64,000 nt of DNA from NCBI GenBank assembly GCA_900469955.1, contig UBYX01000003.1:248001-312000 (forward strand), in the 5' to 3' direction. This DNA is from Hyphomicrobiales bacterium (GTDB taxonomy: Bacteria > Pseudomonadota > Alphaproteobacteria > Rhizobiales > Rhizobiaceae). The position numbers and the translations under genes were made by a program. The notes beneath the pieces were generated by a model that was not told where the DNA came from, searched no databases, and saw only the letters and a program-made list of their open reading frames with translations. This document shows, in pieces, positions 1 to 64,000 of the stretch (the first letter of the stretch is position 1; each line of letters opens with the position of its first letter).

Positions 1-840
1 GACCTCGCCGACCATTTCAAGCACATTATCCAAGAGCCCGAGGATCGCGTTGCTTTCCGGCGTGCGCAATGTCATGCGGATTTCGGCCGAACCCGGCGTG
101 ATACCGAAGACCGGCTTGCCCATCTGCACGCTTGTCAACGTGACGCGGCGAAAGCCTTTCGCAACCACGTCACCCGCCTCGAAGGTCTTGATGTTATCGA
201 TGATGCGTGCAACCGCCGTGGCCGGCGATATGCCGGTTTCCGGCATTGATGCGTGCGCTGTCTTGCCGGTAAGTTCGATGCACAGGCCCATCGAAGCGCA
301 GGTGATCTGGCCGGCCGCGACAGCGATATGGGCCAGCGGCAGGCCGGGCATGTTATGAATCGCGAAGGCGTAGTCGGGCGTGATCTCTGCGAATTTCGGA
401 TCGGCGAGCACGGCTTCCGCGCCATGCGCCGTCTCTTCCGCCGGCTGGAACAGCAGCACCGCCCTGCCCCGTGCCGGCCGTTGCCGGGAAATATGCCTGG
501 CAACGGCGGCCATCATGGTCATATGTCCATCGTGCCCGCACATATGCGCCTTGCCATCGACTCGCGAGCGATATGGAAGATCCGAAATCTCATGGATCTG
601 CAAAGCGTCGAGTTCGCAGCGCAACAGGACCGTCGGTCCAGCTTCCGCCCCATTGTAGACCAGTGCAACGCCATGCCCTCCCAGGCCGGTCAAGACTTGG
701 TCGGGCCGGGTGTCGGCAAGGAAGGAGACCACCTCACGTGCGGTCTCGGCTTCCTCACCGGAGAGTTCCGGAAACTGGTGTAACTTGTGCCGCCATGCCA
801 CGAGATGGGCAAACTCGGCATTGTCGAAAGGCGATTTCAT
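1..840 (-). CDS. M20-family amidohydrolase (partial, C-terminus outside window)
   Basis: Reading frame open at the left edge, so only about 280 N-terminal residues are visible. The N-terminal HQFPELSGEE stretch, the metal-site motif with C101 and H103 (HMCGHDGH) and the QPAEE motif (E135, E136) are typical of M20D amidohydrolases, which hydrolyse N-acyl amino acids or hippurate-like amides in the cytoplasm. ATG at 838-840 is chosen because the family's N-terminus begins close to it; the ribosome site is weak (AGAGAG about 12 bases upstream). It lies 67 bases downstream of a peptide-type solute-binding gene, so it is probably the third gene of a minus-strand uptake/hydrolysis operon continuing to the left. 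The exact amide substrate cannot be read from the sequence. Confidence 0.9.
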   Translation of the reverse strand, partial: MKSPFDNAEFAHLVAWRHKLHQFPELSGEEAETAREVVSFLADTRPDQVLTGLGGHGVALVYNGAEAGPTVLLRCELDALQIHEISDLPYRSRVDGKAHMCGHDGHMTMMAAVARHISRQRPARGRAVLLFQPAEETAHGAEAVLADPKFAEITPDYAFAIHNMPGLPLAHIAVAAGQITCASMGLCIELTGKTAHASMPETGISPATAVARIIDNIKTFEAGDVVAKGFRRVTLTSVQMGKPVFGITPGSAEIRMTLRTPESNAILGLLDNVLEMVGEV

Positions 841-907
841 GTTGAGCGCGAACTCTCTGTCGTTGTGGCCGGGGCCACTTGGCGTCAATGGGAACGGTGG
901 ACCGCCC

Positions 908-2482
908 CTAAGCGAAATGGGCCTTGCCGAAATTGGCATTGACCCCGGTAGAAGTGGTGATGAGATCCTTCAGGCGGTTGTCGTAGATGGTCGGATACTT
1001 CTGCTCGCACAGCCAGATCACTGGAGCCTCCTCCACGAGAAGCTTCTGAACCTCGGTATATAAAGCCTGGCGTTTTTCCTGGTTCAGCTCCACCGCCGCC
1101 GCTTCGAATAGCTCGTCAACCTTGTGGTTGGAATAGCCCGACGTGTTGGAGAACATCACGCCCTTGCGGATATTCGAGGAGATATAGGTGCGCGCCACCC
1201 CGAGCGCCGGGTCACCGTTCTGGTAGAGCTGGTTGCCGCTGATGTCGAAATCGCCGTTGCTGACGGCAGAGACCCAGCCGGCGAGATCATTGCTTTGCAA
1301 TTCGATCTTGATCCCTGCGGCGCCACAGGCCTGTCGGACATATTCGGCGATCCGGGTCCATGTGTCGCCGGCCGGAACCATAGTGAATTTCAGCGCGACA
1401 CGAATGCCGCTTGCGTCGGGCTTCAGGCCCATTTCGTCGAGCAGGGCCGCCGCCTTTTCGACGGAAGGCTCGTAAGTCTTCACATCGCCATCATAGAAGC
1501 GCATCGATGATGCGATTGGGCCGGTCGCCGCGTTGGCGAGGCCGAACATGATGCGGTCGCGCACGAAATTCCGGTCGATCAGGTGCATCAGCGCCTGCCG
1601 GAAGCGCTTGTCGTTCATGGGTGGGCGGCGGCAATTGAGTTCCACCCAAAGCATTGGCGAGAAATACTCATAACCGTCGGTTGTTATTTCCAAATGCTCC
1701 AGATCGGCCAGGCGCGCAGCATCGAACGGCTCGATATCCTGCCACTGCGCAAGCTGCGTTTCGCCCTGTTCCAGGGAGACCGAGCGCGAAGCGGCATCGG
1801 GAATGACGCGATAGAAGATTTCCTTCAGCTTCGGTTGTCCCTCACGGTAGTAGCCGTCGAATGCTGCAAGGCGGATATGCGAACCCTTGACCCATTCGGC
1901 GAGACGAAACGGGCCCGTGCCAATCGGCTCCTGCTCGGCTCCGGCTTTGCGGAAATCCTTTCCTTCCAGAAGATGGCGCGGCACCATGGGCGCCGACGCC
2001 GTCTCAAAAGCCATTAGGAAGGCCGGGAAAGGCTTTTTCAGCTTGAATACCACCGTGTGATCATCGGGCGCGGAGATTTCTTCGCAGCGATTGAACACAT
2101 CACGGGCCCGCGGATGAACTTCCGGCAACATTGTTTTGCAAGAGAAGACCACATCCGCTGAAGTGAAAGGCTGGCCGTCATGCCATTTGGCATTCTTGGC
2201 AAGATGGAACGTGTAGGTCAGCCCGTCCTCAGAAACGTCCCACCTGTCAGCAAGCAGGGGCTGCGGCGTCAGATCCTTGGCGTAGGAAAGCAGACCCTCA
2301 TACATCTTGCCGGCGACGACGCCCGTCGGCGTCTGCTGGTTTAGACCCAGATTGAGGATCGGCGGCTCCGGATTGACGATCGACGTCAGCGTGTCGACGC
2401 CCTCCTTAGCATAGGCATGCTCCGAAAAAATGGTGGAGCCGAACATAGCAGCCATCATCACATTGAATTCCCGCCGATTCAT
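908..2482 (-). CDS. ABC transporter solute-binding protein, peptide/nickel family (SBP_bac_5)
   Basis: Periplasmic binding protein of about 524 residues with the normal family length. The mature part starts near VDTLTSIVNPEPP and contains the family pattern LADRWDVSEDGLTYTF followed by KWHDGQPF and ADVVFS. The start ATG at 2480-2482 is preferred over an in-frame start 36 bases upstream because it has a GGAGAG ribosome site 5 bases away and gives an N-terminus MNRREF followed by a hydrophobic export segment. It is flanked by a second, unrelated type of binding protein (76 bases upstream) and an M20 amidohydrolase (downstream). No permease or ATPase for either binding protein is in the window, so they would have to lie to the left. 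Substrate unknown. Confidence 0.92.
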   Translation of the reverse strand: MNRREFNVMMAAMFGSTIFSEHAYAKEGVDTLTSIVNPEPPILNLGLNQQTPTGVVAGKMYEGLLSYAKDLTPQPLLADRWDVSEDGLTYTFHLAKNAKWHDGQPFTSADVVFSCKTMLPEVHPRARDVFNRCEEISAPDDHTVVFKLKKPFPAFLMAFETASAPMVPRHLLEGKDFRKAGAEQEPIGTGPFRLAEWVKGSHIRLAAFDGYYREGQPKLKEIFYRVIPDAASRSVSLEQGETQLAQWQDIEPFDAARLADLEHLEITTDGYEYFSPMLWVELNCRRPPMNDKRFRQALMHLIDRNFVRDRIMFGLANAATGPIASSMRFYDGDVKTYEPSVEKAAALLDEMGLKPDASGIRVALKFTMVPAGDTWTRIAEYVRQACGAAGIKIELQSNDLAGWVSAVSNGDFDISGNQLYQNGDPALGVARTYISSNIRKGVMFSNTSGYSNHKVDELFEAAAVELNQEKRQALYTEVQKLLVEEAPVIWLCEQKYPTIYDNRLKDLITTSTGVNANFGKAHFA

Positions 2483-2558
2483 CAATCTCTCCTTTGCGAT
2501 TGGCGCTGTTCGATGCACGGCCCTCCTCCCTCGAAGGCGCCGAGGTCGTTCGACCGAG

Positions 2559-3794
2559 CTATTTTTTCGTGATCAGTGAGCAGGCGGATTTTTCAAGTGG
2601 CTGGAACGCATGTTCGGCGCTGACGGTCGCGAGCAGCTTGTAATAGTCCCACGGCTTCTTCGATTCCTCGGGCTTCTTGACCTCAAACAGGTACATGTCA
2701 TGCACCACGCGACCGTCTTGGCGGATGGCACCCTTGTAGAAGAGGTCCTGCACTGGCAGTTCACGCATCTTCGCCATCACTGCCTTGGTTTCGTCTGTGC
2801 CGGCAGCTTCGATTGCTTTGAGATAATGCAGGACCGAAGAATAGGTGCCGGTCTGCAGCATGTTGGGCATCGCATTCACTTTTTCCGCAAAGCGCGTCGA
2901 CCAGGTCCGAGTTTCCTCGTTCATGTCCCAGTAGGACGCCTCCGTGATAGTGAGGCCCTGGGCCTCAGTGAGGCCAACGCCATGCACGTCGTTGATGAAA
3001 GCCGCCAGCGTCGCAAGCTTTTGTCCGCCCTGGGTCAGGCCGAACTGTGCCGCCTGCTTGATCGAATTGATTGTGTCGCCGCCGGCATTGGCAAGTGCCA
3101 CAACCTTGGCGCCTGAGCTTTGGGCGGTCAAAAGCGCAGAGGCGAAGTCACTAGTCCCGACGGGAAGCCTGACATTACCCACGACCTTGCCGCCCTGCGC
3201 AGCCACGACTTCGCCTGTATCCTTTTCCAGACCGTGACCAAAAGCGTAGTCGGCGGTCACGAAATACCAGCTGTCGAAGCCGGCGCCGACCAGTGCCTGA
3301 CCGGTGCTGTGGGCGATGGCATAGGTATCATAGGCCCAATGGAGCACGTAAGGCCCGCATAGGTCGTTGGTGATGCGTACCGATCCCGGCGAACTCAGCG
3401 CAATGATCTTGTTCTTCTGCTTGGCAACCTCGATCACCGCCAGCGCCGGAGATGACGACGCAACATCAAGAATGGCATCGACCTTTTCCTCATCCAGCCA
3501 TTTGCGGGCAATGGATGCTGCGATGTCGGGCTTGTTCTGGTGGTCGGCGAAGATCACTTCCACGGTTTTGCCGAGTACCTTGCCGCCGAACTCCTCCACC
3601 GCCATCTGTGCTGCGGTGACCGCGCCCTTGCCGGTGATGTCTGCATAGACCCCGGTCATGTCCTCGATCAGCCCAATGCGGACTATATCGTCGCTGATTG
3701 CCGCATCTTGCGCAATCGCCAGCGCTGCCGGAATGATCGATGTCGCCGCCAGGGTTGCCAGATACAAGCCCGCGGTTGTCTCGCGTTTCCTCAT
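2559..3794 (-). CDS. ABC transporter solute-binding protein, branched-chain amino acid type (Peripla_BP_6)
   Basis: About 411 residues, type I periplasmic fold. A signal peptide ends near AIAQDA, and the mature protein starts with the IVRIGLIEDMTGVYADITG pattern seen in LivK-like proteins. ATG at 3792-3794 is preferred because AAGGGA lies 8 bases upstream and the signal peptide then starts at MRKRETT; the longer frame back to 3893 has no signal-like start. First gene of the minus-strand operon, transcribed away from the regulator at 4189. LivK-type proteins bind branched amino acids but also many aromatic or small organic acids, so the ligand here is open. Two binding proteins of different fold in one operon suggest two ligands or components of two transporters. 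Confidence 0.92.
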   Translation of the reverse strand: MRKRETTAGLYLATLAATSIIPAALAIAQDAAISDDIVRIGLIEDMTGVYADITGKGAVTAAQMAVEEFGGKVLGKTVEVIFADHQNKPDIAASIARKWLDEEKVDAILDVASSSPALAVIEVAKQKNKIIALSSPGSVRITNDLCGPYVLHWAYDTYAIAHSTGQALVGAGFDSWYFVTADYAFGHGLEKDTGEVVAAQGGKVVGNVRLPVGTSDFASALLTAQSSGAKVVALANAGGDTINSIKQAAQFGLTQGGQKLATLAAFINDVHGVGLTEAQGLTITEASYWDMNEETRTWSTRFAEKVNAMPNMLQTGTYSSVLHYLKAIEAAGTDETKAVMAKMRELPVQDLFYKGAIRQDGRVVHDMYLFEVKKPEESKKPWDYYKLLATVSAEHAFQPLEKSACSLITKK

Positions 3795-4073
3795 TTGTCG
3801 TTCCCTTATTATCTTTATTTGACGCATCTCCCGAATGCGCTGACGACACATTAGGTAAGGCATGGATGTGTCTTCAATGTCTTTGAGCCACACTTCGCGA
3901 GACGCTTAATGTTGCCTGACGACAGAAGAGGACGGAAAATGCCGAGGCCACGGGTTGGCGTCATAGATGGTGAGGCTTCAAAGCAACGTCATCCCGACGT
4001 TGGCCGCCACCTTACGAGTGGTGCGCCATAGGGTCTCGGTGCTTTTTCTTGCGGGGTCCCAAACGCGGAGCCC

Positions 4074-4092
4074 AATGTGCTTGATCCACACG
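4074..4092. promoter_or_regulatory. Putative operator copy 1 (TGTG-N7-CACA)
   Basis: AATGTG, seven bases, CACACG. Same half-sites and same 7-base spacer as the dyads centred near 4115 and 6216. Centre-to-centre distance to copy 2 is 32 bases, about three helical turns. It lies in the intergenic region between the minus-strand binding-protein operon and the regulator gene. Seen in sequence; binding by the regulator at 4189 is inference. Confidence 0.55.
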
Positions 4093-4104
4093 GACAGCGC
4101 CGCC

Positions 4105-4125
4105 TAATGTGAACAATACACATTA
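4105..4125. promoter_or_regulatory. Putative operator copy 2, perfect dyad TAATGTG-N7-CACATTA
   Basis: A perfect 7-base inverted repeat with a 7-base spacer, 64 bases upstream of the regulator start. Together with copy 1 it could control both the regulator and the divergent binding-protein operon. The 294-base stretch 3895-4188 holds nothing else that I recognise. Confidence 0.65.
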
Positions 4126-4188
4126 TCAGTTGCGCATAAACGTGGCAGTTCGATTAATGCCATCATCGCGGTGAAACGGAGCTAGACC

Positions 4189-6141
4189 ATGTCGAACGAA
4201 GTCGGCGCCACGCCAATTGGACTGCGAGCCAACGGTGGTGCCGAGGCCGCGCACTACTACCGGCGCCTATTGGAGCTGCTCGGCAGCAATGCGCCGCTCT
4301 CGAGCTTCGAGCAATTGGCGGGCGGCGCAAAGACTACCCTTTGGGAAGACGGCTATGCGGAGGCGATCGGCGACGCCATCGCCACGGCGGTGCGATTGCG
4401 TGAGAATTTCGAACTCAAGCGCAAGCGCGAGGTGGAGCTCTCCGCGCTTTACGACACAGCGCGCGACCTGTCCGCCCTTCGCGACACGGATCAGATCCTG
4501 CAGGCAATCGTACGGCGCGCCCGGCAACTGGTCGGCAGCGATATTGCCTATCTCTCCGCCGCAGACGAGGAACATGGCGATTTCTACGTGCGCACGACAG
4601 AAGGCGTAATCTCCCAGGATTTCGGACGGATCCGGGTGCCCCGCAATATCGGCGTCTGTGGCAGTGTCGCCCGGACACGGCGACCCTTTTACTCAAGCAA
4701 TTACTCTGCGGACCGCAATTTCGACCACGACACCGGCATCGACCGGGCCATCAGCGGCGAAGGTATTATTTCCATTCTCGGAATTCCCCTGGAACTCGAA
4801 GCGTATGTCATGGGCGTGCTCTTCGTCGGCGACCGCTATGTACGGACCTATACGCCGCAGGAACGATCGGTACTTTCCTCGCTCGGCACATTCGCCGCAC
4901 TGGCGATCGAAAATGCCAGGCTGCTCGAAGAAGCGCAGCGGGCCCTGTTCCTGGCGAAAGATGCCAATTCCGCTCTGCGCGCAAAAGCCGACGACATCGA
5001 ACAGGCTGCCGTCGCCCACGAACAACTCACAGAACTGATCGCCCGCGGTGGAACGCTCGACGACCTTGTGAACCGGGTCTCGAATTTGTTGAAGGGGCAG
5101 GTCGGCGTCGTCGACGAAAGCAGGAACCTGATATCAGGCGAGCTTTCTGGCGATCTCGCCGACGAGGAGCTGGCGCGCGCCATACGCGAGAGCGATCGTC
5201 TCGGCAGATCCGTCGCTTTTCCAGCCGATGACGGCAGCACCACCGTCGTTGCCGCCGTAATGGGCGGCTCGACCCGCTGGGGTGCCTTGCTCCTCACACG
5301 CAGCAGGCCGCTATCCCCATCCGAAACCCGCACCCTGGAACGTAGCGCGATCGTGACCGGCATCGTGTTGCTTTCGCTGGACCGGATCGCGCAAATTGCC
5401 CACCGCAATGTCGTCGATACGGTTTCGGCACTGCTGCGCGGCACCAGCGATCCGTTTTCGCCCGAAAGCGCACGGCGCCTGCCGCCAGGCATCTCCCTGT
5501 CCTGGCCGATCACGCTGATGCTGGTGGAACTGGAGACGATTACATCGGCGCAGGCCTCCTCGGCGCTGCGCTCCACTCTGGCTGGCCGCGACACGATTTT
5601 CGCCGAGTTCAACGGCGATCTGGCGATCGTTACCAATGCACCTGGACCGGAGCGTCTAGCACGACGGATTTCGGAGAAGCTGGAGGAGGCTTTCGGCCAG
5701 ACATACACTATCGTCATTTCCGATCCGATACCGGCCGTGGACAAGGTCCCCGCCGAATACGAGGCCCTGCGTCGCTGCGTAAATCTCATCCGCGGTCTCG
5801 ATCAGCGAGGCCGGGTAACGTTCGAAAAGAGTTTCTCGATCTACGCGCTACTCTTCCAAAACAAGGCGGAAGACACGATCGCCTCTTTCCTCCGCACCTC
5901 CGTCGGCACACTCGTCGAGCAGGATGAGAAGCGCAAAAGCCAGCTGGCAGTCACGTTGCTGACTTATCTCGACACGGGGCGCAGCGTGCAGAAGGCCGCC
6001 GAGATACTTGGTGTCCATGTCAATACCATGCGCCAGCGTCTCGATGCGATTTCCCAGATCAACCCGGACTGGTCTGATCCCTGCAAAAGCCTGGAAGTGC
6101 ATATCGCCCTGCGCCTGCACATGCTGCGGGAGAGGATTTGA
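4189..6141 (+). CDS. GAF-domain, PucR/CdaR-type transcriptional regulator
   Basis: 650 residues. Residues about 98-245 read as a GAF sensor domain (LVGSDIAYLSAADEE, then LGIPLELE and LGTFAALAIENARLLEEA). The last about 60 residues are the PucR C-terminal helix-turn-helix (LLTYLDTGRSVQKAAEILGV, then HVNTMRQRLD). A coiled-coil-like linker near residues 240-290 connects the two. ATG 4189 follows a CGGAGC-like ribosome site. Regulators of this build usually activate or repress catabolic operons in response to a small ligand. It sits between the divergent binding-protein operon and mvaA, and repeated TGTG-N7-CACA dyads occur on both sides, so it is the likely regulator of both. The ligand (perhaps mevalonate or a CoA ester) is a guess. 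Confidence 0.9.
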   Translation: MSNEVGATPIGLRANGGAEAAHYYRRLLELLGSNAPLSSFEQLAGGAKTTLWEDGYAEAIGDAIATAVRLRENFELKRKREVELSALYDTARDLSALRDTDQILQAIVRRARQLVGSDIAYLSAADEEHGDFYVRTTEGVISQDFGRIRVPRNIGVCGSVARTRRPFYSSNYSADRNFDHDTGIDRAISGEGIISILGIPLELEAYVMGVLFVGDRYVRTYTPQERSVLSSLGTFAALAIENARLLEEAQRALFLAKDANSALRAKADDIEQAAVAHEQLTELIARGGTLDDLVNRVSNLLKGQVGVVDESRNLISGELSGDLADEELARAIRESDRLGRSVAFPADDGSTTVVAAVMGGSTRWGALLLTRSRPLSPSETRTLERSAIVTGIVLLSLDRIAQIAHRNVVDTVSALLRGTSDPFSPESARRLPPGISLSWPITLMLVELETITSAQASSALRSTLAGRDTIFAEFNGDLAIVTNAPGPERLARRISEKLEEAFGQTYTIVISDPIPAVDKVPAEYEALRRCVNLIRGLDQRGRVTFEKSFSIYALLFQNKAEDTIASFLRTSVGTLVEQDEKRKSQLAVTLLTYLDTGRSVQKAAEILGVHVNTMRQRLDAISQINPDWSDPCKSLEVHIALRLHMLRERI

Positions 6142-6185
6142 ACACGGCAATGGCGCCGATTTGTCACGCCAGGAACTATAGCAAC

Positions 6186-6225
6186 TTGACAGAGATCCAG
6201 GAGTTCAGTGTGCATCACGCACATT
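6186..6225 (+). promoter_or_regulatory. mvaA promoter: TTGACA -35 and overlapping operator copy 3
   Basis: TTGACA at 6186-6191 is a consensus -35. Where a -10 would fall, 17-18 bases further on, lies the dyad AGTGTG-N7-CACATT (6207-6225), the third copy of the TGTG-N7-CACA motif. An operator at the -10 position suggests repression, but no good -10 hexamer is visible, which could also mean activator dependence. A second looser dyad, CCCACA (6242-6247) and TGTGGG (6268-6273), lies just before the mvaA start at 6285. Confidence 0.5.
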
Positions 6226-6284
6226 GTCTCGCATGATGATGCCCACATAGGTTCTACAAAAATACATTGTGGGAGATCTGACTC

Positions 6285-7556
6285 ATGCCGGTAAACAGCC
6301 GCGTTCCAGGCTTTTATAAGCTTTCTCCATCGGAACGTTTCCAGACGATCGTCAGGCTCAGCGACTTGCCGGAGCATGAAATCGCAAATCTGGCCTCCGC
6401 CGATGCAGACATGCTGATGATCGCTGACCGCATGATCGAAAACGCCGTCGGAACCCTCTCCGTACCACTCGGCATCGCGGCCAACTTCACCATCAACGGG
6501 CGCGATTACCTGATCCCGATGGCAACCGAGGAGCCGTCGGTTGTTGCCGCCGCCAGTAACATGGCTTCGGTCGCTCGCATTCACGGCGGTTTCCATACGT
6601 CAAGCGATCAGCCGATTATGATTTCGCAGATCCAGCTGGTGGGTGCGAAAGATCCACAGGCCGCTCGCCTTCGGCTCTATGAACACCGCCGGGATCTACT
6701 CGATCTTGCCAATGAGCAGGATCCGTTGCTGGTCAAGCTCGGTGGCGGCGCCAAGGATATCGAGGTGCGCATTGTCGAGGCAATGGACAAGACCTATGTG
6801 GTCCTGCATCTGATCGTTGACGTTCGCGATGCCATGGGTGCCAACGCGGTCAACACGATGGCGGAGGCGCTGGCGCCTCTGGTATCGGAGATCGGCGGTG
6901 GGCGCGTGCGTCTGCGCATCCTTTCCAACAAGGCCGATCTGAGGCTCGCTCGTGTCCGCGCTATTTACGATGCCGAGGCGCTTGGTGGTCCGGACGTGGT
7001 CGATGGCATAATAGACGCCTACGCATTTGCTGCCGCCGATCCCTATCGCGCCGCCACCCACAACAAGGGCATCATGAACGGCATCACGGCCGTGGTGCTG
7101 GCTACTGGTAACGACACCCGTGCAGTCGAGGCCGGCGCACATTCCCATGCGGCCGCGGCCGGCCGCTACACCTCGCTCTCTCACTATGAAAAGAATGAAG
7201 CCGGCAACCTCGTCGCCACTATGGAGGTTCCGATGGCCGTCGGGCTTGTCGGCGGTGCCACCAAAACCCATCCGGTGGCCCAGGCCGCCGTCAAGCTACT
7301 CGGGGTTAAGAGCGCCCAGGAATTGGCCGAGGTCATTGTCGCTGTTGGACTTTCCCAAAACACAGGCGCCTTGCGCGCTCTGGCGGCGGAAGGCATCCAG
7401 AAGGGCCATATGTCACTCCACGCCCGCAACATCGCTGTCGCGGCCGGGGCGACTGCAAACGAAATCGAAGACGTCGTATCTCGCCTGAGACGGGAGGGTC
7501 ATGTTCGCATGGACAAGGCCGAAGCTATTCTGGCCGAGCTCAGACAGTCCCGTTGA
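6285..7556 (+). CDS. mvaA: Hydroxymethylglutaryl-CoA reductase, degradative class II
   Basis: 423 residues, the usual class II length. It interconverts mevalonate plus CoA and HMG-CoA with NAD(H); in bacteria lacking the mevalonate pathway it works in the oxidative direction. Counterparts of the Pseudomonas mevalonii catalytic residues are visible: E83 in TEEPSVVA, K261 in HNKGIMNGI, D277 in GND, and H375 in KGHMSLHARN. N265 and the DAMGAN motif are also present. ATG 6285 has GGGAG 8-9 bases upstream. First gene of a plus-strand operon with CoA-transferase, enoyl-CoA hydratase and HMG-CoA lyase genes, which points to mevalonate breakdown rather than isoprenoid synthesis. A terminator-like hairpin follows the gene. 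Confidence 0.95.
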   Translation: MPVNSRVPGFYKLSPSERFQTIVRLSDLPEHEIANLASADADMLMIADRMIENAVGTLSVPLGIAANFTINGRDYLIPMATEEPSVVAAASNMASVARIHGGFHTSSDQPIMISQIQLVGAKDPQAARLRLYEHRRDLLDLANEQDPLLVKLGGGAKDIEVRIVEAMDKTYVVLHLIVDVRDAMGANAVNTMAEALAPLVSEIGGGRVRLRILSNKADLRLARVRAIYDAEALGGPDVVDGIIDAYAFAAADPYRAATHNKGIMNGITAVVLATGNDTRAVEAGAHSHAAAAGRYTSLSHYEKNEAGNLVATMEVPMAVGLVGGATKTHPVAQAAVKLLGVKSAQELAEVIVAVGLSQNTGALRALAAEGIQKGHMSLHARNIAVAAGATANEIEDVVSRLRREGHVRMDKAEAILAELRQSR

Positions 7557-7604
7557 TCGGGAGGCCGATTGCGGCCATACGAAGTCGGGCATGACGATGG
7601 TAGC

Positions 7605-7640
7605 AAAACCCGCTCTCGGCCAGGCTCAGAGTGGGTTTTT
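7605..7640 (+). terminator. Terminator-like hairpin inside the mva operon
   Basis: AAAACCCGCTCT (7605-7616) pairs with AGAGTGGGTTTT (7628-7639) with one G-T wobble, an 11-base loop, and a T-run ending at 7640. It lies in the 144-base gap between mvaA and the CoA-transferase gene, so it could partly terminate transcription and lower expression of the three downstream genes. Confidence 0.6.
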
Positions 7641-7700
7641 ATCGAGCCGCAATGGCGCTGATGGTGAATGAGAAGCACATTTCCGGAGTTGGAAGGACAA

Positions 7701-8939
7701 ATGGCAGAAAAAACTGACGAGAGCTGGAAAAGCCGCCGGCCCGGTCCCCTGGCGGGGGTTACCGTTCTGGATATTACCCGCGTCGTCGCCGGCCCGTTCT
7801 GCTCAATGCTTCTGGCCGACCTCGGCGCCACGGTCATCAAGGTGGAACACCCTGATGAGCCCGACTATGCCCGCACGTTCCCGCCCTTCGTTAATTCGGA
7901 CGAGGAGCAATTGAGCGCCTTCTTCACCCAGTTCAACCGCAACAAGCTCGGCATCACGCTTAATCTGAAATCACCGGAAGGCAAGAAATTGCTGCGCAAG
8001 CTGGTGGCCAAGGTCGACATTCTCGTCGAGAATTTCCGCCCGGGTACGATGGAAAAGCTCGGCCTCGGCTTTGATACGTTGAGCGCCGTCAATCCGAAGC
8101 TCGTCTATACCGGCATCAGCGGCTTTGGCCGGACCGGCCCCAACGCCTCAAAGCCCGCATATGACAACACTGGACAGGCGGCGGGCGGGCTCTGGTCGAT
8201 GAACGGTTATCCTGATCGCCCGCCGGTGCGGGTCGGCACTATCATCGGTGATCTCTCCGCGTCGCTCTACGCGGCCATCGGCACCCTCGCCGCCCTGCGT
8301 GAGGCGGAACTTACCGGCAAAGGCCAGGTGGTAGATGTGTCGCAGCAAGATTCCGTGCTGACGCTGACCGAAAACGCGGTCGTGCGTTATACCGCACAAA
8401 AAGAAGTTGCCTCGCCGCTCGGCAACGATCACCCCTTCGTTCGTCCTTACGGCCAGTTTCCCTGCAAGGACGGCTACGTCTTCTTCGGCGGCTATACCGA
8501 TAAATTCTGGGCCATCACCTGCAACCTGTTCGGCGAACCGGACAAGGCGACCGATCCGGAAATCGACACGATGGAAAAACGCTTCGATCCCGTGGTGGCG
8601 GAAAACAAGGTCAAGCCGCTGCTTGAGCGCTGGTTCTCCGCCTACACAAAAGCGGAACTGGAAGAGATGGCCGGCGACAAGGTGCCACTCAGCGCCATCA
8701 AGACGGTTGCGGAAGTGGTAGAGGACCCGCATATCGCCGCCCGCAACATGATCGTCGACGTGCCAGTCGGAGCCAAGATGATCGGCATGTTCGGACTGCC
8801 AATCAAGCTGTCCGGTCGAAAGGAGGCGCCGAATGAGAAAGCGCCGGCTCCCGGTGAACACAATCGCTTGGTGTTCTCTAGACTTGCCGACATTGCCGAA
8901 GACGAGCTGGAAAAACTCAAGACGGCCGGAGCAATCTGA
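7701..8939 (+). CDS. CaiB/BaiF (family III) CoA-transferase
   Basis: 412 residues. The N-terminal PGPLAGVTVLDITRVVAGPF and the MLLADLGATVIKVEHP pattern are diagnostic for family III CoA-transferases, which move CoA between carboxylic acids through an aspartyl-CoA intermediate. D155 in AYDNTGQA is the expected catalytic aspartate. ATG 7701 is chosen over an in-frame ATG at 7668 because GGAAGG lies just upstream. The stop overlaps the next start by one base (TGATG). With mvaA and mvaB around it, plausible substrates are mevalonate, anhydromevalonate, 3-hydroxy-3-methylglutarate or 3-methylglutaconate; the human relative SUGCT uses glutarate and 3-hydroxy-3-methylglutarate. The choice is not decided by sequence. 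Confidence 0.92.
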   Translation: MAEKTDESWKSRRPGPLAGVTVLDITRVVAGPFCSMLLADLGATVIKVEHPDEPDYARTFPPFVNSDEEQLSAFFTQFNRNKLGITLNLKSPEGKKLLRKLVAKVDILVENFRPGTMEKLGLGFDTLSAVNPKLVYTGISGFGRTGPNASKPAYDNTGQAAGGLWSMNGYPDRPPVRVGTIIGDLSASLYAAIGTLAALREAELTGKGQVVDVSQQDSVLTLTENAVVRYTAQKEVASPLGNDHPFVRPYGQFPCKDGYVFFGGYTDKFWAITCNLFGEPDKATDPEIDTMEKRFDPVVAENKVKPLLERWFSAYTKAELEEMAGDKVPLSAIKTVAEVVEDPHIAARNMIVDVPVGAKMIGMFGLPIKLSGRKEAPNEKAPAPGEHNRLVFSRLADIAEDELEKLKTAGAI

Positions 8940-9697
8940 TGTCGGTCAATTACCAGAAGAACGACGCCGTCGCGACCATCCGCATCGATCGCCCTGAAAA
9001 ACTGAACGCGCTTACTCTTTCCATGTATGACGACCTCGGCCGAGCCTTCGCCGAGGCCGGCCTCGATGACGAGGTCAACGTGGTGGTACTGACAAGCACC
9101 GGCGAGCGTGCCTTCTGCGTAGGCGCTGATCTGACGGAATCGATACCTGCCCTCGCGGAAGGCCGCTTTGATATCTCTCATTGGGATCCGGCGCACCTAA
9201 AGATCGAGGGCTTCTACAAGCCCGTGGTCAGCGCCATCAAGGGACTGTGCATTGGCGGCGGGTTCGAGATCATGTTGGCCAGCGACATCCGCATCGCCGC
9301 GCTCGACGCGCAGTTCCAGCTGCCCGAAGCGCATCACGGCTTCGTGCCCGCCGGCGGTACGTTGGTTCGGCTAGTGCGCCAGATAGGCTATGCCCATGCC
9401 ATGGAAATCATGCTGACGGCTGAACGTTTTTCCGCCGGCGAGATGTTGGCGCGCGGGGTCGTTAATCGCATAGTTGATGCGGCAGAGGTGGAGCCAGCCG
9501 CCCTGGAACTTGCCGGCCGCATTGCCAAGCTCAGCTCGGGTGCGGTGCAAACGATCAAGGAGGCCGCCCTCACCCTGCAGCATCTCCCGCTCAAAGAGGC
9601 GTTTCAGCGTGAAGCCGCCCTTGGCCAACGCACTTTCGAAAGCGAGGATGCGCGCCGTGGGCTCGCTGCCTTCGCCAAACGCGGCAAAACGGAGTGA
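8939..9697 (+). CDS. Enoyl-CoA hydratase/isomerase family protein
   Basis: 252 residues, crotonase fold. Both catalytic glutamates of true hydratases are present at the right spacing: E110 in GGGFE and E130 in FQLPE, 20 residues apart as in rat mitochondrial hydratase (E144/E164). The oxyanion segments FCVGADL and KGLCIGGG are intact. Active hydration of a 2-enoyl-CoA is therefore expected. Overlaps the CoA-transferase stop by one base and the mvaB start by four bases, so the three are translationally coupled. In this setting likely substrates are 3-methylglutaconyl-CoA (hydrated to HMG-CoA) or anhydromevalonyl-CoA (hydrated to mevalonyl-CoA, the reverse of fungal SidH). Confidence 0.92.
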   Translation: MSVNYQKNDAVATIRIDRPEKLNALTLSMYDDLGRAFAEAGLDDEVNVVVLTSTGERAFCVGADLTESIPALAEGRFDISHWDPAHLKIEGFYKPVVSAIKGLCIGGGFEIMLASDIRIAALDAQFQLPEAHHGFVPAGGTLVRLVRQIGYAHAMEIMLTAERFSAGEMLARGVVNRIVDAAEVEPAALELAGRIAKLSSGAVQTIKEAALTLQHLPLKEAFQREAALGQRTFESEDARRGLAAFAKRGKTE

Positions 9698-10551
9698 CCG
9701 GCTTGCCAACAGCAACGATCGTCGAAGTTGGTCCGCGCGACGGGCTTCAGAATGAAAAGCAGATCGTACCGACACCACAAAAGCTCGAGTTGATCCGGCT
9801 TCTGCGCGCAGCCGGGTTCACCAGGCTGGAGGTTACAGCCTTCGTCTCGCCAAAATGGGTTCCGCAAATGGGCGATCACGAAACGGTGCTCCGGGGGACG
9901 GCACCTAGCGAGGGCCTGATCCGATCGGTGCTGGTTCCGAACGAGCGCGGCGCGCTTTTAGCTCTTGCCATCGGCGTCGAAGAGCTTGCCGTATTCACCA
10001 GTGCTTCGGAGACATTCGCGAAGAAGAACATCAATTGCTCGATCGCCGAAAGCCTGCAGCGCTTCAGGCCGGTTGCCAGTCTTGCAGCCCGGCATGGCGT
10101 GCGGCTCCGCGGCTATGTGTCCTGCAGCGTCGAATGTCCTTACGAGGGCCAGATCGCGCCGGAGGCAGCGCTTCATGTGGCGCTGGCCCTGGCCGATCTC
10201 GGCTGTGGTGAAATATCCCTTGCCGATACAATCGGGCGCGCACGATCCGAGCAGGTAAACGCACTAATGCGGATCGCCACCTCGGCACTACCAACGGAAA
10301 AGCTGGCTTGCCATTTTCACGACACGCACGGCCATGCCCTCGACAACGTCGATGCCGCCTTGGTCAATGGTATCCGCATTTTCGACAGCGCCGTGGCCGG
10401 GCTCGGTGGCTGCCCCTATGCGCCAGGCGCTGCTGGCAACCTCAGCACGATCTCGCTCGCAACATTTTTGGAAAAGGCCGGTTATTCGACTGGTTTGAAC
10501 TCCGCACGCCTCAAATGCGTCGAAGACTTCGCCCGCCAGTTGGTTGCATAG
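9694..10551 (+). CDS. mvaB: Hydroxymethylglutaryl-CoA lyase
   Basis: 285 residues of the HMGL-like TIM-barrel family. It splits HMG-CoA into acetyl-CoA and acetoacetate. Diagnostic segments are EVGPRDGLQNE near the N-terminus, FHDTHGHALDN with metal-binding histidines, and the active-site-loop signature GLGGCPYAPGAAGN with the catalytic cysteine. The start is GTG at 9694, overlapping the hydratase stop as GTGA. Last gene of the operon; with mvaA it makes a complete mevalonate to acetyl-CoA plus acetoacetate route. No acetoacetate-activating gene is in the window. Confidence 0.95.
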   Translation: MTGLPTATIVEVGPRDGLQNEKQIVPTPQKLELIRLLRAAGFTRLEVTAFVSPKWVPQMGDHETVLRGTAPSEGLIRSVLVPNERGALLALAIGVEELAVFTSASETFAKKNINCSIAESLQRFRPVASLAARHGVRLRGYVSCSVECPYEGQIAPEAALHVALALADLGCGEISLADTIGRARSEQVNALMRIATSALPTEKLACHFHDTHGHALDNVDAALVNGIRIFDSAVAGLGGCPYAPGAAGNLSTISLATFLEKAGYSTGLNSARLKCVEDFARQLVA

Positions 10552-10678
10552 ACCTGAAGTTCGCTTCTACTAGTAGGCGCATCGAACGCGGCATGTACCG
10601 ACGAATTGATGCCTGTTCCTTTACGTCAGCGGTACAATGCTATCCGTCAGATTCAATCCCCTGAACAGAGTTGGAACC

Positions 10679-10699
10679 GTCAAGCACGCTATTCTTGAC
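10679..10699. terminator. Weak hairpin between convergent mvaB and fhuB-like genes
   Basis: GTCAAG and CTTGAC separated by 9 bases, followed by TGTTTCTG. It may serve as a terminator for the plus-strand operon. The rest of 10552-10772 shows nothing recognisable. Confidence 0.3.
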
Positions 10700-10772
10700 T
10701 GTTTCTGATTTGGCCAAGGCTGGGCTGGCAACGGCATCGTATTGCGCAATCAAAGAGGCCCGAAACCGCCTG

Positions 10773-12740
10773 TCAACGCCTCTTGCCTAACAAGAACAAC
10801 AGGCAGGGAGCGCCTATGAGAGCTGAGACCAGCCCCGCCGGGATCTGATAGGGAGCCGCGATGGTGCGGCCGATAAAATCTGCGGCAGTCATCAGTCCTC
10901 CCCCGATCAGCGCGGCGCCGATCATCTGCGGCATAGCGCGTGTGAGACGCAATTCTCGGGCGAAATGGGGCCCCATGAGGCCGACAAAGGATAGCGGACC
11001 AACCGTCAATGTCGCGGCTGCCGTCATGAGCCCAGCAAGGCCGAACAACGCAAGTCGAGATTTCGCCAACGGTATTCCGACCGCAGCCGAAGGAGCCGGT
11101 CCGAGCGGCAGGATATCCAGCCAACGCCGCGTGGCCAAGGCTATCGCGACCAATGCGCCGCCGATTGCCACTTCCCACACGGCGATCGTGCCATCTACGA
11201 GATAGGTGGATCCACTCATCCAGCGCATCAGGAGGGCCGCCCTAGGGTCGCCCGTCGAACTCAGCACCCCGACGACGGCATCGACCATCGCACTGAGCGC
11301 GATGCCGGCAAGCAGAACCCGCTCAGGGGCAAAAATGGAGCGCCGCGACCCCAGAAGAATGATGGCGAGAACTGAAATCGCGCCGCCGACAGCGAAGGCA
11401 AATTGGCCGGAAAATCCCGGCGCAACCGCGAAAAGAGCGATGGCAACGCCAAAGGTCGCACCGGCACTGATGCCGAGAACTTCAGGACTCGCCATTTCGT
11501 TTTCGGTCAATCTTTGCAGGATTACGCCGGCAACTCCAAGCATTGCGCCGGAAGCAAGTGCCGCGAACACCTTCGGTGCACGGATCGCAAGGATGTCGCC
11601 GAAGAATTCGCCGGGAAGGACAGCCCAGCTGCCGCCAGGTCCACGCCCGACAACGAGGCTGATCGTTACGAGAACCAAGAGACCCATCAATGCGATAATG
11701 ACCGGAACCTTGGCGTCCCAACGGTGCGCCCTCTGAGGCGACGCCGCCTGCTGAATGCGGGGACGGACTTTCAACCGCGGCAAGAGCGCCAGAAGCAGCG
11801 GCGAGCCAAAAATGGCGGTGACTGCACCCGTCGGCAGGAAATTGTCGAGCCCGCCTGCCGCAAGCTGCAGGACGGAATCGGCGAAAAAGAGAAGGGCCGC
11901 GCCGATCAGCGGAGACCAAACGATCAACTGAACTGGCCGCCGCGCTCCGGAAAGCCGCGCGAGTGTCGGCGCAACCAACCCAATGAAGCCGATCACCCCG
12001 ACGGCACTGGTGACGACGGCAGCAAGCGTCACCGCACAAGCAATGACTATGACGCGAAGGCGAGCGAGCCTCACACCGAGTGCGGCCGAACCGGCTTCCC
12101 CTAAATCGAGCAGCGACAGCGGTCTCATCACCAATGCACAGACCATGGCGACGATTGCCATTTTCCAGGTGAGCGACAAGGGTATGGTCCAGCTCTGCTG
12201 CGCGAGCGAACCGGCACCCCAGATGAACAAGCTCGCCAGATATCGCTGGTTCAAATAGATGAGGATGGCCGCCAGTCCCCCGCACCAGAGGCTTAGTACG
12301 AGCCCTGAGAGGACGAGTGAATAGGGAGAGAAGCCGCGGCGCGCGCCAAAACCTATGACGATTGCAGCCGCAACCACGCTTCCAAGCAGGGCGACGACGT
12401 CCCGGCCTACACCAAGAAGACCCGGCACGAAAAGCGATATCACCACCAGCGCAAGATTGGCCCCGGCTGAGACGCCCAGCGTGGTCGGATCGGCCAGCGG
12501 GTTCCTTAGGATTTGCTGAAACAGGGCGCCGGACAACGCGAGCGCCGCGCCGGCAAGCAACGCTGTCGCTAGCCGAGGCAGCGTCGAATAGTAGAGCACC
12601 ATGCGCTGAGTGTCGTAGCCCTGACCCGTCGTACCGGAAAGCACCGGCTCGACGAGGAGCCAGGCCCCTATACCGCCGGCGCACAACAGTGCGAGAAGGA
12701 CCAACGCGGGCCCGAGGTTATCGCTGCGAGTGGGGGTCAT
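10773..12740 (-). CDS. fhuB: Siderophore ABC transporter permease, fused double FecCD domain (FhuB-like)
   Basis: 655 residues, about twice a normal FecCD permease, as in E. coli FhuB. Both halves carry the family pattern (LATALLAGAALALSGALFQQ and LRNPLADP in the first; VFAALASGAMLGVAGVILQR and TENEMASPEVLGISAGA in the second), with about ten membrane segments each. ATG 12738-12740 is preferred because it overlaps the fhuD-like stop (ATGA); upstream codons of the longer frame lie within that gene. Fused permeases are characteristic of hydroxamate-siderophore transporters. Last gene of the iron operon, convergent with mvaB. Confidence 0.93.
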   Translation of the reverse strand: MTPTRSDNLGPALVLLALLCAGGIGAWLLVEPVLSGTTGQGYDTQRMVLYYSTLPRLATALLAGAALALSGALFQQILRNPLADPTTLGVSAGANLALVVISLFVPGLLGVGRDVVALLGSVVAAAIVIGFGARRGFSPYSLVLSGLVLSLWCGGLAAILIYLNQRYLASLFIWGAGSLAQQSWTIPLSLTWKMAIVAMVCALVMRPLSLLDLGEAGSAALGVRLARLRVIVIACAVTLAAVVTSAVGVIGFIGLVAPTLARLSGARRPVQLIVWSPLIGAALLFFADSVLQLAAGGLDNFLPTGAVTAIFGSPLLLALLPRLKVRPRIQQAASPQRAHRWDAKVPVIIALMGLLVLVTISLVVGRGPGGSWAVLPGEFFGDILAIRAPKVFAALASGAMLGVAGVILQRLTENEMASPEVLGISAGATFGVAIALFAVAPGFSGQFAFAVGGAISVLAIILLGSRRSIFAPERVLLAGIALSAMVDAVVGVLSSTGDPRAALLMRWMSGSTYLVDGTIAVWEVAIGGALVAIALATRRWLDILPLGPAPSAAVGIPLAKSRLALFGLAGLMTAAATLTVGPLSFVGLMGPHFARELRLTRAMPQMIGAALIGGGLMTAADFIGRTIAAPYQIPAGLVSALIGAPCLLFLLGKRR

Positions 12741-13651
12741 GCGTCTCGTTCCAGGAGTTCGGTCACCAGACGGGCAAAGCGCATGGCCTCGTTGAGCATG
12801 CCGAACATCAGGGCCGGCGCGACGACGGATAGATGGCCTGGCCGCGAGAACGGAAGCGCCTGCCAAAGGGGACTTTCCATGAGTTTCGGCAGCACGTCGG
12901 GAGGAATGGGGTCAAAGGCCAGCAGCCGTGCGTCCGGATCGGTAATACTGGAAAGCTCTTCGATGCCGATTGTCTCGAAACCCCAATAGTTCGATTGCCG
13001 TGTCCAGGCATTGCGCACGCCGATGCGCTCAAGCGCGTTGTGAAACAGGCCCGGGGCGGAATAGATGCGGACGTGACGAGCATCCATGAAGCTAACGAGA
13101 GCGACCGGTGGAATAATCCGGCCCGCAAGCCGTTGGCGGCATTCATGGAAAAATGCGTCGGATCGAGCCACGAAGAGTTCCGCTTCCGTCTCACGGCCGA
13201 GTTCGGCCGCCAGTTTGCGCGTCGCTGCTATCGCCGACGGGAGAACAGGACCGGATTCGGGAGTGAAGATTTCAAGACGTAGAACTTTGGCGACCGGCCG
13301 AAGCTTGGGCAGGAGCTCGTCAAGATAAGGTGTCGTCAGGATGACGTCCGGTTTTAGTTGGATGAGGGTCTCAAAATCGACTTCATAGGAACTTCCGATA
13401 TCGACAACCGATCCCGGCATGGTCGGCTCGACCACCCATCGACCCCAGTCGGCGAGGTCCGATATCCCGACGGGAGTCAATCCAAGCGACAAAAGCGTGG
13501 ATGCCAATCCGTAATCGAGGCTTACGACCCTCTGTCCGGCAACCTGCGCATACAACGGCGTCGGGATGAAAGCGGATGCGGCCGCGGTATAGCGTAGAAA
13601 TGTGCGTCGTGAAATTTCCATCCGCGGTCGGGTCTCAGCAGGCATAGGCAA
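12737..13651 (-). CDS. fhuD: Siderophore-binding periplasmic protein (FhuD-like)
   Basis: About 304 residues of the TroA/FhuD helical-backbone class. The N-terminus carries a twin-arginine-type signal (SRRTFLRY then a hydrophobic segment ending LYAQ), as in many FhuD proteins. The mature part has RVVSLDYGLASTLLSLGLTP and KPDVILTTPY, typical of the family. Starts at 13651, 13645 and 13621 are all possible; none has a strong ribosome site and all but the last overlap the fhuC-like gene. The stop overlaps the permease start by four bases. It would carry a ferric hydroxamate from the outer-membrane receptor to the permease. Confidence 0.88.
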   Translation of the reverse strand: MPMPAETRPRMEISRRTFLRYTAAASAFIPTPLYAQVAGQRVVSLDYGLASTLLSLGLTPVGISDLADWGRWVVEPTMPGSVVDIGSSYEVDFETLIQLKPDVILTTPYLDELLPKLRPVAKVLRLEIFTPESGPVLPSAIAATRKLAAELGRETEAELFVARSDAFFHECRQRLAGRIIPPVALVSFMDARHVRIYSAPGLFHNALERIGVRNAWTRQSNYWGFETIGIEELSSITDPDARLLAFDPIPPDVLPKLMESPLWQALPFSRPGHLSVVAPALMFGMLNEAMRFARLVTELLERDA

Positions 13652-14447
13652 GCGGATGCGCCAGGGTCGGAACGGAGATTACGTCCATGTCGATCCCGTA
13701 AATAGCGTTGAGCGTTTTCGGCACCAAAATCTCTTTCGGCGTTCCGCTTGCTACCACCCGCCCGCCTTTAAGGGCATGGATCCGATCGCAGAAGCGTGCC
13801 GCCATGTTGATGTCGTGAAGAACGATGACCACGCTTCGGCCGCCTTCGTGGGCCAACCGCCGCACCAGAGAAAGAACCTCGACCTGATGCGCGATATCCA
13901 GCGCCGCGGTCGGCTCGTCGAGGAGGAGGCAGTGCGCATCCTGAGCGATCAGCATGGCGATCCACGCACGCTGCCGCTCGCCGCCGGAAAGAGTGCCCAC
14001 CACGCGGTCGGCAAATGTCTCGATATGCGTGACCGATATGGCGGCTTCGACCTTTTGCCTGTCGATCTCTGAGAAACGACCAAGCGCACCGTGCCACGGA
14101 TAGCGGCCGCAACCGACGAGCTCGCGGATCGTCATCTCTGAGCCCGTGCTCAAATCCTGCGGCAAATAAGCGACGGACTGCGCGAAGTCGCGGCCTTGAT
14201 ACTGCTTGAGATCGCGGCCACCATAGGCGGCAGTTCCGGACGTCGGGGTCAGTTGCCGCGCCAGGATCTTCAAGAGGCTGGATTTGCCCGAACCGTTATG
14301 GCCAACCAGGGCAACCACCTCTCCCGCTGGAAATTCAAGGCTGACATCCGATAAAATAGCATTTCCGTCGATTGAAAGCCCGACCCCGTTGGCCTCAAAG
14401 ACTTTCGTTGTTTCGAGCGCGTTCTGCGCGAGTTGTACCGAGGTCAC
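13635..14447 (-). CDS. fhuC: Siderophore ABC transporter ATPase (FhuC-like)
   Basis: 270 residues. Walker A is GHNGSGKSS, the signature is LSGGERQR, Walker B is LLLDEP, and the H-loop is in VLHDINMAARF, all in FhuC/FecE order. GTG at 14445-14447 is chosen because a full AGGAGGTGA ribosome site lies immediately upstream. The frame extends to 14630, but that part overlaps the esterase gene and lacks family similarity. It powers import through the FhuB-like permease. Its end overlaps the fhuD-like start region by up to 17 bases. Confidence 0.93.
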   Translation of the reverse strand: MTSVQLAQNALETTKVFEANGVGLSIDGNAILSDVSLEFPAGEVVALVGHNGSGKSSLLKILARQLTPTSGTAAYGGRDLKQYQGRDFAQSVAYLPQDLSTGSEMTIRELVGCGRYPWHGALGRFSEIDRQKVEAAISVTHIETFADRVVGTLSGGERQRAWIAMLIAQDAHCLLLDEPTAALDIAHQVEVLSLVRRLAHEGGRSVVIVLHDINMAARFCDRIHALKGGRVVASGTPKEILVPKTLNAIYGIDMDVISVPTLAHPLAYAC

Positions 14448-14499
14448 GTCACCTCCTGTTCGAGTCTCGAATAATAATGCCGGGAGCTGCGGGTGTCCG

Positions 14500-15375
14500 T
14501 CATGCCTCCCGCGCTCCAACGCTTTCAAAAGCGATGCCCACGGCGCGATTGACGGCCGGTCCGAGCACAGACATGTGAGTTTGCCCTGCAAAGAGTTCGA
14601 ACTGCGCACGGATTCCGGTCTCGGGGCCATTCAGCCGAGTTGCCATTTCTCGCGCCAAGGCGACAGTCTGCTCGGTCTTCCTCTTGTCAAGACGAGATGC
14701 AGCATCCTCGTTGCGGTACTGGAAGGGTGCAAGCTTATCCCCCTCATACTCGCCGGCCGACAGATGCAAGAATGCTGGAGGGCCCGCGATACGTTTGCGA
14801 CTAGCCTCATTGTTCAGGATTTCCCTATCTTCCCAATAGATTGTTGGACTGGCAGCAATCCAATTGCTGAAAAGCTCCGGGCGTTTGAAAAGGGCATAGA
14901 GGGTAAAGAGCCCGCCGAAGGAATGTCCAAAAAGCGATCGGCGCGTCGCATTTGTCCGAACCATCTCGTCAAGCCGCGGGATTAGTTGGTTTTCGATAAA
15001 GTCGAGCAGTTCGCCTGTCCCGCCGATGCGAACAGGTGGCCCACCTTCAAAATACGGCGGATAGGACTTGATTGGCGGAGGCCCCAAGTCCCAGGCCCTG
15101 CGCAATGCATTATAGGGTTCGTCAGAGGGGTAGCCGATCGCGGCAATGACGCCCCAGTCGACATTCGTCCCGGTTGGGTAAGGCGCTTGTGTCACCGTGC
15201 TGGCGAACGCAAAAGGAAAGGTCGCATTGCCATCGGTCATGACCAAAAGAGGCCACCCGGCGGCAGGTGGCTCCCCTTTTGGCATGAACAGGAAGATGCG
15301 ATAGGGTTCCCCACCAGCAATCGGCGCTAGGTCAAAATAAACAGTCCCGGGCAACGCATAGGCTTTTTCAGTCAT
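14500..15375 (-). CDS. Putative siderophore esterase (esterase D / IroE-like family)
   Basis: 291 residues, alpha/beta hydrolase of the PF00756 type found in Fes, IroE, BesA and fungal siderophore esterases. The nucleophile elbow is GHSFGG with S152; H267 in GQTHMS is the likely catalytic histidine. No signal peptide is visible, so hydrolysis should occur in the cytoplasm after uptake. ATG at 15373-15375 has GGAAAG just upstream. It sits between the receptor and the ATPase gene, 53 bases before fhuC. Ester-linked hydroxamates (fusarinine C, triacetylfusarinine C, coprogen) or trilactones would be suitable substrates; the hydroxamate-type permease favours the former. Confidence 0.88.
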   Translation of the reverse strand: MTEKAYALPGTVYFDLAPIAGGEPYRIFLFMPKGEPPAAGWPLLVMTDGNATFPFAFASTVTQAPYPTGTNVDWGVIAAIGYPSDEPYNALRRAWDLGPPPIKSYPPYFEGGPPVRIGGTGELLDFIENQLIPRLDEMVRTNATRRSLFGHSFGGLFTLYALFKRPELFSNWIAASPTIYWEDREILNNEASRKRIAGPPAFLHLSAGEYEGDKLAPFQYRNEDAASRLDKRKTEQTVALAREMATRLNGPETGIRAQFELFAGQTHMSVLGPAVNRAVGIAFESVGAREA

Positions 15376-15490
15376 GATCTTTCCGCTGGAATTATCGGCC
15401 GACTGTCGCCTCGCTTATAGCCGAGGCTGGCGGATTAATGAGTTGCAGGACGATTATTTTCTAGATCTGTCGCCACGGACTTCACCACCG

Positions 15491-17620
15491 TTACCACTGG
15501 TATTTCAGCGAGCCGAGGACGGTCCGACCCTGGCCGAAGTAGCAGTAGCCGCCGTTGCATACCTGCTCCTCGCGGTTGGCAAGGTTAGTGGCGCTGATCG
15601 TGAGCGACAACCCCTTGAGATCGGGCGACTTGGTGCCGAAGTCATAAGACAGGGACGCATCAAGGTAGGTGACACCCGCGTTCTTGGCCGTGTTGTAGTC
15701 ATTGGTAAAGGACTCGCTGGTCGCACGGATGCCGCCACCGATGCTGAGGCCACCGATCGCGGTATCTTCGGGTGCAGCATAATTCACCCACAAAGAGGCA
15801 ACATGCTTGGGTGTCGTCGTCGGCGTGTTACCGATAATGGTGTTGTCAAGATTGCGCGTGATCTCGCCGTGGGTATAGGTGTAGGCAGCGATCAAGCTGA
15901 TGCCGTTATCGAACGTCCTGCGACCTTCGACCTCGAAGCCCGTAAACGTATTCTCGCCCGAGTTCTCGTAAAAGAACGGGCCTAAACCGCTTGCATATTG
16001 AGGCTTGCCTGTTTCGACAAGGCGATAGACTGCGGTGCTGAGGGAGAGATTTTCGCCTTCGGGCTGATATTTTATACCAGCTTCGATTTGCCGGCCTCTG
16101 GTGGGATTGAGCACGGCGCCCGAAGCGGAAAGCTCGGTCGAGGGGACAAAGGAGGTCCCGTAACTTACGTAGGGCGCGATGCCGTTGTCGAAGAGATAGA
16201 GGAGCCCGACTTGCCCGGACAAAGCACCGTCGATCTTCTCATCACTGGTACCAGCGACCTTGTCTCTCTTTGTTTGATCCAGCCAATCGTACCGCAGGCC
16301 GCCAACGAAGCGCCAGTTTTCAAATTCCGCTTGTTCCTGAGCATATAGACCCGTCTGACGCAGATCATTGCCGGTAAAGCTCGTGAGTGCCGGCGTCGGA
16401 GCGCTACTGCCGGCACTCGGCAACATGGAGCCATATCCTACTGCAAAATCGGAGTTGACCGCGGTGTAATCCAGCCCCGCAAGTATGGTATGGGAAACGC
16501 CCCCCGTTTCGACTTTGGCCTGGAGCTGGTTGTCGATCTGATACGCACGTACATCGTCCGTGACTGCCGCGGTAGGCCAGGGATCGGCCGGCGCACTGAA
16601 CATTGTCATACGGTTATTGTAGCGGGCCTTGAGATCGAGATCACTCGCGCGCGCATTCTGTCGGAAAGTCAGGCCGTTCTCAAAATCGTGCTCTAGTTGA
16701 TAGCCCAGTTGGTATTGTCGAATCTTCTGGTAATCATAATCAGGATCGCTGACGCGGTGGATCTGCCCACCGTTCTGAAACGTCCATGCGCTGGACTCGG
16801 TTTCGGTGTTCTGCGCCAGGCCGTAAAGGGTAAACTTGGTGCTGCCGGTTGGCTCCCAAGTGAAGGATGGCTGCAATAGGTAGCGGTCGTCCTGAATGTC
16901 GTAGTTGGTCTCACCCTGCCGGGCCAAGCCGACAACTCGATAGAACAGATCATTGCCTTCTCCAACCGGACCGCCGAAGTCAAAGGCCGCCTGCTTGCGA
17001 CCAATCGTGCCGTATTGGAGTTCAACTTGTTGGTGAGCTTCTTCCAGCGGAAGTTTCGAAATTTTGTTAACGATACCGGCGGCGCTCGCCGCGCCATACA
17101 TAACCGATACGGGTCCTTTTAACACTTCAACGCGGTCGAGCGTGTAAATCTCGGTTGTAAAAGTTCCGTAGGTCATCACCGGCTGACGCAGACCATCGCG
17201 GAAATCGCCATTCGTGGTCGTTTCGATGCCGCGGATGTAAATCTGGTCGAAGCGCGGATCATAGCCAAAGCCACCCGTGGTAACGCCGGAGCTATAACGT
17301 GTTGCCTGGATCATATCGGTGACGGACCGCTGCTCCATCTCCTCGCGGGTCACGACGGAAACCGCACGCGGTGTCTCGATGAGCGGTGTGTCCGTCTTCA
17401 AAGCGGAAACCGCGCGCTCTGGAACGACGGTGTCATTGTCCTCACTGATCGTTTGCGCGCTGGAGTTCCTCAGGATGATCGGCTCGAGCTGTGTCGCGCT
17501 ACCAGCAGCGTCCTGCGCAAAAGCCGTGGTCGGTGAGAGAGCGGCGGCCATTGCACCAGCCAAAACAGTGGAGCTGATGATACGGCGATGTGTGGAGAGC
17601 GATCTGGAAGAGAACGTCAC
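15491..17620 (-). CDS. TonB-dependent siderophore receptor
   Basis: 709 residues. A signal peptide ends at TAFAQ, a TonB-box-like region follows, and then the plug domain (ETPRAVSVVTREEMEQR, then VEVLKGPVSVMYGAASAAGI). The barrel ends in the aromatic terminus LKYQW. There is no N-terminal STN signalling domain, so it is a plain transporter. GTG at 17618-17620 is chosen over an upstream in-frame ATG (17770) because AAAGGA lies 7 bases before it and the signal peptide then has a normal length. First gene of the iron operon; the iron box at 17755 is 135 bases upstream. The receptor type (FhuA/FpvA-like) suits a hydroxamate or mixed-ligand siderophore. Confidence 0.93.
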   Translation of the reverse strand: MTFSSRSLSTHRRIISSTVLAGAMAAALSPTTAFAQDAAGSATQLEPIILRNSSAQTISEDNDTVVPERAVSALKTDTPLIETPRAVSVVTREEMEQRSVTDMIQATRYSSGVTTGGFGYDPRFDQIYIRGIETTTNGDFRDGLRQPVMTYGTFTTEIYTLDRVEVLKGPVSVMYGAASAAGIVNKISKLPLEEAHQQVELQYGTIGRKQAAFDFGGPVGEGNDLFYRVVGLARQGETNYDIQDDRYLLQPSFTWEPTGSTKFTLYGLAQNTETESSAWTFQNGGQIHRVSDPDYDYQKIRQYQLGYQLEHDFENGLTFRQNARASDLDLKARYNNRMTMFSAPADPWPTAAVTDDVRAYQIDNQLQAKVETGGVSHTILAGLDYTAVNSDFAVGYGSMLPSAGSSAPTPALTSFTGNDLRQTGLYAQEQAEFENWRFVGGLRYDWLDQTKRDKVAGTSDEKIDGALSGQVGLLYLFDNGIAPYVSYGTSFVPSTELSASGAVLNPTRGRQIEAGIKYQPEGENLSLSTAVYRLVETGKPQYASGLGPFFYENSGENTFTGFEVEGRRTFDNGISLIAAYTYTHGEITRNLDNTIIGNTPTTTPKHVASLWVNYAAPEDTAIGGLSIGGGIRATSESFTNDYNTAKNAGVTYLDASLSYDFGTKSPDLKGLSLTISATNLANREEQVCNGGYCYFGQGRTVLGSLKYQW

Positions 17621-17754
17621 TGCCTGATCCTTTCGGCACGCGGCAAACTGGGATGAGTGATCGGAGGGATCACGAATGGGAAGGCGCCAAGAAAATGCGC
17701 TTAGCGAGGTGTCTCGCCGCTCGCTGCTATAAGAGCCAATGTAGGGCTGATCAA

Positions 17755-17769
17755 TGAAATATGATTTCA
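17755..17769 (-). promoter_or_regulatory. Iron-responsive operator (IRO box, RirA type)
   Basis: TGAAAT-ATG-ATTTCA, a perfect 6-base dyad that also fits the rhizobial TGA-N9-TCA iron-responsive operator recognised by RirA. It lies upstream of the TonB receptor, where repression under iron-rich conditions would be expected. A second hairpin, CCTCAT/ATGAGG, follows at 17772-17789. Confidence 0.7.
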
Positions 17770-17789
17770 ATCCTCATGTTTTTATGAGG

Positions 17790-18703
17790 GATGTCATGTT
17801 TGCAACACCGATCCAGTTGCGCCCGGATGGTGGGCGATCGCGACCAATGACCTGTCAGGTTCGCGAAGGCCAACAAGTTCTTCTGCTCAGGGTCGTAAGT
17901 TTCAAGCTTGACTTTGCAGCCCATGACCCAGCGGTTTTGCGCAGTGTTCTGTTCGCTACGCCGAAAGGGCGAGCTTGAAGCGGGCGGATCAGGCCGTTCG
18001 CCTTGAAACTACCCGCCTCATCTGGCTGCCGCGCGCCATGCGCATCGCCCTGCCGACGAAATCGTCACGCAAGCAAGAGCGACGCCGCGCCTGCTCCTGG
18101 GCCGAGGCCGACGCCACGATCATTGGCGGCTGCTGCGGTATTGGTGCTTCCCATGTCAACGCCTGGTCTAACTCTGCTAGGCCGCTTGCCGCGGTAGCAG
18201 CGGTTCGCCATGCGGACGCTACCACCTCAATCTTACGCGGTTAACGGCAAACCGCTTGTCACTTGTCCTGGAATGGCTGTGGTGGGAAGATCAATTATCG
18301 AGGCAAGGACGCGTGACCGAGCCAACGGTTTGATCGCAAGATGGTCGTTCAAGCTCCTCCGGCAAGCGCCATCGCCGTTTCAATCGATACCCTATCCGGA
18401 TCTAAAAGGAGGTAAAACAGTGAGGCGCGACCGTTTCTGTGGAATTACGTGGCCTCGCTTGCGCTTGAGCCGCAGCCGTCAGCCGTTTCGGAGCGGCCGC
18501 AAAGGTTGCGGAGCGTGTGAGCCCCGTCTCATCAGAATCTCTCCCGTGAGTTCTGCTCCAAACCTCCGGGGGTAGCGCTTGTTCCGACCGCAAAAGAACG
18601 GCGCAGCGCGTCAGGACGCGGTAGAGACATTCGAGGTTTAAGGCAAGGGAACGGAAGTCGAAATGCCTGCGACACCGTGATACCGAACGAACCAGAAGTC
18701 GTC
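17790..18703. other. Stretch without an intact gene
   Basis: Only one recognisable piece was found, the methyltransferase-like fragment listed separately. A GTG at 18420 has a perfect AGGAGG ribosome site and opens a 51-codon frame, but the Arg-rich product resembles nothing I know. The stretch reads as decayed intergenic DNA. Confidence 0.5.
18080..18165 (+). pseudogene. C-terminal remnant of a homocysteine S-methyltransferase
   Basis: One frame reads WAEADATIIGGCCGIGASHV, which matches the zinc-site GGCCG motif and following residues of homocysteine S-methyltransferases. Nothing of the roughly 270 upstream residues is recognisable nearby, so only the C-terminal segment survives. Confidence 0.5.
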
Positions 18704-20491
18704 TCACTTGCGCTTTCCCGGTAACACCGAGCTCAAGACCTGTCGCGCCGTGCCACGGATCACGCCACCCTGGTGGGGATCGCCCTTCATCAACGTCGAT
18801 GCGAGGTTTTTTACCTGTGCAAAGGTCAGGTGCGGAGGCAGCGGCGGCACTTCCGGATCGGTCTTTACGTCGAGTAATACCGGCCGATCGGCGGCGAGCG
18901 CCTCTTCCCACGCTCGCGCAAGATTTTCTGGCCGATCAACGAAAATGCCCTTCAGGCCAATGAGGTCGGCAAAACGATGATAAGGCATGTCGGGTATTTT
19001 TTGCGAAGCCTCGAATTTTGGATCTCCCTCCATCACCCGCTGCTCCCAAGTGACCTGATTGAGATCTCCGTTATTGAAAACGCATATGATAAAGCGGTGA
19101 TCAGTCCAGTCCTTCCAGTATTTGGAAACAGTGATCAGCTCGGCCATATTGTTCATCTGCATAGCACCATCACCGACCAGGCCAATTACGGGTCGATCAG
19201 GATGAGCATATTTCGCAGCGACGGCATATGGAACAGCAGCCCCCATCGAAGCCAATCCACCTGAAAGGGATCCCATCATGCCGGTTCGCATCTTGATATC
19301 CCTTGCGTACCAGTTGGCGCATGAACCCGAGTCGCTGGTTAGGATGACATTGTCAGGAAGCCGCGACGAAAGCTCCCACGCGACGAGTTGCGGATTAACG
19401 GGGTCGGCCTCGGCGTGAGCGCGTTTGTCCAGAAGCTTCCACCAATCAGCGACGTTCTTTTCGACGGTGGTGCGCCATTTTCCGTCTTTCTGATTGAGTA
19501 GCGGTAAGAGCGCTTTCAGTGTTTCTTTTGCATCACCGACGAGGTTGACGTCCATCGGATAGCGGAGCGAGAGCATCCCCGCGTCGATGTCGATCTGGAC
19601 AGCTTTCGCCTGCCCTTCCTCAGGGAGAAATTCCGAGTAGGGAAAACCCGATCCAATCATCAGCAGCGTGTCGCAGTTGCGCATCAGATCCCAGGAAGGC
19701 TCAGTGCCAAGCAAGCCGATCGAGCCTGTGACCCAAGGCAGGTCATCTGGCAGCACTGCTTTGCCCAGCAGCGCCTTGGCAACCCCAGCGCCAAGACGAT
19801 CCGACACGGCGATGACTTCCTCCGTCGCTGCAAGCGCCCCAGCACCAACCAGCATCGCGACTTTTTTTCCAGCGTTGAGAATGTCGGCGGCCGCCTGCAG
19901 GTCATCCCGCTGAGGGACGATCTTGGGTGGGCGATATCCCAATCCGGAATGAATGGTGCCGTGGGCACGTTCGGGTTCCTCGTAGGGCATCTCCTGCAAA
20001 TCATTTGGAAGGATGAGTGCTGTTACAGTCCGGTTTGCAAGTGCCACTCTGATGGCGCGATCGACAAGATGGCGGACTTGGGCTGGCGTCGATGCTTGAT
20101 GAACGAAGTCACCGGCCACGTCCTTGAAGAGCGCAGCCAGGTCGATCTCTTGCTGGTATTGGCCACCGATCGCACCACGCGCTTGCTGTCCGGCGATTGC
20201 TAACAGGGGTTGGTGATCTGCGCGTGCATCGTACATTCCGGTAACCAGATGGGTCGCCCCCGGACCTGACGTCGCAATACAGACGCCGAGCTCACCGGAA
20301 AACTTCGCGTAAGCAGAGGCCATAAACGCCGCCATTTCCTCATGGCGCGCCTGAATGAACTCGATCTTGTCACCGGCGCGGTTTAAAGCCCCGAAGACCC
20401 CGTTGATCCCGTCCCCGGGATAACCAAACATGCGCCGGACGCCCCACGCATGAAGGCGGGAAATGATGAAGTCGCCGACCGTCTGCGCCAT
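18704..20491 (-). CDS. Thiamine-diphosphate-dependent enzyme, pyruvate oxidase/dehydrogenase (PoxB)-like
   Basis: 595 residues with the three-domain ThDP architecture: N-terminal Pyr domain with the activating glutamate (ARHEEMAAFMASAYAKF), central FAD/nucleotide-fold domain, and C-terminal PP domain with the diphosphate motif starting GDGAMQMNN. Overall order and length fit PoxB-like enzymes rather than acetolactate synthase, but the electron acceptor and product cannot be told from sequence alone. ATG at 20489-20491 is chosen because AAAGGA lies 6 bases upstream. A GGAAC-N16-GGTT stress-type promoter sits 38 bases before the start. Monocistronic in this window, convergent with nothing close. 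Confidence 0.85.
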   Translation of the reverse strand: MAQTVGDFIISRLHAWGVRRMFGYPGDGINGVFGALNRAGDKIEFIQARHEEMAAFMASAYAKFSGELGVCIATSGPGATHLVTGMYDARADHQPLLAIAGQQARGAIGGQYQQEIDLAALFKDVAGDFVHQASTPAQVRHLVDRAIRVALANRTVTALILPNDLQEMPYEEPERAHGTIHSGLGYRPPKIVPQRDDLQAAADILNAGKKVAMLVGAGALAATEEVIAVSDRLGAGVAKALLGKAVLPDDLPWVTGSIGLLGTEPSWDLMRNCDTLLMIGSGFPYSEFLPEEGQAKAVQIDIDAGMLSLRYPMDVNLVGDAKETLKALLPLLNQKDGKWRTTVEKNVADWWKLLDKRAHAEADPVNPQLVAWELSSRLPDNVILTSDSGSCANWYARDIKMRTGMMGSLSGGLASMGAAVPYAVAAKYAHPDRPVIGLVGDGAMQMNNMAELITVSKYWKDWTDHRFIICVFNNGDLNQVTWEQRVMEGDPKFEASQKIPDMPYHRFADLIGLKGIFVDRPENLARAWEEALAADRPVLLDVKTDPEVPPLPPHLTFAQVKNLASTLMKGDPHQGGVIRGTARQVLSSVLPGKRK

Positions 20492-20528
20492 AGACATTCC
20501 TTTCAAAGATGCTCCAATATGGATGACA

Positions 20529-20553
20529 AACCGTTGGGTTTGCCGGCAGTTCC
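20529..20553 (-). promoter_or_regulatory. Putative RpoE2/EcfG promoter of the PoxB-like gene
   Basis: On the minus strand GGAAC, 16 bases, GGTT, matching the rhizobial stress sigma pattern GGAAC-N18-TT. Distance to the start codon at 20491 is suitable. E. coli poxB is likewise a stationary-phase/stress gene. Confidence 0.5.
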
Positions 20554-21321
20554 AATGAAAACAATAACGGAGACAGGCATTCGTGACCGATGAGCCGCTG
20601 GAAACGAACTTGAGCCCTTTGGATTAGTTCGAAGCGCCTCGCTGGAGCAGCCCGAGAGGTTCGCTCCAATGAGGGGTGAATTTTGGACGCTGATTGACAA
20701 CGGTTCCGGTGGTTCGCTCGAGGGATACGGCTATAAGATGACCTAATTTGTGATAGTCGACGGCGTTACGGTTCAGGAGTTGAAGAGTTCCCGAGGCGCT
20801 GCCGCTGCGACGTCGGCTCATTTGGGCTGCAGCAACTCGTGCGGGGGTCACGCGGAACTCGCTGTGTAGACAGGGAACGTACGAAACAACGGGTCAGACA
20901 GTTCCTCGTGTTCATAGAGCAACTTGATGTCGAAGAGAGCGCGCGGATGTTGGCGATCGACTGCTGCATGCATCTTGCCACCGAAGAGGTCTTCGAAGGC
21001 GACACGTGTATTTTTCGGCCAAGTTTTTGCGTGGGTCAGGCAACCGGATCTGTCGAAGGTCTTCCCCACGCAAGAGAGACAAGAAGTTCGCAAAATTCTA
21101 TACGACTACCCGCATCGGATCGGCCTTGCCGTCCCCTGAGTCCCTGGCCGTCGCTGACACTAATGGGTGGTGAGGCGGGAATGTATCTGCGATTTTGGCA
21201 ATTCTCTGGCAAACCCACCCCAGCCACTGTGTTGAGTGCATCCTGTCGTTGTCTGCTGCAAATTTTATTTGAGCCAATCAAGAGATCCGAATGATGGGAT
21301 GGACCTTCCAAGCCACAATCG
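20554..21321. other. Accessory stretch with relics
   Basis: Holds the AbiEii toxin remnant (listed separately) and, at 20671-20697, a segment ending in CGCTGATTGA like the repeats near some IS21-family ends; a similar segment is at 31514-31539. No intact gene was recognised. Confidence 0.45.
20848..21093 (-). pseudogene. AbiEii/AbiGii-type nucleotidyltransferase toxin remnant
   Basis: The frame contains AFEDLFGGKMHAAVDRQHPR and then LFDIKLLYEHEELSDPLFRT, the conserved middle of AbiEii-family toxins. It stops at VYTASSA; the expected continuation PHELLQPK appears in another frame right after, so a frameshift is present. Full toxins are about 290 residues, and neither the nucleotidyltransferase N-terminus nor an antitoxin gene is recognisable. 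Confidence 0.65.
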
Positions 21322-22236
21322 TCAAAGATCGAGCCAATTTTTGAATGCGGAAACTCGCCGCGTCGTCTCCACGAAATCGAGCACGATCTGGGACTTCTCC
21401 TCCGCCTGCCAGGCGACCAGCAGTTCCACTTCGGCTGGAATATCCTCAAGCGGTCGGTAGACCAAATATGGGCTTGGATTGTGGGCCAGCCATGAGGGCG
21501 CGATCGCTATACCGACGCCCGCCGCGACCAGCGTCGCTATCGCCAAGGTATGCGAGACTTCCTGCACGATGACCGGATAAACGCCGGCGCGACGCAGCGC
21601 ATCCATGATCGCATGATAGTAGCTGGCGCCAACCGTCGGCGCATACGTGATGATGGGCTCGCCCGCAAAATCCTTAACGGTCAGATCGTCCTCGCCCGCC
21701 AACCGATGATCCCTCGGCAAGACCGCGACGAAACCCTCCTCCAGAATATGTTCCGTCTTTAGGAAACCAGCCGGATTGGTTGGGCGGATGAATGCTACCT
21801 GCACCTTGTTGTTCTGTAGCAGTTCGAGCTGCTGCGCCGTGCCGAGCACCTGCACGTCGACCGTCATAGCTGGATAGCGCTGGCGAAAATCCGAAATCAC
21901 TGGCGGCATAACGTGCGACAGCGCCACGTGCACGCCGCTGACGGAAATCGTTCCACTATCGTCCCCGGAAATGGAACGGGTGTGCGTGACCGCCCTGTCG
22001 ATACCCCCTAGGATTTCCTGAGCATGACGTAAGAAGATCTCGCCAGCTGGCGTAAGCTTCACGCGACGCGTCGTGCGACGGAATAATCTGGTACCAAGCC
22101 TCTCCTCAAGTTGGCGGATTTGCTGGCTGAGCGGCGCCTGCGCCATACCCAATTTATCTGCGGCGCGGCTGAAGTGCAGCTCTTCCGCGACACAGGCGAA
22201 GTAATGGAGATGACGAAATTCGATGCCGTATTTCAT
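21322..22236 (-). CDS. LysR-family transcriptional regulator
   Basis: 304 residues. The N-terminal winged helix reads FRHLHYFACVAEELHFSRAA and then APLSQQIRQLEERLGTRLF, and the C-terminal periplasmic-binding-like effector domain follows in the BenM/CatM subgroup style. ATG at 22234-22236 is preferred over a TTG at 22242. It is divergent from the dpp-like operon starting at 22362, with a 125-base AT-rich gap between them, so it very likely controls that operon and itself. The effector is unknown. Confidence 0.92.
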   Translation of the reverse strand: MKYGIEFRHLHYFACVAEELHFSRAADKLGMAQAPLSQQIRQLEERLGTRLFRRTTRRVKLTPAGEIFLRHAQEILGGIDRAVTHTRSISGDDSGTISVSGVHVALSHVMPPVISDFRQRYPAMTVDVQVLGTAQQLELLQNNKVQVAFIRPTNPAGFLKTEHILEEGFVAVLPRDHRLAGEDDLTVKDFAGEPIITYAPTVGASYYHAIMDALRRAGVYPVIVQEVSHTLAIATLVAAGVGIAIAPSWLAHNPSPYLVYRPLEDIPAEVELLVAWQAEEKSQIVLDFVETTRRVSAFKNWLDL

Positions 22237-22361
22237 ATTCAAGACATATCAATGCTCCGGCGATTTTGTAATAGATAATAATTTATTCCCGTGATTAGTT
22301 TTCAAAAAAACGATGATAAGAATTGGAACAGCTGGAGCTTCGGCTCCCGAAATGGAGCGTG

Positions 22362-23282
22362 ATGACGCGTTTCTGGTTGTTAAAAGTCCTGCGGACTGTG
22401 CTGACGCTTTGGTTCGTGGTGACTTTCGTATTCGTGGTGCTCAGAACGTCCGGGGATCCGGTCGTGGCACTTGTCGGCGCCGACGCCACGCCTGAGGAGG
22501 TCGAACAATTCCGCCAGCTCTGGCGTCTCGACGATCCGCTCTGGATCCAATATTTCCGCTACGTCATGCAGATGTCGACCGGCCAGTTCGGCATTTCCTA
22601 TCGCGACGGTCGCGAGGTCATCGACATCATCGCCGAACGGGTCCCGTGGACACTGGTCCTTGGCATATTTTCCTATATCGGTGCCATCCTAATCGGCGTG
22701 CCAGCCGGAATCATCGCCGCCATCAAGCGTGGCTCGACTTTCGACAACTTGATCATGACGACCGCTGTTTTCGGCTTCGCTTTGCCGAACTTCTTTCTCG
22801 GTATCCTGATGATCCTGCTCTTTTCTTTAAACCTGCAATGGCTGCCGAGTTCCGGCACCGGCACCGTCTGGCACCTGATCATGCCCGCCATCACGCTCGC
22901 GACCTTCACGGCTGGCACGCTCGCCCGCTTCACTCGGTCGGCGATGCTGGAAGTGCTGGACAAGCTCTATATCCGGGCCGCAGCCGCCAAGGGCGTCGGT
23001 TACTGGAAGCGCATCATTTTCCACGCACTGCCAAATGCCAGCATCCCGCTCGTCACCATCATCGGCCTTAATCTCGGCGAACTGATTGGCGGCGCCATCG
23101 TTGTCGAAACCGTGTTCGCATGGCCAGGCGTCGGTCGCCTGCTTGTAACGGCCGTCTCCTCGCGGGACCTTGCCGTCGTGCAGGGCCTGGTGCTGATCAT
23201 GGCGGTGACCATGGTCCTCGCAAACCTTCTCGTCGACCTACTCTACGGCCTCCTCGACCCACGCATTCGCGTGCAGAATTGA
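22362..23282 (+). CDS. Peptide-type ABC transporter permease (DppB-like)
   Basis: 306 residues, six membrane segments. N-terminal VVTFVFVVLRTSGDP and the EAA-like loop LDKLYIRAAAAKGVGYWKRI are typical for DppB/OppB. ATG 22362 follows GGAG; the frame extends 39 bases further upstream to a TTG, but without a ribosome site. A small GGAGC-TTCG-GCTCC hairpin lies in the leader at 22334-22347. First gene of a nine-gene plus-strand operon with tight spacing throughout. Confidence 0.93.
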   Translation: MTRFWLLKVLRTVLTLWFVVTFVFVVLRTSGDPVVALVGADATPEEVEQFRQLWRLDDPLWIQYFRYVMQMSTGQFGISYRDGREVIDIIAERVPWTLVLGIFSYIGAILIGVPAGIIAAIKRGSTFDNLIMTTAVFGFALPNFFLGILMILLFSLNLQWLPSSGTGTVWHLIMPAITLATFTAGTLARFTRSAMLEVLDKLYIRAAAAKGVGYWKRIIFHALPNASIPLVTIIGLNLGELIGGAIVVETVFAWPGVGRLLVTAVSSRDLAVVQGLVLIMAVTMVLANLLVDLLYGLLDPRIRVQN

Positions 23283-23292
23283 AGGCCAGCGG

Positions 23293-24132
23293 ATGAAGCG
23301 CGTTTCCCCCATTCTCGTTTTTGCGATCGTCATCCTGGCGATCACGGCCATCGTCGCGATCATTGGCAATGTCTTCACATCGTACAGCATGTCGCAACAG
23401 AACCTGCTGGCCCGCCTCAAGCCGCCCGCCTTCATGACCGGCAGCAATCCCAATTTCCCGCTCGGGACCGACCGGATCGGCCGCGATATGGTGGCAAGAG
23501 TGATTGCCGGCCTGCAGATGTCGCTTTCGGTGGCGATCGCCGGCACGATCATCGGCGCCGTCTTCGGCTCCCTCATCGGCTTCATCTCTGCGCATTTCCG
23601 CGGTTGGGTCGAGGAAGTGCTGATGATGCTGGTCGACTTCCAGGCGTCGCTGCCATTCATCCTCATCACCCTGACGCTGCTTGCCTTCTTCGGCAACAGC
23701 ATGACGCTGTTCATCATCCTGATGGGGCTGTTCGGTTGGGAAAAATACGCCCGCCTCTCCCGCGGAGTGGTTCTTTCGGCGATCAACCAGCCTTATGCCA
23801 AGGCGATCGTCGCGCTCGGTGCCGGCAACGGCCGGCTCTACCTGAAACATGTGCTGCCGAACGTGGCGAGTGCCCTGATCGTCCAGGTAACCTTGACGTT
23901 CCCGCAGATCATCCTTCTGGAAACCTCGCTCAGCTTTCTGGGCCTCGGCATTCAGGCACCGCAGACCAGCCTCGGCCAGATCCTCGGCGACGGCCGCGAC
24001 TATCTCTCGACCGCCTGGTGGATCTCGATCTGGCCTGGCCTGGTCATATTTCTCGTCACTCTTTCGATGAGCATCGTCGGCGACTGGCTTCGAGACCGGC
24101 TCGACCCGATGCTGCGTGCCCGAACAACCTGA
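23293..24132 (+). CDS. Peptide-type ABC transporter permease (DppC-like)
   Basis: 279 residues. The segment FPLGTDRIGRDMVARVIAG is the DppC hallmark (usually LGTDxxGRD), and INQPYAKAIVALGAGNGRL is the cytoplasmic EAA loop. It starts 10 bases after the DppB-like gene and pairs with it to form the membrane channel of the importer. Confidence 0.93.
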   Translation: MKRVSPILVFAIVILAITAIVAIIGNVFTSYSMSQQNLLARLKPPAFMTGSNPNFPLGTDRIGRDMVARVIAGLQMSLSVAIAGTIIGAVFGSLIGFISAHFRGWVEEVLMMLVDFQASLPFILITLTLLAFFGNSMTLFIILMGLFGWEKYARLSRGVVLSAINQPYAKAIVALGAGNGRLYLKHVLPNVASALIVQVTLTFPQIILLETSLSFLGLGIQAPQTSLGQILGDGRDYLSTAWWISIWPGLVIFLVTLSMSIVGDWLRDRLDPMLRARTT

Positions 24133-24171
24133 AAATGCCGTTCGAACTGATGAACAAGGGAAGGTGGAACG

Positions 24172-25749
24172 ATGTTTACAAGACGTGAAGTAGGAACTCT
24201 CATTCTCGGAGCAGGCGCGCTGTCCATGGTGGGCAGTCTGTCAAAAGCAAATGCCGCGGACCGGCCGTCGCTCAATATCGCGGTCGATAATCTCTGGGCC
24301 AATATGGCGACGATCAACGGCATTTCGACCACGTCGCGCCGTATCTTTCCGAATTTCTACGACAACCTCGTCGACCGCGACTACATCGAGGACGAGAATG
24401 GCCTGATCTTCGCCCCAAAGCTCGCGACAAAATGGGAACAGGACGGCAATGTCTGGACCTTCACATTGCGCGAGGGGGTGAAGTTCCACGATGGCACCGA
24501 GATGACGGCGGAAGACGCGGTCTTCACATTGTCACCGGAGCGCCTTTGGGGACCAAAACCCTTCGAACCTCGCGGCAAGACCTTTACCGCAGGTTTCAAG
24601 CGTGTCGAGGCCACCGGAAAATATACATTCGAGATCGAGACTGAGCGGCCGGACCCGAATATCCCAAGCAAGCTCACCGGCTATATCGGCTTCGTCGTGC
24701 CCAAAAAATACTACATGGAAGTCGGCGTCGACGCCTTCGGCCAGAAGCCGATCGGGACCGGCCCCTATAAGGTGACGACCTTCCGCTCCGGCGAAATCAT
24801 GGTTCTTGACGCGTTTGACGATTATTGGGACGGCCCGCCGCCGGTCAAACAGATCTCCTGGAAGATCGTGCCGGAATTTGCAGCCCGCATGGCAGGCCTC
24901 GTCTCCAAGGAATTCGACTTCATCGTCAACATTCCGACCGACCAGGAAGCAGCGCTCGAAAAATACCAGGGCGTCACGTTGAAGCGCGTCCTGGCCGACA
25001 ACTACCCGGCCTTCGCGTTCAACACCCGTCCGGATCCGGAAGACAATCCGCTGGTCGATGCGAACCTGCGCTACGCCATGGTGCAGGCGATCGACATGGA
25101 CGCCATCGTCCAGGCGCTGTTCAATGGCACGACCGAACACCCGGCGGTTCCTTTCAACTTCAAGGAATACGGGAGATTCTACGATCCGAACCTGCCCGTG
25201 AAGCTTCCCTATGACGTCGCAGCCGCAAAGGAACTGGTTGCGAAGACCAAATACAAGGGGGAGAAGCTCCTCTGGCATATCACCCGCCAATATTATCCGA
25301 ACTATGAAGCAGCAGCCGAAATCATGATCGAGCAATGGCGCGAAATCGGCGTCAATGTCGAAGCGCAGATCCTAGACAATTTTGAGCTCGTCTACCGCCG
25401 CCCCTACCACTTGATGAACATGTCGATGAGTTCAGACTTCATCCCCGGCGATCCCTATCAGCCGCTGTGGCTTGATTGGGGTCCGACTGCATCGCGCTCG
25501 ACAGCCACCTGGAAGACCTGGGACCCATCGCCCGAATTCATTGAACTTGGCAAGAAATTCGATGCGGCGACCGACTTCGAGGAACGCAAGAAGGCTTATC
25601 TTGCCCTTTCAGAAGAATGGCAGCGCATCACGCCAGGTTACTACATGTGGAAGAGCGTCTACAATTGCGCCCATCGTGCCGGCATTGAGTTTAAGTTCAA
25701 GCCGAACGGCGAAATGCGCATCTACGGCGACTATTTCAAGTTCGTATGA
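24172..25749 (+). CDS. ABC transporter solute-binding protein, peptide family (SBP_bac_5)
   Basis: 525 residues. N-terminus MFTRREVGTLILGAGALSM looks like an export signal (cleavage after NAA). The KFHDGTEMTAEDAVFTL segment is the family marker. ATG 24172 has AAGGTGG upstream. It follows the two permease genes and its stop overlaps the next start. Ligand specificity is not readable; downstream gamma-glutamyltransferase and N-formylglutamate-hydrolase-like genes point to a glutamyl or amide-linked compound. Confidence 0.93.
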   Translation: MFTRREVGTLILGAGALSMVGSLSKANAADRPSLNIAVDNLWANMATINGISTTSRRIFPNFYDNLVDRDYIEDENGLIFAPKLATKWEQDGNVWTFTLREGVKFHDGTEMTAEDAVFTLSPERLWGPKPFEPRGKTFTAGFKRVEATGKYTFEIETERPDPNIPSKLTGYIGFVVPKKYYMEVGVDAFGQKPIGTGPYKVTTFRSGEIMVLDAFDDYWDGPPPVKQISWKIVPEFAARMAGLVSKEFDFIVNIPTDQEAALEKYQGVTLKRVLADNYPAFAFNTRPDPEDNPLVDANLRYAMVQAIDMDAIVQALFNGTTEHPAVPFNFKEYGRFYDPNLPVKLPYDVAAAKELVAKTKYKGEKLLWHITRQYYPNYEAAAEIMIEQWREIGVNVEAQILDNFELVYRRPYHLMNMSMSSDFIPGDPYQPLWLDWGPTASRSTATWKTWDPSPEFIELGKKFDAATDFEERKKAYLALSEEWQRITPGYYMWKSVYNCAHRAGIEFKFKPNGEMRIYGDYFKFV

Positions 25750-26585
25750 TGAGCATCAAACGCAAGCATGCGCTAAAGGATATGACGTTCGCGGAGTTTC
25801 GCGAACGTCTCTCCGAAAAGCCCGTGATCCTGCTGCCCTTCGGGAGCCAGGAGGAACAGGGTCCCCACGCGCCGATGGGGGATTTCATGCTGACGGAGGC
25901 GGTCGCGAGACAAGTGGCAGAGGCCTCCGAAGCAATCGTCGCGCCGATCATCCCGTTCGGCTATGCCGATTTTTTCAAGACCATTCCGGGGGGCATCCAG
26001 TTCCGGCCATCGACCTTCTCCGCCGTGGTCGAGGATATCGTGACCGCCTTCCTGGATCACGGCATCGAGCACATCCTGATCCTGAACGGCCATACCAGCA
26101 ATGCGCCGCTCTTCGACCAGGCGCTCCGCCGCATCCGCGCCGAACGGGGCGTTTCGGTTCCGTTCATCAATCTCTGGCAGGCGCTTCCCAATACGCTCTG
26201 GGAGGAGTTGCACGGCTCCGCTGCTGCGGCAGCCCGCGGCCATGGCGGTGATCCGCTGACCTCGATCTATCTCCATCTGTTCCCCGAACTGATGCGGATG
26301 GATCTTGCCCGCCCCTCGGTGCGGGAAAAGGCCTTCGGCCTGCCGACCGGTGGTGTCAACAACGTCCAGTTCGAGGGCATGCCGGTGCATGTGCCGCTGA
26401 ATTGCCACGAGGTGAATGCCGACGGCATGCTCGGCGGCGATCCGCTGCTGGCAAGCGCAGAAAAGGGCGAGAAGATGGTCGAACATCTGGTGGGCTTCTG
26501 CGCTCGCTTCATCGGACACATGCGCCGCTGCGACATGCGTTCGGTGGCGGCCTTTTTACCTCCAGAGAAAAAGGCGGGATCATGA
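25746..26585 (+). CDS. Creatininase-family amidohydrolase
   Basis: 279 residues. The family metal motif appears as GSQEEQGPHAPMGDF. E36, H41 and D46 match expected positions, but the first histidine of the usual EQHGPH motif is Q38, so metal binding may differ from creatininase itself. The RGHGGDPLTS and NGHTSNAP segments supply further family residues. Members hydrolyse cyclic or linear amides (creatinine, formamidopyrimidines, mycofactocin precursor peptide). ATG 25746 overlaps the previous stop; a second ATG follows directly. Probably opens or trims the imported substrate. Confidence 0.88.
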   Translation: MMSIKRKHALKDMTFAEFRERLSEKPVILLPFGSQEEQGPHAPMGDFMLTEAVARQVAEASEAIVAPIIPFGYADFFKTIPGGIQFRPSTFSAVVEDIVTAFLDHGIEHILILNGHTSNAPLFDQALRRIRAERGVSVPFINLWQALPNTLWEELHGSAAAAARGHGGDPLTSIYLHLFPELMRMDLARPSVREKAFGLPTGGVNNVQFEGMPVHVPLNCHEVNADGMLGGDPLLASAEKGEKMVEHLVGFCARFIGHMRRCDMRSVAAFLPPEKKAGS

Positions 26586-28234
26586 GCAACGAGCGGCTTT
26601 CGATCGAGCATTTGAGTGTACCGCTACCCCGCGGCGCCGACCGAGCCTTCGCGGTGGAGGACCTGTCGCTTTCGGTTGGCAAAGGCGAGATCCTCTGCAT
26701 CGTCGGCGAGTCCGGTTCCGGAAAGTCGCTGACGGCACTTGCCACAATGGGCCTCCTCCCCCGCAATCTCGGCAAACCTGCAGGCACGGTGATGTTCGAG
26801 GGCAAGGATCTGCTCACCCTCGACCACACGACCCGCCGCGACATTACCGGCCGGCGCATCGCCATGATCTTTCAGGAGCCGACGGCCGCGCTCAACCCGA
26901 TCTTCAAAGTTGGCGAGCAGGTGTCGGAGACATTCCGTATCCACACATCGCTGAGCCAGGCGGAGATCCGCAAGAAGGTCATCGACCTCTTCGGCGAAGT
27001 GCAACTTCCCAATCCCGAGCAGATCTTCCATTCCTATCCGCATCAGCTCTCCGGCGGCCAGTGCCAGCGCGTTATGATAGCCACCGCACTTGCCCTCGAT
27101 CCGTCCGTGCTGATCGCCGACGAACCGACCACTGCGCTCGACGTCACGACCCAGGCGCAGATTCTCAAGCTGATGCTCGAGCTACGGGCGAGGCACGATA
27201 CCGGCATCATCTTCATCACCCATGATTTCGGCGTGGTGGCCGAGATCGCCGACCGCGTCGCGGTCATGCAGATGGGCAAGTTGGTCGAGATCGGCACCCG
27301 CGATGACGTCCTTAACCACCCGAAGGAAGACTATACCCGCCGGCTGCTTGCCGCCGTCCCGACGCTGACCCCCCGAAAGGAACGCGAAGGCCTCGGCCAT
27401 CCCGTGCTGATCGCCCGGAATATCGTCAAGACCTTTACCCGGTCCGGCCTCTTCAGCGGTGGCCGTACCGTGAAGGCGGTGGACGATGTCGATATCACCA
27501 TCCGTCGCGGCGAGACGCTTGGCCTGGTCGGCGAGTCCGGTTCCGGCAAATCGACGCTGGCGCAATGCGTCATCCGCCTCGTGCAGCCTGAAAGCGGCGA
27601 TATCCTGATTTCGGGCGGCGATTTCGCCGGGCTCAATGGCAAGGCGCTGCGTGAAGCGCGCCGCAAGGTGCAGATTGTTTTCCAGGATCCGTACACCGCG
27701 CTCGATCCGCGGCAGAAGATCGGCGATTCCATCGCCGAAGGCCCGGTCATCCACGGGCTTAACCGCAAGGCGGCGATGGCCCGCAGCCTCGACCTGCTCG
27801 AGGCCTGCGGCCTCGACCGCGCCTCGGCGACCCGCTTCCCGCACGAGTTCTCCGGCGGCCAGAGGCAGCGCATCTGCATTGCTCGAGCGCTCGCCGTCGA
27901 GCCGGAACTGCTGATTGCCGACGAGAGCGTCTCGGCGCTTGACGTCTCGGTCCAGGCGCAGGTGCTGAAACTGCTGGCCGACATGCAGGCACGGCTCGGC
28001 TTTGGCATTCTGTTCATCACACACGACCTCAGGGTCGCAAGCCAGATCTGCGACAACATAGCGGTGATGCGCAACGGCCGCATCGTCGAGCGCGGCGATC
28101 CTGCCTCGCTGTTTGGTGCGCCGAAGGAAACCTACACGAAGGAACTGCTCGCTGCCGTGCCCGGCAAGGGCTGGCAGCACCACGCCCTTGAAAACAAAGC
28201 CGGGACGGCAAAATCCCCGGAGGAAACCCCATGA
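26582..28234 (+). CDS. Fused double ABC ATPase (DppD-DppF / GsiA-like)
   Basis: 550 residues with two complete ATPase domains. Domain 1: Walker [11 protein letters not shown], signature LSGGQCQRV, Walker B LIADEP. Domain 2: Walker [11 protein letters not shown], signature FSGGQRQRI, Walker B LIADES. Such fusions occur in peptide and glutathione (GsiA) importers. ATG 26582 overlaps the creatininase-family stop by four bases. The frame extends upstream to 26402, but that part lies in the previous gene. Note serine instead of proline after the second Walker B (ADESVSALD), seen in several such proteins. Confidence 0.93.
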
Positions 28235-28908
28235 AAAAATATCACATCGGCCCCGCGCCGAAACAGGTCGATGCCGAACTCATCGCCCGGTTCGAAAGCG
28301 TCGAAGTGGCAACGATCGGCCATTTCCGTCACCGTGGTTTCGTGCATCACTCAATCACCCCGGTTGTCGAACCGGGCAGGACGCTGGTTGGCACGGCGGT
28401 AACAGTGGCTATCCCTGCGACGGACTCCACCCTCCTCCATCATGCGGTTGCCTTTCTGCGCCCGGGTGATTTTCTATTCGTCGACCGGCTCGGCGACGAC
28501 CGACATGCTTGTATCGGCGGCGGTGTCGCCTTCGCTATTAAGACGGCCGGCGCCGTCGGCGTTGCGATCGACGGTCCCTGCACCGATGTAGAAGAGATCA
28601 TCGAAATCGGCCTCCCCTTATGGTCGTCGGGTGTTTCCGGCGTCACCACGCGGCTCAATGATCTCGGTGGCTCGCTCAACCTGCCGATCTCCTGCGGCAA
28701 CGTTCCGGTGCTTCCGGGCGATGTCGTCATCGCTGATGCAAGCGGAATTGTGGTGATCCCAGTCGACGAGGCAGAGGAAGTCGTCGAGGAGGCGATGGCG
28801 CGTCAGGCGCGCGCCGGCCGCAACAAGCACAAGGTCGCAGCTGGCGAAAAGCTTGGTGACTTGTCAGGCGCAAGCCGCCTGGTTGCGGCTGCGCTGGAGC
28901 CAAAATGA
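28231..28908 (+). CDS. RraA-family / HMG-aldolase-like protein
   Basis: 225 residues with the RraA/4-hydroxy-4-methyl-2-oxoglutarate aldolase fold: TLVGTAVTVAIP, then RPGDFLFVD, then AVGVAIDGPCTDVEEI. In active aldolases the last motif contains Arg-Asp (DGxxRD) for metal and substrate binding; here the arginine position is T118 while D119 is kept, so classical aldolase activity is doubtful. ATG 28231 overlaps the ATPase stop by four bases. Its place in a catabolic operon suggests a lyase, hydrolase or isomerase step, but the reaction is unknown. Confidence 0.82.
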   Translation: MKKYHIGPAPKQVDAELIARFESVEVATIGHFRHRGFVHHSITPVVEPGRTLVGTAVTVAIPATDSTLLHHAVAFLRPGDFLFVDRLGDDRHACIGGGVAFAIKTAGAVGVAIDGPCTDVEEIIEIGLPLWSSGVSGVTTRLNDLGGSLNLPISCGNVPVLPGDVVIADASGIVVIPVDEAEEVVEEAMARQARAGRNKHKVAAGEKLGDLSGASRLVAAALEPK

Positions 28909-30455
28909 TGGAAAACCCGCAATACGATCACCTGCGCGTCGAGCGCGGCATCTATCGCAAGGTTGCTGGCGTCAGCGAACGCGGCGTCGTCACCTCCCAG
29001 CACTACGCGGCGGCCGAGGCTGGGGCGGCGGTTCTGTCAGAGGGCGGCAATGCCGTCGACGCTGCCGTGACCGCCGCCTTCACCCTCCAGACCGTCGAAC
29101 CCTGGATGACGAGCCTCGCCGCATGCGGCTACATGCTGGTCGCCCAGCCAGACGGTAAGGTCGAGGTCGTCGAATTCACCGGCCGCGTGCCTTCGTATTT
29201 CGACGAGGAATTCTACAGGCCCGATCCGAACATCAAGACCTTCATCGGCCATCCCGCTTCGATCGACAACCGAAACGTCCGTGGCTTCACCGCTGCTGTC
29301 GTGCCCGGCTGCGTGCGCGGCTTCGCGCAAGCTCTGGAACGTTACGGCACGATCGGCTTCGATCGGGCGCTCCGACCTGCGATCGACCGCGCCCGCACGG
29401 GTATGCATGTCGATTGGCACACGACCTTGGCGATAGCGATCGCCGAGGGCGAGCTCGGGATGGACCCCGGCGCCCGTTCGATCTTTCTGCCGACCGGCCA
29501 TGCGCCGGAACCCGGCTCCACCCTCGCGCTCGATCAGCTCGCCAGGACGCTGGAGCAATTGGCTAACGAAGGCCCAGATTCGCTCTATGGCGGCGTGATT
29601 GGCGAAAGACTGGTCGCCGACCTCAATGCCGGCGGCAGCTCCGTCACATTGGAGGACATGGTCAATTACGCCCCCCTCCTCTACCCCTCCCGAAGCATGC
29701 CATTGCAGGGCAAAACCGTGCACGTGGCAGGGGAAACCAGCGCCGGGCAGCGATTGTTCGACGCGCTTGATTACTTCGACAGGAAGCGTGGCAAAGGCCC
29801 AGTCGACGCTGGTTTCTTCACAGTCATGGCCGAAGCCCTGTGGGACAGTTTCGGCGCCCACCGCAAACGCCTCAACCCAGCGGAGACAACCAATAAGACC
29901 AGCACGACCCAGGTCAACGCCGTCGATCACGAGGGCCGAATGGTAGCGATTACCTTCACTCTACTCAACCGTTTCGGCGCCCGCGCGCTATCGCCTTCGA
30001 CCGGCATTCTTCTCAACAACGGCATGTCCTGGTTCGACCCGACACCCGGTCGGGCAAATTCGCTAACACCGAACGCCTATGCGCAGAGCAACATGTGTCC
30101 GGTGGTGATCACCGACGGAAACGGCACATTCGCCGCCTATGGCGCCGCTGGCGGCAACCAGATAGTGCCGTCGCTCGCCCAGCTTACCGTTATGATCCTG
30201 CATGCCGGCCTCGATATCGAGGAGGCGATGAACGTGCCCCGCATGACGACCGGCCCGCATAGCGACATCATCGTCAATGTGGATATGCCGGCTGAGCAGA
30301 TTGGAGCACTTGAAAAGATCGCTAAGGTGAAACCTGCCGCAGCGGTCGTCTTTCCCCGTCCCTTTGCCGCTCCTGGCATGGTCGGCAGGCGAGGCAGTGC
30401 CTTTGTCGGCATGCCCGACATCACCTATCCCGCCGCCTACGCCGCCACCGCCTGA
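28905..30455 (+). CDS. Gamma-glutamyltransferase family protein
   Basis: 516 residues, Ntn-hydrolase family. The N-terminal GGNAVDAAVTAAFTLQTVEP and the autoprocessing-site region NKTSTTQVNAVDHEG (a threonine becomes the nucleophile of the small subunit) are present, as is the C-terminal PSLAQLTVMILHAGLD. No signal peptide is visible, unlike secreted Ggt, so it probably works in the cytoplasm on an imported gamma-glutamyl or similar amide. Shorter than E. coli Ggt (about 580) and closer to the non-canonical branch. The start overlaps the RraA-family stop. Confidence 0.88.
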   Translation: MMENPQYDHLRVERGIYRKVAGVSERGVVTSQHYAAAEAGAAVLSEGGNAVDAAVTAAFTLQTVEPWMTSLAACGYMLVAQPDGKVEVVEFTGRVPSYFDEEFYRPDPNIKTFIGHPASIDNRNVRGFTAAVVPGCVRGFAQALERYGTIGFDRALRPAIDRARTGMHVDWHTTLAIAIAEGELGMDPGARSIFLPTGHAPEPGSTLALDQLARTLEQLANEGPDSLYGGVIGERLVADLNAGGSSVTLEDMVNYAPLLYPSRSMPLQGKTVHVAGETSAGQRLFDALDYFDRKRGKGPVDAGFFTVMAEALWDSFGAHRKRLNPAETTNKTSTTQVNAVDHEGRMVAITFTLLNRFGARALSPSTGILLNNGMSWFDPTPGRANSLTPNAYAQSNMCPVVITDGNGTFAAYGAAGGNQIVPSLAQLTVMILHAGLDIEEAMNVPRMTTGPHSDIIVNVDMPAEQIGALEKIAKVKPAAAVVFPRPFAAPGMVGRRGSAFVGMPDITYPAAYAATA

Positions 30456-30466
30456 ACGAGGCCCAC

Positions 30467-31333
30467 ATGACCGACCTAACTATCGCCCCCGTCGAGATCG
30501 ACGGCGTCCTTAAGATCATTCCGCCGACGGCACCGGCCGTCCCACTGGTGTTCGACTCTCCGCATAGCGGCCTAACACTGCCGGATTTCGAGCGCATCGC
30601 TTCCGATGAACTGGTGCGCGTTGCCGCCGACACCTATGTGGACGACCTGTTCGGTTTTGCCCCTTCAATCGGAGCTCCGCTGCTGATCGCCCATTTTCCG
30701 CGTAGTTTCCTTGACCTCAACCGGTCGCTGAAGGATGTCGACCTGGAAATGGTGGAGGGCGACTGGCCGCATCCGGTCCGCGACAGCGCATCGGCGCGCC
30801 GGGGCATGGGCATCACCTGGCGTTACGCCTGGGGCGACACGCCCATGTATGGCCGCAAGTTGACAGTCAAGGAGCTGGAAGACCGCATCGACAGCTATTG
30901 GCGGCCCTACCACCGCGAAATCGTCCGGCTCCTGAACGAAACATATGCCGCGTTTGGCAAGGTCTATCATGTCAATTGCCATTCGATGCCGGCAATCGGC
31001 CATGCACTGTCTCCTGACCCGGAGGGCACCGTACGAAAGGACGTGGTTATCGGCGACTACGACGGACAAGCGAGCGAACCGGATTTTGTCAAACTTGTCG
31101 CCGAGACGCTGGAAGGTTTCGGCTATTCGGTCTCGCTAAATGTCCCGTTCAGAGGCGCCGAGCTGGTATCTGCTTACGCAGCACCGGCGGAGAATCGCCA
31201 CAGTATCCAGATCGAGGTTAATCGAAAACTTTATATGGACGAGCACACCCGCGAGAAAAACGCAGGCTATGACGAGCTGCGGACGAATCTCGCAAGACTT
31301 GGTGAAGTCATGCGCGACTATGCGGCGAACTAG
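30467..31333 (+). CDS. N-formylglutamate amidohydrolase family protein
   Basis: 288 residues, PF05013 type. Motifs FDSPHSG near the N-terminus, PRSFLDLNR, VNCHSMP and QIEVNRKLYMD are typical. The classical member hydrolyses N-formyl-L-glutamate to glutamate and formate in histidine degradation, but no hut genes are nearby, and many relatives act on other N-acyl amino acids. ATG 30467 is 12 bases after the gamma-glutamyltransferase gene; last gene of the operon. Together with that enzyme it suggests that glutamate or an N-acylglutamate is an end product. Confidence 0.88.
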   Translation: MTDLTIAPVEIDGVLKIIPPTAPAVPLVFDSPHSGLTLPDFERIASDELVRVAADTYVDDLFGFAPSIGAPLLIAHFPRSFLDLNRSLKDVDLEMVEGDWPHPVRDSASARRGMGITWRYAWGDTPMYGRKLTVKELEDRIDSYWRPYHREIVRLLNETYAAFGKVYHVNCHSMPAIGHALSPDPEGTVRKDVVIGDYDGQASEPDFVKLVAETLEGFGYSVSLNVPFRGAELVSAYAAPAENRHSIQIEVNRKLYMDEHTREKNAGYDELRTNLARLGEVMRDYAAN

Positions 31334-31513
31334 AAGGGCGGTTCGGTTGGCGTGCGTCGGTGACCACCTGACCGATGACGGCTAAGCTGCATTGCTACGC
31401 CTACTCGGAGTCAAAAGTACGGGTTGATGTGCGGTGGCCATCACGTTCAATCGATCTGGCGGGCTCTCCCTCCAGGTTGTATATCCTTGAACGATGGAAC
31501 CGAGGATGATGAT

Positions 31514-31540
31514 TGAGTGGCACTTCGGGCGCTGATTGAA
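31514..31540. repeat. Possible IS21-type end remnant
   Basis: GAGTGGCACTTCGGGCGCTGATTGA resembles the segment at 20671-20695 (GGTGAATTTTGGACGCTGATTGA), with the last ten bases identical. Such repeats are common at ends of rhizobial IS21-like elements; no transposase gene is near either copy. Confidence 0.25.
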
Positions 31541-31571
31541 GCGCTGGATTTGTGAGGCTGCGGCAGAAACA

Positions 31572-32501
31572 ATGGACACAGGTGTTGGCGTGACTGACAA
31601 CGAGGCCTTGGGCCATCTTCCCGAGCGTAAGCGTCGTGAGCTTTCGCGTGCCCTGAAGATCATCTTCGAGGAGTTCGATGCCGCGCAGCAGTCAAAGCTT
31701 TCGGAAAAACAGAAGGCCGGGCGGATCCTCAAGGTCATTCTATTTGGTTCGTACAGCCGAGGCGGCTGGGTTGAGGATCATAAAAGCGGTTATCGCTCCG
31801 ACTACGATATTCTCGTCGTCGTTAACATGCACAGCGTCGGTGAGGAAAACGAGCTGTGGCACGACGTGTCCGATCACTTCCTGCGCGAGTTGTTGGTGAC
31901 GAAGAAGATCGAGACGCCGGTTAATGTCATCGTTCACACGCTGCAGGACGTGAACGATCAGCTGGCTCGAGGTAGGCCGTTCTTCATCGACATTATCCGC
32001 GACGGTATCCTACTCTATGAGAAGGAAGGGCATCCGTTTGTGGCGCCGAAGCCACTTACTGCAGAGGATGCAAAGACGGAAGCTAAAGGCTATTTTGATC
32101 ATTGGTTCCCGAGTGCATCGAGGCGCGTGGAGGCTGCGGAAGAAGGGTTTCGCAAACACTATTGGAATGATGCCGCCTTCGATCTCCACCAAGCAACCGA
32201 ACGCCTCTATCACTGCCTCCTTCTTGTACTCACTCTCTACAGCCCGAAATCACATCGGCTGAAATCACTGCGATCATCCGCAGAAAGACAGGAGCCGCGC
32301 ATGATCGAGGCATGGCCCCGGGACACCAAGTTTGCGCGGCGTTGTTTTGAGCGGCTCGATCGTGCCTATGTCGATGCGCGATATTCCCCGCACTACGAAA
32401 TCACCGAGGAAGAGCTCCGTTGGCTGGTCGAACGGATCCACGTGCTCCAGGAACTTGTCGAGCAGATCTGCAAGGAAAAGCTGGAAGGGCCAGCATCCTG
32501 A
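31572..32501 (+). CDS. Nucleotidyltransferase-HEPN fusion protein
   Basis: About 309 residues. The N-terminal half is a MNT-type nucleotidyltransferase with LFGSYSRGGW and SDYDILVVV (G59, S60, D77, D79). The C-terminal half (from about residue 165) is a HEPN domain ending in the Arg-Tyr-x-x-His-like segment DARYSPHYEITEEEL. Separate MNT and HEPN proteins form toxin-antitoxin pairs; this single-chain form is widespread in proteobacteria and its role is not settled. ATG 31572 is the first ATG; a GTG 18 bases later is possible, and no strong ribosome site decides. Start of the accessory stretch. Confidence 0.85.
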   Translation: MDTGVGVTDNEALGHLPERKRRELSRALKIIFEEFDAAQQSKLSEKQKAGRILKVILFGSYSRGGWVEDHKSGYRSDYDILVVVNMHSVGEENELWHDVSDHFLRELLVTKKIETPVNVIVHTLQDVNDQLARGRPFFIDIIRDGILLYEKEGHPFVAPKPLTAEDAKTEAKGYFDHWFPSASRRVEAAEEGFRKHYWNDAAFDLHQATERLYHCLLLVLTLYSPKSHRLKSLRSSAERQEPRMIEAWPRDTKFARRCFERLDRAYVDARYSPHYEITEEELRWLVERIHVLQELVEQICKEKLEGPAS

Positions 32502-33211
32502 TAACTTAGGCTAGGTTCAGCCGAGGCTCACTCCTGGATGCGAAACGTCACAAAAACACGTGGTGACAATCGTTTACATGGGCTGCCTTATACAGCGGCG
32601 ACAGCGCTGCTGACGAGAGCCAGTGCTAGGACCGAAAGCCGTCTCAAGAGTTGGAGACTTAAGCTGCGCGAGCGACATGGCTTTAAGCGGGCCTCTGTTG
32701 CCGTCGCCCGAAACTCGGGTAATCATACTCAGCATGGTCAAGACGCGAGAAGTGTTTAACGCATGGGCTGGCGCGGCCATATAGGAGACGCTCAGCGCTC
32801 GTCCCTCAGCGTGCCATGTACCTTTGCGCGTCTCTGCTGCGGTCGTGGGGAGGGTCATTCCTCTTTCGCTGGCTGTAGCTTGTTGAGACTGTGTCTCGGA
32901 CATTAGTCTAGGAAGATCCCACCTGCGAAGACCATTGCGCGGCGACATTGTCGACCGCAAAGACAACCCTACGCCCAGCACTGGACAGCTCCGACGCCAC
33001 GGCCGTAATGGTAGACCATTCAATCAGTTAAGTCGTTGCCTCTCTCGCAAGCCGGCAGGGGAATTGCATGCTTACACCAAGTTGACGGATGGAATGCGTT
33101 TGGACAACCAGCATAGTCACAAAAGGGTCGTGGCATTGCGGGTATCACACATTGTCGCCATGAACCCGCGAGGGCGCGTCTCATGGGATCGTGAAAACCC
33201 GGGAAGCCCGT
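32502..33211. other. Stretch without a recognised gene
   Basis: A 149-codon minus-strand frame (32574-33023) is open but has no family feature I recognise and no good ribosome site. Otherwise nothing is seen. Probably decayed mobile DNA. Confidence 0.4.
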
Positions 33212-34177
33212 ATGAGCATTGCCGCATCCTACCTCTATCGCGACGGACGGCGAGTTGAGGCCGTACCAATCGAGGCTGTTTCCATTCCGGCGGTGGACAA
33301 CGAGTTCATCTGGATAGGACTGCACAAGCCCATTCGGGAAGAACTCCTTCTACTGCAAAGCAGATTTGGTCTTCACGAACTCTCGGTCGCTGATGCTCTC
33401 AGTTCTCTGCAAATGCCGAAGCTCAGCGTTTATGACGACCAATTGTTCGTTATTGCAAAGACGGCTCAGCTTGAAGCCGACCACATCACCTATGGCGAAA
33501 CGGCAATTTTCGTCGGCAAGCGCTATATCATAACCGTCCGCAACGGGTCGGAGCGGGGACACAGAGAACTGCGCGGCAGGCTGGAAACATCGCCGCAGAC
33601 GCTCCGCCATGGCACCGACTACATTCTGCATGCCCTTCTCGATTTCATCATCGACGGCTATCTTCCCATTGTGCGCACGATCGAAGATTCGGTTCTCGAC
33701 ATGGAAAAAAAGATGCTCGACGCTTTTCTTGATCGCAACCAGATCAAGCGCATTTTCAAGTTGCGACGTGAAGTTATCCTGTTTCAGCGAGTGCTGGACG
33801 CGATGCTGGACCTCTGCGGAAAACTCTACCATCTCGACCTCCCGTCGCTCGACCGGGAAGCAAAACCCTATTTTCGTGACGCGCTTCAGCACATGCATCG
33901 CGTCGAAACCATGGTTGCAAGCTTGCGCGACGTGATCACCTCGGTTTTCGAGGCAAGCAATCTGCTTGAGCAACAAAGACAGGGCACAATCACCAGGCAG
34001 CTCGCGGCCTGGGCCGCCATCCTCGCGGTTCCGACGGCGATCGCCGGCATCTACGGCATGAACTTCGACAACATGCCGGAGTTGAAAACCAGGTACGGCT
34101 ATTTTGTCGCCTTGGGAGCTATTAGCCTTTTGTGCATTGCACTTTTCATCCGCTTTAAACGAGCCCGCTGGATATGA
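33212..34177 (+). CDS. corA: CorA-family magnesium/divalent cation transporter
   Basis: About 321 residues. The C-terminus has two membrane segments with the GMN selectivity motif (AGIYGMNFDNMPE) between them, and the long cytoplasmic domain has the helical stretch DSVLDMEKKMLDAFLDRNQ. The protein ends in basic residues (RFKRARWI) as usual. ATG 33212 is preferred; a GTG at 33191 is in frame. ZntB-like members also have GMN, so zinc export cannot be excluded. Confidence 0.9.
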   Translation: MSIAASYLYRDGRRVEAVPIEAVSIPAVDNEFIWIGLHKPIREELLLLQSRFGLHELSVADALSSLQMPKLSVYDDQLFVIAKTAQLEADHITYGETAIFVGKRYIITVRNGSERGHRELRGRLETSPQTLRHGTDYILHALLDFIIDGYLPIVRTIEDSVLDMEKKMLDAFLDRNQIKRIFKLRREVILFQRVLDAMLDLCGKLYHLDLPSLDREAKPYFRDALQHMHRVETMVASLRDVITSVFEASNLLEQQRQGTITRQLAAWAAILAVPTAIAGIYGMNFDNMPELKTRYGYFVALGAISLLCIALFIRFKRARWI

Positions 34178-34239
34178 CGAGCTTCATTCGCAAGGTTCGG
34201 GGCGTACGCATAATCGCCTGACATCGATGGCCGCAGGGT

Positions 34240-35262
34240 TCACTTTTCGCCGTTCGCCAGCACCTCTTTTCGCACCCGACGAGGCAGCAGCGATTTAAAC
34301 TTGCGCCACATGGGCGAAATGCCGTAGCCGACGATGGGAATTGCCACCAAACCGGCAACTATACCCACCAAACCTGATCCTGCGGCCTCGACAATCCATC
34401 TCAGCACGGACGCCAGGGCAGGAATGGCATGTGCAGTCGCCTCTCCGGCATGGTGAATCACATGCACAAGGCCGCTGGCGCCATAACTTTCGAGGCCATG
34501 AACGATGATGCCGCCACCGACCCAGATCATCGCGGCCGTTCCCACGATACCAAGTGCTTTTAAAAAATAGGGCATGCCTGAGACAAGCCCTCTGCCGGTC
34601 GCACGTAACACGGCGCCCACCGGTGCCGGCATCTGCACGCGCGCCAGCATCAGACCTAGATCATCGGCCTTCACGATAAGCGCTACGCCGCCATAGACCA
34701 GCACTGTTATGCCCAATCCGACCGCAGCAAGGATGAGCGCCTGCATGTAGACGCTGCCTGGCGGCAGGGCAGCGAGCGTAATCGCCATGATTTCAGCCGA
34801 CAGGATGAAATCCGTCTTGATCGCGCCTGCAACTTTCTCGTCCTCGAGCGACTGGGCGTCGAAACTCGACGTCTCGAGCGTCGATTCATGAGCGTGGGCT
34901 GCATGCGGCAGCACCAGCCCATAGACTTTTTCGGCACCTTCGTAACAGAGAAAGAGACCGCCGATCATTAGCAACGGCGTGATCGCCTGCGGCGCGACAA
35001 TACCTAAGATGAGCGCCGCGGGTAGGAGGACCAGCAACTTGTTCTTCAGCGAACCGAGCGCAATCTTGCCGATAATCGGCAATTCGCGTGCGGCTGAAAA
35101 CCCGGTGACGTAACGGGGCGTGACCGCCGCATCGTCAATGACGACGCCTGCCGCTTTCGCGCCAGCCTTGGCAGCCTGGCCGGCAATATCATCGAGTGAG
35201 GCCGCAGCCACCTTGGCCAATGCCGCGACATCATCAAGAAGGGCGATCAGGCCGACACTCAT
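34240..35262 (-). CDS. DUF808 (YedI-family) membrane protein
   Basis: 340 residues. N-terminus MSVGLIALLDDVAALAKVAA and the segment ARELPIIGKIALGSLKNKL are characteristic of DUF808. About eight membrane segments. ATG at 35260-35262 has GGGAGG 6 bases upstream; the longer frame to 35337 lacks one. Function unknown in the family. Downstream of the Na/phosphate symporter gene on the same strand, 113 bases away. Confidence 0.88.
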   Translation of the reverse strand: MSVGLIALLDDVAALAKVAAASLDDIAGQAAKAGAKAAGVVIDDAAVTPRYVTGFSAARELPIIGKIALGSLKNKLLVLLPAALILGIVAPQAITPLLMIGGLFLCYEGAEKVYGLVLPHAAHAHESTLETSSFDAQSLEDEKVAGAIKTDFILSAEIMAITLAALPPGSVYMQALILAAVGLGITVLVYGGVALIVKADDLGLMLARVQMPAPVGAVLRATGRGLVSGMPYFLKALGIVGTAAMIWVGGGIIVHGLESYGASGLVHVIHHAGEATAHAIPALASVLRWIVEAAGSGLVGIVAGLVAIPIVGYGISPMWRKFKSLLPRRVRKEVLANGEK

Positions 35263-35375
35263 TCGAGCCTCCCTCGGCAGGAGAGATTGCACAGCAACGG
35301 GCAGCCCGTCCTTTAAAGCAAACGTGGCATCGTCCACCGGAAGATGCCACGCACAGGTCTTGGCGGCAATGGCCG

Positions 35376-37109
35376 TTATTCGGCCGGCATCGGACTTAAC
35401 TCGCCCTCGTTCAGAGGAGGACGGGTCTGCTGTTCCCGTTTCGGCAAAACCCTCGATAGAACATTCTGCCGGTTGACGGACTTGCGCTCTGCATCGATGC
35501 GCTGGATCAGGATTTCCGCGCGCTCGATGGAGCCGAGAAGCGCGAGGATCGTACCGCGTTCAGCAGCACCCGCGTTGGGGCCGAGTGCAAGGGTGCGGGC
35601 ACGCAATTCCTCGACATTTGGAAAGCTGACATGCCCGGCAGGCATGTCCGGGCGAACGACGCCGTGATCGGGCATGATTTCCCGCAACGCCGCATCGAGC
35701 TTGTTCAGCGCGATATCCACGATCGCACGGGCCGGATCGCTGAATTTCTCCCGCTTCACCCGTCGGGCGACCTGATGCATCGATTCTGTCAGGGCAGCGG
35801 TGAAGTCTGCCTCCTCGATCAGGCTGGCCACCAGATCGAGTTGCTCATAGGGCAGATCTTCCTTCATGAGCGATGCGGTATAGTCCCGAATATCTCGGCT
35901 CAGGATGTCGGTCGCGAGATAGTGCTCGCCCGGATCGGATGGGGCCGACTTGGCAGAGCGGGCTATATCCAGGAACATCGCGCCGGCCTGGAGATGGCGC
36001 GCGGTTTCCTGCTGGACGGCCGGGACCGCGCGGGCGAAATCGCCTGTCAGTTTACGGTCGAGGTATTTTGGTGTCGAATAGTCTTCCGCATCCTCGGCAT
36101 CCGTGCGGCCGATACGGGACAGGACCCGGTCGAACACGCCGACGAACGGAAACAGAAGCGCCGTGTTGAAGACGTTGAAGAAGGTGGAATAGAGACCTAC
36201 AGCCACCGGAACCAGAGGAAACGTCTCCTTGCCTTCAATCACGACCGGAACACCCGGATCGCCACCGAACCATTGCATCGCCCATGCTAGCACGTCGATC
36301 GAAACGAAGAACAAGGGTACAGTAATACAGACGCCGATAATGTTGAAGGACATATGCGCATAGGCCGCGCGTTTGGCATTCTTCGACAGGTTGAGGGAGG
36401 CAATCCAGGAAGTGATCGTGGTTCCGAGATCAGCACCCAGCGAGAAGGCAACCGCTGTCGTCCAATCAAGGACGCCAGCCGCGCCGAGGCCCATGACGAT
36501 CCCGATTGTCGCGGACGACGAATGGATCATCGCGGTAACGCCGGCAGCAATCACCACACATTTGATCAGGTTGTAGTAAGAGTCCGCCGTCAACGTCGAC
36601 AGAACTGCCATGACCTCGGGTATGTTGCGCAGCGGCCGAAGGCCGCCTGTCATCAGATTGAGACCATAGAAGATCAGCGCGAAGCCCATGCAGGCCAGCG
36701 CGATGTTGCGGACCTTCTCGCTCTTGGCAAAGCAGTACACCAGCGAAAACACGCCGGCGAAGATCAGGCCAAGGGGACCAAGCGGCAGGGCGATCAACCC
36801 GTTTCCAAGCGTCGTGCCGATATTGGCGCCCATGATGACGCTGATGGCCGGACGCAATCCGACGACGCCCGCATTGACGAGACCGACGACCATGACGGTC
36901 ATGGCCGTGGAAGACTGTATGACGCCGGTGATGACCGTACCGGCAACTACCCCCTTGAGGGGCGTACCTGCGGCTTTGGCCAGGAATGCCCGCATCTTAT
37001 TGACGGAGAGTGCCTGGATCCCGTTCGACATAAACTCCAGGCCAAGCATGAAAATACCAAGGCCGCCGATAACCGGAACCAGGATGTCCTTAAAGATGTC
37101 GATGTTCAT
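35376..37109 (-). CDS. Na+/phosphate symporter family protein with PhoU-like domain
   Basis: 577 residues. The N-terminal two thirds hold the duplicated Na/Pi cotransporter repeats with the QSSTAMTVMVVGLVNAG and HSSSATIGIVMGLGAAG signatures; the C-terminal about 200 residues are helical and PhoU-like, as in YjbB. The start at 37109 follows GGGGGTAAGGC. It moves inorganic phosphate with sodium, in YjbB mostly outward. It lies 103 bases downstream of a pstS-like gene, suggesting a phosphate-handling unit. Confidence 0.92.
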   Translation of the reverse strand: MNIDIFKDILVPVIGGLGIFMLGLEFMSNGIQALSVNKMRAFLAKAAGTPLKGVVAGTVITGVIQSSTAMTVMVVGLVNAGVVGLRPAISVIMGANIGTTLGNGLIALPLGPLGLIFAGVFSLVYCFAKSEKVRNIALACMGFALIFYGLNLMTGGLRPLRNIPEVMAVLSTLTADSYYNLIKCVVIAAGVTAMIHSSSATIGIVMGLGAAGVLDWTTAVAFSLGADLGTTITSWIASLNLSKNAKRAAYAHMSFNIIGVCITVPLFFVSIDVLAWAMQWFGGDPGVPVVIEGKETFPLVPVAVGLYSTFFNVFNTALLFPFVGVFDRVLSRIGRTDAEDAEDYSTPKYLDRKLTGDFARAVPAVQQETARHLQAGAMFLDIARSAKSAPSDPGEHYLATDILSRDIRDYTASLMKEDLPYEQLDLVASLIEEADFTAALTESMHQVARRVKREKFSDPARAIVDIALNKLDAALREIMPDHGVVRPDMPAGHVSFPNVEELRARTLALGPNAGAAERGTILALLGSIERAEILIQRIDAERKSVNRQNVLSRVLPKREQQTRPPLNEGELSPMPAE

Positions 37110-37212
37110 TACGCCTTACCCCCTTTTGCGCCTTCGCGGGCGCGATGCAACGAGGCCCTTCGCCACCGGTCTAGGGCGCCTGAGCAAAAAACTCGCGTAC
37201 AAAAGCTCCAAT

Positions 37213-38298
37213 CTACTGGCCGGCGGCAGTGTCATTCTTCAGCCAGTACTTCTCAATCTGGCTGACCACCTGCGGCGTCACGGGCACGTACCCGAGAGCT
37301 TCAGCATCCTTGCTGCCGTTTTCGAATGCCAGCCGGAAGAGGTCCCGAACCCGCCCCACCCGGTTGGATCCGATGCTCATGGAAACGATTGCGAAAGTTG
37401 CGCCGCTGATCGGATAAGCACCCTCACCAGGTTGATCGGTCAACGATGTGGCGAAATCCTTGGCCTCATCCCAGACAGTGGCGCTTGCCGCGGCCCGCAC
37501 ACCCTCCGGCCCCGGCTTCACGAACTTACCGGCTTTGTTGCCGATAGCTGCGAATGGCAGATTTGCCCGATCCACTTGACCGAAATCGGCGTAGGCAATC
37601 GCGCCTTTGGTTGCCTGTACGGCCCGTATTAGGTCCCGCGTGCCCTCGACCTTGAGGCCTACCGGCCAGTCGATCAGAGTGTCAAACCCGTGGGTCGCCT
37701 TCCATTCCGGGCTGGTAGATGACAAATATTCCGTGAACATAAAAGTGGTGCCCGAGCCATCCTTGCGAGTGATCGGGGTAATCGACAGGTCGGGTAAGGC
37801 GATATCCGGATTGACGGCCTTGATCGCAGGGTCGGCCCAGGACTTCACCTTTCCCAAATAGATGGCAGCAAGGATCGGTCCTGTGAGATTGATCCCGCCC
37901 TTCTCGATCCCATCTAGGTTGACGGCCACAGCCACGCTGCCGAGCACGATCGGAAACTGCTGGCGACCATCCTTTGCCAGCTCCTCATGTGAAACAGGAA
38001 CGTCCGACGCGGCGAAGTCGAGTTCGGGTTGTTCAAGACGCATCAAGCCGGCCAGGGAACCCACGGGTTCGTAATCTACGGTCCAATCCGGCGAGCTGAA
38101 ATCGCCGTCGTCCATGCGGGCCCGCTCGTAGTTCTCGGCCCATTTGGCGATAATTGGCGCAGCAAATGTCGATCCAGCCCCGCGTATCGGGTCTGCCATT
38201 GTCGCTGATGCTGAAAGCAGCATACAGGCAAGGATGACGCCGCCACGGCGCGCGGCGGCCAGGTTCAGCCCCTGCACCTGTCGAAGGAAACGTTCCAT
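37213..38298 (-). CDS. pstS: Phosphate-binding periplasmic protein PstS
   Basis: 361 residues. A signal peptide (LAACMLL-type core, cleavage near TMADP) is followed by IRGAGSTFAAPIIAKWAENY, the PstS N-terminal phosphate-binding signature, and RKDGSGTTFMFTEYLS, the second binding loop. ATG 38298 follows AAGGGGG. pstC, pstA, pstB and phoU are absent, so it is an orphan binding protein, possibly feeding a transporter encoded elsewhere or acting with the adjacent symporter. No clear Pho box was seen upstream. Confidence 0.93.
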   Translation of the reverse strand: MERFLRQVQGLNLAAARRGGVILACMLLSASATMADPIRGAGSTFAAPIIAKWAENYERARMDDGDFSSPDWTVDYEPVGSLAGLMRLEQPELDFAASDVPVSHEELAKDGRQQFPIVLGSVAVAVNLDGIEKGGINLTGPILAAIYLGKVKSWADPAIKAVNPDIALPDLSITPITRKDGSGTTFMFTEYLSSTSPEWKATHGFDTLIDWPVGLKVEGTRDLIRAVQATKGAIAYADFGQVDRANLPFAAIGNKAGKFVKPGPEGVRAAASATVWDEAKDFATSLTDQPGEGAYPISGATFAIVSMSIGSNRVGRVRDLFRLAFENGSKDAEALGYVPVTPQVVSQIEKYWLKNDTAAGQ

Positions 38299-38567
38299 CG
38301 GTTACCCCCTTGTGGCCGTTATCTGCGTCCGATCAGTTGGCTCCGCACCGGGAACAAGATTATTTTGCGACGGGTTGCTCCCGATCGGGACCGGGCATGA
38401 TCCGAAAAATAAATCCTGGCAATTTAAGTATTTTCCTTTGTTAACATCTTGATGACGGTGCGCTGCCCGAAGGATCGATGCTTTTGCCGCCGGCAATATT
38501 TCCCGAGGCCGGTGTCATCTAGGCTACACGAGCCACGCATAAAATCGAGCCGTTCCAGGAGTGAAGC

Positions 38568-39587
38568 ATGCACGGCCGTACCAATCTCACCGCCATCAGG
38601 CTGATGGATGCCTGCGAGCATCTGCTCTGCGAATGCGAGGCGCTGGAGGACCTGACGGCACGACGAATCGCCGTTGAGGCCCATGTTACGCCGTCTGCGA
38701 TCGCCTATCACTTCGGATGCCAGGAGGCGCTGGTGGCGGCAGTCGCCGAACGGGTCTATCGCAGGCTGAACGCCGAGCGCCTGAGCCTGTTGCGCAGAGC
38801 CGTCGACCGTCAGGCACCTGATCCGTCCGACCCCGATGCTGGCATTTGTTCCAGCGGTTGCCCGATTGCGGGAGCGGTCATCGCCGACGCCTTTGGATGG
38901 CGGGCCATCTTCATATCACTCGGCGCAGCAGCCGCGCTGGCGATGCTGAATGCTGTACGTAGATGGGACGAAACACTTCCTGCAGGAGCGTCGGAGCCGC
39001 GACGAACATTCTCGCCGATGCTTCGCGACCCTGGCTTCTGGACCTATACGCTAGGGTTTCAGCGCGGCAATGGGAACATTCTTCGTATTCTTCTCGACCG
39101 CCCCGCGTATACTAATCGAGCCGGCTGACTATTCAAAAATCCAGTTCAGTCTGAGCTTCGCAACGGTTGCTATTGCAATGATCGTCGCCGCGCGGTTTGC
39201 AAAGCGCTTTGTTAGGAGATGGGGCGTCTCGGGCAGCCTTATGAGAGGCATGGCGACCTTACTGCTGCGAGCCGTGACGCTGAGCTTGGGACAGTTGTCT
39301 GATGCACCCACCTTCTTGACGTTCGTGATCCCGATGTGGGTCATGGCTATAGCAATGTGTTTACTGTTTCGGTCACCGCCAATGGTGCCCTCGCAAAATT
39401 TGATAATTTCGCGGGATTAGCGGCGGCGCTCTATTTCTGTATCCAGAGCTTGTCCGTCAGTATCATCGGGTCGCTCATGGTGATGGTCTTCAACGGGAAC
39501 ACCGCATGGCGATTGATTATTTACTCCTCGTGTATGGCCCTGATGGTGCTAAGTGCATTGCGTCTACTTATCCATCGAGGGCGTTGA
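38568..39587 (+). pseudogene. TetR-MFS chimeric pseudogene
   Basis: Residues 1 to about 90 of the first frame are a TetR N-terminus (LTARRIAVEAHVTPSAIAYHF helix-turn-helix). At about residue 95 the same frame becomes an MFS drug-efflux protein (PIAGAVIADAFGWRAIFISLG, then RRWDETLP). The MFS reading continues in two other frames (from 39070: MGTFFVFFSTAPRILIE; from about 39340: ALAKFDNFAGLAAALYF) to 39587. So a deletion joined the two genes and at least two frameshifts followed. The ancestors were probably a divergent or tandem regulator-efflux pair. Confidence 0.82.
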
Positions 39588-39616
39588 CGCATTCTTCGGA
39601 CGTTGCGATCCCGTCC

Positions 39617-39640
39617 GGCATCTCTTCAAGTTGAGATGCC
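39617..39640. terminator. Hairpin after the MFS pseudogene
   Basis: GGCATCTC and GAGATGCC, a perfect 8-base stem with an 8-base loop, followed by GATCTTTGATTT. Possibly the old terminator of the efflux gene; no clean T-run. Confidence 0.4.
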
Positions 39641-39813
39641 GATCTTTGATTTGAGAGACGGCGGTTTACTTCTTACGCATCTTCCTTCACCAGGCCGCAA
39701 AGCGCTGGCGAACATCTGGTACAGCCAATCTAGGTGCGTGGAATCAGAGGCGAGCTAGCCGTTGTGCTACTAAATCGCAACATGCAAGGCAGACGCGTGC
39801 TCCGGCCGCTGGG

Positions 39814-40263
39814 CTAGTCTTCGGAAACCTTCAATACCGTTGTGTCGCTAGCGCCCACCGGGCGCCCATCTTCGGTGGTCACTACAAGCGTTACAGCCTT
39901 ACCAGTGGAGGCTTCAACAAGCCGCGACCGCTTTTCGTCGGGAGCAAACAGGTGGCACTCTCCAAAATGGCGCAGCGCGACCATCACCGGGAACAAATCG
40001 CGACCCATTCTCGTCAGGCGGTATTCCTGGCGCGCTCCCCCTTCCGCGATAGGGGCTACTTCAAGAATGCGACGATCAACGAGTGTTCGTAAGCGGGCGG
40101 AAAGGATGTTTCTCGCGATCCCCAAATTCTTCTGGAAATCGCTGAAGCGAGTGATCCCGTCAAAGGCATCCCTAACAATCAACAAGGACCACCAATCCCC
40201 GATCACGTCGAGGGCGCGCGCGCTCGGGCAATAATCCGAAATGTAGCTTTTGCGCTTGACCAT
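39814..40263 (-). CDS. HxlR-family transcriptional regulator
   Basis: 149 residues. The winged-helix core reads CPSARALDVIGDWWSLLIVRD and then FSDFQKNLGIARNILSARL, the HxlR signature with the near N-terminal cysteine. Divergent from an MFS exporter gene; a long dyad fills the gap between them. It likely represses the exporter and responds to a thiol-reactive or quinone compound, as relatives do, but this is inference. Confidence 0.92.
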   Translation of the reverse strand: MVKRKSYISDYCPSARALDVIGDWWSLLIVRDAFDGITRFSDFQKNLGIARNILSARLRTLVDRRILEVAPIAEGGARQEYRLTRMGRDLFPVMVALRHFGECHLFAPDEKRSRLVEASTGKAVTLVVTTEDGRPVGASDTTVLKVSED

Positions 40264-40282
40264 TGGGGTCGCCTAAATTGAC

Positions 40283-40338
40283 CGGTTGCAATATTAAACC
40301 TTCCATCCTAAAAGTCAAAAAGTTTAAAGATGCAACCG
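40283..40338. promoter_or_regulatory. Putative HxlR operator (imperfect dyad)
   Basis: CGGTTGCAATATTAAAC (40283-40299) and GTTTAAAGATGCAACCG (40322-40338) pair at 14 of 17 positions, with perfect outer 8 and inner 6 bases. The dyad fills the divergent gap between the HxlR gene and the MFS gene. Confidence 0.6.
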
Positions 40339-40349
40339 ATGAGGCGTTT

Positions 40350-41543
40350 ATGTCGTCTTCTGCAAACCTGCGCAGCCATGCTGGTGGCCTCCCGAAGTCT
40401 CTGAAGTTCCTGTTCGCCGTTGCGAGCGGCCTTGCCGTCGCAAACGCTTACTTCGCGCACCCACTGCTCGATGTTATTGCCGACGACCTCTCCCTCCCAC
40501 GTTCGATGATCGGCTTTGCAGTGGGCGCCACCCAGATCGGCTATGGCCTGGGTCTGATCTTCCTCGTGCCACTCGGTGATATTGTGGACCGACGCAAACT
40601 CGTTATTTCACAATCGCTCCTCTCAGTGTTCGCCCTGATCGCCGTTGGATGTGCTCCGACTGGAACCATGCTTTTCTCAGCTCTGGCCGTCGTAGGTTTT
40701 CTTGCGGTGGTCACACAAGCCTTCGTGGCTTTTGCAGCCAGCCTAGCAAGCCCCAATGAGCGAGGCGCTATCGTTGGCACGGTCACCAGCGGCATCGTCA
40801 TTGGCATTTTGTTAGCGCGCACGATTGCCGGCACCCTCGTCGATGTAGCCGGATGGCGGTCGGTTTATTTGCTGTCAGCTGCACTTACAGGTCTTATAAC
40901 TTTACTTCTCGTGCATTTCCTGCCCTCGCAGCCAAAAACTGGACGAGTGATACCCTACCCAGATTTGATCATTTCCCTATTCACGCTGCTCCTCACTGAG
41001 CGCGCGTTGCGCATCCGCGGAACCCTGGGGATGCTGATCTTTGCGGAGATAACCATCCTCCTAACGCCGCTGGTACTGCCCCTAAGCGACCCGCCTTACT
41101 CTCTGTCGCACAGCGCCATCGGACTATTCGGTCTGGCCGGTGCAGCAGGTGCGCTCGCTGCCTCAAGAGCGGGCGGATGGACGGACCAAGGGTTAGGAGA
41201 ACAGGCAACAGGGGCCGCCCTTTCGATGATGCTCGTTGCGTGGCTTCTCATCGGCCTATTGCCTTACTCAATCATGTTTCTCATCGTGGGTGTAGTTGTG
41301 ATAGACTTCGGACTTCAAGCGGCGCACGTAATCAATCAGGGGTTGATCTACAGAGAGCGACCCGAGGCGCAAAGCCGACTGACGGCTGCATATATGATCT
41401 TCTACTCAGTTGGATCAGCAGCCGGCGCGAGCGCCTCGACGGCGATCTACGCAGCCTGGGGATGGAGCGGCGTCAGCTTGCTGGGTGGTCTGATCGCGAC
41501 GATTTCGATCATATTTTGGCGGGCAACTCTTCTGCCTCGATGA
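40350..41543 (+). CDS. MFS transporter (putative drug/metabolite exporter)
   Basis: About 397 residues, 12 membrane segments. The loop-2 motif appears as GDIVDRRKLV. The N-terminal AVASGLAVANAYFAHPLLD resembles the YnfM/YgaY-type proteobacterial exporters. ATG 40350 has GAGG 6 bases upstream; the longer frame starting at 40263 crosses the operator dyad and is unlikely. Controlled in all probability by the divergent HxlR protein. Confidence 0.88.
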   Translation: MSSSANLRSHAGGLPKSLKFLFAVASGLAVANAYFAHPLLDVIADDLSLPRSMIGFAVGATQIGYGLGLIFLVPLGDIVDRRKLVISQSLLSVFALIAVGCAPTGTMLFSALAVVGFLAVVTQAFVAFAASLASPNERGAIVGTVTSGIVIGILLARTIAGTLVDVAGWRSVYLLSAALTGLITLLLVHFLPSQPKTGRVIPYPDLIISLFTLLLTERALRIRGTLGMLIFAEITILLTPLVLPLSDPPYSLSHSAIGLFGLAGAAGALAASRAGGWTDQGLGEQATGAALSMMLVAWLLIGLLPYSIMFLIVGVVVIDFGLQAAHVINQGLIYRERPEAQSRLTAAYMIFYSVGSAAGASASTAIYAAWGWSGVSLLGGLIATISIIFWRATLLPR

Positions 41544-42015
41544 AGCTAGCCGAGGTAAATAAGGGTACTTAAGCTGTGAACGGACCTTGTCGAAGTTTCA
41601 TCTTTTTACCCCTTCACTTCTCGGCATTTCTCCGTCTCCAGACTCAGCTAATTGATCTAGCAGGCGTATCATGCGCCTGTTGCTGATTCGGCTTCGCCAA
41701 CCAAGCGTGTTCTCTTCGCATCCGCATAACGCGCCCCGACCGGGACTGGTGACTTGACCAATGAAGTTTCTCTGCATTTTAGCCAGATCATCGCGACCCT
41801 CTAGGCCCCATGGTCCGGAAGCCCTCCTTCTCGGCGGCCAGATCACGTTGATTAGCCGCGGTATATGCCCTCGAACAATTGTGGTTCTGGTGTGGGCGCC
41901 TCGAAGAGAGGTGAACCAGCGCCCCCTGCTTCTTGTCGTGAGTGGACAAACACCAGCTAGCCTTATTTTGGGACTGTGGGCCTCGGCCCGATTGTTGTAG
42001 GATCGGGTCTCACTG
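41544..42015. other. Gene-free stretch
   Basis: No recognisable gene or fragment. A GC-rich imperfect hairpin (GTGGGCCTCGGCCC) occurs near 41978, downstream of the VapC-like gene on its strand. Confidence 0.4.
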
Positions 42016-42429
42016 TCAGAATTGCCAGGGCGAGATCAATTCGAGCCCTGTTGTCTCGAAATCTTTAAGGTTTCGAGTCGCCAGCCGGCCACCGTTGATC
42101 CGCGCTACCGCCGCAATCATGCCGGCCGGCGCGGACATCCCCCTCCCCTGCCGCGCAGCGTCTCCCATGATATCCCCATAGGCCAATGCCGCGTCTTCTG
42201 TGAAGGCAAAGATCTTGTCGGAGAACCGGCGACGCCAGCTCACAAGTCCCTCTTCCAGGCGATCTGCGCGCTGATCCGGCCTGATCTTTTGAATACCAAA
42301 AGCGATCTCAGCAACTGCAACAGTCGACAATGCCAACTCGGCGTCGTGGCGAACCAGCCATGCTATGACTGCTGAGTCGGGAGCTTTCTTCAATGTCTCT
42401 GACATCACATTCGTGTCGAGAAAAATCAA
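42016..42429 (-). CDS. vapC: PIN-domain toxin (VapC/FitB-like)
   Basis: 137 residues. The PIN acidic residues are in place: D5 in MIFLDTN, E41 in VAEIAFG, and an acidic residue in the LATRNLKDFE end motif. VapC toxins are Mg-dependent RNases, often cutting tRNA. The start overlaps the antitoxin stop by four bases, the usual order (antitoxin first). Confidence 0.92.
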   Translation of the reverse strand: MIFLDTNVMSETLKKAPDSAVIAWLVRHDAELALSTVAVAEIAFGIQKIRPDQRADRLEEGLVSWRRRFSDKIFAFTEDAALAYGDIMGDAARQGRGMSAPAGMIAAVARINGGRLATRNLKDFETTGLELISPWQF

Positions 42430-42674
42430 AGCTCGACGCCTTTATGAGCGCGTCTGTTTTCATCGATGATCCTGTCGAAATCGATATCCGTACCCGACTG
42501 CGATGAAAGACGACTATAGAATTTCGCAGCGGGTTCACGTCCTGCCTCACGAGCCTCATAGGTTTCGAGCGCGCGCTCGACGATATCGGCAATCGTGCGA
42601 TTTTCTCGGCGGGCGAGCTTATGGGCAAGGTCGCGCGCTTTGGAACTGCGGACAGATAGTTGCGGTGTTACCAT
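42426..42674 (-). CDS. vapB: VapB/PSK-type antitoxin
   Basis: 82 residues. The N-terminal MVTPQLSVRSSKARDLAHKL plus RRENRTIADIVERALETYE resembles the ribbon-helix-helix Rv0623-like antitoxins; the C-terminus would wrap the PIN toxin. ATG 42674 follows an AAGGAG-like site. A perfect 20-base inverted repeat lies 40-81 bases upstream. Confidence 0.88.
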   Translation of the reverse strand: MVTPQLSVRSSKARDLAHKLARRENRTIADIVERALETYEAREAGREPAAKFYSRLSSQSGTDIDFDRIIDENRRAHKGVEL

Positions 42675-42713
42675 TGAGTGCTCCTTCCTCTGAATCCAGT
42701 GTAACTTAAATAG

Positions 42714-42755
42714 AGATAGCCATCAAGATGGCATCTGCCATCTTGATGGCTATCT
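42714..42755. repeat. Perfect 20-base inverted repeat upstream of vapBC
   Basis: Arm AGATAGCCATCAAGATGGCA (42714-42733), 2-base centre TC, and an exactly complementary arm to 42755. The inner part is itself nearly symmetrical (GCCATCTTGATGGC). It could be an autoregulatory operator for VapBC, a cruciform, or a mobile-element trace; no T-run follows. Confidence 0.8.
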
Positions 42756-42947
42756 GGTATTTCTGATCTGGCGCCATGTGTTTTGGTCATCATGCATGCT
42801 CATTCTGCGTGGAGACCAACACATCTCCCCGAACACAGTACTTAAAGAAATCTCCGCCGTAGACGACCACCAGAACGCATTTCAAGCAGGTTATGCATTG
42901 CATCCACCGACCGCCGTACAATGCACTTGAAAAGCGTGCGAGGAACT
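42756..42947. other. Short gene-free stretch before the fragment block
   Basis: Nothing recognised in this stretch. Confidence 0.3.
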
Positions 42948-43145
42948 ATGGCAAAACGGGAAGTCACCGATCCACCGAGGCCCCCCCAAACGTCTTATCA
43001 GCTATGCACGCGTGTCGACCGACGATCAGGTCCATGATGCGCAGATGGACGAGTTGCGCGCCGCGGGATGCGAGCGGATTTTCCAGGAGCATGGATCTGG
43101 CGCGTCACAGGACCGACCGGTTCTGACGAGACTAGCTGGTTGCCG
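42948..43145 (+). pseudogene. Serine recombinase (resolvase) N-terminal remnant
   Basis: ATG 42948 has GAGG upstream and starts MAKREVTDPPRPP; after one surplus C in a run of seven C (42981-42987) the frame continues KRLISYARVSTDDQVHDAQM and the resolvase N-terminal fold as far as about RPVLTRLAG. The catalytic serine motif (YARVSTDDQ) is intact but the rest of the protein is gone. Confidence 0.75.
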
Positions 43146-43284
43146 GCGACAGGCTGGAACTCCATGTTCGCCATGCCAGAGGGAAGGAGCAGACGCTCTC
43201 GATCCCACCCTCAGCCGCTGCGGCTGTCGAAGCCCTTCTGGCGCATATGCTGCGCGGCGAGCGGGTTGCTGTGCTGGCCGGAAG

Positions 43285-43523
43285 ACCACCCGTCTGGAGG
43301 AGCGAGACCATGAGTGAACCGATCACTTCAGTACCTGCACCCATTAGATAGACGCCCGTTGCATATTCTCTCAGGAAGATGATCATGATGAGTGCCCAAG
43401 CACCAGCCAGACCAGGGCGAACGATTGGAATTACAACGTCCTTCCAGGTTCGACCAATCGTGGCACCCGTGGTGCGCGCAGACTCTTCCAGTTCAGGAGC
43501 AACGTGGATCAGCGTACCCTGCA
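43285..43523 (-). pseudogene. ABC transporter permease C-terminal fragment
   Basis: Frame reads LQGTLIHVAPELEESARTTG, then WKDVVIPIVRPGLAGAWAL, then FLREYATGVYLMGAGTEVIG. This is the EAA loop and last membrane segments of a BPD permease of the iron/thiamine type. No start or upstream part is present. Confidence 0.75.
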
Positions 43524-43676
43524 GAGTTGTCGGCCATCACTGCCCGAACGCTCATCGTACATGGTGATCGTGATCGCTTCTCCCGCCGGAAATCGCCGTC
43601 GACATCCACCACTCTGTGCCGGACTCGGCCTTGTGGATCGTCCCTGGCGGCGATCACGTTCCGATCTATGATCTTT
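43524..43676 (+). pseudogene. Alpha/beta hydrolase C-terminal fragment
   Basis: ELSAITARTLIVHGDRDRF, then in another frame PPEIAVDIHHSVPDSALWIV and PGGDHVPIYDL. These are the last beta-strands of an alpha/beta hydrolase with the catalytic Asp and His. A frameshift lies near 43583, and the hydrolase core is missing. Confidence 0.7.
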
Positions 43677-43689
43677 TAGTTCCCTTCTG

Positions 43690-44036
43690 TCCAAGACTAC
43701 GAAGTTGCCGAAGCCTTGCCTTTGCCAAACCCTGGAGCAGGCCTTGCTCTTGAAAGGCCTCGAACCGCCGACCACGTCGTTTGGCCGACAGGATCGCGCC
43801 GAATTTCCGTGTAACGGCAGCTACTTGCTCTGGCGAACAGCTGATATGGGGCCGATAGCAGACCGGCGGCGTCGACAAGGTCGCGCGTGGATGGGAGCAC
43901 ACCAGCGACCATGTCCGGTCTGGATTGAACTGGACGGCGGATAGCATATCAAGGATATATCCATGCGGTCGCTTTCAGGCGCACCACCTTTAGCGATGTC
44001 CCATGGCGAACCATAGAAGTGCCGGTATCCTGGGGA
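43690..44036. other. Unassigned stretch
   Basis: A 93-codon minus frame (43666-43947) has no family feature I recognise. Likely more decayed DNA of the fragment block. Confidence 0.35.
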
Positions 44037-44564
44037 TTAAAGAAGACCCTTAGCCCGCAAATCGGCCGCGAAGGTGATGAGCGGCATCACGAGAGTCAGC
44101 GGCTTGTCCTTCAGCGGTTCGGCACCATAGGAAGCGTACCAGTTGGCGGCACGCTCGCCTTTGGCATCGATGATTAGTAAAAGTCCGCCGCCCTCTCCTG
44201 CAAGTCGCAGGCAGCGGAGCGCTGCGGCGGCTAGGAGCCGGCCTCCCAATCCCTGCCCGGAAACCGCGTGGTCGATAGCCAATCGCGCGAGCTTGAAGCC
44301 TGGCACGTCATGGCGGGCAAGACCGCGTGTCATTGCATCTGGCACAGCTGCATGCCCGACTGCCGAGGGCGCGATCGTATAGAACCCAAGAATACGGCCG
44401 GGCACTGCGTCGTCGACAGCACAGAAGGTTTTCGAGGCATTCTGCTCATGGCTCTGTCGGGCAAAGCGGAGCAAAAACTCGTTCATCTGACCGTCGCCGC
44501 AATCGAAGGCTGCCCGACCGTGAGACTTTGCGATCGGTTCCTCATGCCATGCAGGTAAAGTCAT
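44037..44564 (-). CDS. GNAT acetyltransferase toxin (TacT-like)
   Basis: 175 residues. The acetyl-CoA loop QGLGGRL (about 104-110) and the NWYASYGAEPL end motif with a conserved tyrosine are typical of GNAT toxins that acetylate charged tRNA. Its start overlaps the DUF1778 gene stop by four bases, the normal layout of such pairs. Confidence 0.9.
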   Translation of the reverse strand: MTLPAWHEEPIAKSHGRAAFDCGDGQMNEFLLRFARQSHEQNASKTFCAVDDAVPGRILGFYTIAPSAVGHAAVPDAMTRGLARHDVPGFKLARLAIDHAVSGQGLGGRLLAAAALRCLRLAGEGGGLLLIIDAKGERAANWYASYGAEPLKDKPLTLVMPLITFAADLRAKGLL

Positions 44565-44839
44565 AGGCTGCCAGGCAAGCCGGCAATCGCCGCGCGCAGC
44601 TTGGCGTTAGGTTTAGGCGGATTTTCCAGAAGCTCAAGAATGCGAAGATGATCGCGTTTTGACACTTTGATCGTTTCGGCCTCTTCGATCACAGCCTCCG
44701 CTTCTCGCAGTGCGGATTGGGTTACGAAATTCGTAAGATCGGTATTACGAAGTGCTGCGGCGCGCACGAGCTTAGCCTTGGCCGTGGCAGGAACCCTCAA
44801 ACTCATACGCTCACTGCTCTCGTTCGCTATGCTCGGCAT
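44561..44839 (-). CDS. DUF1778 antitoxin (TacA-like)
   Basis: About 92 residues. The N-terminal RMSLRVPATAKAKLVRAAAL is the ribbon-helix-helix of DUF1778, and the C-terminus (KVSKRDHLRILELLENPPKP) contacts the toxin. ATG at 44837-44839 has GGAGG 6 bases upstream, better than an in-frame ATG at 44851. Confidence 0.9.
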   Translation of the reverse strand: MPSIANESSERMSLRVPATAKAKLVRAAALRNTDLTNFVTQSALREAEAVIEEAETIKVSKRDHLRILELLENPPKPNAKLRAAIAGLPGSL

Positions 44840-44851
44840 GTCGGCCTCCAT

Positions 44852-45268
44852 CTATCAATGGAATATAGGCGAAACTCCTCTCGGCGTCAATGGTGTGCGT
44901 CTTCAAGGCGTACAGGCAAATGCGCTCACTTCTATATCCTCGGGGCTTGTTGCCACAGGGCTTGGCGGCAATTCAAGCGGCCTCGAGATTCTTCGATCCA
45001 AGCAACACGGTCGTGCCGCAATACTAGAACGAATCGCGCAAGTATTGTGGCAATTTGCCTACTACACATGAAGTTGGCGACGTCGGTTTGCTTGAGTCGG
45101 AAGATGAATAAGAAGGCAGGTGAGGTTCGCCATGGGTGTGCTGTTGTGGGAGATCGGGTCTATCAGCAATAGCAAAGCCCCATCGTGCAAATGCCGCGCC
45201 CGTTTCGATGAGCGCTGTCCCGAGGAGGGCGTAGCGCCGGCGGTCCTGCTCAAGTCTGCGGAGTCACG
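44852..45268. other. Gene-free stretch
   Basis: No gene was recognised. It holds the TacA promoter region and the 5' flank of the SIR2 fragment. Confidence 0.35.
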
Positions 45269-45613
45269 ATGAACCAACAGGATCCCACCCTCGCCCGCGC
45301 CATGGCCCGCGATGACAACAGCCTTCCCCTAGACGCATTCATCCGCTCGATATCCGTCAACATCGAGGTGCCGCACATGCTGCTGCTCGGTGCTGGCGCG
45401 TCGATCTCGTCGCGCATACCGTCTGCCTCGACCTGCATCTGGCAATGGAAGCGCTCGATCTTCCTGTCGAACCATCCTGGGATGGAGCAGAATTTCGAAG
45501 AGCTCTCGCTCGGCATGGTGCAGCAACGCATTCAGGACTGGCTCGATACGCAGCCCGGCTTTCCCCGCTCCGGCGATGAGGGCGAGTATGGTTTCTACAT
45601 CGACCGCTGCTAG
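45269..45613 (+). pseudogene. SIR2-family protein, N-terminal fragment
   Basis: 114 residues. The stretch HMLLLGAGASISSRIPSA matches the NAD-binding GAGAS loop of SIR2-like proteins, and CIWQWKRSIFLSNHPGMEQ plus EYGFYIDRC continue as in the long proteobacterial SIR2 proteins (over 1000 residues, some being NADase anti-phage defence proteins). The frame stops abruptly at 45613, exactly where the decayed integrase reading begins on the other strand. The 5' end looks intact. Confidence 0.65.
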
Positions 45614-46770
45614 CCAAGGGACCCAGCGCTTTGCCAGCCGGGTTTTGTACGAACGGTGGGGGTCTTACTCACGTCAACCAAATCGGCCCCTGCAAGCAGC
45701 GCTTTTGCTTCAGCATCGGTAAAATCTCGCTCTCGGACCTTGAGCCGCTTTCCAAGCTTCACCGTCGCTCCTTCGGCAGGATTCGCGGCTAGTTTACGGT
45801 TTGCCACCCCCCAACCGAAGACGCTCTTGTACGGGGTTAAGTCGCTGCCCTTAATTGTCTTAGGCGAAACCGGCTTCCCGTCTTGGGATTGATCGCGGTT
45901 AGTCTGTGGTCTTTGTACCGGAGGATGTCCTCGGGGGTTACCTTGGCGGCATCCCTATGGCCCAAGAAGTTGCCGAGAAGCTATAAACTATTCGAGTAGC
46001 TCTCGTGGGTGCTTTCCGACCTGCCAGTGGCTTTCGCTTCGGCCCACCAGCCCTCAAACAATTCATCGAACGAGAGACACTCATGTTTGGTCTTTGGGGC
46101 AGCAGGAGCGGTGGGGGTTTCCCACTCCGGCACCTTGTCCAGGAGGGGGTCTGGTGAATAATCCCCACTTGCTATCCTTGAACTGGTTGCCAATCCTTTA
46201 GAGAGGTACCCGCCAAAGGCACGAACAAGCCTCTCCAAGCTTGTCGCCGTTATCGCGGGATCGCCCGCTCCGCCAACATACGGTCCACAACAGGGCGTAC
46301 GTTCTGAGAAGATACTCCTCGCCGCCCTCCTCCGCTTTTTCCGCGAGTTGCTGGCCCACCGCCGCTAGAAGCTCAGCCTCTTCTTCATCAGTGTCCGGGC
46401 CCTGCGACACGTGCCCCGTAGCGCTCGAAAACGTTGACGTAACCATCCCATCGGGGCCTTTCGACCACCCCCGATAAAATTCCCCACCAAGGGCAGTTAT
46501 CTGCCGGTGAGATAACTCCAGGGGGCGGCCCCTTCGCATCGCCTCGAAATACTGCTCCAAATAGGCGACGGCGTCCGCGTGCCGTACCTTGGCTGCCACG
46601 GGGTCTGCTGTTCTCAGCGAATACCTAACGCTCTGCCTGCTTTGGGCAACCGTGAAACTAGCAGTCTCCTCCCCCAGTGGAATTACCAGTGTCCGCCCTA
46701 CGAGGCGAGCCTCGATGTCGAGCGGGATACGCTTGGCCAGATGGGGAATGAAAGAGCCCTTCTGAACCAT
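45610..46770 (-). pseudogene. Tyrosine integrase (DUF6538-type), decayed
   Basis: The intact start reads MVQKGSFIPHLAKRIPLDIE and runs about 170 codons; other frames continue with ECLSFDELFEGWWAEAKATG and, further on, NPAEGATVKLGKRLKVRERD followed by FTDAEAKALLAGADL. At least two frameshifts separate these. The catalytic domain after that point, with the R-H-R-Y tetrad, is missing. It lies 110 bases from the 3' end of tRNA-Leu, the usual arrangement of an integrase at its attachment site. Confidence 0.8.
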
Positions 46771-46881
46771 CGGGCGAACAAGCCTTAAGCGCACGTGTTA
46801 CAGACCTTTGTCACAAGGTAGCCAATGCGCAATCTATTGGGAAGGCTTAAGTATCTGATCTTGGTAGTGATCAAATCGGAA

Positions 46882-46968
46882 TGGTGCCCAGAAGAGGACT
46901 CGAACCTCCACACCCTTTCGGGTACCAGCACCTGAAGCTGGCGCGTCTACCAATTCCGCCATCTGGGC
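46882..46968 (-). tRNA. tRNA-Leu (anticodon CAG)
   Basis: Reads GCCCAGATGGCGGAATTGGT from 46968; the 5-base anticodon stem CCAGC/GCTGG encloses TTCAGGT, giving anticodon CAG. A long variable arm (TACCCGAAAGGGT), a GGTTCGAGTCC T-arm, a perfect GCCCAGA/TCTGGGC acceptor stem and encoded CCA complete a class II tRNA of 87 bases. Confidence 0.97.
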
Positions 46969-47069
46969 GACGGAGAGCCATGTACGGGCGTGGCCTCTCC
47001 CTGTCAACTGCCTTTTTGAAGTTTCCATGTCAGTCGTGGAAAAACCCTCGGCGGCGGCATCAAAGACCC

Positions 47070-47369
47070 TTAAGCCTCGCTACCCTCCTGCGCTGCACGA
47101 TCCAGATGACCGAGATCGCGGTCCGGCTCGATGACGTCGCGGATTCGCTGCTTTAATTCCTTCGGTCCCGGAAAACCGCCGTCGCGCTTGCGCTCCCAGA
47201 TCAGTTGATCGTCGATGCGGATTTCGAAATTGCCGCCAGTGCCAGGAATGAGCGCCACCTCGCCAAGCGAGTCACTGAAAGTCTGAAGGAGTTCCTGTGC
47301 CATCCACCCGGCCCGCAGCAGCCAGTTGCACTGAGTGCAATAAAGAATGGTAATTCGTGGTTTTTCCAT
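47070..47369 (-). CDS. Rdx/SelT-SelW-SelH family protein
   Basis: 99 residues. The thioredoxin-like motif CTQC near the N-terminus (ILYCTQCNW) and GTGGNFEIRID are typical of bacterial Rdx proteins. ATG at 47367-47369 follows AAAGGG. Presumed thiol redox function; no selenocysteine here, as both positions are cysteine codons. Confidence 0.88.
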   Translation of the reverse strand: MEKPRITILYCTQCNWLLRAGWMAQELLQTFSDSLGEVALIPGTGGNFEIRIDDQLIWERKRDGGFPGPKELKQRIRDVIEPDRDLGHLDRAAQEGSEA

Positions 47370-47517
47370 TTGATTTGCCCTTTCGCCGATCTTCAACTCA
47401 ATCTCACAAAATTGTCACCTCGAAAAGTCAAGTTTTGAAGACCGGCACCTCGACTTCGAGTGCGCCTCGGTCAATTTGTGACGCGACGCACCATTGTCCC
47501 TAATCCAAGAGGTCCCC

Positions 47518-47967
47518 ATGGCTCTCCAATCCACGACACGCTCCCGCCTGATCATCCCGGCATTGTCCCCTGTCTATACCTCCGCCCACGAGATCGTCGA
47601 AACGATCCTGCGCGTGATCGCCGGTGTTTTGCTCGTCACCCACGGCTTCGGCAAGATCACCAACCCCTTCGGCGCCGTCGGTATGGTGGAAAGCCTCGGC
47701 TTTTATCCAGGCGTCTTCTGGTCACCGCTGCTGGCCGCGACGGAATTTTTCGGGGGCATCCTCATCACCATCGGCCTCTTTACCCGCCCGGCATCATTCG
47801 CAGCGATGATCGTGTTGCTGGTCACGGTCTACTTCCATGGAATCGTCCGTGCCGAAGGTCTTCCGGGCGCAGAAAAATCCATCCTCTGGGCCGCAATCTT
47901 CTTGTTCTTTGCGCTGCGCGGCGGCAACAGCCATTCTGTCGACGCCCGCATCGGCCGGACGTTCTGA
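47518..47967 (+). CDS. DoxX-family membrane protein
   Basis: 149 residues with four membrane segments. RVIAGVLLVTHGFGKI and ATEFFGGILITIGLFTRPAS are DoxX marks. ATG 47518 has AGAGGT upstream. Likely a membrane protein linked to quinone or thiol redox; specific role unknown. Confidence 0.88.
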   Translation: MALQSTTRSRLIIPALSPVYTSAHEIVETILRVIAGVLLVTHGFGKITNPFGAVGMVESLGFYPGVFWSPLLAATEFFGGILITIGLFTRPASFAAMIVLLVTVYFHGIVRAEGLPGAEKSILWAAIFLFFALRGGNSHSVDARIGRTF

Positions 47968-47996
47968 GCGTCCGGCAAGGGCTGGGCGACGCTCGC

Positions 47997-48866
47997 TCAG
48001 CCTTTTCCTTCCAGCGCCAGCCGCACCACGGTCCCGAGATCGGCTTCGCTATGACCAAGCGCGGCCGCCTGCCTGAAACTTTGGCAGGCAGCGTCGATCG
48101 TCGGCGTTGGAACGCCAAGGCGAGCGGCAACTTCGAAGACCACGCTCATGTCCTTGAGGACGCCTGATACCGGAAAGCCGACTGTGTCGGTCTGCCCGAG
48201 GATGACCGGCAGCCGGGACTTCATCGCAGGGCTGGCGGCAGGGCTGCCGGACAGGATTTCGATAATCTTGTCAGACGAAAGGCCGGCTTCGCCTCCAAGC
48301 TCGATCGCTTCCTTCATGGTCTGCCAGAGGCCCATCAGCATCATATTGTTGACAAGCTTTGCCGACGCGCCGTCCCCCAGTTTGCCGACATGGAGAATCC
48401 GGTTCGACAGAACCCCCGCAACCGGCTCGAAACGGCGGAAATCCTGATCGGTACCGCCGATATAAAAGCCGGCTGTCCCGGCCAGCAGCATCTCCGGCCC
48501 CCCGGCAATCGGTGCGTCAAGAAGCGCCACGTCCTGCTCAATCATCACCGTCTGGTGGGCACGCAGTGTTTCCGGGCTGACCGTGCTCGTATCCACAATC
48601 AGTCTTCCGCCAGGGTGAGCGGATGCGATCTCCTCGACCACGGCATGCACGGCCGCATCGTCAAGCAGTGCAAGAATGATGATGTCCGAAGCAGCCGACA
48701 GGGCGGCCAGATTGGTGGCCCCCGCAATCCCAAGTGCGGAAGCCTTTTGTTGGGGAACCCCGCTGCGGCTCCACCCGGTGACCGTGAAACCCTGGCCCGC
48801 GAGCCGCTCTGCCATCGCACTACCCATGCGCCCCAGGCCGACGATCCCGATCCGCTCCTTTGACAT
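47997..48866 (-). CDS. NAD(P)-dependent 3-hydroxyisobutyrate-dehydrogenase-family oxidoreductase
   Basis: About 289 residues. GIVGLGRMGSAMAERLAGQG is the Rossmann GxGxMG motif, DAPIAGGPEMLLAGTAGFYI the substrate-site region, and K in SAKLVNNMM the catalytic lysine. ATG at 48864-48866 gives the normal N-terminus; starts further up are in frame. It reduces or oxidises a beta-hydroxyacid; substrate unknown. Convergent with the DoxX gene. Confidence 0.88.
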   Translation of the reverse strand: MSKERIGIVGLGRMGSAMAERLAGQGFTVTGWSRSGVPQQKASALGIAGATNLAALSAASDIIILALLDDAAVHAVVEEIASAHPGGRLIVDTSTVSPETLRAHQTVMIEQDVALLDAPIAGGPEMLLAGTAGFYIGGTDQDFRRFEPVAGVLSNRILHVGKLGDGASAKLVNNMMLMGLWQTMKEAIELGGEAGLSSDKIIEILSGSPAASPAMKSRLPVILGQTDTVGFPVSGVLKDMSVVFEVAARLGVPTPTIDAACQSFRQAAALGHSEADLGTVVRLALEGKG

Positions 48867-48990
48867 CCTGATATTCCCTTCCATGCATTCTTTGCGGTTA
48901 AAGCAGAACCGGCCGATCTCGTCTTCTTCATTTTCCGAAGCTCGAATCTTTCTTGATTGCACGGCCCCGGTGGAGGCAGGCGCAGAGCGC

Positions 48991-49022
48991 AAAAAAAGGC
49001 CCCCGAAATTGTCGGGAGCCTT
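48991..49022 (-). terminator. Rho-independent terminator of the stress operon
   Basis: On the minus strand AAGGCTCCCGA, 5-base loop, TCGGGGGCCTT, then a run of T. It follows the DUF3618 gene end by about 20 bases. Confidence 0.85.
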
Positions 49023-49042
49023 GGATGCGATTTCGACGCGAT

Positions 49043-50065
49043 CTAATGCGTGCGGGTGTCCGTGCGCCCTTCGCCCTTCGCGCGCTGGAAAGGTTTGGCT
49101 TCTTCGACGATGCGCTCCTTGGCCACATCATGGACTTCGGAGGCAACTGACGCAGCCTTCTCATAGACCTCGGACACTACTTCCTCGGCCTTGTCGCGGA
49201 CATCGGACGCCTTGGTGGCAAGTTGTTCACGCATATCGTCTGCCATTTCTCCCATCATCTCGTCTTCGCGACGAGTATTGGGAAGAGCCGCGCCGATAGC
49301 CGCACCGAGTGCGAATGCGAGAGCACCTCCAATCAGCGGCTGATCCCTGAAGTGGTTCAGGATGGCGCTGTTCATATCAGAGGCTTGATCTCTTAGCGCG
49401 TCGGTTCTGGACACCGTGCCGTCCCGGACGGACCGGAAGCCCGCCGCCAAGGAACCACTCGCCTGGGATGCGGTCGCCCCCATCCGACGCCAGGTCTTTG
49501 CAACCCAGCCGGAGGCTTCGTCAAAAAGGCGCCCGGTTTCGTCCCGGATGTCGTGGATCTGCTGGCCGGTGGCGTCCGCAAATCCTCGATAGGTGCGGCC
49601 CGCGTCGTCCATGAAGTGGCCCGCTCTTCGTCCGGTCTCGTCCGTCAGGGCCTTGAACCGGCTGCCTCCGTCGTCAGAAAAATGGCTGTAGCGATAGTCG
49701 CCATCCATCTGTACCGGGCCAGTGCGGCGAACAGGTCCTTTAACGGGAGCGAGAGGATAATTCTCTTCCTCGTAGTCGGAATAATCGGCCTGCGCAGCTC
49801 TTGAGCCTGCCGGGTTGGCCATCAGCCAGGCCATGCCGACGCCCATCAGTGCGACCGGAATAGGATTGGTCTTCATGGCATTGCCGAGATTGGAGACATA
49901 TTCGCCGCCTCCGCTCGACTTTGCCCAGCCAAGTGCTTCGTCGAGCAACTGCCCCGGAGACATCTTGGCCTGGATGGCGTTCATCCGTTCTTCGATTCGA
50001 CGGCGATCCTGGTCGATCTCCCGTTCGAGTGCTTCGGCTTTCGCCTTGTCAGAAATATCACCCAT
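49043..50065 (-). CDS. DUF3618 domain protein
   Basis: 340 residues. N-terminus MGDISDKAKAEALEREIDQD followed by RRRIEERMNAIQAKMSPGQL is the DUF3618 start. The middle has repeats of the type DETGRRAGHF/DDAGRTYRGF/DATGQQIHDI, and one membrane-like segment (GALAFALGAAIGAALP) lies near residue 260. ATG at 50063-50065 overlaps the holin-like stop (TGATG) and has AAGGAG upstream. Last gene of the stress operon; probably an envelope-stress protein, function unproven. Confidence 0.85.
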   Translation of the reverse strand: MGDISDKAKAEALEREIDQDRRRIEERMNAIQAKMSPGQLLDEALGWAKSSGGGEYVSNLGNAMKTNPIPVALMGVGMAWLMANPAGSRAAQADYSDYEEENYPLAPVKGPVRRTGPVQMDGDYRYSHFSDDGGSRFKALTDETGRRAGHFMDDAGRTYRGFADATGQQIHDIRDETGRLFDEASGWVAKTWRRMGATASQASGSLAAGFRSVRDGTVSRTDALRDQASDMNSAILNHFRDQPLIGGALAFALGAAIGAALPNTRREDEMMGEMADDMREQLATKASDVRDKAEEVVSEVYEKAASVASEVHDVAKERIVEEAKPFQRAKGEGRTDTRTH

Positions 50066-50481
50066 CACACACGCTCCTTGATCATCTGGGCATCCCGGCG
50101 AAGCGACGACGAGGTGCGGTCGAGTTTCAGGTTTTCGCCACGCAGCGTGGCCAGGCCTTTGGAAATCATCACCCATGCTGCGAGTGCGACGAGCACCCCG
50201 ACAATGACGGAAGACAGGGCATCGGCCCCGGGCTCGGTCATCCCTTGGGAAACGAAGAAGGCTGTGAGCCCCCTTACAAGGGCCGCGAGAAGCACGCCAA
50301 CTGCAGCAATAGCGAAGATCACGCCCGCGGCGAAGGCTTCCACGCCTGTTAGCGCTGATGACATCTTGGCCGAAGCTTCCGTCTTCGCCAAAGTTATTTC
50401 CTTGCGGAACAGGCCGGTAATGTCGGTCACGAGGTCGCGCACCAGCTCCGGAAGAGGACGGTTTTCATAGGTATTAGCCAT
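50065..50481 (-). CDS. Phage-holin-superfamily-III-like (DUF1469) membrane protein
   Basis: 138 residues. PELVRDLVTDITGLFRKEITLAK is the family start, followed by two membrane segments. ATG at 50479-50481 has AGGAGG 9 bases upstream and overlaps the previous gene's stop by 8 bases. Despite the name, such proteins are not known as true holins in rhizobia. Confidence 0.88.
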   Translation of the reverse strand: MANTYENRPLPELVRDLVTDITGLFRKEITLAKTEASAKMSSALTGVEAFAAGVIFAIAAVGVLLAALVRGLTAFFVSQGMTEPGADALSSVIVGVLVALAAWVMISKGLATLRGENLKLDRTSSSLRRDAQMIKERV

Positions 50482-51160
50482 TGTAAGTGCCTCCTGTCTG
50501 GTAACCCGAGGTGAAGTTGGTGTCCGTCCCGGCGGCTGCGGAAGAAGCAGGCCTCGATGGTGATCGCGTGGTGCCGGCATCATTGCGTGAGGTGGTTTGC
50601 TGCAAGCGGCGATCTGCGGAAGCAGTTAGGAAGCGGCTAGCGGCAAAACCAGCAAGCGCGGCGATCCCGAGAAACGCCGCGGGATTCTGGCGTCCGAAAT
50701 CCTCCGCCATGCCGGCGATCTGGCCCATGTCCTTGCCCTTGATATCGTCGGCAAAGCGCTGGACGGTCGAGCCGATCTGCTTTGCATAACGGCCGACCGC
50801 CGCCTGATCGCCTTGCTGCAGTTCATCGCCAACCTTGCCGATAGCTGCTGCAATGCTGCCAACCTGTTCGGCGGCGAAGTCCTTCTGTCCCTCGGCTGCC
50901 TCCTTGGCCTTTTCGGTGGCGTGGCTGATTTCCACGCGAGCGGCGGATTTGGCACCGCGCCAGTCTTCCTTGGCTTTTTCAACAATTCCACTTTCGGCAG
51001 CTTGGCCGGTCGTCGCGGCGCCGGTACCCTGGCTCGCCTGCGACGCCGGTATATCTCTGGCGGGATTGCCGGCATCCGCATAAGTGGACTCAGGCTGCAG
51101 GCCCGGTCCACGGTTTTCGGGTTGAACACCCGGCCCGCGGTTTAGGTCACGTTCAGTCAT
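50474..51160 (-). CDS. Nutrient-deprivation-induced-type stress protein
   Basis: 228 residues. A low-complexity N-terminus (Gly, Pro, Gln rich) precedes a helical domain EISHATEKAKEAAEGQKDFA and a single membrane-like stretch (PAAFLGIAALAGFAASRFL). ATG 51160 has GGGAG upstream. Typical first gene of this three-gene rhizobial operon. A perfect EcfG promoter (51222-51246) lies 62 bases upstream. Confidence 0.8.
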   Translation of the reverse strand: MTERDLNRGPGVQPENRGPGLQPESTYADAGNPARDIPASQASQGTGAATTGQAAESGIVEKAKEDWRGAKSAARVEISHATEKAKEAAEGQKDFAAEQVGSIAAAIGKVGDELQQGDQAAVGRYAKQIGSTVQRFADDIKGKDMGQIAGMAEDFGRQNPAAFLGIAALAGFAASRFLTASADRRLQQTTSRNDAGTTRSPSRPASSAAAGTDTNFTSGYQTGGTYNG

Positions 51161-51221
51161 TGGTCTCTCCCAGTCTTCCAGGGACAGGATCGGTAGGATA
51201 CCGCCTGTGCGATGTCACTCC

Positions 51222-51246
51222 AACGATGCGGATGGGAAGTTGTTCC
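51222..51246 (-). promoter_or_regulatory. EcfG/RpoE2 promoter of the stress operon
   Basis: Minus strand GGAAC, 16 bases, CGTT: exact match to the alphaproteobacterial general-stress promoter. Start codon 62 bases downstream. Confidence 0.8.
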
Positions 51247-51414
51247 CATTGCCCGTGACAAGCCCCTGTAGCCGTTGCTGTTTCTTAGAACCGACATGGA
51301 CGAGAATTCGAGGCCGGCAGTTAAGATTGCATTCAGTGTTTTCCGGTAATTTTCCGTTAGCTATTCCGTCCACGGCCGGATCAGGCTCAGTTTCTGTTTT
51401 GCGTTCGGGTTGTC

Positions 51415-52464
51415 ATGCGTTTATCGGTCTTGCCACTTCTCATCGCCGGCCTTGCACTTGCTAGCTGCTCGTCCAATTCCGGCTCAGAACGCGTCGCGGC
51501 CAATGTGTCGTCAAAAGAGACGACCGGTTCGGTCTCTCAGCCGATGGCGCCGGTGCCTGCAGCCAATGTGGGTGCTCCACTTGCGCAGGGTCAGGCCAGT
51601 GCCTCCCGCCAAACCCTGGCCTGGGCAGAACCCGTTTCAGCACCGAGCGCGTTTTCCAGACAGACGACCGTCGGGATGCCGCTCCCCTCCGATCGGCCGA
51701 TCACGACACTCATGCCCGAGCAGCCAGAGATGGATTCAGCACCCGCTCGCGGCCGCATGCAAATCTACAGCCGCCGTTTTCGCGACGCTAAGCCCATCAA
51801 TTTCGGCCGGGTTTCGCCTAAGGACTATGCCGTCCATGGGGTAGATGTATCGCGCTGGCAAGGGGAGATCGACTGGGTCAAGCTTCGAACCCAGGGCGCT
51901 AATTTCGCCTATATCAAAGCGACCGACGGCGGCGACCATCTCGATCCGATGTTCAAGACGAATTGGCGCCGTGCGAAGGAAGCCGGCCTGAAACGCGGCG
52001 CCTATCATTTCTTCTACTGGTGCCGCACAGCGGGCGAGCAGGCGGACTGGTTCATCCGCAACGTGCCGCGGGATCCGGACGCCCTGCCACCGGTGATCGA
52101 TGTTGAGTGGAACGGCGAATCTCGCTGCAAACAGCGCCTGGCGCGCAAGCGCGTGCTTGAAAAGATGCAGGTCTTCATGGACAAGCTCGAGCGCCATTAC
52201 GGCCAGCGGCCGATCATCTATACGGCACCCGATTTCTACGAGGACAATCTCACCGGCGAATTCCTGAACTACCCATTCTGGCTACGGGCCGTTGCCCAGC
52301 ACCCTTCCAAGGTTTATCCGGGCCGCAAATGGGTCTTCTGGCAGTATTCCGGTTCAGGCCTTTCGCACGGCGTTGACGGCAAGATCGATCTCAATGTCTT
52401 CCACGGCGGGGTGGAGCAGTGGCACAACTGGATCTCGCCAAGAACCGCCATGGCACAAAACTAA
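51415..52464 (+). CDS. GH25 family lysozyme, lipoprotein
   Basis: 349 residues. A lipobox L15-A16-S17-C18 marks it as a lipoprotein; residues 19-135 are low complexity. The GH25 domain starts at VHGVDVSRWQGEIDW and contains the catalytic acid pair in PPVIDVEWNG and the FAYIKATDGG motif. It cleaves peptidoglycan (N-acetylmuramidase) at the cell envelope. The lipoprotein form suggests cell-wall remodelling rather than phage lysis. Confidence 0.92.
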   Translation: MRLSVLPLLIAGLALASCSSNSGSERVAANVSSKETTGSVSQPMAPVPAANVGAPLAQGQASASRQTLAWAEPVSAPSAFSRQTTVGMPLPSDRPITTLMPEQPEMDSAPARGRMQIYSRRFRDAKPINFGRVSPKDYAVHGVDVSRWQGEIDWVKLRTQGANFAYIKATDGGDHLDPMFKTNWRRAKEAGLKRGAYHFFYWCRTAGEQADWFIRNVPRDPDALPPVIDVEWNGESRCKQRLARKRVLEKMQVFMDKLERHYGQRPIIYTAPDFYEDNLTGEFLNYPFWLRAVAQHPSKVYPGRKWVFWQYSGSGLSHGVDGKIDLNVFHGGVEQWHNWISPRTAMAQN

Positions 52465-52500
52465 GAGGGCGGGGGACATCGTTGAAGACCCCCACCCCTC
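52465..52500. terminator. Hairpin between convergent genes
   Basis: GAGGGCGGGGG and CCCCCACCCCTC pair with one mismatch position. It serves the GH25 gene and possibly the opposite methyltransferase gene. Confidence 0.5.
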
Positions 52501-52509
52501 AAATTCTCG

Positions 52510-53586
52510 TCAAAGCCGTGCTTCGAGGATCAAATTAAAGGGCGTTGCCATGGCCCGCCGGAAGTGACTGAAACCTGCCTTGTAGAACAGATCCCGCAAT
52601 CGCGCCTCGCCGGCTTGTGCGCCCAGCACGGTGCGGCCGCCGTCGGAAATGGCATGCGCGCAGCAGATCGTGGTGGATGCGGCGTAGTATAGGCGCGCGA
52701 CCGGCGAGATATTGTCCTCCACCCGATCATTGGCAAATGGCTCCACCAGCATAACCGTCCCTCCAGGCGCGAGCATCCGCGCGGCATGCGTGGCAGCAGC
52801 CAGCGGGTCCCCCATGTCATGGAGGCAATCGAAAAAGCAGATCAGGTCATAACCTGCACCGGAATAATCCTGCGCACGAGCCTGTTCGAATGTCACTCTA
52901 TCTGTGACCCCTGCGTCAGCTGCAATCTTGCGGGCTTCAAGAACCGACGTCTGATGTGTGTCAAAGCCGCGGAAGCGCGAGGCCGGAAAGGCTTCCGCCA
53001 TCATGACCGTGGAATGGCCATAGCCGCAGCCGACATCCGCAACACACGCACCAGCCTTGAGCTTTTCGGTGACACCATCAAGAGAAGGCAGCCATTCCGG
53101 GACAAGACTTGCCTTATAGGCGTTGCGGTAAAATGAAGCGACGCCGCAATGAAGGCGGCCATCGTGGTCGCCCCATGGAATCCCGGATCCGGTGCGGAAC
53201 GCTTCCAGCGCCTTGTCCTCATCCGCCCACATAGAGGCCGGAACCGCCCAGGCACCTGCGACAAAGACCGGGCTCTCGTCGTTTGCAAGAACGAGCGCCT
53301 GTTCCGGCGTAAGCTCGAAACGGTCGCTTGTGGCGTGGTAAGCGAGGTAACCGCCTGCCACCTGCGAGTTTAACCATTCCCGGACATAGCGTTCGGCACA
53401 GCCGGTGCGGCTTGCAACGTCTCGCGACGTGAGCGGGCCTGCACCTGCCATAACCTTGTAAAGGCCTAGGCGGTTACCGATGCTGATCATTACGCCGCCA
53501 TAGCCGGCAGACAGATCTCCGATGGCACGGGAAACGATCGCGTCCAGCTTTGCCGAATCTACCGTAGTGCTTGTGACATAGTCCAT
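52510..53586 (-). CDS. SAM-dependent methyltransferase with N-terminal winged helix
   Basis: 358 residues. The N-terminal part (LTSRDVASRTGCAERYVREW) is a winged-helix dimerisation domain, and the SAM motif is ADVGCGYGHSTVMMAE, followed by GYDLICFFDCLHDMGDP. The build resembles O-methyltransferase-like proteins such as Rv2258c. ATG 53586 follows GAGGAGA. Divergent from a GlxA-type regulator that may control it. Substrate unknown. Confidence 0.9.
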   Translation of the reverse strand: MDYVTSTTVDSAKLDAIVSRAIGDLSAGYGGVMISIGNRLGLYKVMAGAGPLTSRDVASRTGCAERYVREWLNSQVAGGYLAYHATSDRFELTPEQALVLANDESPVFVAGAWAVPASMWADEDKALEAFRTGSGIPWGDHDGRLHCGVASFYRNAYKASLVPEWLPSLDGVTEKLKAGACVADVGCGYGHSTVMMAEAFPASRFRGFDTHQTSVLEARKIAADAGVTDRVTFEQARAQDYSGAGYDLICFFDCLHDMGDPLAAATHAARMLAPGGTVMLVEPFANDRVEDNISPVARLYYAASTTICCAHAISDGGRTVLGAQAGEARLRDLFYKAGFSHFRRAMATPFNLILEARL

Positions 53587-53730
53587 ATTGCTATCTCCTC
53601 TTCATTCACCTGTTGTGATGATGAGTGGAAGGTCGCAGGTCGGAAGCTCAATAGGCAGAGCGAGAAACACCAAGATCGGGTCATTTGGGCCACCAAGTGC
53701 CGCAACACGAGTTGATATGGGAGGCTTAAG

Positions 53731-54795
53731 ATGTCGGGCGAGGCGACTGGGGCCAAGATCAGGCCGATACATGTGAGCCTTGTGGCCATTCCCGACGCGG
53801 TGGTCTCGACACTCAGCGGCGTGTTCGACGTCATGAATGCCTTTTCTGTCTTCCCGCCGCCGGGGGCTTCGACATTGCCGCCCTTCGAAGTTGAGATCGT
53901 CGGACTTCAGGCTGGCCCCCTACCGCTTGCAAGTCGGGTGCCGATGACGGTGCATCGAAGCATTGCGCAAGTCGAAACCACCGAGATCATCATCGTTCCC
54001 TCCATATTGCTCGCGGCAGATGGCTGGGAAAAAGGGCGGTATCCGGAGCTTGTGGCCTGGATAGGCAGCATGCACGACAAGGGCGCTCTTCTCTGCTCGG
54101 CATGTTCCGGCATCTTCCTGCTGGCGGAAACAGGCCTGTTCGATGGCGCTGATGTGACCGTGCATTTCGGCTACGCGGATGCCTTTATCAGGACATTTCC
54201 GAAGGTTCGCGTCCATCCAGAACGGGTGCTGGTGGTATCGGGCAGTCGAGAAGACCTCATTACCTCCGGCGCCTCGATGACATGGCACGATCTCGTTCTT
54301 TATCTGATCGCTCGCCACGCCGGAGCCGCGGCGGCGCAGGGTATCGCCCGCAATTTCGCGCTTCAATGGCATCAGGACGGTCTTGCCCCCTACATCGTGT
54401 TCGAAGGGCGCAGAGATCATGGAGATACCGCCGTGAGATCCGCCCAGGAGTGGGTCGCTTCGCATTTCTCTGTTACCAATCCGCTCGAAGAGATGATCCT
54501 CCATTCGGGGTTGACCGAACGCACATTCAAACGGCGCTTCACCAGCGCGACCGGAGTCAGCCCGATCGGCTACGTGCAACGGCTGCGCATCGAGGAAGCC
54601 AAGCGCAGGCTTGAGCGTACGGATCTGTCAGTCGACGAGATCAGCTGGCAGGTCGGATACGAGGAACCGGCCTTCTTCCGCCGCCTTTTCAGACGCGTCA
54701 CCGGCCTTGCTCCAGGAGCATACCGGAAGCGTTTTCGCATCCCCGATTACGCGCGTTCAGCCCAGGGCTTCCGCTCAGCAACCATCTGCGATTGA
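53731..54795 (+). CDS. GlxA-family AraC transcriptional regulator (DJ-1/PfpI sensor domain)
   Basis: 354 residues. N-terminal DJ-1/PfpI-like domain with CSACSGIFLLAETGLFDG at the nucleophile elbow position; C-terminal AraC domain (TFKRRFTSATGVSPIGYVQR, then EEPAFFRRLFRRVTGLAP). ATG 53731 follows GGAGG. Regulators of this family control amine or carnitine metabolism; the adjacent methyltransferase is the probable target. Confidence 0.92.
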   Translation: MSGEATGAKIRPIHVSLVAIPDAVVSTLSGVFDVMNAFSVFPPPGASTLPPFEVEIVGLQAGPLPLASRVPMTVHRSIAQVETTEIIIVPSILLAADGWEKGRYPELVAWIGSMHDKGALLCSACSGIFLLAETGLFDGADVTVHFGYADAFIRTFPKVRVHPERVLVVSGSREDLITSGASMTWHDLVLYLIARHAGAAAAQGIARNFALQWHQDGLAPYIVFEGRRDHGDTAVRSAQEWVASHFSVTNPLEEMILHSGLTERTFKRRFTSATGVSPIGYVQRLRIEEAKRRLERTDLSVDEISWQVGYEEPAFFRRLFRRVTGLAPGAYRKRFRIPDYARSAQGFRSATICD

Positions 54796-54803
54796 AAGTT
54801 TCG

Positions 54804-54828
54804 GGAACAAAATCCGCTCCGGGGCATT
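54804..54828 (+). promoter_or_regulatory. Possible RpoE2/EcfG promoter
   Basis: GGAAC, 16 bases, CATT (fits GGAAC-N18-TT). Start codon at 54856, only 27 bases further on. Confidence 0.45.
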
Positions 54829-54855
54829 GAAAGCCAGGCAGAAGGAGGAAGCATC

Positions 54856-55173
54856 ATGACCTATGATCCCAATGACAGATTGAATGAGCCCCGTACTACG
54901 TCCGGGGTGAACAACAATATGGAAGTCCGCCGCAGCTCCTCGTGGGTGCCGTGGGTAGCCGTGCTTGCCGTCATTCTTGTCGGCGCTTTCGTGTGGTCGC
55001 AGATGGGCAGCTCGCCTACCGATCCCCAAACCACCTCTTCAACGACGCCGCCGGCCGCAGACAACGCGTCTCCGGCCCCGGCTCCTGTGACCCCGGCCGC
55101 CCCGCCGGCCGCAGATCCCGCTCCGGCAACACCGCCTGCCGGTGGCACTGGTGGGACCGGCACGCAGCCGTAA
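54856..55173 (+). CDS. Small membrane-anchored Pro/Ala-rich protein
   Basis: 105 residues. A single membrane segment (WVPWVAVLAVILVGAFVW) at about 32-49 is followed by a Pro/Ala/Thr-rich periplasmic tail. ATG 54856 has AGAAGGAGG upstream. No family recognised. Its probable stress promoter suggests an envelope stress function. Confidence 0.75.
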   Translation: MTYDPNDRLNEPRTTSGVNNNMEVRRSSSWVPWVAVLAVILVGAFVWSQMGSSPTDPQTTSSTTPPAADNASPAPAPVTPAAPPAADPAPATPPAGGTGGTGTQP

Positions 55174-55203
55174 GCCTTCCGTTCATCAATGAACGAATTG
55201 AAG

Positions 55204-55234
55204 TCGCCCGCCTCGTCGCGGGCGATTTCTTTTA
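55204..55234 (+). terminator. Rho-independent terminator
   Basis: TCGCCCGC, 6-base loop, GCGGGCGA, then TTTCTTTT. It ends the small membrane protein gene and overlaps the end of the convergent LysR gene. Confidence 0.8.
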
Positions 55235-56173
55235 TACCCGGCGCCCGCGCAGAAGCGTGCGAGCCGAAGTCTGCGGCTCCGCGAGCCGGTCGGCTTCAAG
55301 CGACAAGAACATCCAATCGATGAAGACGCGCACGATCGGTGTGGAACGCACCGCAGGACGACAGGCGACATAGAAGGAATCGTTTGCGGCAACGCTCAAG
55401 TCGAAGGGAACGACGAGTTCCCCGCGAGCAATCAGATTGCTGGCAGTGATCGTGTCGCCAAGCGCAATGCCCTGCCCATGCAGCGCAGCTTCCGTCGAGA
55501 AGCGGGCATCGCCCATGAAATGCTGCTGACGACGGGGCAGTTCGATGGCGTCTGCCGCCGAAAGCCAGGTATTCCACTCACGCCCGTCATCATCACCGTG
55601 TAGCAAGACATGGTCTTCGAGGTCCCGGATGGTACGCAGAGGTCGGCTATTCAGGAGCGTCGGGCTCGCGACCGGAAAAAGCTGAAGGTTGCTCCACAGC
55701 CGCGTCCAGGCATCCGGCCAATTGCCGTCGCCATAAAGGATGCACACGTCCACGTCAGCCGAATGGAGTTGGGTCGGGTCGTTGGAGGCCGAGATCTTCA
55801 GCCGGACGCCCGGATATTGCTCGGTGAAGTTATTGAGCCGCGGCACGATCCAGAAAGACAAAAGCGCCGGGACGCAAGTGATCGACAATTCGCCGCTTGT
55901 CGCCGGACGTTTCATCTGCGCGGTGGCGGCGGCAATCTCGCCGAAGGCTTGAGTGACGGCAGGCAGCAGCAGCGCACCTTCCGACGTCAGTTTCAACCGC
56001 TTCCCGCCGCGCTCGAACAGGGAAACGTTCAACGATTCCTCCAGCGCCTTAATCTGATGGCTGACGGCGCCGTGGGTGACGTTCAATTCGCGCGCCGCAG
56101 CCGAAACTGACCCGCAGCGAGCGGTCGCTTCGAATGCGCGCAATGGGTTGAGAGGCGGCAGCCGGCTGTTCAC
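55232..56173 (-). CDS. LysR-family regulator, GcvA-like
   Basis: 313 residues. The start LPPLNPLRAFEATARCGSVS and the AARELNVTHGAVSHQIKALE helix-turn-helix are GcvA-like. Divergent from the ureohydrolase gene; a TGAG-N5-CTCA LysR box lies 15-27 bases before its start. It probably controls the ureohydrolase-transporter-hydrolase genes. Confidence 0.9.
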   Translation of the reverse strand: MNSRLPPLNPLRAFEATARCGSVSAAARELNVTHGAVSHQIKALEESLNVSLFERGGKRLKLTSEGALLLPAVTQAFGEIAAATAQMKRPATSGELSITCVPALLSFWIVPRLNNFTEQYPGVRLKISASNDPTQLHSADVDVCILYGDGNWPDAWTRLWSNLQLFPVASPTLLNSRPLRTIRDLEDHVLLHGDDDGREWNTWLSAADAIELPRRQQHFMGDARFSTEAALHGQGIALGDTITASNLIARGELVVPFDLSVAANDSFYVACRPAVRSTPIVRVFIDWMFLSLEADRLAEPQTSARTLLRGRRV

Positions 56174-56186
56174 TTTGATCCTTATT

Positions 56187-56201
56187 GTGAGTTTTTCTCA
56201 C
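56187..56201. promoter_or_regulatory. LysR-type box between regulator and ureohydrolase gene
   Basis: GTGAG-TTTTT-CTCAC contains T-N11-A (56188-56200), the LysR consensus. It is close to the regulator start, as expected for autoregulation. Confidence 0.5.
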
Positions 56202-56335
56202 TTCAACAGCTAGAACAATCTCAATTGCTTTTCCAGGCTCTCCTGATTGATAATGATGAAAACGAGGGCGATAGCCCGTGGGGAACAAAAATTAGGCTGC
56301 GGCTTCAAGGCAGCAGATAAACAAGCGAGGTTTGC

Positions 56336-57394
56336 ATGGCTTTCGACGGCAACAGGCTCGAGCAATTGCGGGCCAAATATCTTAACAGCCTCGGCGGCGA
56401 GATCTTCGATCCGAAATTCAAGAAGGTCGGTAAAAAGATCTTCGACAAGGCAGGAACGCGCGTCGCACCCTATGCCGGAATACCAACGCTTCTTGACGCG
56501 CCCTACCTGCCGCTCGATGCAAAGGATCCGGATTTCGGCGATCTGCAGGTGGCGATGATCGGCATGCCAATGGATCTCGGCGTTACCAATCGGCCAGGAT
56601 CGCGCTTTGGGCCCCGGGCGCTCCGCGCCATCGAACGGGTAGGCCCCTATAACCATGTCCTGGAATGCGCACCGACGCATGAGCTGAAGGTCGCCGACAT
56701 CGGCGACGTACCTTTCCGCAGCCGCTACCGCCTGGAAATGAGCCATGACGACATCGAAAGGCGCGTTAACCAGATCGTCGATGCCGGAGTGCTACCTTTG
56801 TCGGTCGGTGGCGATCACTCAATCACTCACCCGATCTTGAAGGCGGTGGGCAAGAAGGCTCCGGTCGGGCTCATCCATATCGACGCCCACTGCGACACCA
56901 GCGGCTTCTTCGATGAGACGAAGTTCCATCACGGCGGACCATTCCGCAATGCCGTACTCGATGGCGTCCTTGATCCGACCCGCACGATCCAGATCGGCAT
57001 CCGCGGCGCTGCCGAATATCTGTGGGAATTCTCATACGAGTCTGGCATGACCGTGATCCACGCCGAGGAGGTGACTGGTCTAGGTATTCCCGCGATCATC
57101 GAGAAGGCCAAGGCGATCGTGGGTGACGGGCCAACCTATGTGTCCTTTGATATTGACAGCCTAGACCCCAGTTTCGCGCCCGGTACCGGCACACCGGAAA
57201 TCGGCGGCCTCACCACCCGCGAGGCACTCGAACTGATCCGGGGCCTGCAAGGCATCAACATCGTCGGCGGAGACGTCGTGGAGGTCGCACCGCAGTATGA
57301 CGCCACCCACAATACGGCGCATGCCGGTGCGCAGATGCTGTTTGAAATTCTAAGCCTCATGGTCTTCAGCCCTTCCGTAAAGGGGCGAAGCTGA
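56336..57394 (+). CDS. Agmatinase/ureohydrolase family protein
   Basis: 352 residues. Dinuclear-metal ligands are all present: H161 (GGDHSI), D183/H185/D187 (HIDAHCD), and D272/D274 (SFDIDSLDPSF). The following PGTGTPEIGGL is the usual substrate region of agmatinase, guanidinobutyrase and guanidinopropionase, so the guanidino substrate is undecided. ATG 56336 has GAGG 6 bases upstream. It releases urea and an amine. The gene is followed by a polyamine-type importer and a nitrilase-family hydrolase. Confidence 0.92.
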   Translation: MAFDGNRLEQLRAKYLNSLGGEIFDPKFKKVGKKIFDKAGTRVAPYAGIPTLLDAPYLPLDAKDPDFGDLQVAMIGMPMDLGVTNRPGSRFGPRALRAIERVGPYNHVLECAPTHELKVADIGDVPFRSRYRLEMSHDDIERRVNQIVDAGVLPLSVGGDHSITHPILKAVGKKAPVGLIHIDAHCDTSGFFDETKFHHGGPFRNAVLDGVLDPTRTIQIGIRGAAEYLWEFSYESGMTVIHAEEVTGLGIPAIIEKAKAIVGDGPTYVSFDIDSLDPSFAPGTGTPEIGGLTTREALELIRGLQGINIVGGDVVEVAPQYDATHNTAHAGAQMLFEILSLMVFSPSVKGRS

Positions 57395-57467
57395 TCTAAA
57401 GTTCGATACAAAGTGGGAACACGCCGGTCCAGGCCAAGAACCATCCGGCAAGCAAAGGAGAGATACC

Positions 57468-58556
57468 ATGTCCGATATCTTCAACAACAAGATCGGCCGC
57501 CGCGCCGTGCTTGCCGGAGGCATTGCCGGCGCTTCCATGCTGGCCATGCCGTCCGTGCTGCGCGCCCAGGACAAGAGCCTGAAGGTCGGCGTATATGGCG
57601 GCTACTTCAAGGACTCCTTCGACAAGAACATTTTTGCAGACTTCACCAAGGCCACCGGCATCGCCGTCGAATCGGTCGCGGAACCGACCGGCGAGGCTTG
57701 GCTGGTGCAGCTCGAACAGGCCGCCAAAGCAGGTGCCGCACCGGCCGACGTATCGATGATGTCGCAGGTCTCGATGCTGAAGGGCCAGTCCACCAACCTG
57801 TGGACGCCGCTGGATCTGGCTAAAATTCCAAACTCGAAAAACCTGATCGACCGCTTTGTCAACAAGTACCCCGATGGCAAGGTCGCAGGGATCGGCGCGG
57901 TTTCCTGGTACATCACGCTGGTCTCGAACACTGACGTAATCAAGGAAGCGCCAACCTCCTGGGCCGCGATGTGGGAAAAGGACAAGGAAGACAAACTTGG
58001 TCTGCTCGCCCTGGTATCCAACTCCTTCCTTCTCGAAGTGACGGCCAAGACCTTCATGGGCGGCACCAATGCGCTCGACACTGAGGAAGGCATCCTCAAG
58101 GCGCTTGAGAAGCTCGCCGAGCTGAAGCCGAATGTCCGTCTGTGGTATCGCGATGAGGCACAGTTCGAACAGGCGCTAAAGTCAGGCGAAATCCCGATGG
58201 GACAGTATTATCACGACGTCACCGGCCTTGCCGCTGCGGATGGAAATCCGGTTCGATCCACCTTCCCCAAGGAAGGCGGCATACAGGATTCCGGCTGCTG
58301 GGCACTGTCACGGGCATCGAAGAAGACGGAAGAAGCCCACACCTTCATCAACTACATGTGCCAGCCGGCAATCCAGGCGACCTTGTCGCGCAAGGTTGGC
58401 ACCGCGCCGACCATCAAGCGCGACCTGCTCGATTTGACGGCGGAAGAATTCGCCGCCGTATCTTCCGATATCGAGCCCATCATCCCGCGCTATGATCTTT
58501 ACCAGACCAAGTCCGATTTCCTGAACCAGAAGTGGACAGAGATGATCGCTGGCTGA
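57468..58556 (+). CDS. ABC transporter solute-binding protein, polyamine (PotD)-type
   Basis: 362 residues. A twin-arginine-like signal (IGRRAVLAGGIAGASML) ends near LRAQD; the mature domain begins LKVGVYGGYFKDSFDK. Likely binds a cationic guanidino or amine compound, given the neighbouring ureohydrolase. A perfect hairpin (58633-58652) follows the gene and may keep the binding protein more abundant than the rest. Confidence 0.9.
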   Translation: MSDIFNNKIGRRAVLAGGIAGASMLAMPSVLRAQDKSLKVGVYGGYFKDSFDKNIFADFTKATGIAVESVAEPTGEAWLVQLEQAAKAGAAPADVSMMSQVSMLKGQSTNLWTPLDLAKIPNSKNLIDRFVNKYPDGKVAGIGAVSWYITLVSNTDVIKEAPTSWAAMWEKDKEDKLGLLALVSNSFLLEVTAKTFMGGTNALDTEEGILKALEKLAELKPNVRLWYRDEAQFEQALKSGEIPMGQYYHDVTGLAAADGNPVRSTFPKEGGIQDSGCWALSRASKKTEEAHTFINYMCQPAIQATLSRKVGTAPTIKRDLLDLTAEEFAAVSSDIEPIIPRYDLYQTKSDFLNQKWTEMIAG

Positions 58557-58632
58557 CGGGTAGCCGCTTGTCCTTGTGACGAGGGTTACGCTGAGATCCG
58601 GGAACGGCTAACATCGGTCGCACCCGTTTAAT

Positions 58633-58652
58633 CCCTCCCCATCCGGGGAGGG
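58633..58652 (+). terminator. Intra-operon hairpin
   Basis: CCCTCCCC, 4-base loop ATCC, GGGGAGGG: perfect 8-base stem between the binding-protein and ATPase genes. No long T-run; probably an mRNA stabiliser or attenuator. Confidence 0.6.
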
Positions 58653-58688
58653 TTCCCATCACTCGCCGAGCCGATTGACGAGAGCAAA

Positions 58689-59726
58689 ATGTCCGGATTG
58701 ATCCTAGAGCATGTAACGAAGCAATTCGGCACCTTCACCGCAGTCAGCGATGTGAACCTCTCGGTGGCGGACGGCAGCTTCGTCTGCCTGCTCGGGCCTT
58801 CGGGCTGTGGCAAGACTACGCTGATGCGGATGATCGCCGGTCTCGACTTGCCTACCGGCGGCTCAATCAGGCTGAGCGGGACCGATATTACACAGGTGCC
58901 GACCCATAAGCGCGATCTCGGCATGGTCTTCCAGTCATTGGCGCTCTTCCCACATCTGACAGTCGGTGAAAACATTGCTTACTCGCTGCGCATTCGGGGC
59001 GCCGACAAGGACGCACAGAAAAAGCGTGTCGACGAGCTTTTGGCGATGATCCATCTGCCCGGTTTTGCCGACCGCTCGGTCAGTAAGCTCTCTGGTGGCC
59101 AACGCCAACGCGTTGCAATTGCCCGCGCATTGGCGATCTCTCCCAAACTTTTCCTTCTCGACGAACCGCTTTCGGCACTCGACGCCAAGCTTCGCGAGGC
59201 GATGCAGGTGGAACTGCGCCAGCTGCAACAGCGTCTCGGCATTACCACCATCGTCGTTACCCACGATCAGCGCGAAGCGATGACCATGGCCGACACCGTC
59301 GTGGTGATGAACGGCGGCGAAATCCGCCAGGCGGCAGCACCCGTCGATATCTACCGCCGTCCAGCCGACAGTTTCGTTGCGGACTTCATCGGCCAGACCA
59401 ATCTTCTGCCATTTGAAACCGACAGTGCAGGCCAGGCCGCGGTGCTTGGGACGTCCATCGAAGGCTTTGCCCCGCTTGCGGGATCGACGAAGGGTATGCT
59501 CTCGGTGCGCCCCGAAGACGTCCAGCTGGTTCCCGCCGGCAATGGCGCGATCCCCGCCAAAGTGACCTTCGTGCGTGACCTCGGGGGCACGATCGAGACA
59601 TTCGTGGAGGCGGGTGGCCAACAGGTGATTGCGGTTTCTTCACCGCGAAATCGGCCCGAGGTTCAAGTCGGCCAGACGGTCGGCATCAAGCTCGATCCCG
59701 CGACAAGCGTGGTGCTCCCCAAATGA
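58689..59726 (+). CDS. ABC transporter ATPase, PotA-like
   Basis: 345 residues. Walker A GPSGCGKTT, signature LSGGQRQRV, Walker B LFLLDEP; the C-terminal TOBE-like domain (MLSVRPEDVQLV) is present. ATG 58689 has GAGAG upstream. The stop overlaps the permease start (ATGA). Confidence 0.94.
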   Translation: MSGLILEHVTKQFGTFTAVSDVNLSVADGSFVCLLGPSGCGKTTLMRMIAGLDLPTGGSIRLSGTDITQVPTHKRDLGMVFQSLALFPHLTVGENIAYSLRIRGADKDAQKKRVDELLAMIHLPGFADRSVSKLSGGQRQRVAIARALAISPKLFLLDEPLSALDAKLREAMQVELRQLQQRLGITTIVVTHDQREAMTMADTVVVMNGGEIRQAAAPVDIYRRPADSFVADFIGQTNLLPFETDSAGQAAVLGTSIEGFAPLAGSTKGMLSVRPEDVQLVPAGNGAIPAKVTFVRDLGGTIETFVEAGGQQVIAVSSPRNRPEVQVGQTVGIKLDPATSVVLPK

Positions 59727-60577
59727 GACGCGAACCGCCGCAGCGCCTTGGCGATTACGGCCCGCTTTTCTTCCCGGCGGGCATGCTGACCCTGTTCTTC
59801 GTGGTGCCTTTCGCCACGATGATCGCCGTTTCATTCTTCCAGCGCGAACAGGGCGGCTTTTATACCCCCGCCTTCGTGCTCGACAACTATGCAAGGTTCC
59901 TCAGCCTCTTCTTCGGCAAGGTACTCGGTTTCTCCCTCTTTCTCGCCGTAGCGGTCGCGATTGCCTGCGTGGTCGTCGGCGTCCCCTTCACCTATCTGCT
60001 GGCGCGCTCGGCACGCAAGATGCAGATTGCCTGGCTGGTCGCGCTGCTCTCCATCCTGTCGCTTTCCGAGGTGATGATCGGTTTTGCCTGGTCAACCCTT
60101 TTTTCGCGTACAGCCGGCATCACCAATCTCTTCGTCTGGCTAGGGTTGATGAGTCAGGCGCAAGCGCTGACCCCGAGTTTCGGGGCGGTGATGACCGCCA
60201 TGACCTACCAGGCGTTTCCCTATACCGTCCTCGTCCTTTATCCAGCGCTGGTCCGGCTTGATCCGACCCTGGCGGAAGCTGCCCGTACGCTCGGTGCTTC
60301 CCCAGTCAAGGCCTTCTTTACCGTCGTCGTACCGGCACTGCGCAACACCATCCTCGCAACGCTGATCATGGTCTTCATCTTTGCGCTGGGCTCCTATCTG
60401 CTGCCCCAACTCTTGGGTCGGCCGCAACACTGGACGCTCTCGGTTCTCATCACCGATCAGGCCATCTATCAGTCGAATATGCCATTTGCTGCCGCCATGG
60501 CCGTCTTCCTGGTGCTGGTATCGCTCGCACTGGTGGGTCTTGCGGTTTATGCCGGACAGCAGAAGGAGGCGAAATGA
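59723..60577 (+). CDS. ABC transporter permease, PotB-like
   Basis: 284 residues, six membrane segments. The EAA loop reads DPTLAEAARTLGASPVKAFF. Overlaps both neighbours by four bases. Confidence 0.93.
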   Translation: MRREPPQRLGDYGPLFFPAGMLTLFFVVPFATMIAVSFFQREQGGFYTPAFVLDNYARFLSLFFGKVLGFSLFLAVAVAIACVVVGVPFTYLLARSARKMQIAWLVALLSILSLSEVMIGFAWSTLFSRTAGITNLFVWLGLMSQAQALTPSFGAVMTAMTYQAFPYTVLVLYPALVRLDPTLAEAARTLGASPVKAFFTVVVPALRNTILATLIMVFIFALGSYLLPQLLGRPQHWTLSVLITDQAIYQSNMPFAAAMAVFLVLVSLALVGLAVYAGQQKEAK

Positions 60578-61368
60578 CCGCGCTGCGCCGTCTGTTGTTT
60601 TTTGTCGTCGGCTTGTTTTTGGCCCTGCCCCTGATCGTGGTAGCCGGCGTCTCGATCAATCAGCGGCAAACTCTTGCCTTCCCGCCACAGGGATTTTCGC
60701 TCGCCTGGTACGGCCAGATCTTTACCAACCCGGAATGGCGCAATGCCCTGGTCGCCTCGCTGACCCTGGCCGCCACATCAGCCCTGCTGGCGCTGCTAAT
60801 TGCGCTGCCGCTCGCCTGGTTCCTGTGGCGTCGCCTGGCGCCCTGGGCGAACATTTTTCAGCTTCTTGGCGTTGCTCCCTTCACACTGCCACCGGTCATC
60901 ACGGCGCTTGGGCTCCTCACCTTCTGGGCGACAACCGGTCTTTACGGTCAGGCCTGGACGGCGGCAATCAGTCACGGGATCTTCTTCGTCACTTTGCCGT
61001 TGGTGACCTTGTCCCTCGGCTTTTCGGCGATCGACCGCTCATTGGTCGAGGCCGCCGCGACGATGGGCGCCGACGACCGGACGATTTTCCGGACCGTCGT
61101 GCTGCCGCTTATCCTGCCCTATATTGTCTCCGGTTACGCCTTTGCCTTCGTGCTGTCGCTCAATGAATATATCGTCGCCTACATGACCGTCGGCTTCACC
61201 ATGGAAACGCTGCCCATCAAGATTTTCAATGCGCTGCGCTATGGGTACACGCCGACCATGGCCTCGGTAACGGTGCTGTTCCTCGTCATCGCGGCAGTTA
61301 TCTTTGGTCTCGTGGCTCGCTTCGGCGACCTTCCGAAACTGCTCGGTGCGCTCTCGGAGGACAAATGA
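60574..61368 (+). CDS. ABC transporter permease, PotC-like
   Basis: 264 residues. The EAA loop is RSLVEAAATMGADDRTIFR. Overlaps the preceding permease and the following hydrolase gene by four bases each, so the hydrolase belongs to this transport operon. Confidence 0.93.
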   Translation: MTALRRLLFFVVGLFLALPLIVVAGVSINQRQTLAFPPQGFSLAWYGQIFTNPEWRNALVASLTLAATSALLALLIALPLAWFLWRRLAPWANIFQLLGVAPFTLPPVITALGLLTFWATTGLYGQAWTAAISHGIFFVTLPLVTLSLGFSAIDRSLVEAAATMGADDRTIFRTVVLPLILPYIVSGYAFAFVLSLNEYIVAYMTVGFTMETLPIKIFNALRYGYTPTMASVTVLFLVIAAVIFGLVARFGDLPKLLGALSEDK

Positions 61369-62132
61369 AAATCGCGGGCTTTCAGATGCAGCCGGTCGTC
61401 GGCGACTTGGATGCAAACCTCGCCAAGATCGAGACGGCGGCGAGCAATGCCGCCGTCGAAGGCGCCAAACTCCTGATCGCGCCGGAATTGGCGCTGACCG
61501 GCTATGGCGCGGCTGAGAAATTTCCGAGCCTGGCCACGCCTGCTCACGGACCGGTGACGGACAAACTTTCTGAAATCGCCGCGCGGCACCGGATCGCAAT
61601 CGTTGCCGGCTTCGCCGAAAAGGCATTCGAAAACACCTTCAACAGTGCCTTCTTCACCGACGGCGACGGACAGACGGCCGTCTACCGCAAATGCAACCTT
61701 TATGGTCCCTATGAGCGCCAATGGTTCCGTCAGGAGGACCGCCGACAGATACTTGTGACACTAGACGGTATGCGGCTCGGTTTTCTCATCTGCTATGATG
61801 TCGAGTTTCCCGAAAATGTCCGCGCGCTGGCAAAGGCTGGGGCCGATCTCGTTGTGGTGCCGACCGCATTGCCGGTGGGCTCCTCAGGGGAGTTCATCGC
61901 GGAGCACATGATCCGAGTGCGCGCCTTCGAAAACCAAATTTTTGTCGCCTACATCAACCATTGTGATTCCGACCACCGTTTTTCCTACGCCGGCCGATCC
62001 TGTATCGCGGCGCCTGATGGCAAATTACTGGCGCAAGCGCCTGGAGCTGGGGAGGCATTGATCCTTGGCGACATAGATCCTTCGGCTTATGCGCTCTCGC
62101 GAGCGGAAAACACCTATCTTGCCGATCTGTGA
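61365..62132 (+). CDS. Carbon-nitrogen hydrolase (nitrilase superfamily)
   Basis: 255 residues. The catalytic triad is E41 (APELALTGY), K109 (YRKCNLYGPYE) and C143 (ICYDVEFPE). Members hydrolyse amides, N-carbamoyl groups or nitriles. As the last gene of the guanidino/amine transport operon it could be a guanidinobutyramidase or N-carbamoylputrescine amidase; the first would hand its product to the ureohydrolase. Confidence 0.9.
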   Translation: MKIAGFQMQPVVGDLDANLAKIETAASNAAVEGAKLLIAPELALTGYGAAEKFPSLATPAHGPVTDKLSEIAARHRIAIVAGFAEKAFENTFNSAFFTDGDGQTAVYRKCNLYGPYERQWFRQEDRRQILVTLDGMRLGFLICYDVEFPENVRALAKAGADLVVVPTALPVGSSGEFIAEHMIRVRAFENQIFVAYINHCDSDHRFSYAGRSCIAAPDGKLLAQAPGAGEALILGDIDPSAYALSRAENTYLADL

Positions 62133-62150
62133 CCACGCCGAGAGCAAGAA

Positions 62151-62181
62151 TTCCACCTGTTGGTTCATTGTCCAGGTGGAA
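62151..62181. other. Perfect hairpin after the hydrolase gene
   Basis: TTCCACCTG and CAGGTGGAA, 9 bases paired with a 13-base loop. It overlaps the GGAAC of the next promoter; the T-run is weak (TTTACTTTTT after 62184). Confidence 0.5.
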
Positions 62182-62202
62182 CGGTTTACTTTTTCGACAG
62201 TT
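62178..62202 (+). promoter_or_regulatory. Possible RpoE2/EcfG promoter
   Basis: GGAAC, 16 bases, AGTT (fits GGAAC-N18-TT), 47 bases before the start at 62250. Confidence 0.5.
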
Positions 62203-62249
62203 AGTTACTCGTCAACCGTGGCGGGTACGGGCTAACGGAGGAAGTATCA

Positions 62250-62549
62250 ATGCTCAAGATTATTTCGATCTCTCTGCTGTCCCTTGGACTGGCAACAGGC
62301 GCTCTTGCCCAAAGCCGCGATGGCGGGAATACCGGCGAACAGCCTGGTGACCCTTTGAATAAGGTCAATCCCGGCGCAGTGCATGCCCCTCAAGCAACCG
62401 ATGACACGACCACCCATAGTGTCCGGACCAACTGCGCTCCGAACATGCAGACGAACAAGACATCCCCCAATCCTGACAAGACAGCGACTACTAGTGTCAC
62501 TGCAGGTGAGGCTGGCCCGAACACCTCCGGTCAATCATCAGACTGCTGA
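62250..62549 (+). CDS. Small exported protein of unknown function
   Basis: 99 residues. A signal peptide ends ALAQS; the mature part is Gly/Pro/Thr/Asn rich and contains two cysteines (C near 62, C99). ATG 62250 has CGGAGGAAG upstream. No family recognised; the stress-type promoter suggests induction in stationary phase or stress. Confidence 0.75.
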   Translation: MLKIISISLLSLGLATGALAQSRDGGNTGEQPGDPLNKVNPGAVHAPQATDDTTTHSVRTNCAPNMQTNKTSPNPDKTATTSVTAGEAGPNTSGQSSDC

Positions 62550-62565
62550 TATAGCTGCTGTGCGA

Positions 62566-62587
62566 TTGGCCGGTCCCCACCGGCCAA
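62566..62587. other. Hairpin after the small exported protein
   Basis: TTGGCCGGT and ACCGGCCAA, a perfect 9-base stem with a 4-base loop. No T-run. Confidence 0.4.
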
Positions 62588-62699
62588 CGCCTGTCATCCG
62601 CCCAAGATGACCTCGATAAACCTGTAAGCTTTAGCCTACTCTTTTCTTTGTCAGCCCCTGCCCTAACTGCTCTTCCCGTTCAGACCAGGAGACGAGACA

Positions 62700-63074
62700 A
62701 TGATCATTCGATCGGGCGGTTGTCTGTGCGGAAAAGTTGCCTATAGCGTGCGGGACGCTCCTCTTCGCATCGGCCTTTGTCATTGCGTCGACTGCCGCAA
62801 GGAGAGCGGCTCAAGCTTCGTCACCTTTGGGATCTGGCCGCGGAACGCCTTTGAAAGCTCGGGCGAGGTCAGATTTTTCCGTGGCCGCGGCTTCTGCCCG
62901 AACTGCGGTTCTCGCGTCTTCAACGAAAGCGAAGGAGGCGAGGTGGAAATTCGGGTGGGATCACTCGACATGGCGCCGTCCGATCTCGAACCAACCTATG
63001 AAATCTGGGTGAAACGTCGGGAAAACTGGCTGCGCGCACTCCCGATCGACCAGCATGAGCAAGACCGAGGCTGA
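62700..63074 (+). CDS. GFA (glutathione-dependent formaldehyde-activating)-like protein
   Basis: 124 residues. Zinc ligands appear as GGCLCG (C8, C10), CHCVDC (C27, C29, C32) and FCPNCGS (C66, C69), the GFA/Mss4 pattern. ATG 62700 has CAGGAGA upstream. Substrate unknown; formaldehyde or glutathione-adduct handling is only a family inference. Confidence 0.9.
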   Translation: MIIRSGGCLCGKVAYSVRDAPLRIGLCHCVDCRKESGSSFVTFGIWPRNAFESSGEVRFFRGRGFCPNCGSRVFNESEGGEVEIRVGSLDMAPSDLEPTYEIWVKRRENWLRALPIDQHEQDRG

Positions 63075-63116
63075 GACCAGGCGCACCGCCGTACTTGATC
63101 AAAAAAAGGATCTCCC

Positions 63117-63557
63117 ATGCCGCAGGTGGATTTGCTTGAAAGAGCGATCGCGATCGCCATGGACGCACATGAAGGTCAATCATCGAAGACTGGCGGCCCG
63201 TTTATCGACCATGTGCGACGGGTAGCGGATCAGGTGTCCGCGAATGACGAAAAACTTGTCGCCTGGCTGCACGATGTCGTGGAAAAAGCACCCGGGTGGT
63301 CATTTGATCGCCTTCGTGGCGAAGGATTTCCCGAAGAGGTCGTCCGGGCGGTGGACGCGTTGAGCAAACGCGAGGGCGAGGACTATTTCCAATTCGTCCG
63401 GCGTTCCATCGCCAACCCGCTTGCAATATCCGTCAAACGGGCGGATCTGACCGATAATCTTGCCCAGGCAACTCAAATGGGCGGAGACATATCCAAATAT
63501 GTCGAGGGCCTGCGTATCCTTGATGAGCAATATCCCCGTTGTCTGGCGGAACCTTGA
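63117..63557 (+). CDS. HD-domain hydrolase
   Basis: 146 residues. H32 (IDHVRRVAD), H52-D53 (WLHDVVE) and D110 (KRADLTDN) form the HD metal site, close in style to the SpoT/MESH1 hydrolase domain. Small stand-alone proteins of this type may degrade nucleotides such as ppGpp; this is not shown here. Confidence 0.85.
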   Translation: MPQVDLLERAIAIAMDAHEGQSSKTGGPFIDHVRRVADQVSANDEKLVAWLHDVVEKAPGWSFDRLRGEGFPEEVVRAVDALSKREGEDYFQFVRRSIANPLAISVKRADLTDNLAQATQMGGDISKYVEGLRILDEQYPRCLAEP

Positions 63558-63572
63558 GCCATCTCTCCCGTT
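63548..63572 (+). promoter_or_regulatory. EcfG/RpoE2 promoter of the SDR gene
   Basis: GGAAC, 16 bases, CGTT: exact match to the general-stress promoter, 43 bases before the ATG at 63616. It overlaps the 3' end of the HD gene. Confidence 0.75.
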
Positions 63573-63615
63573 CGTTTCCGCGCAGCACGCGCTAGCACGA
63601 CCGACAGGTGAGCTC

Positions 63616-64000
63616 ATGGAATTTTTATCTAAAGTGGCTCTGGTGACAGGTGCCGGGTCGGGCATTGGCAAGGCGGCAGCAGTCAAGCTTGCCGCAGAAG
63701 GAGCCAAAGTCGGCGTTCTCGGCCGCACGCGAGACGAAATCGACAAGACAGTCGACGAAATCGTCAGATCCGGCGGCGAGGCTCTCAGTCTGGAAGCGGA
63801 TGTATCGGACGAAAGTCAGATGCGGGAAGCGGTCGGAAGGCTCGCCACGCGGTTTGGACGCATCGATATCGTGGTGGTAAACGCAGGCATCAACGGCGTC
63901 TGGGCTCCGATCGACGACCTGAAACCTCAAGAGTTTGACAAGACAATTGCTGTCAATCTTCGGGGCACGTACCTGACTTTCCACACCGTGGTGCCGCATC
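63616..64000 (+). CDS. Short-chain dehydrogenase/reductase (partial)
   Basis: About 128 residues before the window ends. The Rossmann motif TGAGSGIG and the NAG motif in VVVNAGINGV are present; the catalytic Tyr-x-x-x-Lys lies beyond the edge. ATG 63616 has AGGTGA upstream. A perfect stress promoter precedes it. Substrate unknown. Confidence 0.88.
   Translation, partial: MEFLSKVALVTGAGSGIGKAAAVKLAAEGAKVGVLGRTRDEIDKTVDEIVRSGGEALSLEADVSDESQMREAVGRLATRFGRIDIVVVNAGINGVWAPIDDLKPQEFDKTIAVNLRGTYLTFHTVVPH

Follow-up and report, generated by a model that had tools for sequence, protein, structure and literature searches.

Tandem TGTG-N7-CACA dyads as predicted operators of a GAF-bearing PucR-type regulator at a mevalonate/HMG-CoA locus

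Comparison of a Rhizobium-like locus with its orthologues points to a regulon not described before, whose regulator is of a known but little-studied kind; the regulon is well supported as real. Its predicted operator unit is a tandem pair of TGTG-N7-CACA dyads lying exactly 32 bp apart, start to start, and such pairs were found before livK, before the gene of the regulator itself (REG) and before mvaA (Table 1). The pairs are probably the operators of a locally acting PucR-type activator, with REG as the predicted binder. The sites, their pairing and spacing, their conservation, their genome-wide specificity and the promoter geometry were computed. A single regulon of regulator, mva operon and amidohydrolase operon had been proposed in the initial annotation of this DNA, and is supported by the retention of the motif in orthologous loci and the concentration of its paired form at the locus.

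The analysed DNA (the window, 64 kb) lies on contig 29 (bases 248001-312000) of a genome of 5.79 Mb. Downstream of the DppA-like gene of the livK-dpp-M20 operon lie genes for an M20 amidohydrolase (window 1-940 and beyond), DppBC, DppDF and a PNPOx/ferredoxin-reductase fusion.

Table 1. Genes, dyads and predicted promoter elements of the locus, in window coordinates
Feature	Position	Strand	Basis
SBP_bac_5 protein (DppA-like)	908..2485	-	
livK, Peripla_BP_6 substrate-binding protein, gene 1 of livK-dpp-M20 operon	2559..3794	-	PF13458, E 2.5e-108
Predicted livK -10, TAATGT, 18 bp after -35	3848..3853	-	TAnnnT conserved
Predicted livK -35, TTGAAG, directly past proximal dyad	3872..3877	-	TTG conserved
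Proximal dyad of livK/dpp promoter, TGTG-GCTCAAA-GACA	3878..3892	-	Pair search; profile (PWM)
Distal dyad of livK/dpp promoter, TGTC-GTCAGGC-AACA	3910..3924	-	Genome-wide pair search (pair = 3 mismatches)
Distal dyad before REG, TGTG-CTTGATC-CACA, perfect arms	4076..4090	+	
Proximal dyad before REG, TGTG-AACAATA-CACA, perfect arms, extended TAATGTG/CACATTA	4108..4122	+	
REG, GAF - GGDEF-like (GGDEF_2) - HTH_30 regulator, 650 aa	4189..6141	+	Pfam
Distal dyad before mvaA, TATA-GCAACTT-GACA, degenerate	6177..6191	+	Pair search
Proximal dyad before mvaA, TGTG-CATCACG-CACA	6209..6223	+	Exact match; pair search; PWM
Predicted mvaA -35, TTGTCT	6224..6229	+	TTG conserved after dyad
Predicted mvaA -10, TAGGTT	6248..6253	+	Sole TAnnnT in 40 nt after dyad
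mvaA, class II HMG-CoA reductase	6285..7556	+	PF00368, E 2.1e-104
CoA transferase family III, enoyl-CoA hydratase, HMG-CoA lyase-like	7668..10551	+	Pfam

Single dyads and tandem pairs

Exact TGTG-N7-CACA occurs in the window only at 4076-4090, 4108-4122 and 6209-6223, the three places at which it had initially been annotated, against a chance expectation of 0.62. All three sites are intergenic and spread over 2.15 kb. The two in the divergent gap are offset by 32 bases, as had been reported; the identical 7-base spacer claimed for all three proved correct in length and incorrect in sequence (CTTGATC, AACAATA and CATCACG).

A genome search for the single motif, which had been suggested as a check, revealed 23 exact places versus 9 for the reversed control (∼2.5 times commoner). 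The motif is not unique to the locus. Because 20 of these places lie elsewhere, MarR operators among them, the single-motif count was rejected as proof of a regulon. At one location (L017:10239-10300, corresponding to C78:216238-216299 of the same genome), two TTATGTG-N7-CACAT-type dyads 47 bp apart (C78:216238 and 216285) lie in the gap separating an FAD monooxygenase gene from that of a MarR regulator; the core motif is the same and the regulator family unrelated.

Dyad pairs 32 bp apart with at most three mismatches were present at five places in the 5.79-Mb genome, three of them at this locus (3878-3924 before livK, 4076-4122 before REG and 6177-6223 before mvaA), and at three places genome-wide for the reversed control. 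An independent-base model predicts 18 such pairs, above both the 5 found and the 3 of the reversed control, and weight was placed on the control and on location. The initial list of sites therefore held the full REG pair and half of the mvaA pair, but missed the weak dyad at 6177-6191 and the whole pair at 3878-3924. The distal mvaA dyad is weak in this genome, with two arm mismatches in TATA and one in GACA, and has perfect TGTG/CACA arms in L068-L070.

A position weight matrix trained only on loci of other genera (Mesorhizobium/Aquamicrobium type, L068-L072) ranked the three window pairs first, at 30.2, 29.7 and 10.6 bits, with the livK pair at the top. The next independent place in the window scored 2.4, and the best score in a further 199 kb of the same genome was 7.3. 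Among near-matches in 13 orthologous loci, which share descent so that counts across loci are not independent, 22 pairs had a spacing of 32 bp, and no other spacing between 16 and 60 gave more than 6. When all palindromic 4-mer dyads with spacers of 0-20 were counted in 20 orthologous intergenic regions, TGTG-N7-CACA came out on top, being present in 11 of the 20, and CACA-N17-TGTG was third; in 300 shuffles the highest count reached by a dyad was 4. The probability that the dyads arose by chance is negligible: three single sites were reached in 2 of 100 window shuffles, but for the paired form chance is excluded by the pair search, the spacing histogram, the leave-out matrix and the unbiased dyad count.

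The resemblance of TGTG...CACA to the CRP half-site raises the alternative that the dyads belong to a global CRP/FNR-type regulator (TGTGA-N6-TCACA-like sites) and that the link to REG is accidental, in keeping with the genomic excess of exact single sites over the reversed pattern. The spacing, however, is one base short, with N7 rather than N8 between TGTG and CACA in the three window sites and an N7 dyad at the top of the unbiased count, and only one of the three sites has an A following TGTG. Many places would be expected for a global regulator, whereas the 32-bp pair is confined to the locus and two scattered matches in 5.8 Mb, and pairs track the same gene set across genomes of different genera. 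We consider this alternative very improbable.

Conservation in orthologous loci

Alignment of the upstream regions of orthologous loci, as initially recommended, revealed the motif to be conserved there. In three Rhizobium-type genomes, the dyad arms were identical in 38 of 48 columns, compared with 176 of 489 in the rest of the gaps. The livK proximal dyad was conserved in L066-L070, and at dpp in L108 and L109, and the mvaA proximal dyad occupied the same place, -73 to -78 from the ATG, in nine loci.

The pairs follow their genes through rearrangements. The hmgL-caiB-ech genes of L068-L073, instead of lying downstream of mvaA, are oriented divergently from REG; the pair sits in this divergent gap, where it would serve hmgL. 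Where livK stands away from REG (L071 and L072), it has retained its own site or pair. In two further genomes (G842 and G843) the dpp-M20 operon lies ∼13 kb from REG with its own pair directly upstream, the conserved pair outside the locus (G842:C3:12217 and G843:C3:139371) being the dpp operon promoter. In L068 (2515-2780) only a 34-residue remnant of livK is left, but its operator pair and promoter are kept, and the dpp operon therefore now runs from the promoter of the remnant.

In a group of loci with REG proteins of 57% identity (L077-L079) the pairs are degenerate but keep the 32-bp spacing; they stand before mvaA and livK, and in L077 also before REG. Extension of the motif to distant HTH_30 proteins was abandoned, as the 17-kb locus of L080 (31% identity, same recognition helix) is without a pair and no exact TGTG-N7-CACA site was found in the L039-L041 loci. 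Outside the locus in orthologue genomes, extra pair matches recurred at TGTTTATCAAAAACA, which resembles 23S rRNA, and at CATGTTCACAATCACGG; a pair match with two mismatches in G841:C141 was set aside as apparent chance.

Promoter geometry

The promoters of mvaA, livK and dpp were compared within the main clade (n = 20; 9 mvaA and 11 livK/dpp). In 20 of 20, TTG directly followed the proximal dyad and TAnnnT, the sole match to this pattern within 40 bases, stood 23-24 bases past the dyad. The offset was 23-24 in 9/9 mvaA promoters and 24 in 11/11 livK/dpp promoters. The TTG was invariant in 12 mvaA promoters, and at the same offset in all livK/dpp promoters compared; TAnnnT was missing in the 57%-identity group. 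The resulting arrangement, CACA-TTGnnn-17/18-TAnnnT in all 20 main-clade promoters, is that of a class II activator-dependent promoter, a geometry that fits activation rather than blocking. With the transcription start estimated at ∼7 bases after the predicted -10, the dyad centres would fall near -44 and -76.

The initial annotation had instead placed the mvaA dyad at the -10 position behind a TTGACA, a layout that would imply REG or another protein acting as a repressor covering the mvaA -10. TTGACA (6186-6191), a 17-bp gap and TGTGCA (6209-6214) can indeed be read as a promoter, and both activation and repression are reported for some members of the PucR type, such as PucR of B. subtilis (PMC7652997). 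This TTGACA, however, forms the distal dyad's right arm, and orthologues have TCGACA, GTGACA or GCCACA in its place, whereas the TTG(T/A) past the proximal dyad is conserved and TTG-N21/20-TAnnnT lies downstream in 20 of 20 promoters. Because the TTGACA is not conserved, the repressor layout was rejected; we regard it as quite improbable.

The proposal that the dyads at 4076-4122 are the operator of the amidohydrolase operon did not hold either. A separate pair, at 3878-3924, precedes that operon and is accompanied by a predicted -35 and -10, and the displaced operon of G842 and G843, ∼13 kb away, likewise has a pair directly upstream.

In the same promoter comparison, no TTG-18-TAnnnT module was found behind the REG pair on the REG side, and autoregulation is therefore likely there. 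This pair is the strongest, and its place before REG fits autoregulation, of either sign. A conserved stretch, (A/T)(C/T)GTG(G/T)CAGT(N)C, was observed at window 4130-4170 and in the same place in L066-L070, 24 nt past the REG proximal dyad, which is the position of the predicted -10 at mvaA and livK.

The regulator and its predicted mode of action

REG has an HTH_30 domain at its C terminus (PF13556, E 6.1e-14, residues 587-643), preceded by a GGDEF-like domain (PF17853 GGDEF_2, E 5e-7, residues 426-530), an arrangement typical of most characterized PucR-type (HTH_30) regulators. The N-terminal domain PF07905 marks the PucR family in the strict sense. No match to it was found in REG (Pfam, E 0.001) and a GAF domain stands in its place; REG is therefore an HTH_30/GGDEF-like protein outside the strict PucR family. 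The best PDB matches of a model of its C terminus were the PucR-type structures 3onq and 9f80, at a marginal E of ∼0.02.

The GAF/PucR-type protein had been named as the simplest controller of the regulon, and this linked protein is the natural candidate. We infer that REG is the binder and an activator, and likewise its ligand and oligomeric state. Each predicted operator consists of two TGTG-N7-CACA dyads, the arms of a dyad being 11 bp, or one helical turn, apart; the dyads, at 32 bp, would be separated by three turns and therefore lie on the same face of the DNA. REG would bind as two cooperating dimers, the second three turns upstream. The proximal dyad abuts the predicted -35 (CACA-TTGnnn), where the activator would touch RNA polymerase, with a weak predicted -10 (TAnnnT) following at 18 bp, or 17 in a few genomes. 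The GAF domain may sense a mevalonate- or HMG-type ligand, and REG would then recruit RNA polymerase to the livK-dpp-M20 and mvaA-caiB-ech-hmgL operons.

An alternative is that the sites are bound by another regulator, encoded elsewhere but co-occurring with the pathway, REG being one of its targets. The recognition-helix residues are highly conserved, even in the 31%-identity protein whose locus lacks a pair; because this conservation extends across the wider family, beyond the carriers of the motif, the helix alone does not tie REG to TGTG-N7-CACA. A second, unlinked regulator is nevertheless highly unlikely, as REG is the only regulator retained beside the genes in all orthologous loci, despite changed gene order, and the mvaA loci of relatives lacking REG contain no pair with at most three mismatches, the only candidate there being one weak match with four (L104).

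Comparison with known systems

The closest precedent for the predicted REG system is GabR of Corynebacterium glutamicum, a PucR-type activator of gabTDP whose binding site, immediately before the -35, comprises two inverted repeats that are both needed for strong binding (PMC7652997). Like REG, GabR is an HTH_30-type regulator encoded beside a catabolic operon; it activates that operon, as REG is predicted to do. Unlike REG, it lacks a GGDEF-like domain, and its 21-bp repeats are different in sequence (PMC7652997). The predicted REG system is distinguished by a GAF domain, the TGTG-N7-CACA dyad, the 32-bp pairing, at least three target promoters and a mevalonate/HMG pathway. In the same source, PutR and AdeR of B. 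subtilis are described as PucR-type activators of catabolic genes with palindromic operators of 17 and 24 bp (PMC7652997). They share with REG the GGDEF-like domain and, as predicted here, palindromic operators and activation of catabolic genes; they differ in ligands, operators and hosts, and in that PF07905 was not found in REG.

A literature search returned no paper with the TGTG-N7-CACA motif and none relevant to a PucR-type mevalonate regulator. Pseudomonas mevalonii, with MvaT and the mvaAB operon, likewise has inducible mevalonate catabolism that uses a class II HMG-CoA reductase and an HMG-CoA lyase, but the protein described there as the regulator is of another type than REG. We know of no TGTG pairs or HTH_30 protein in that system.

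Operators of GAF-bearing HTH_30 regulators are almost undescribed. Here the operator, its pairing, its promoter position and the full target set could be read from comparison alone. The fixed 32-bp layout abutting the -35 predicts how this class contacts RNA polymerase, and the locus supplies a candidate mevalonate/HMG sensor.

Pathway context

Directly after the mva operon, a siderophore-uptake set was observed on the reverse strand (window 10773-17770), comprising a fused FecCD permease, FhuD-like and FhuC-like proteins, a PF00756 esterase and a TonB receptor. No REG pair was found in this set, and it was not beside the mva genes in the examined stretches of three orthologue genomes (L112-L114). 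The uptake set, together with the amidohydrolase, CoA transferase, hydratase and HMG-CoA enzymes, suggests use of the acyl arms of fungal siderophores. That the regulon as a whole serves salvage of fungal hydroxamate siderophores is a speculative extension that we think unlikely. Mevalonate or a relative, released from anhydromevalonyl or methylglutaconyl arms, would be sensed by REG, which would switch on import (livK, dpp), deacylation (M20 amidohydrolase) and the flavin/ferredoxin reductase, and the acyl arm would be burned by CoA transferase, hydratase, HMG-CoA reductase and lyase.

The gap that separates mvaA from the CoA transferase gene contains a strong hairpin with a U run behind it, at 7605-7639 (region 7600-7650, minimum free energy -20.3 kcal/mol, z -2.7); the genes downstream may therefore be reached by only partial read-through. 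At the end of the dpp-M20 cluster, a fusion protein combines a PNPOx-like domain with a ferredoxin reductase and a 2Fe-2S ferredoxin (L018:4201-6384, reverse strand), and this fusion is kept in the same position in L108, L109 and L114.
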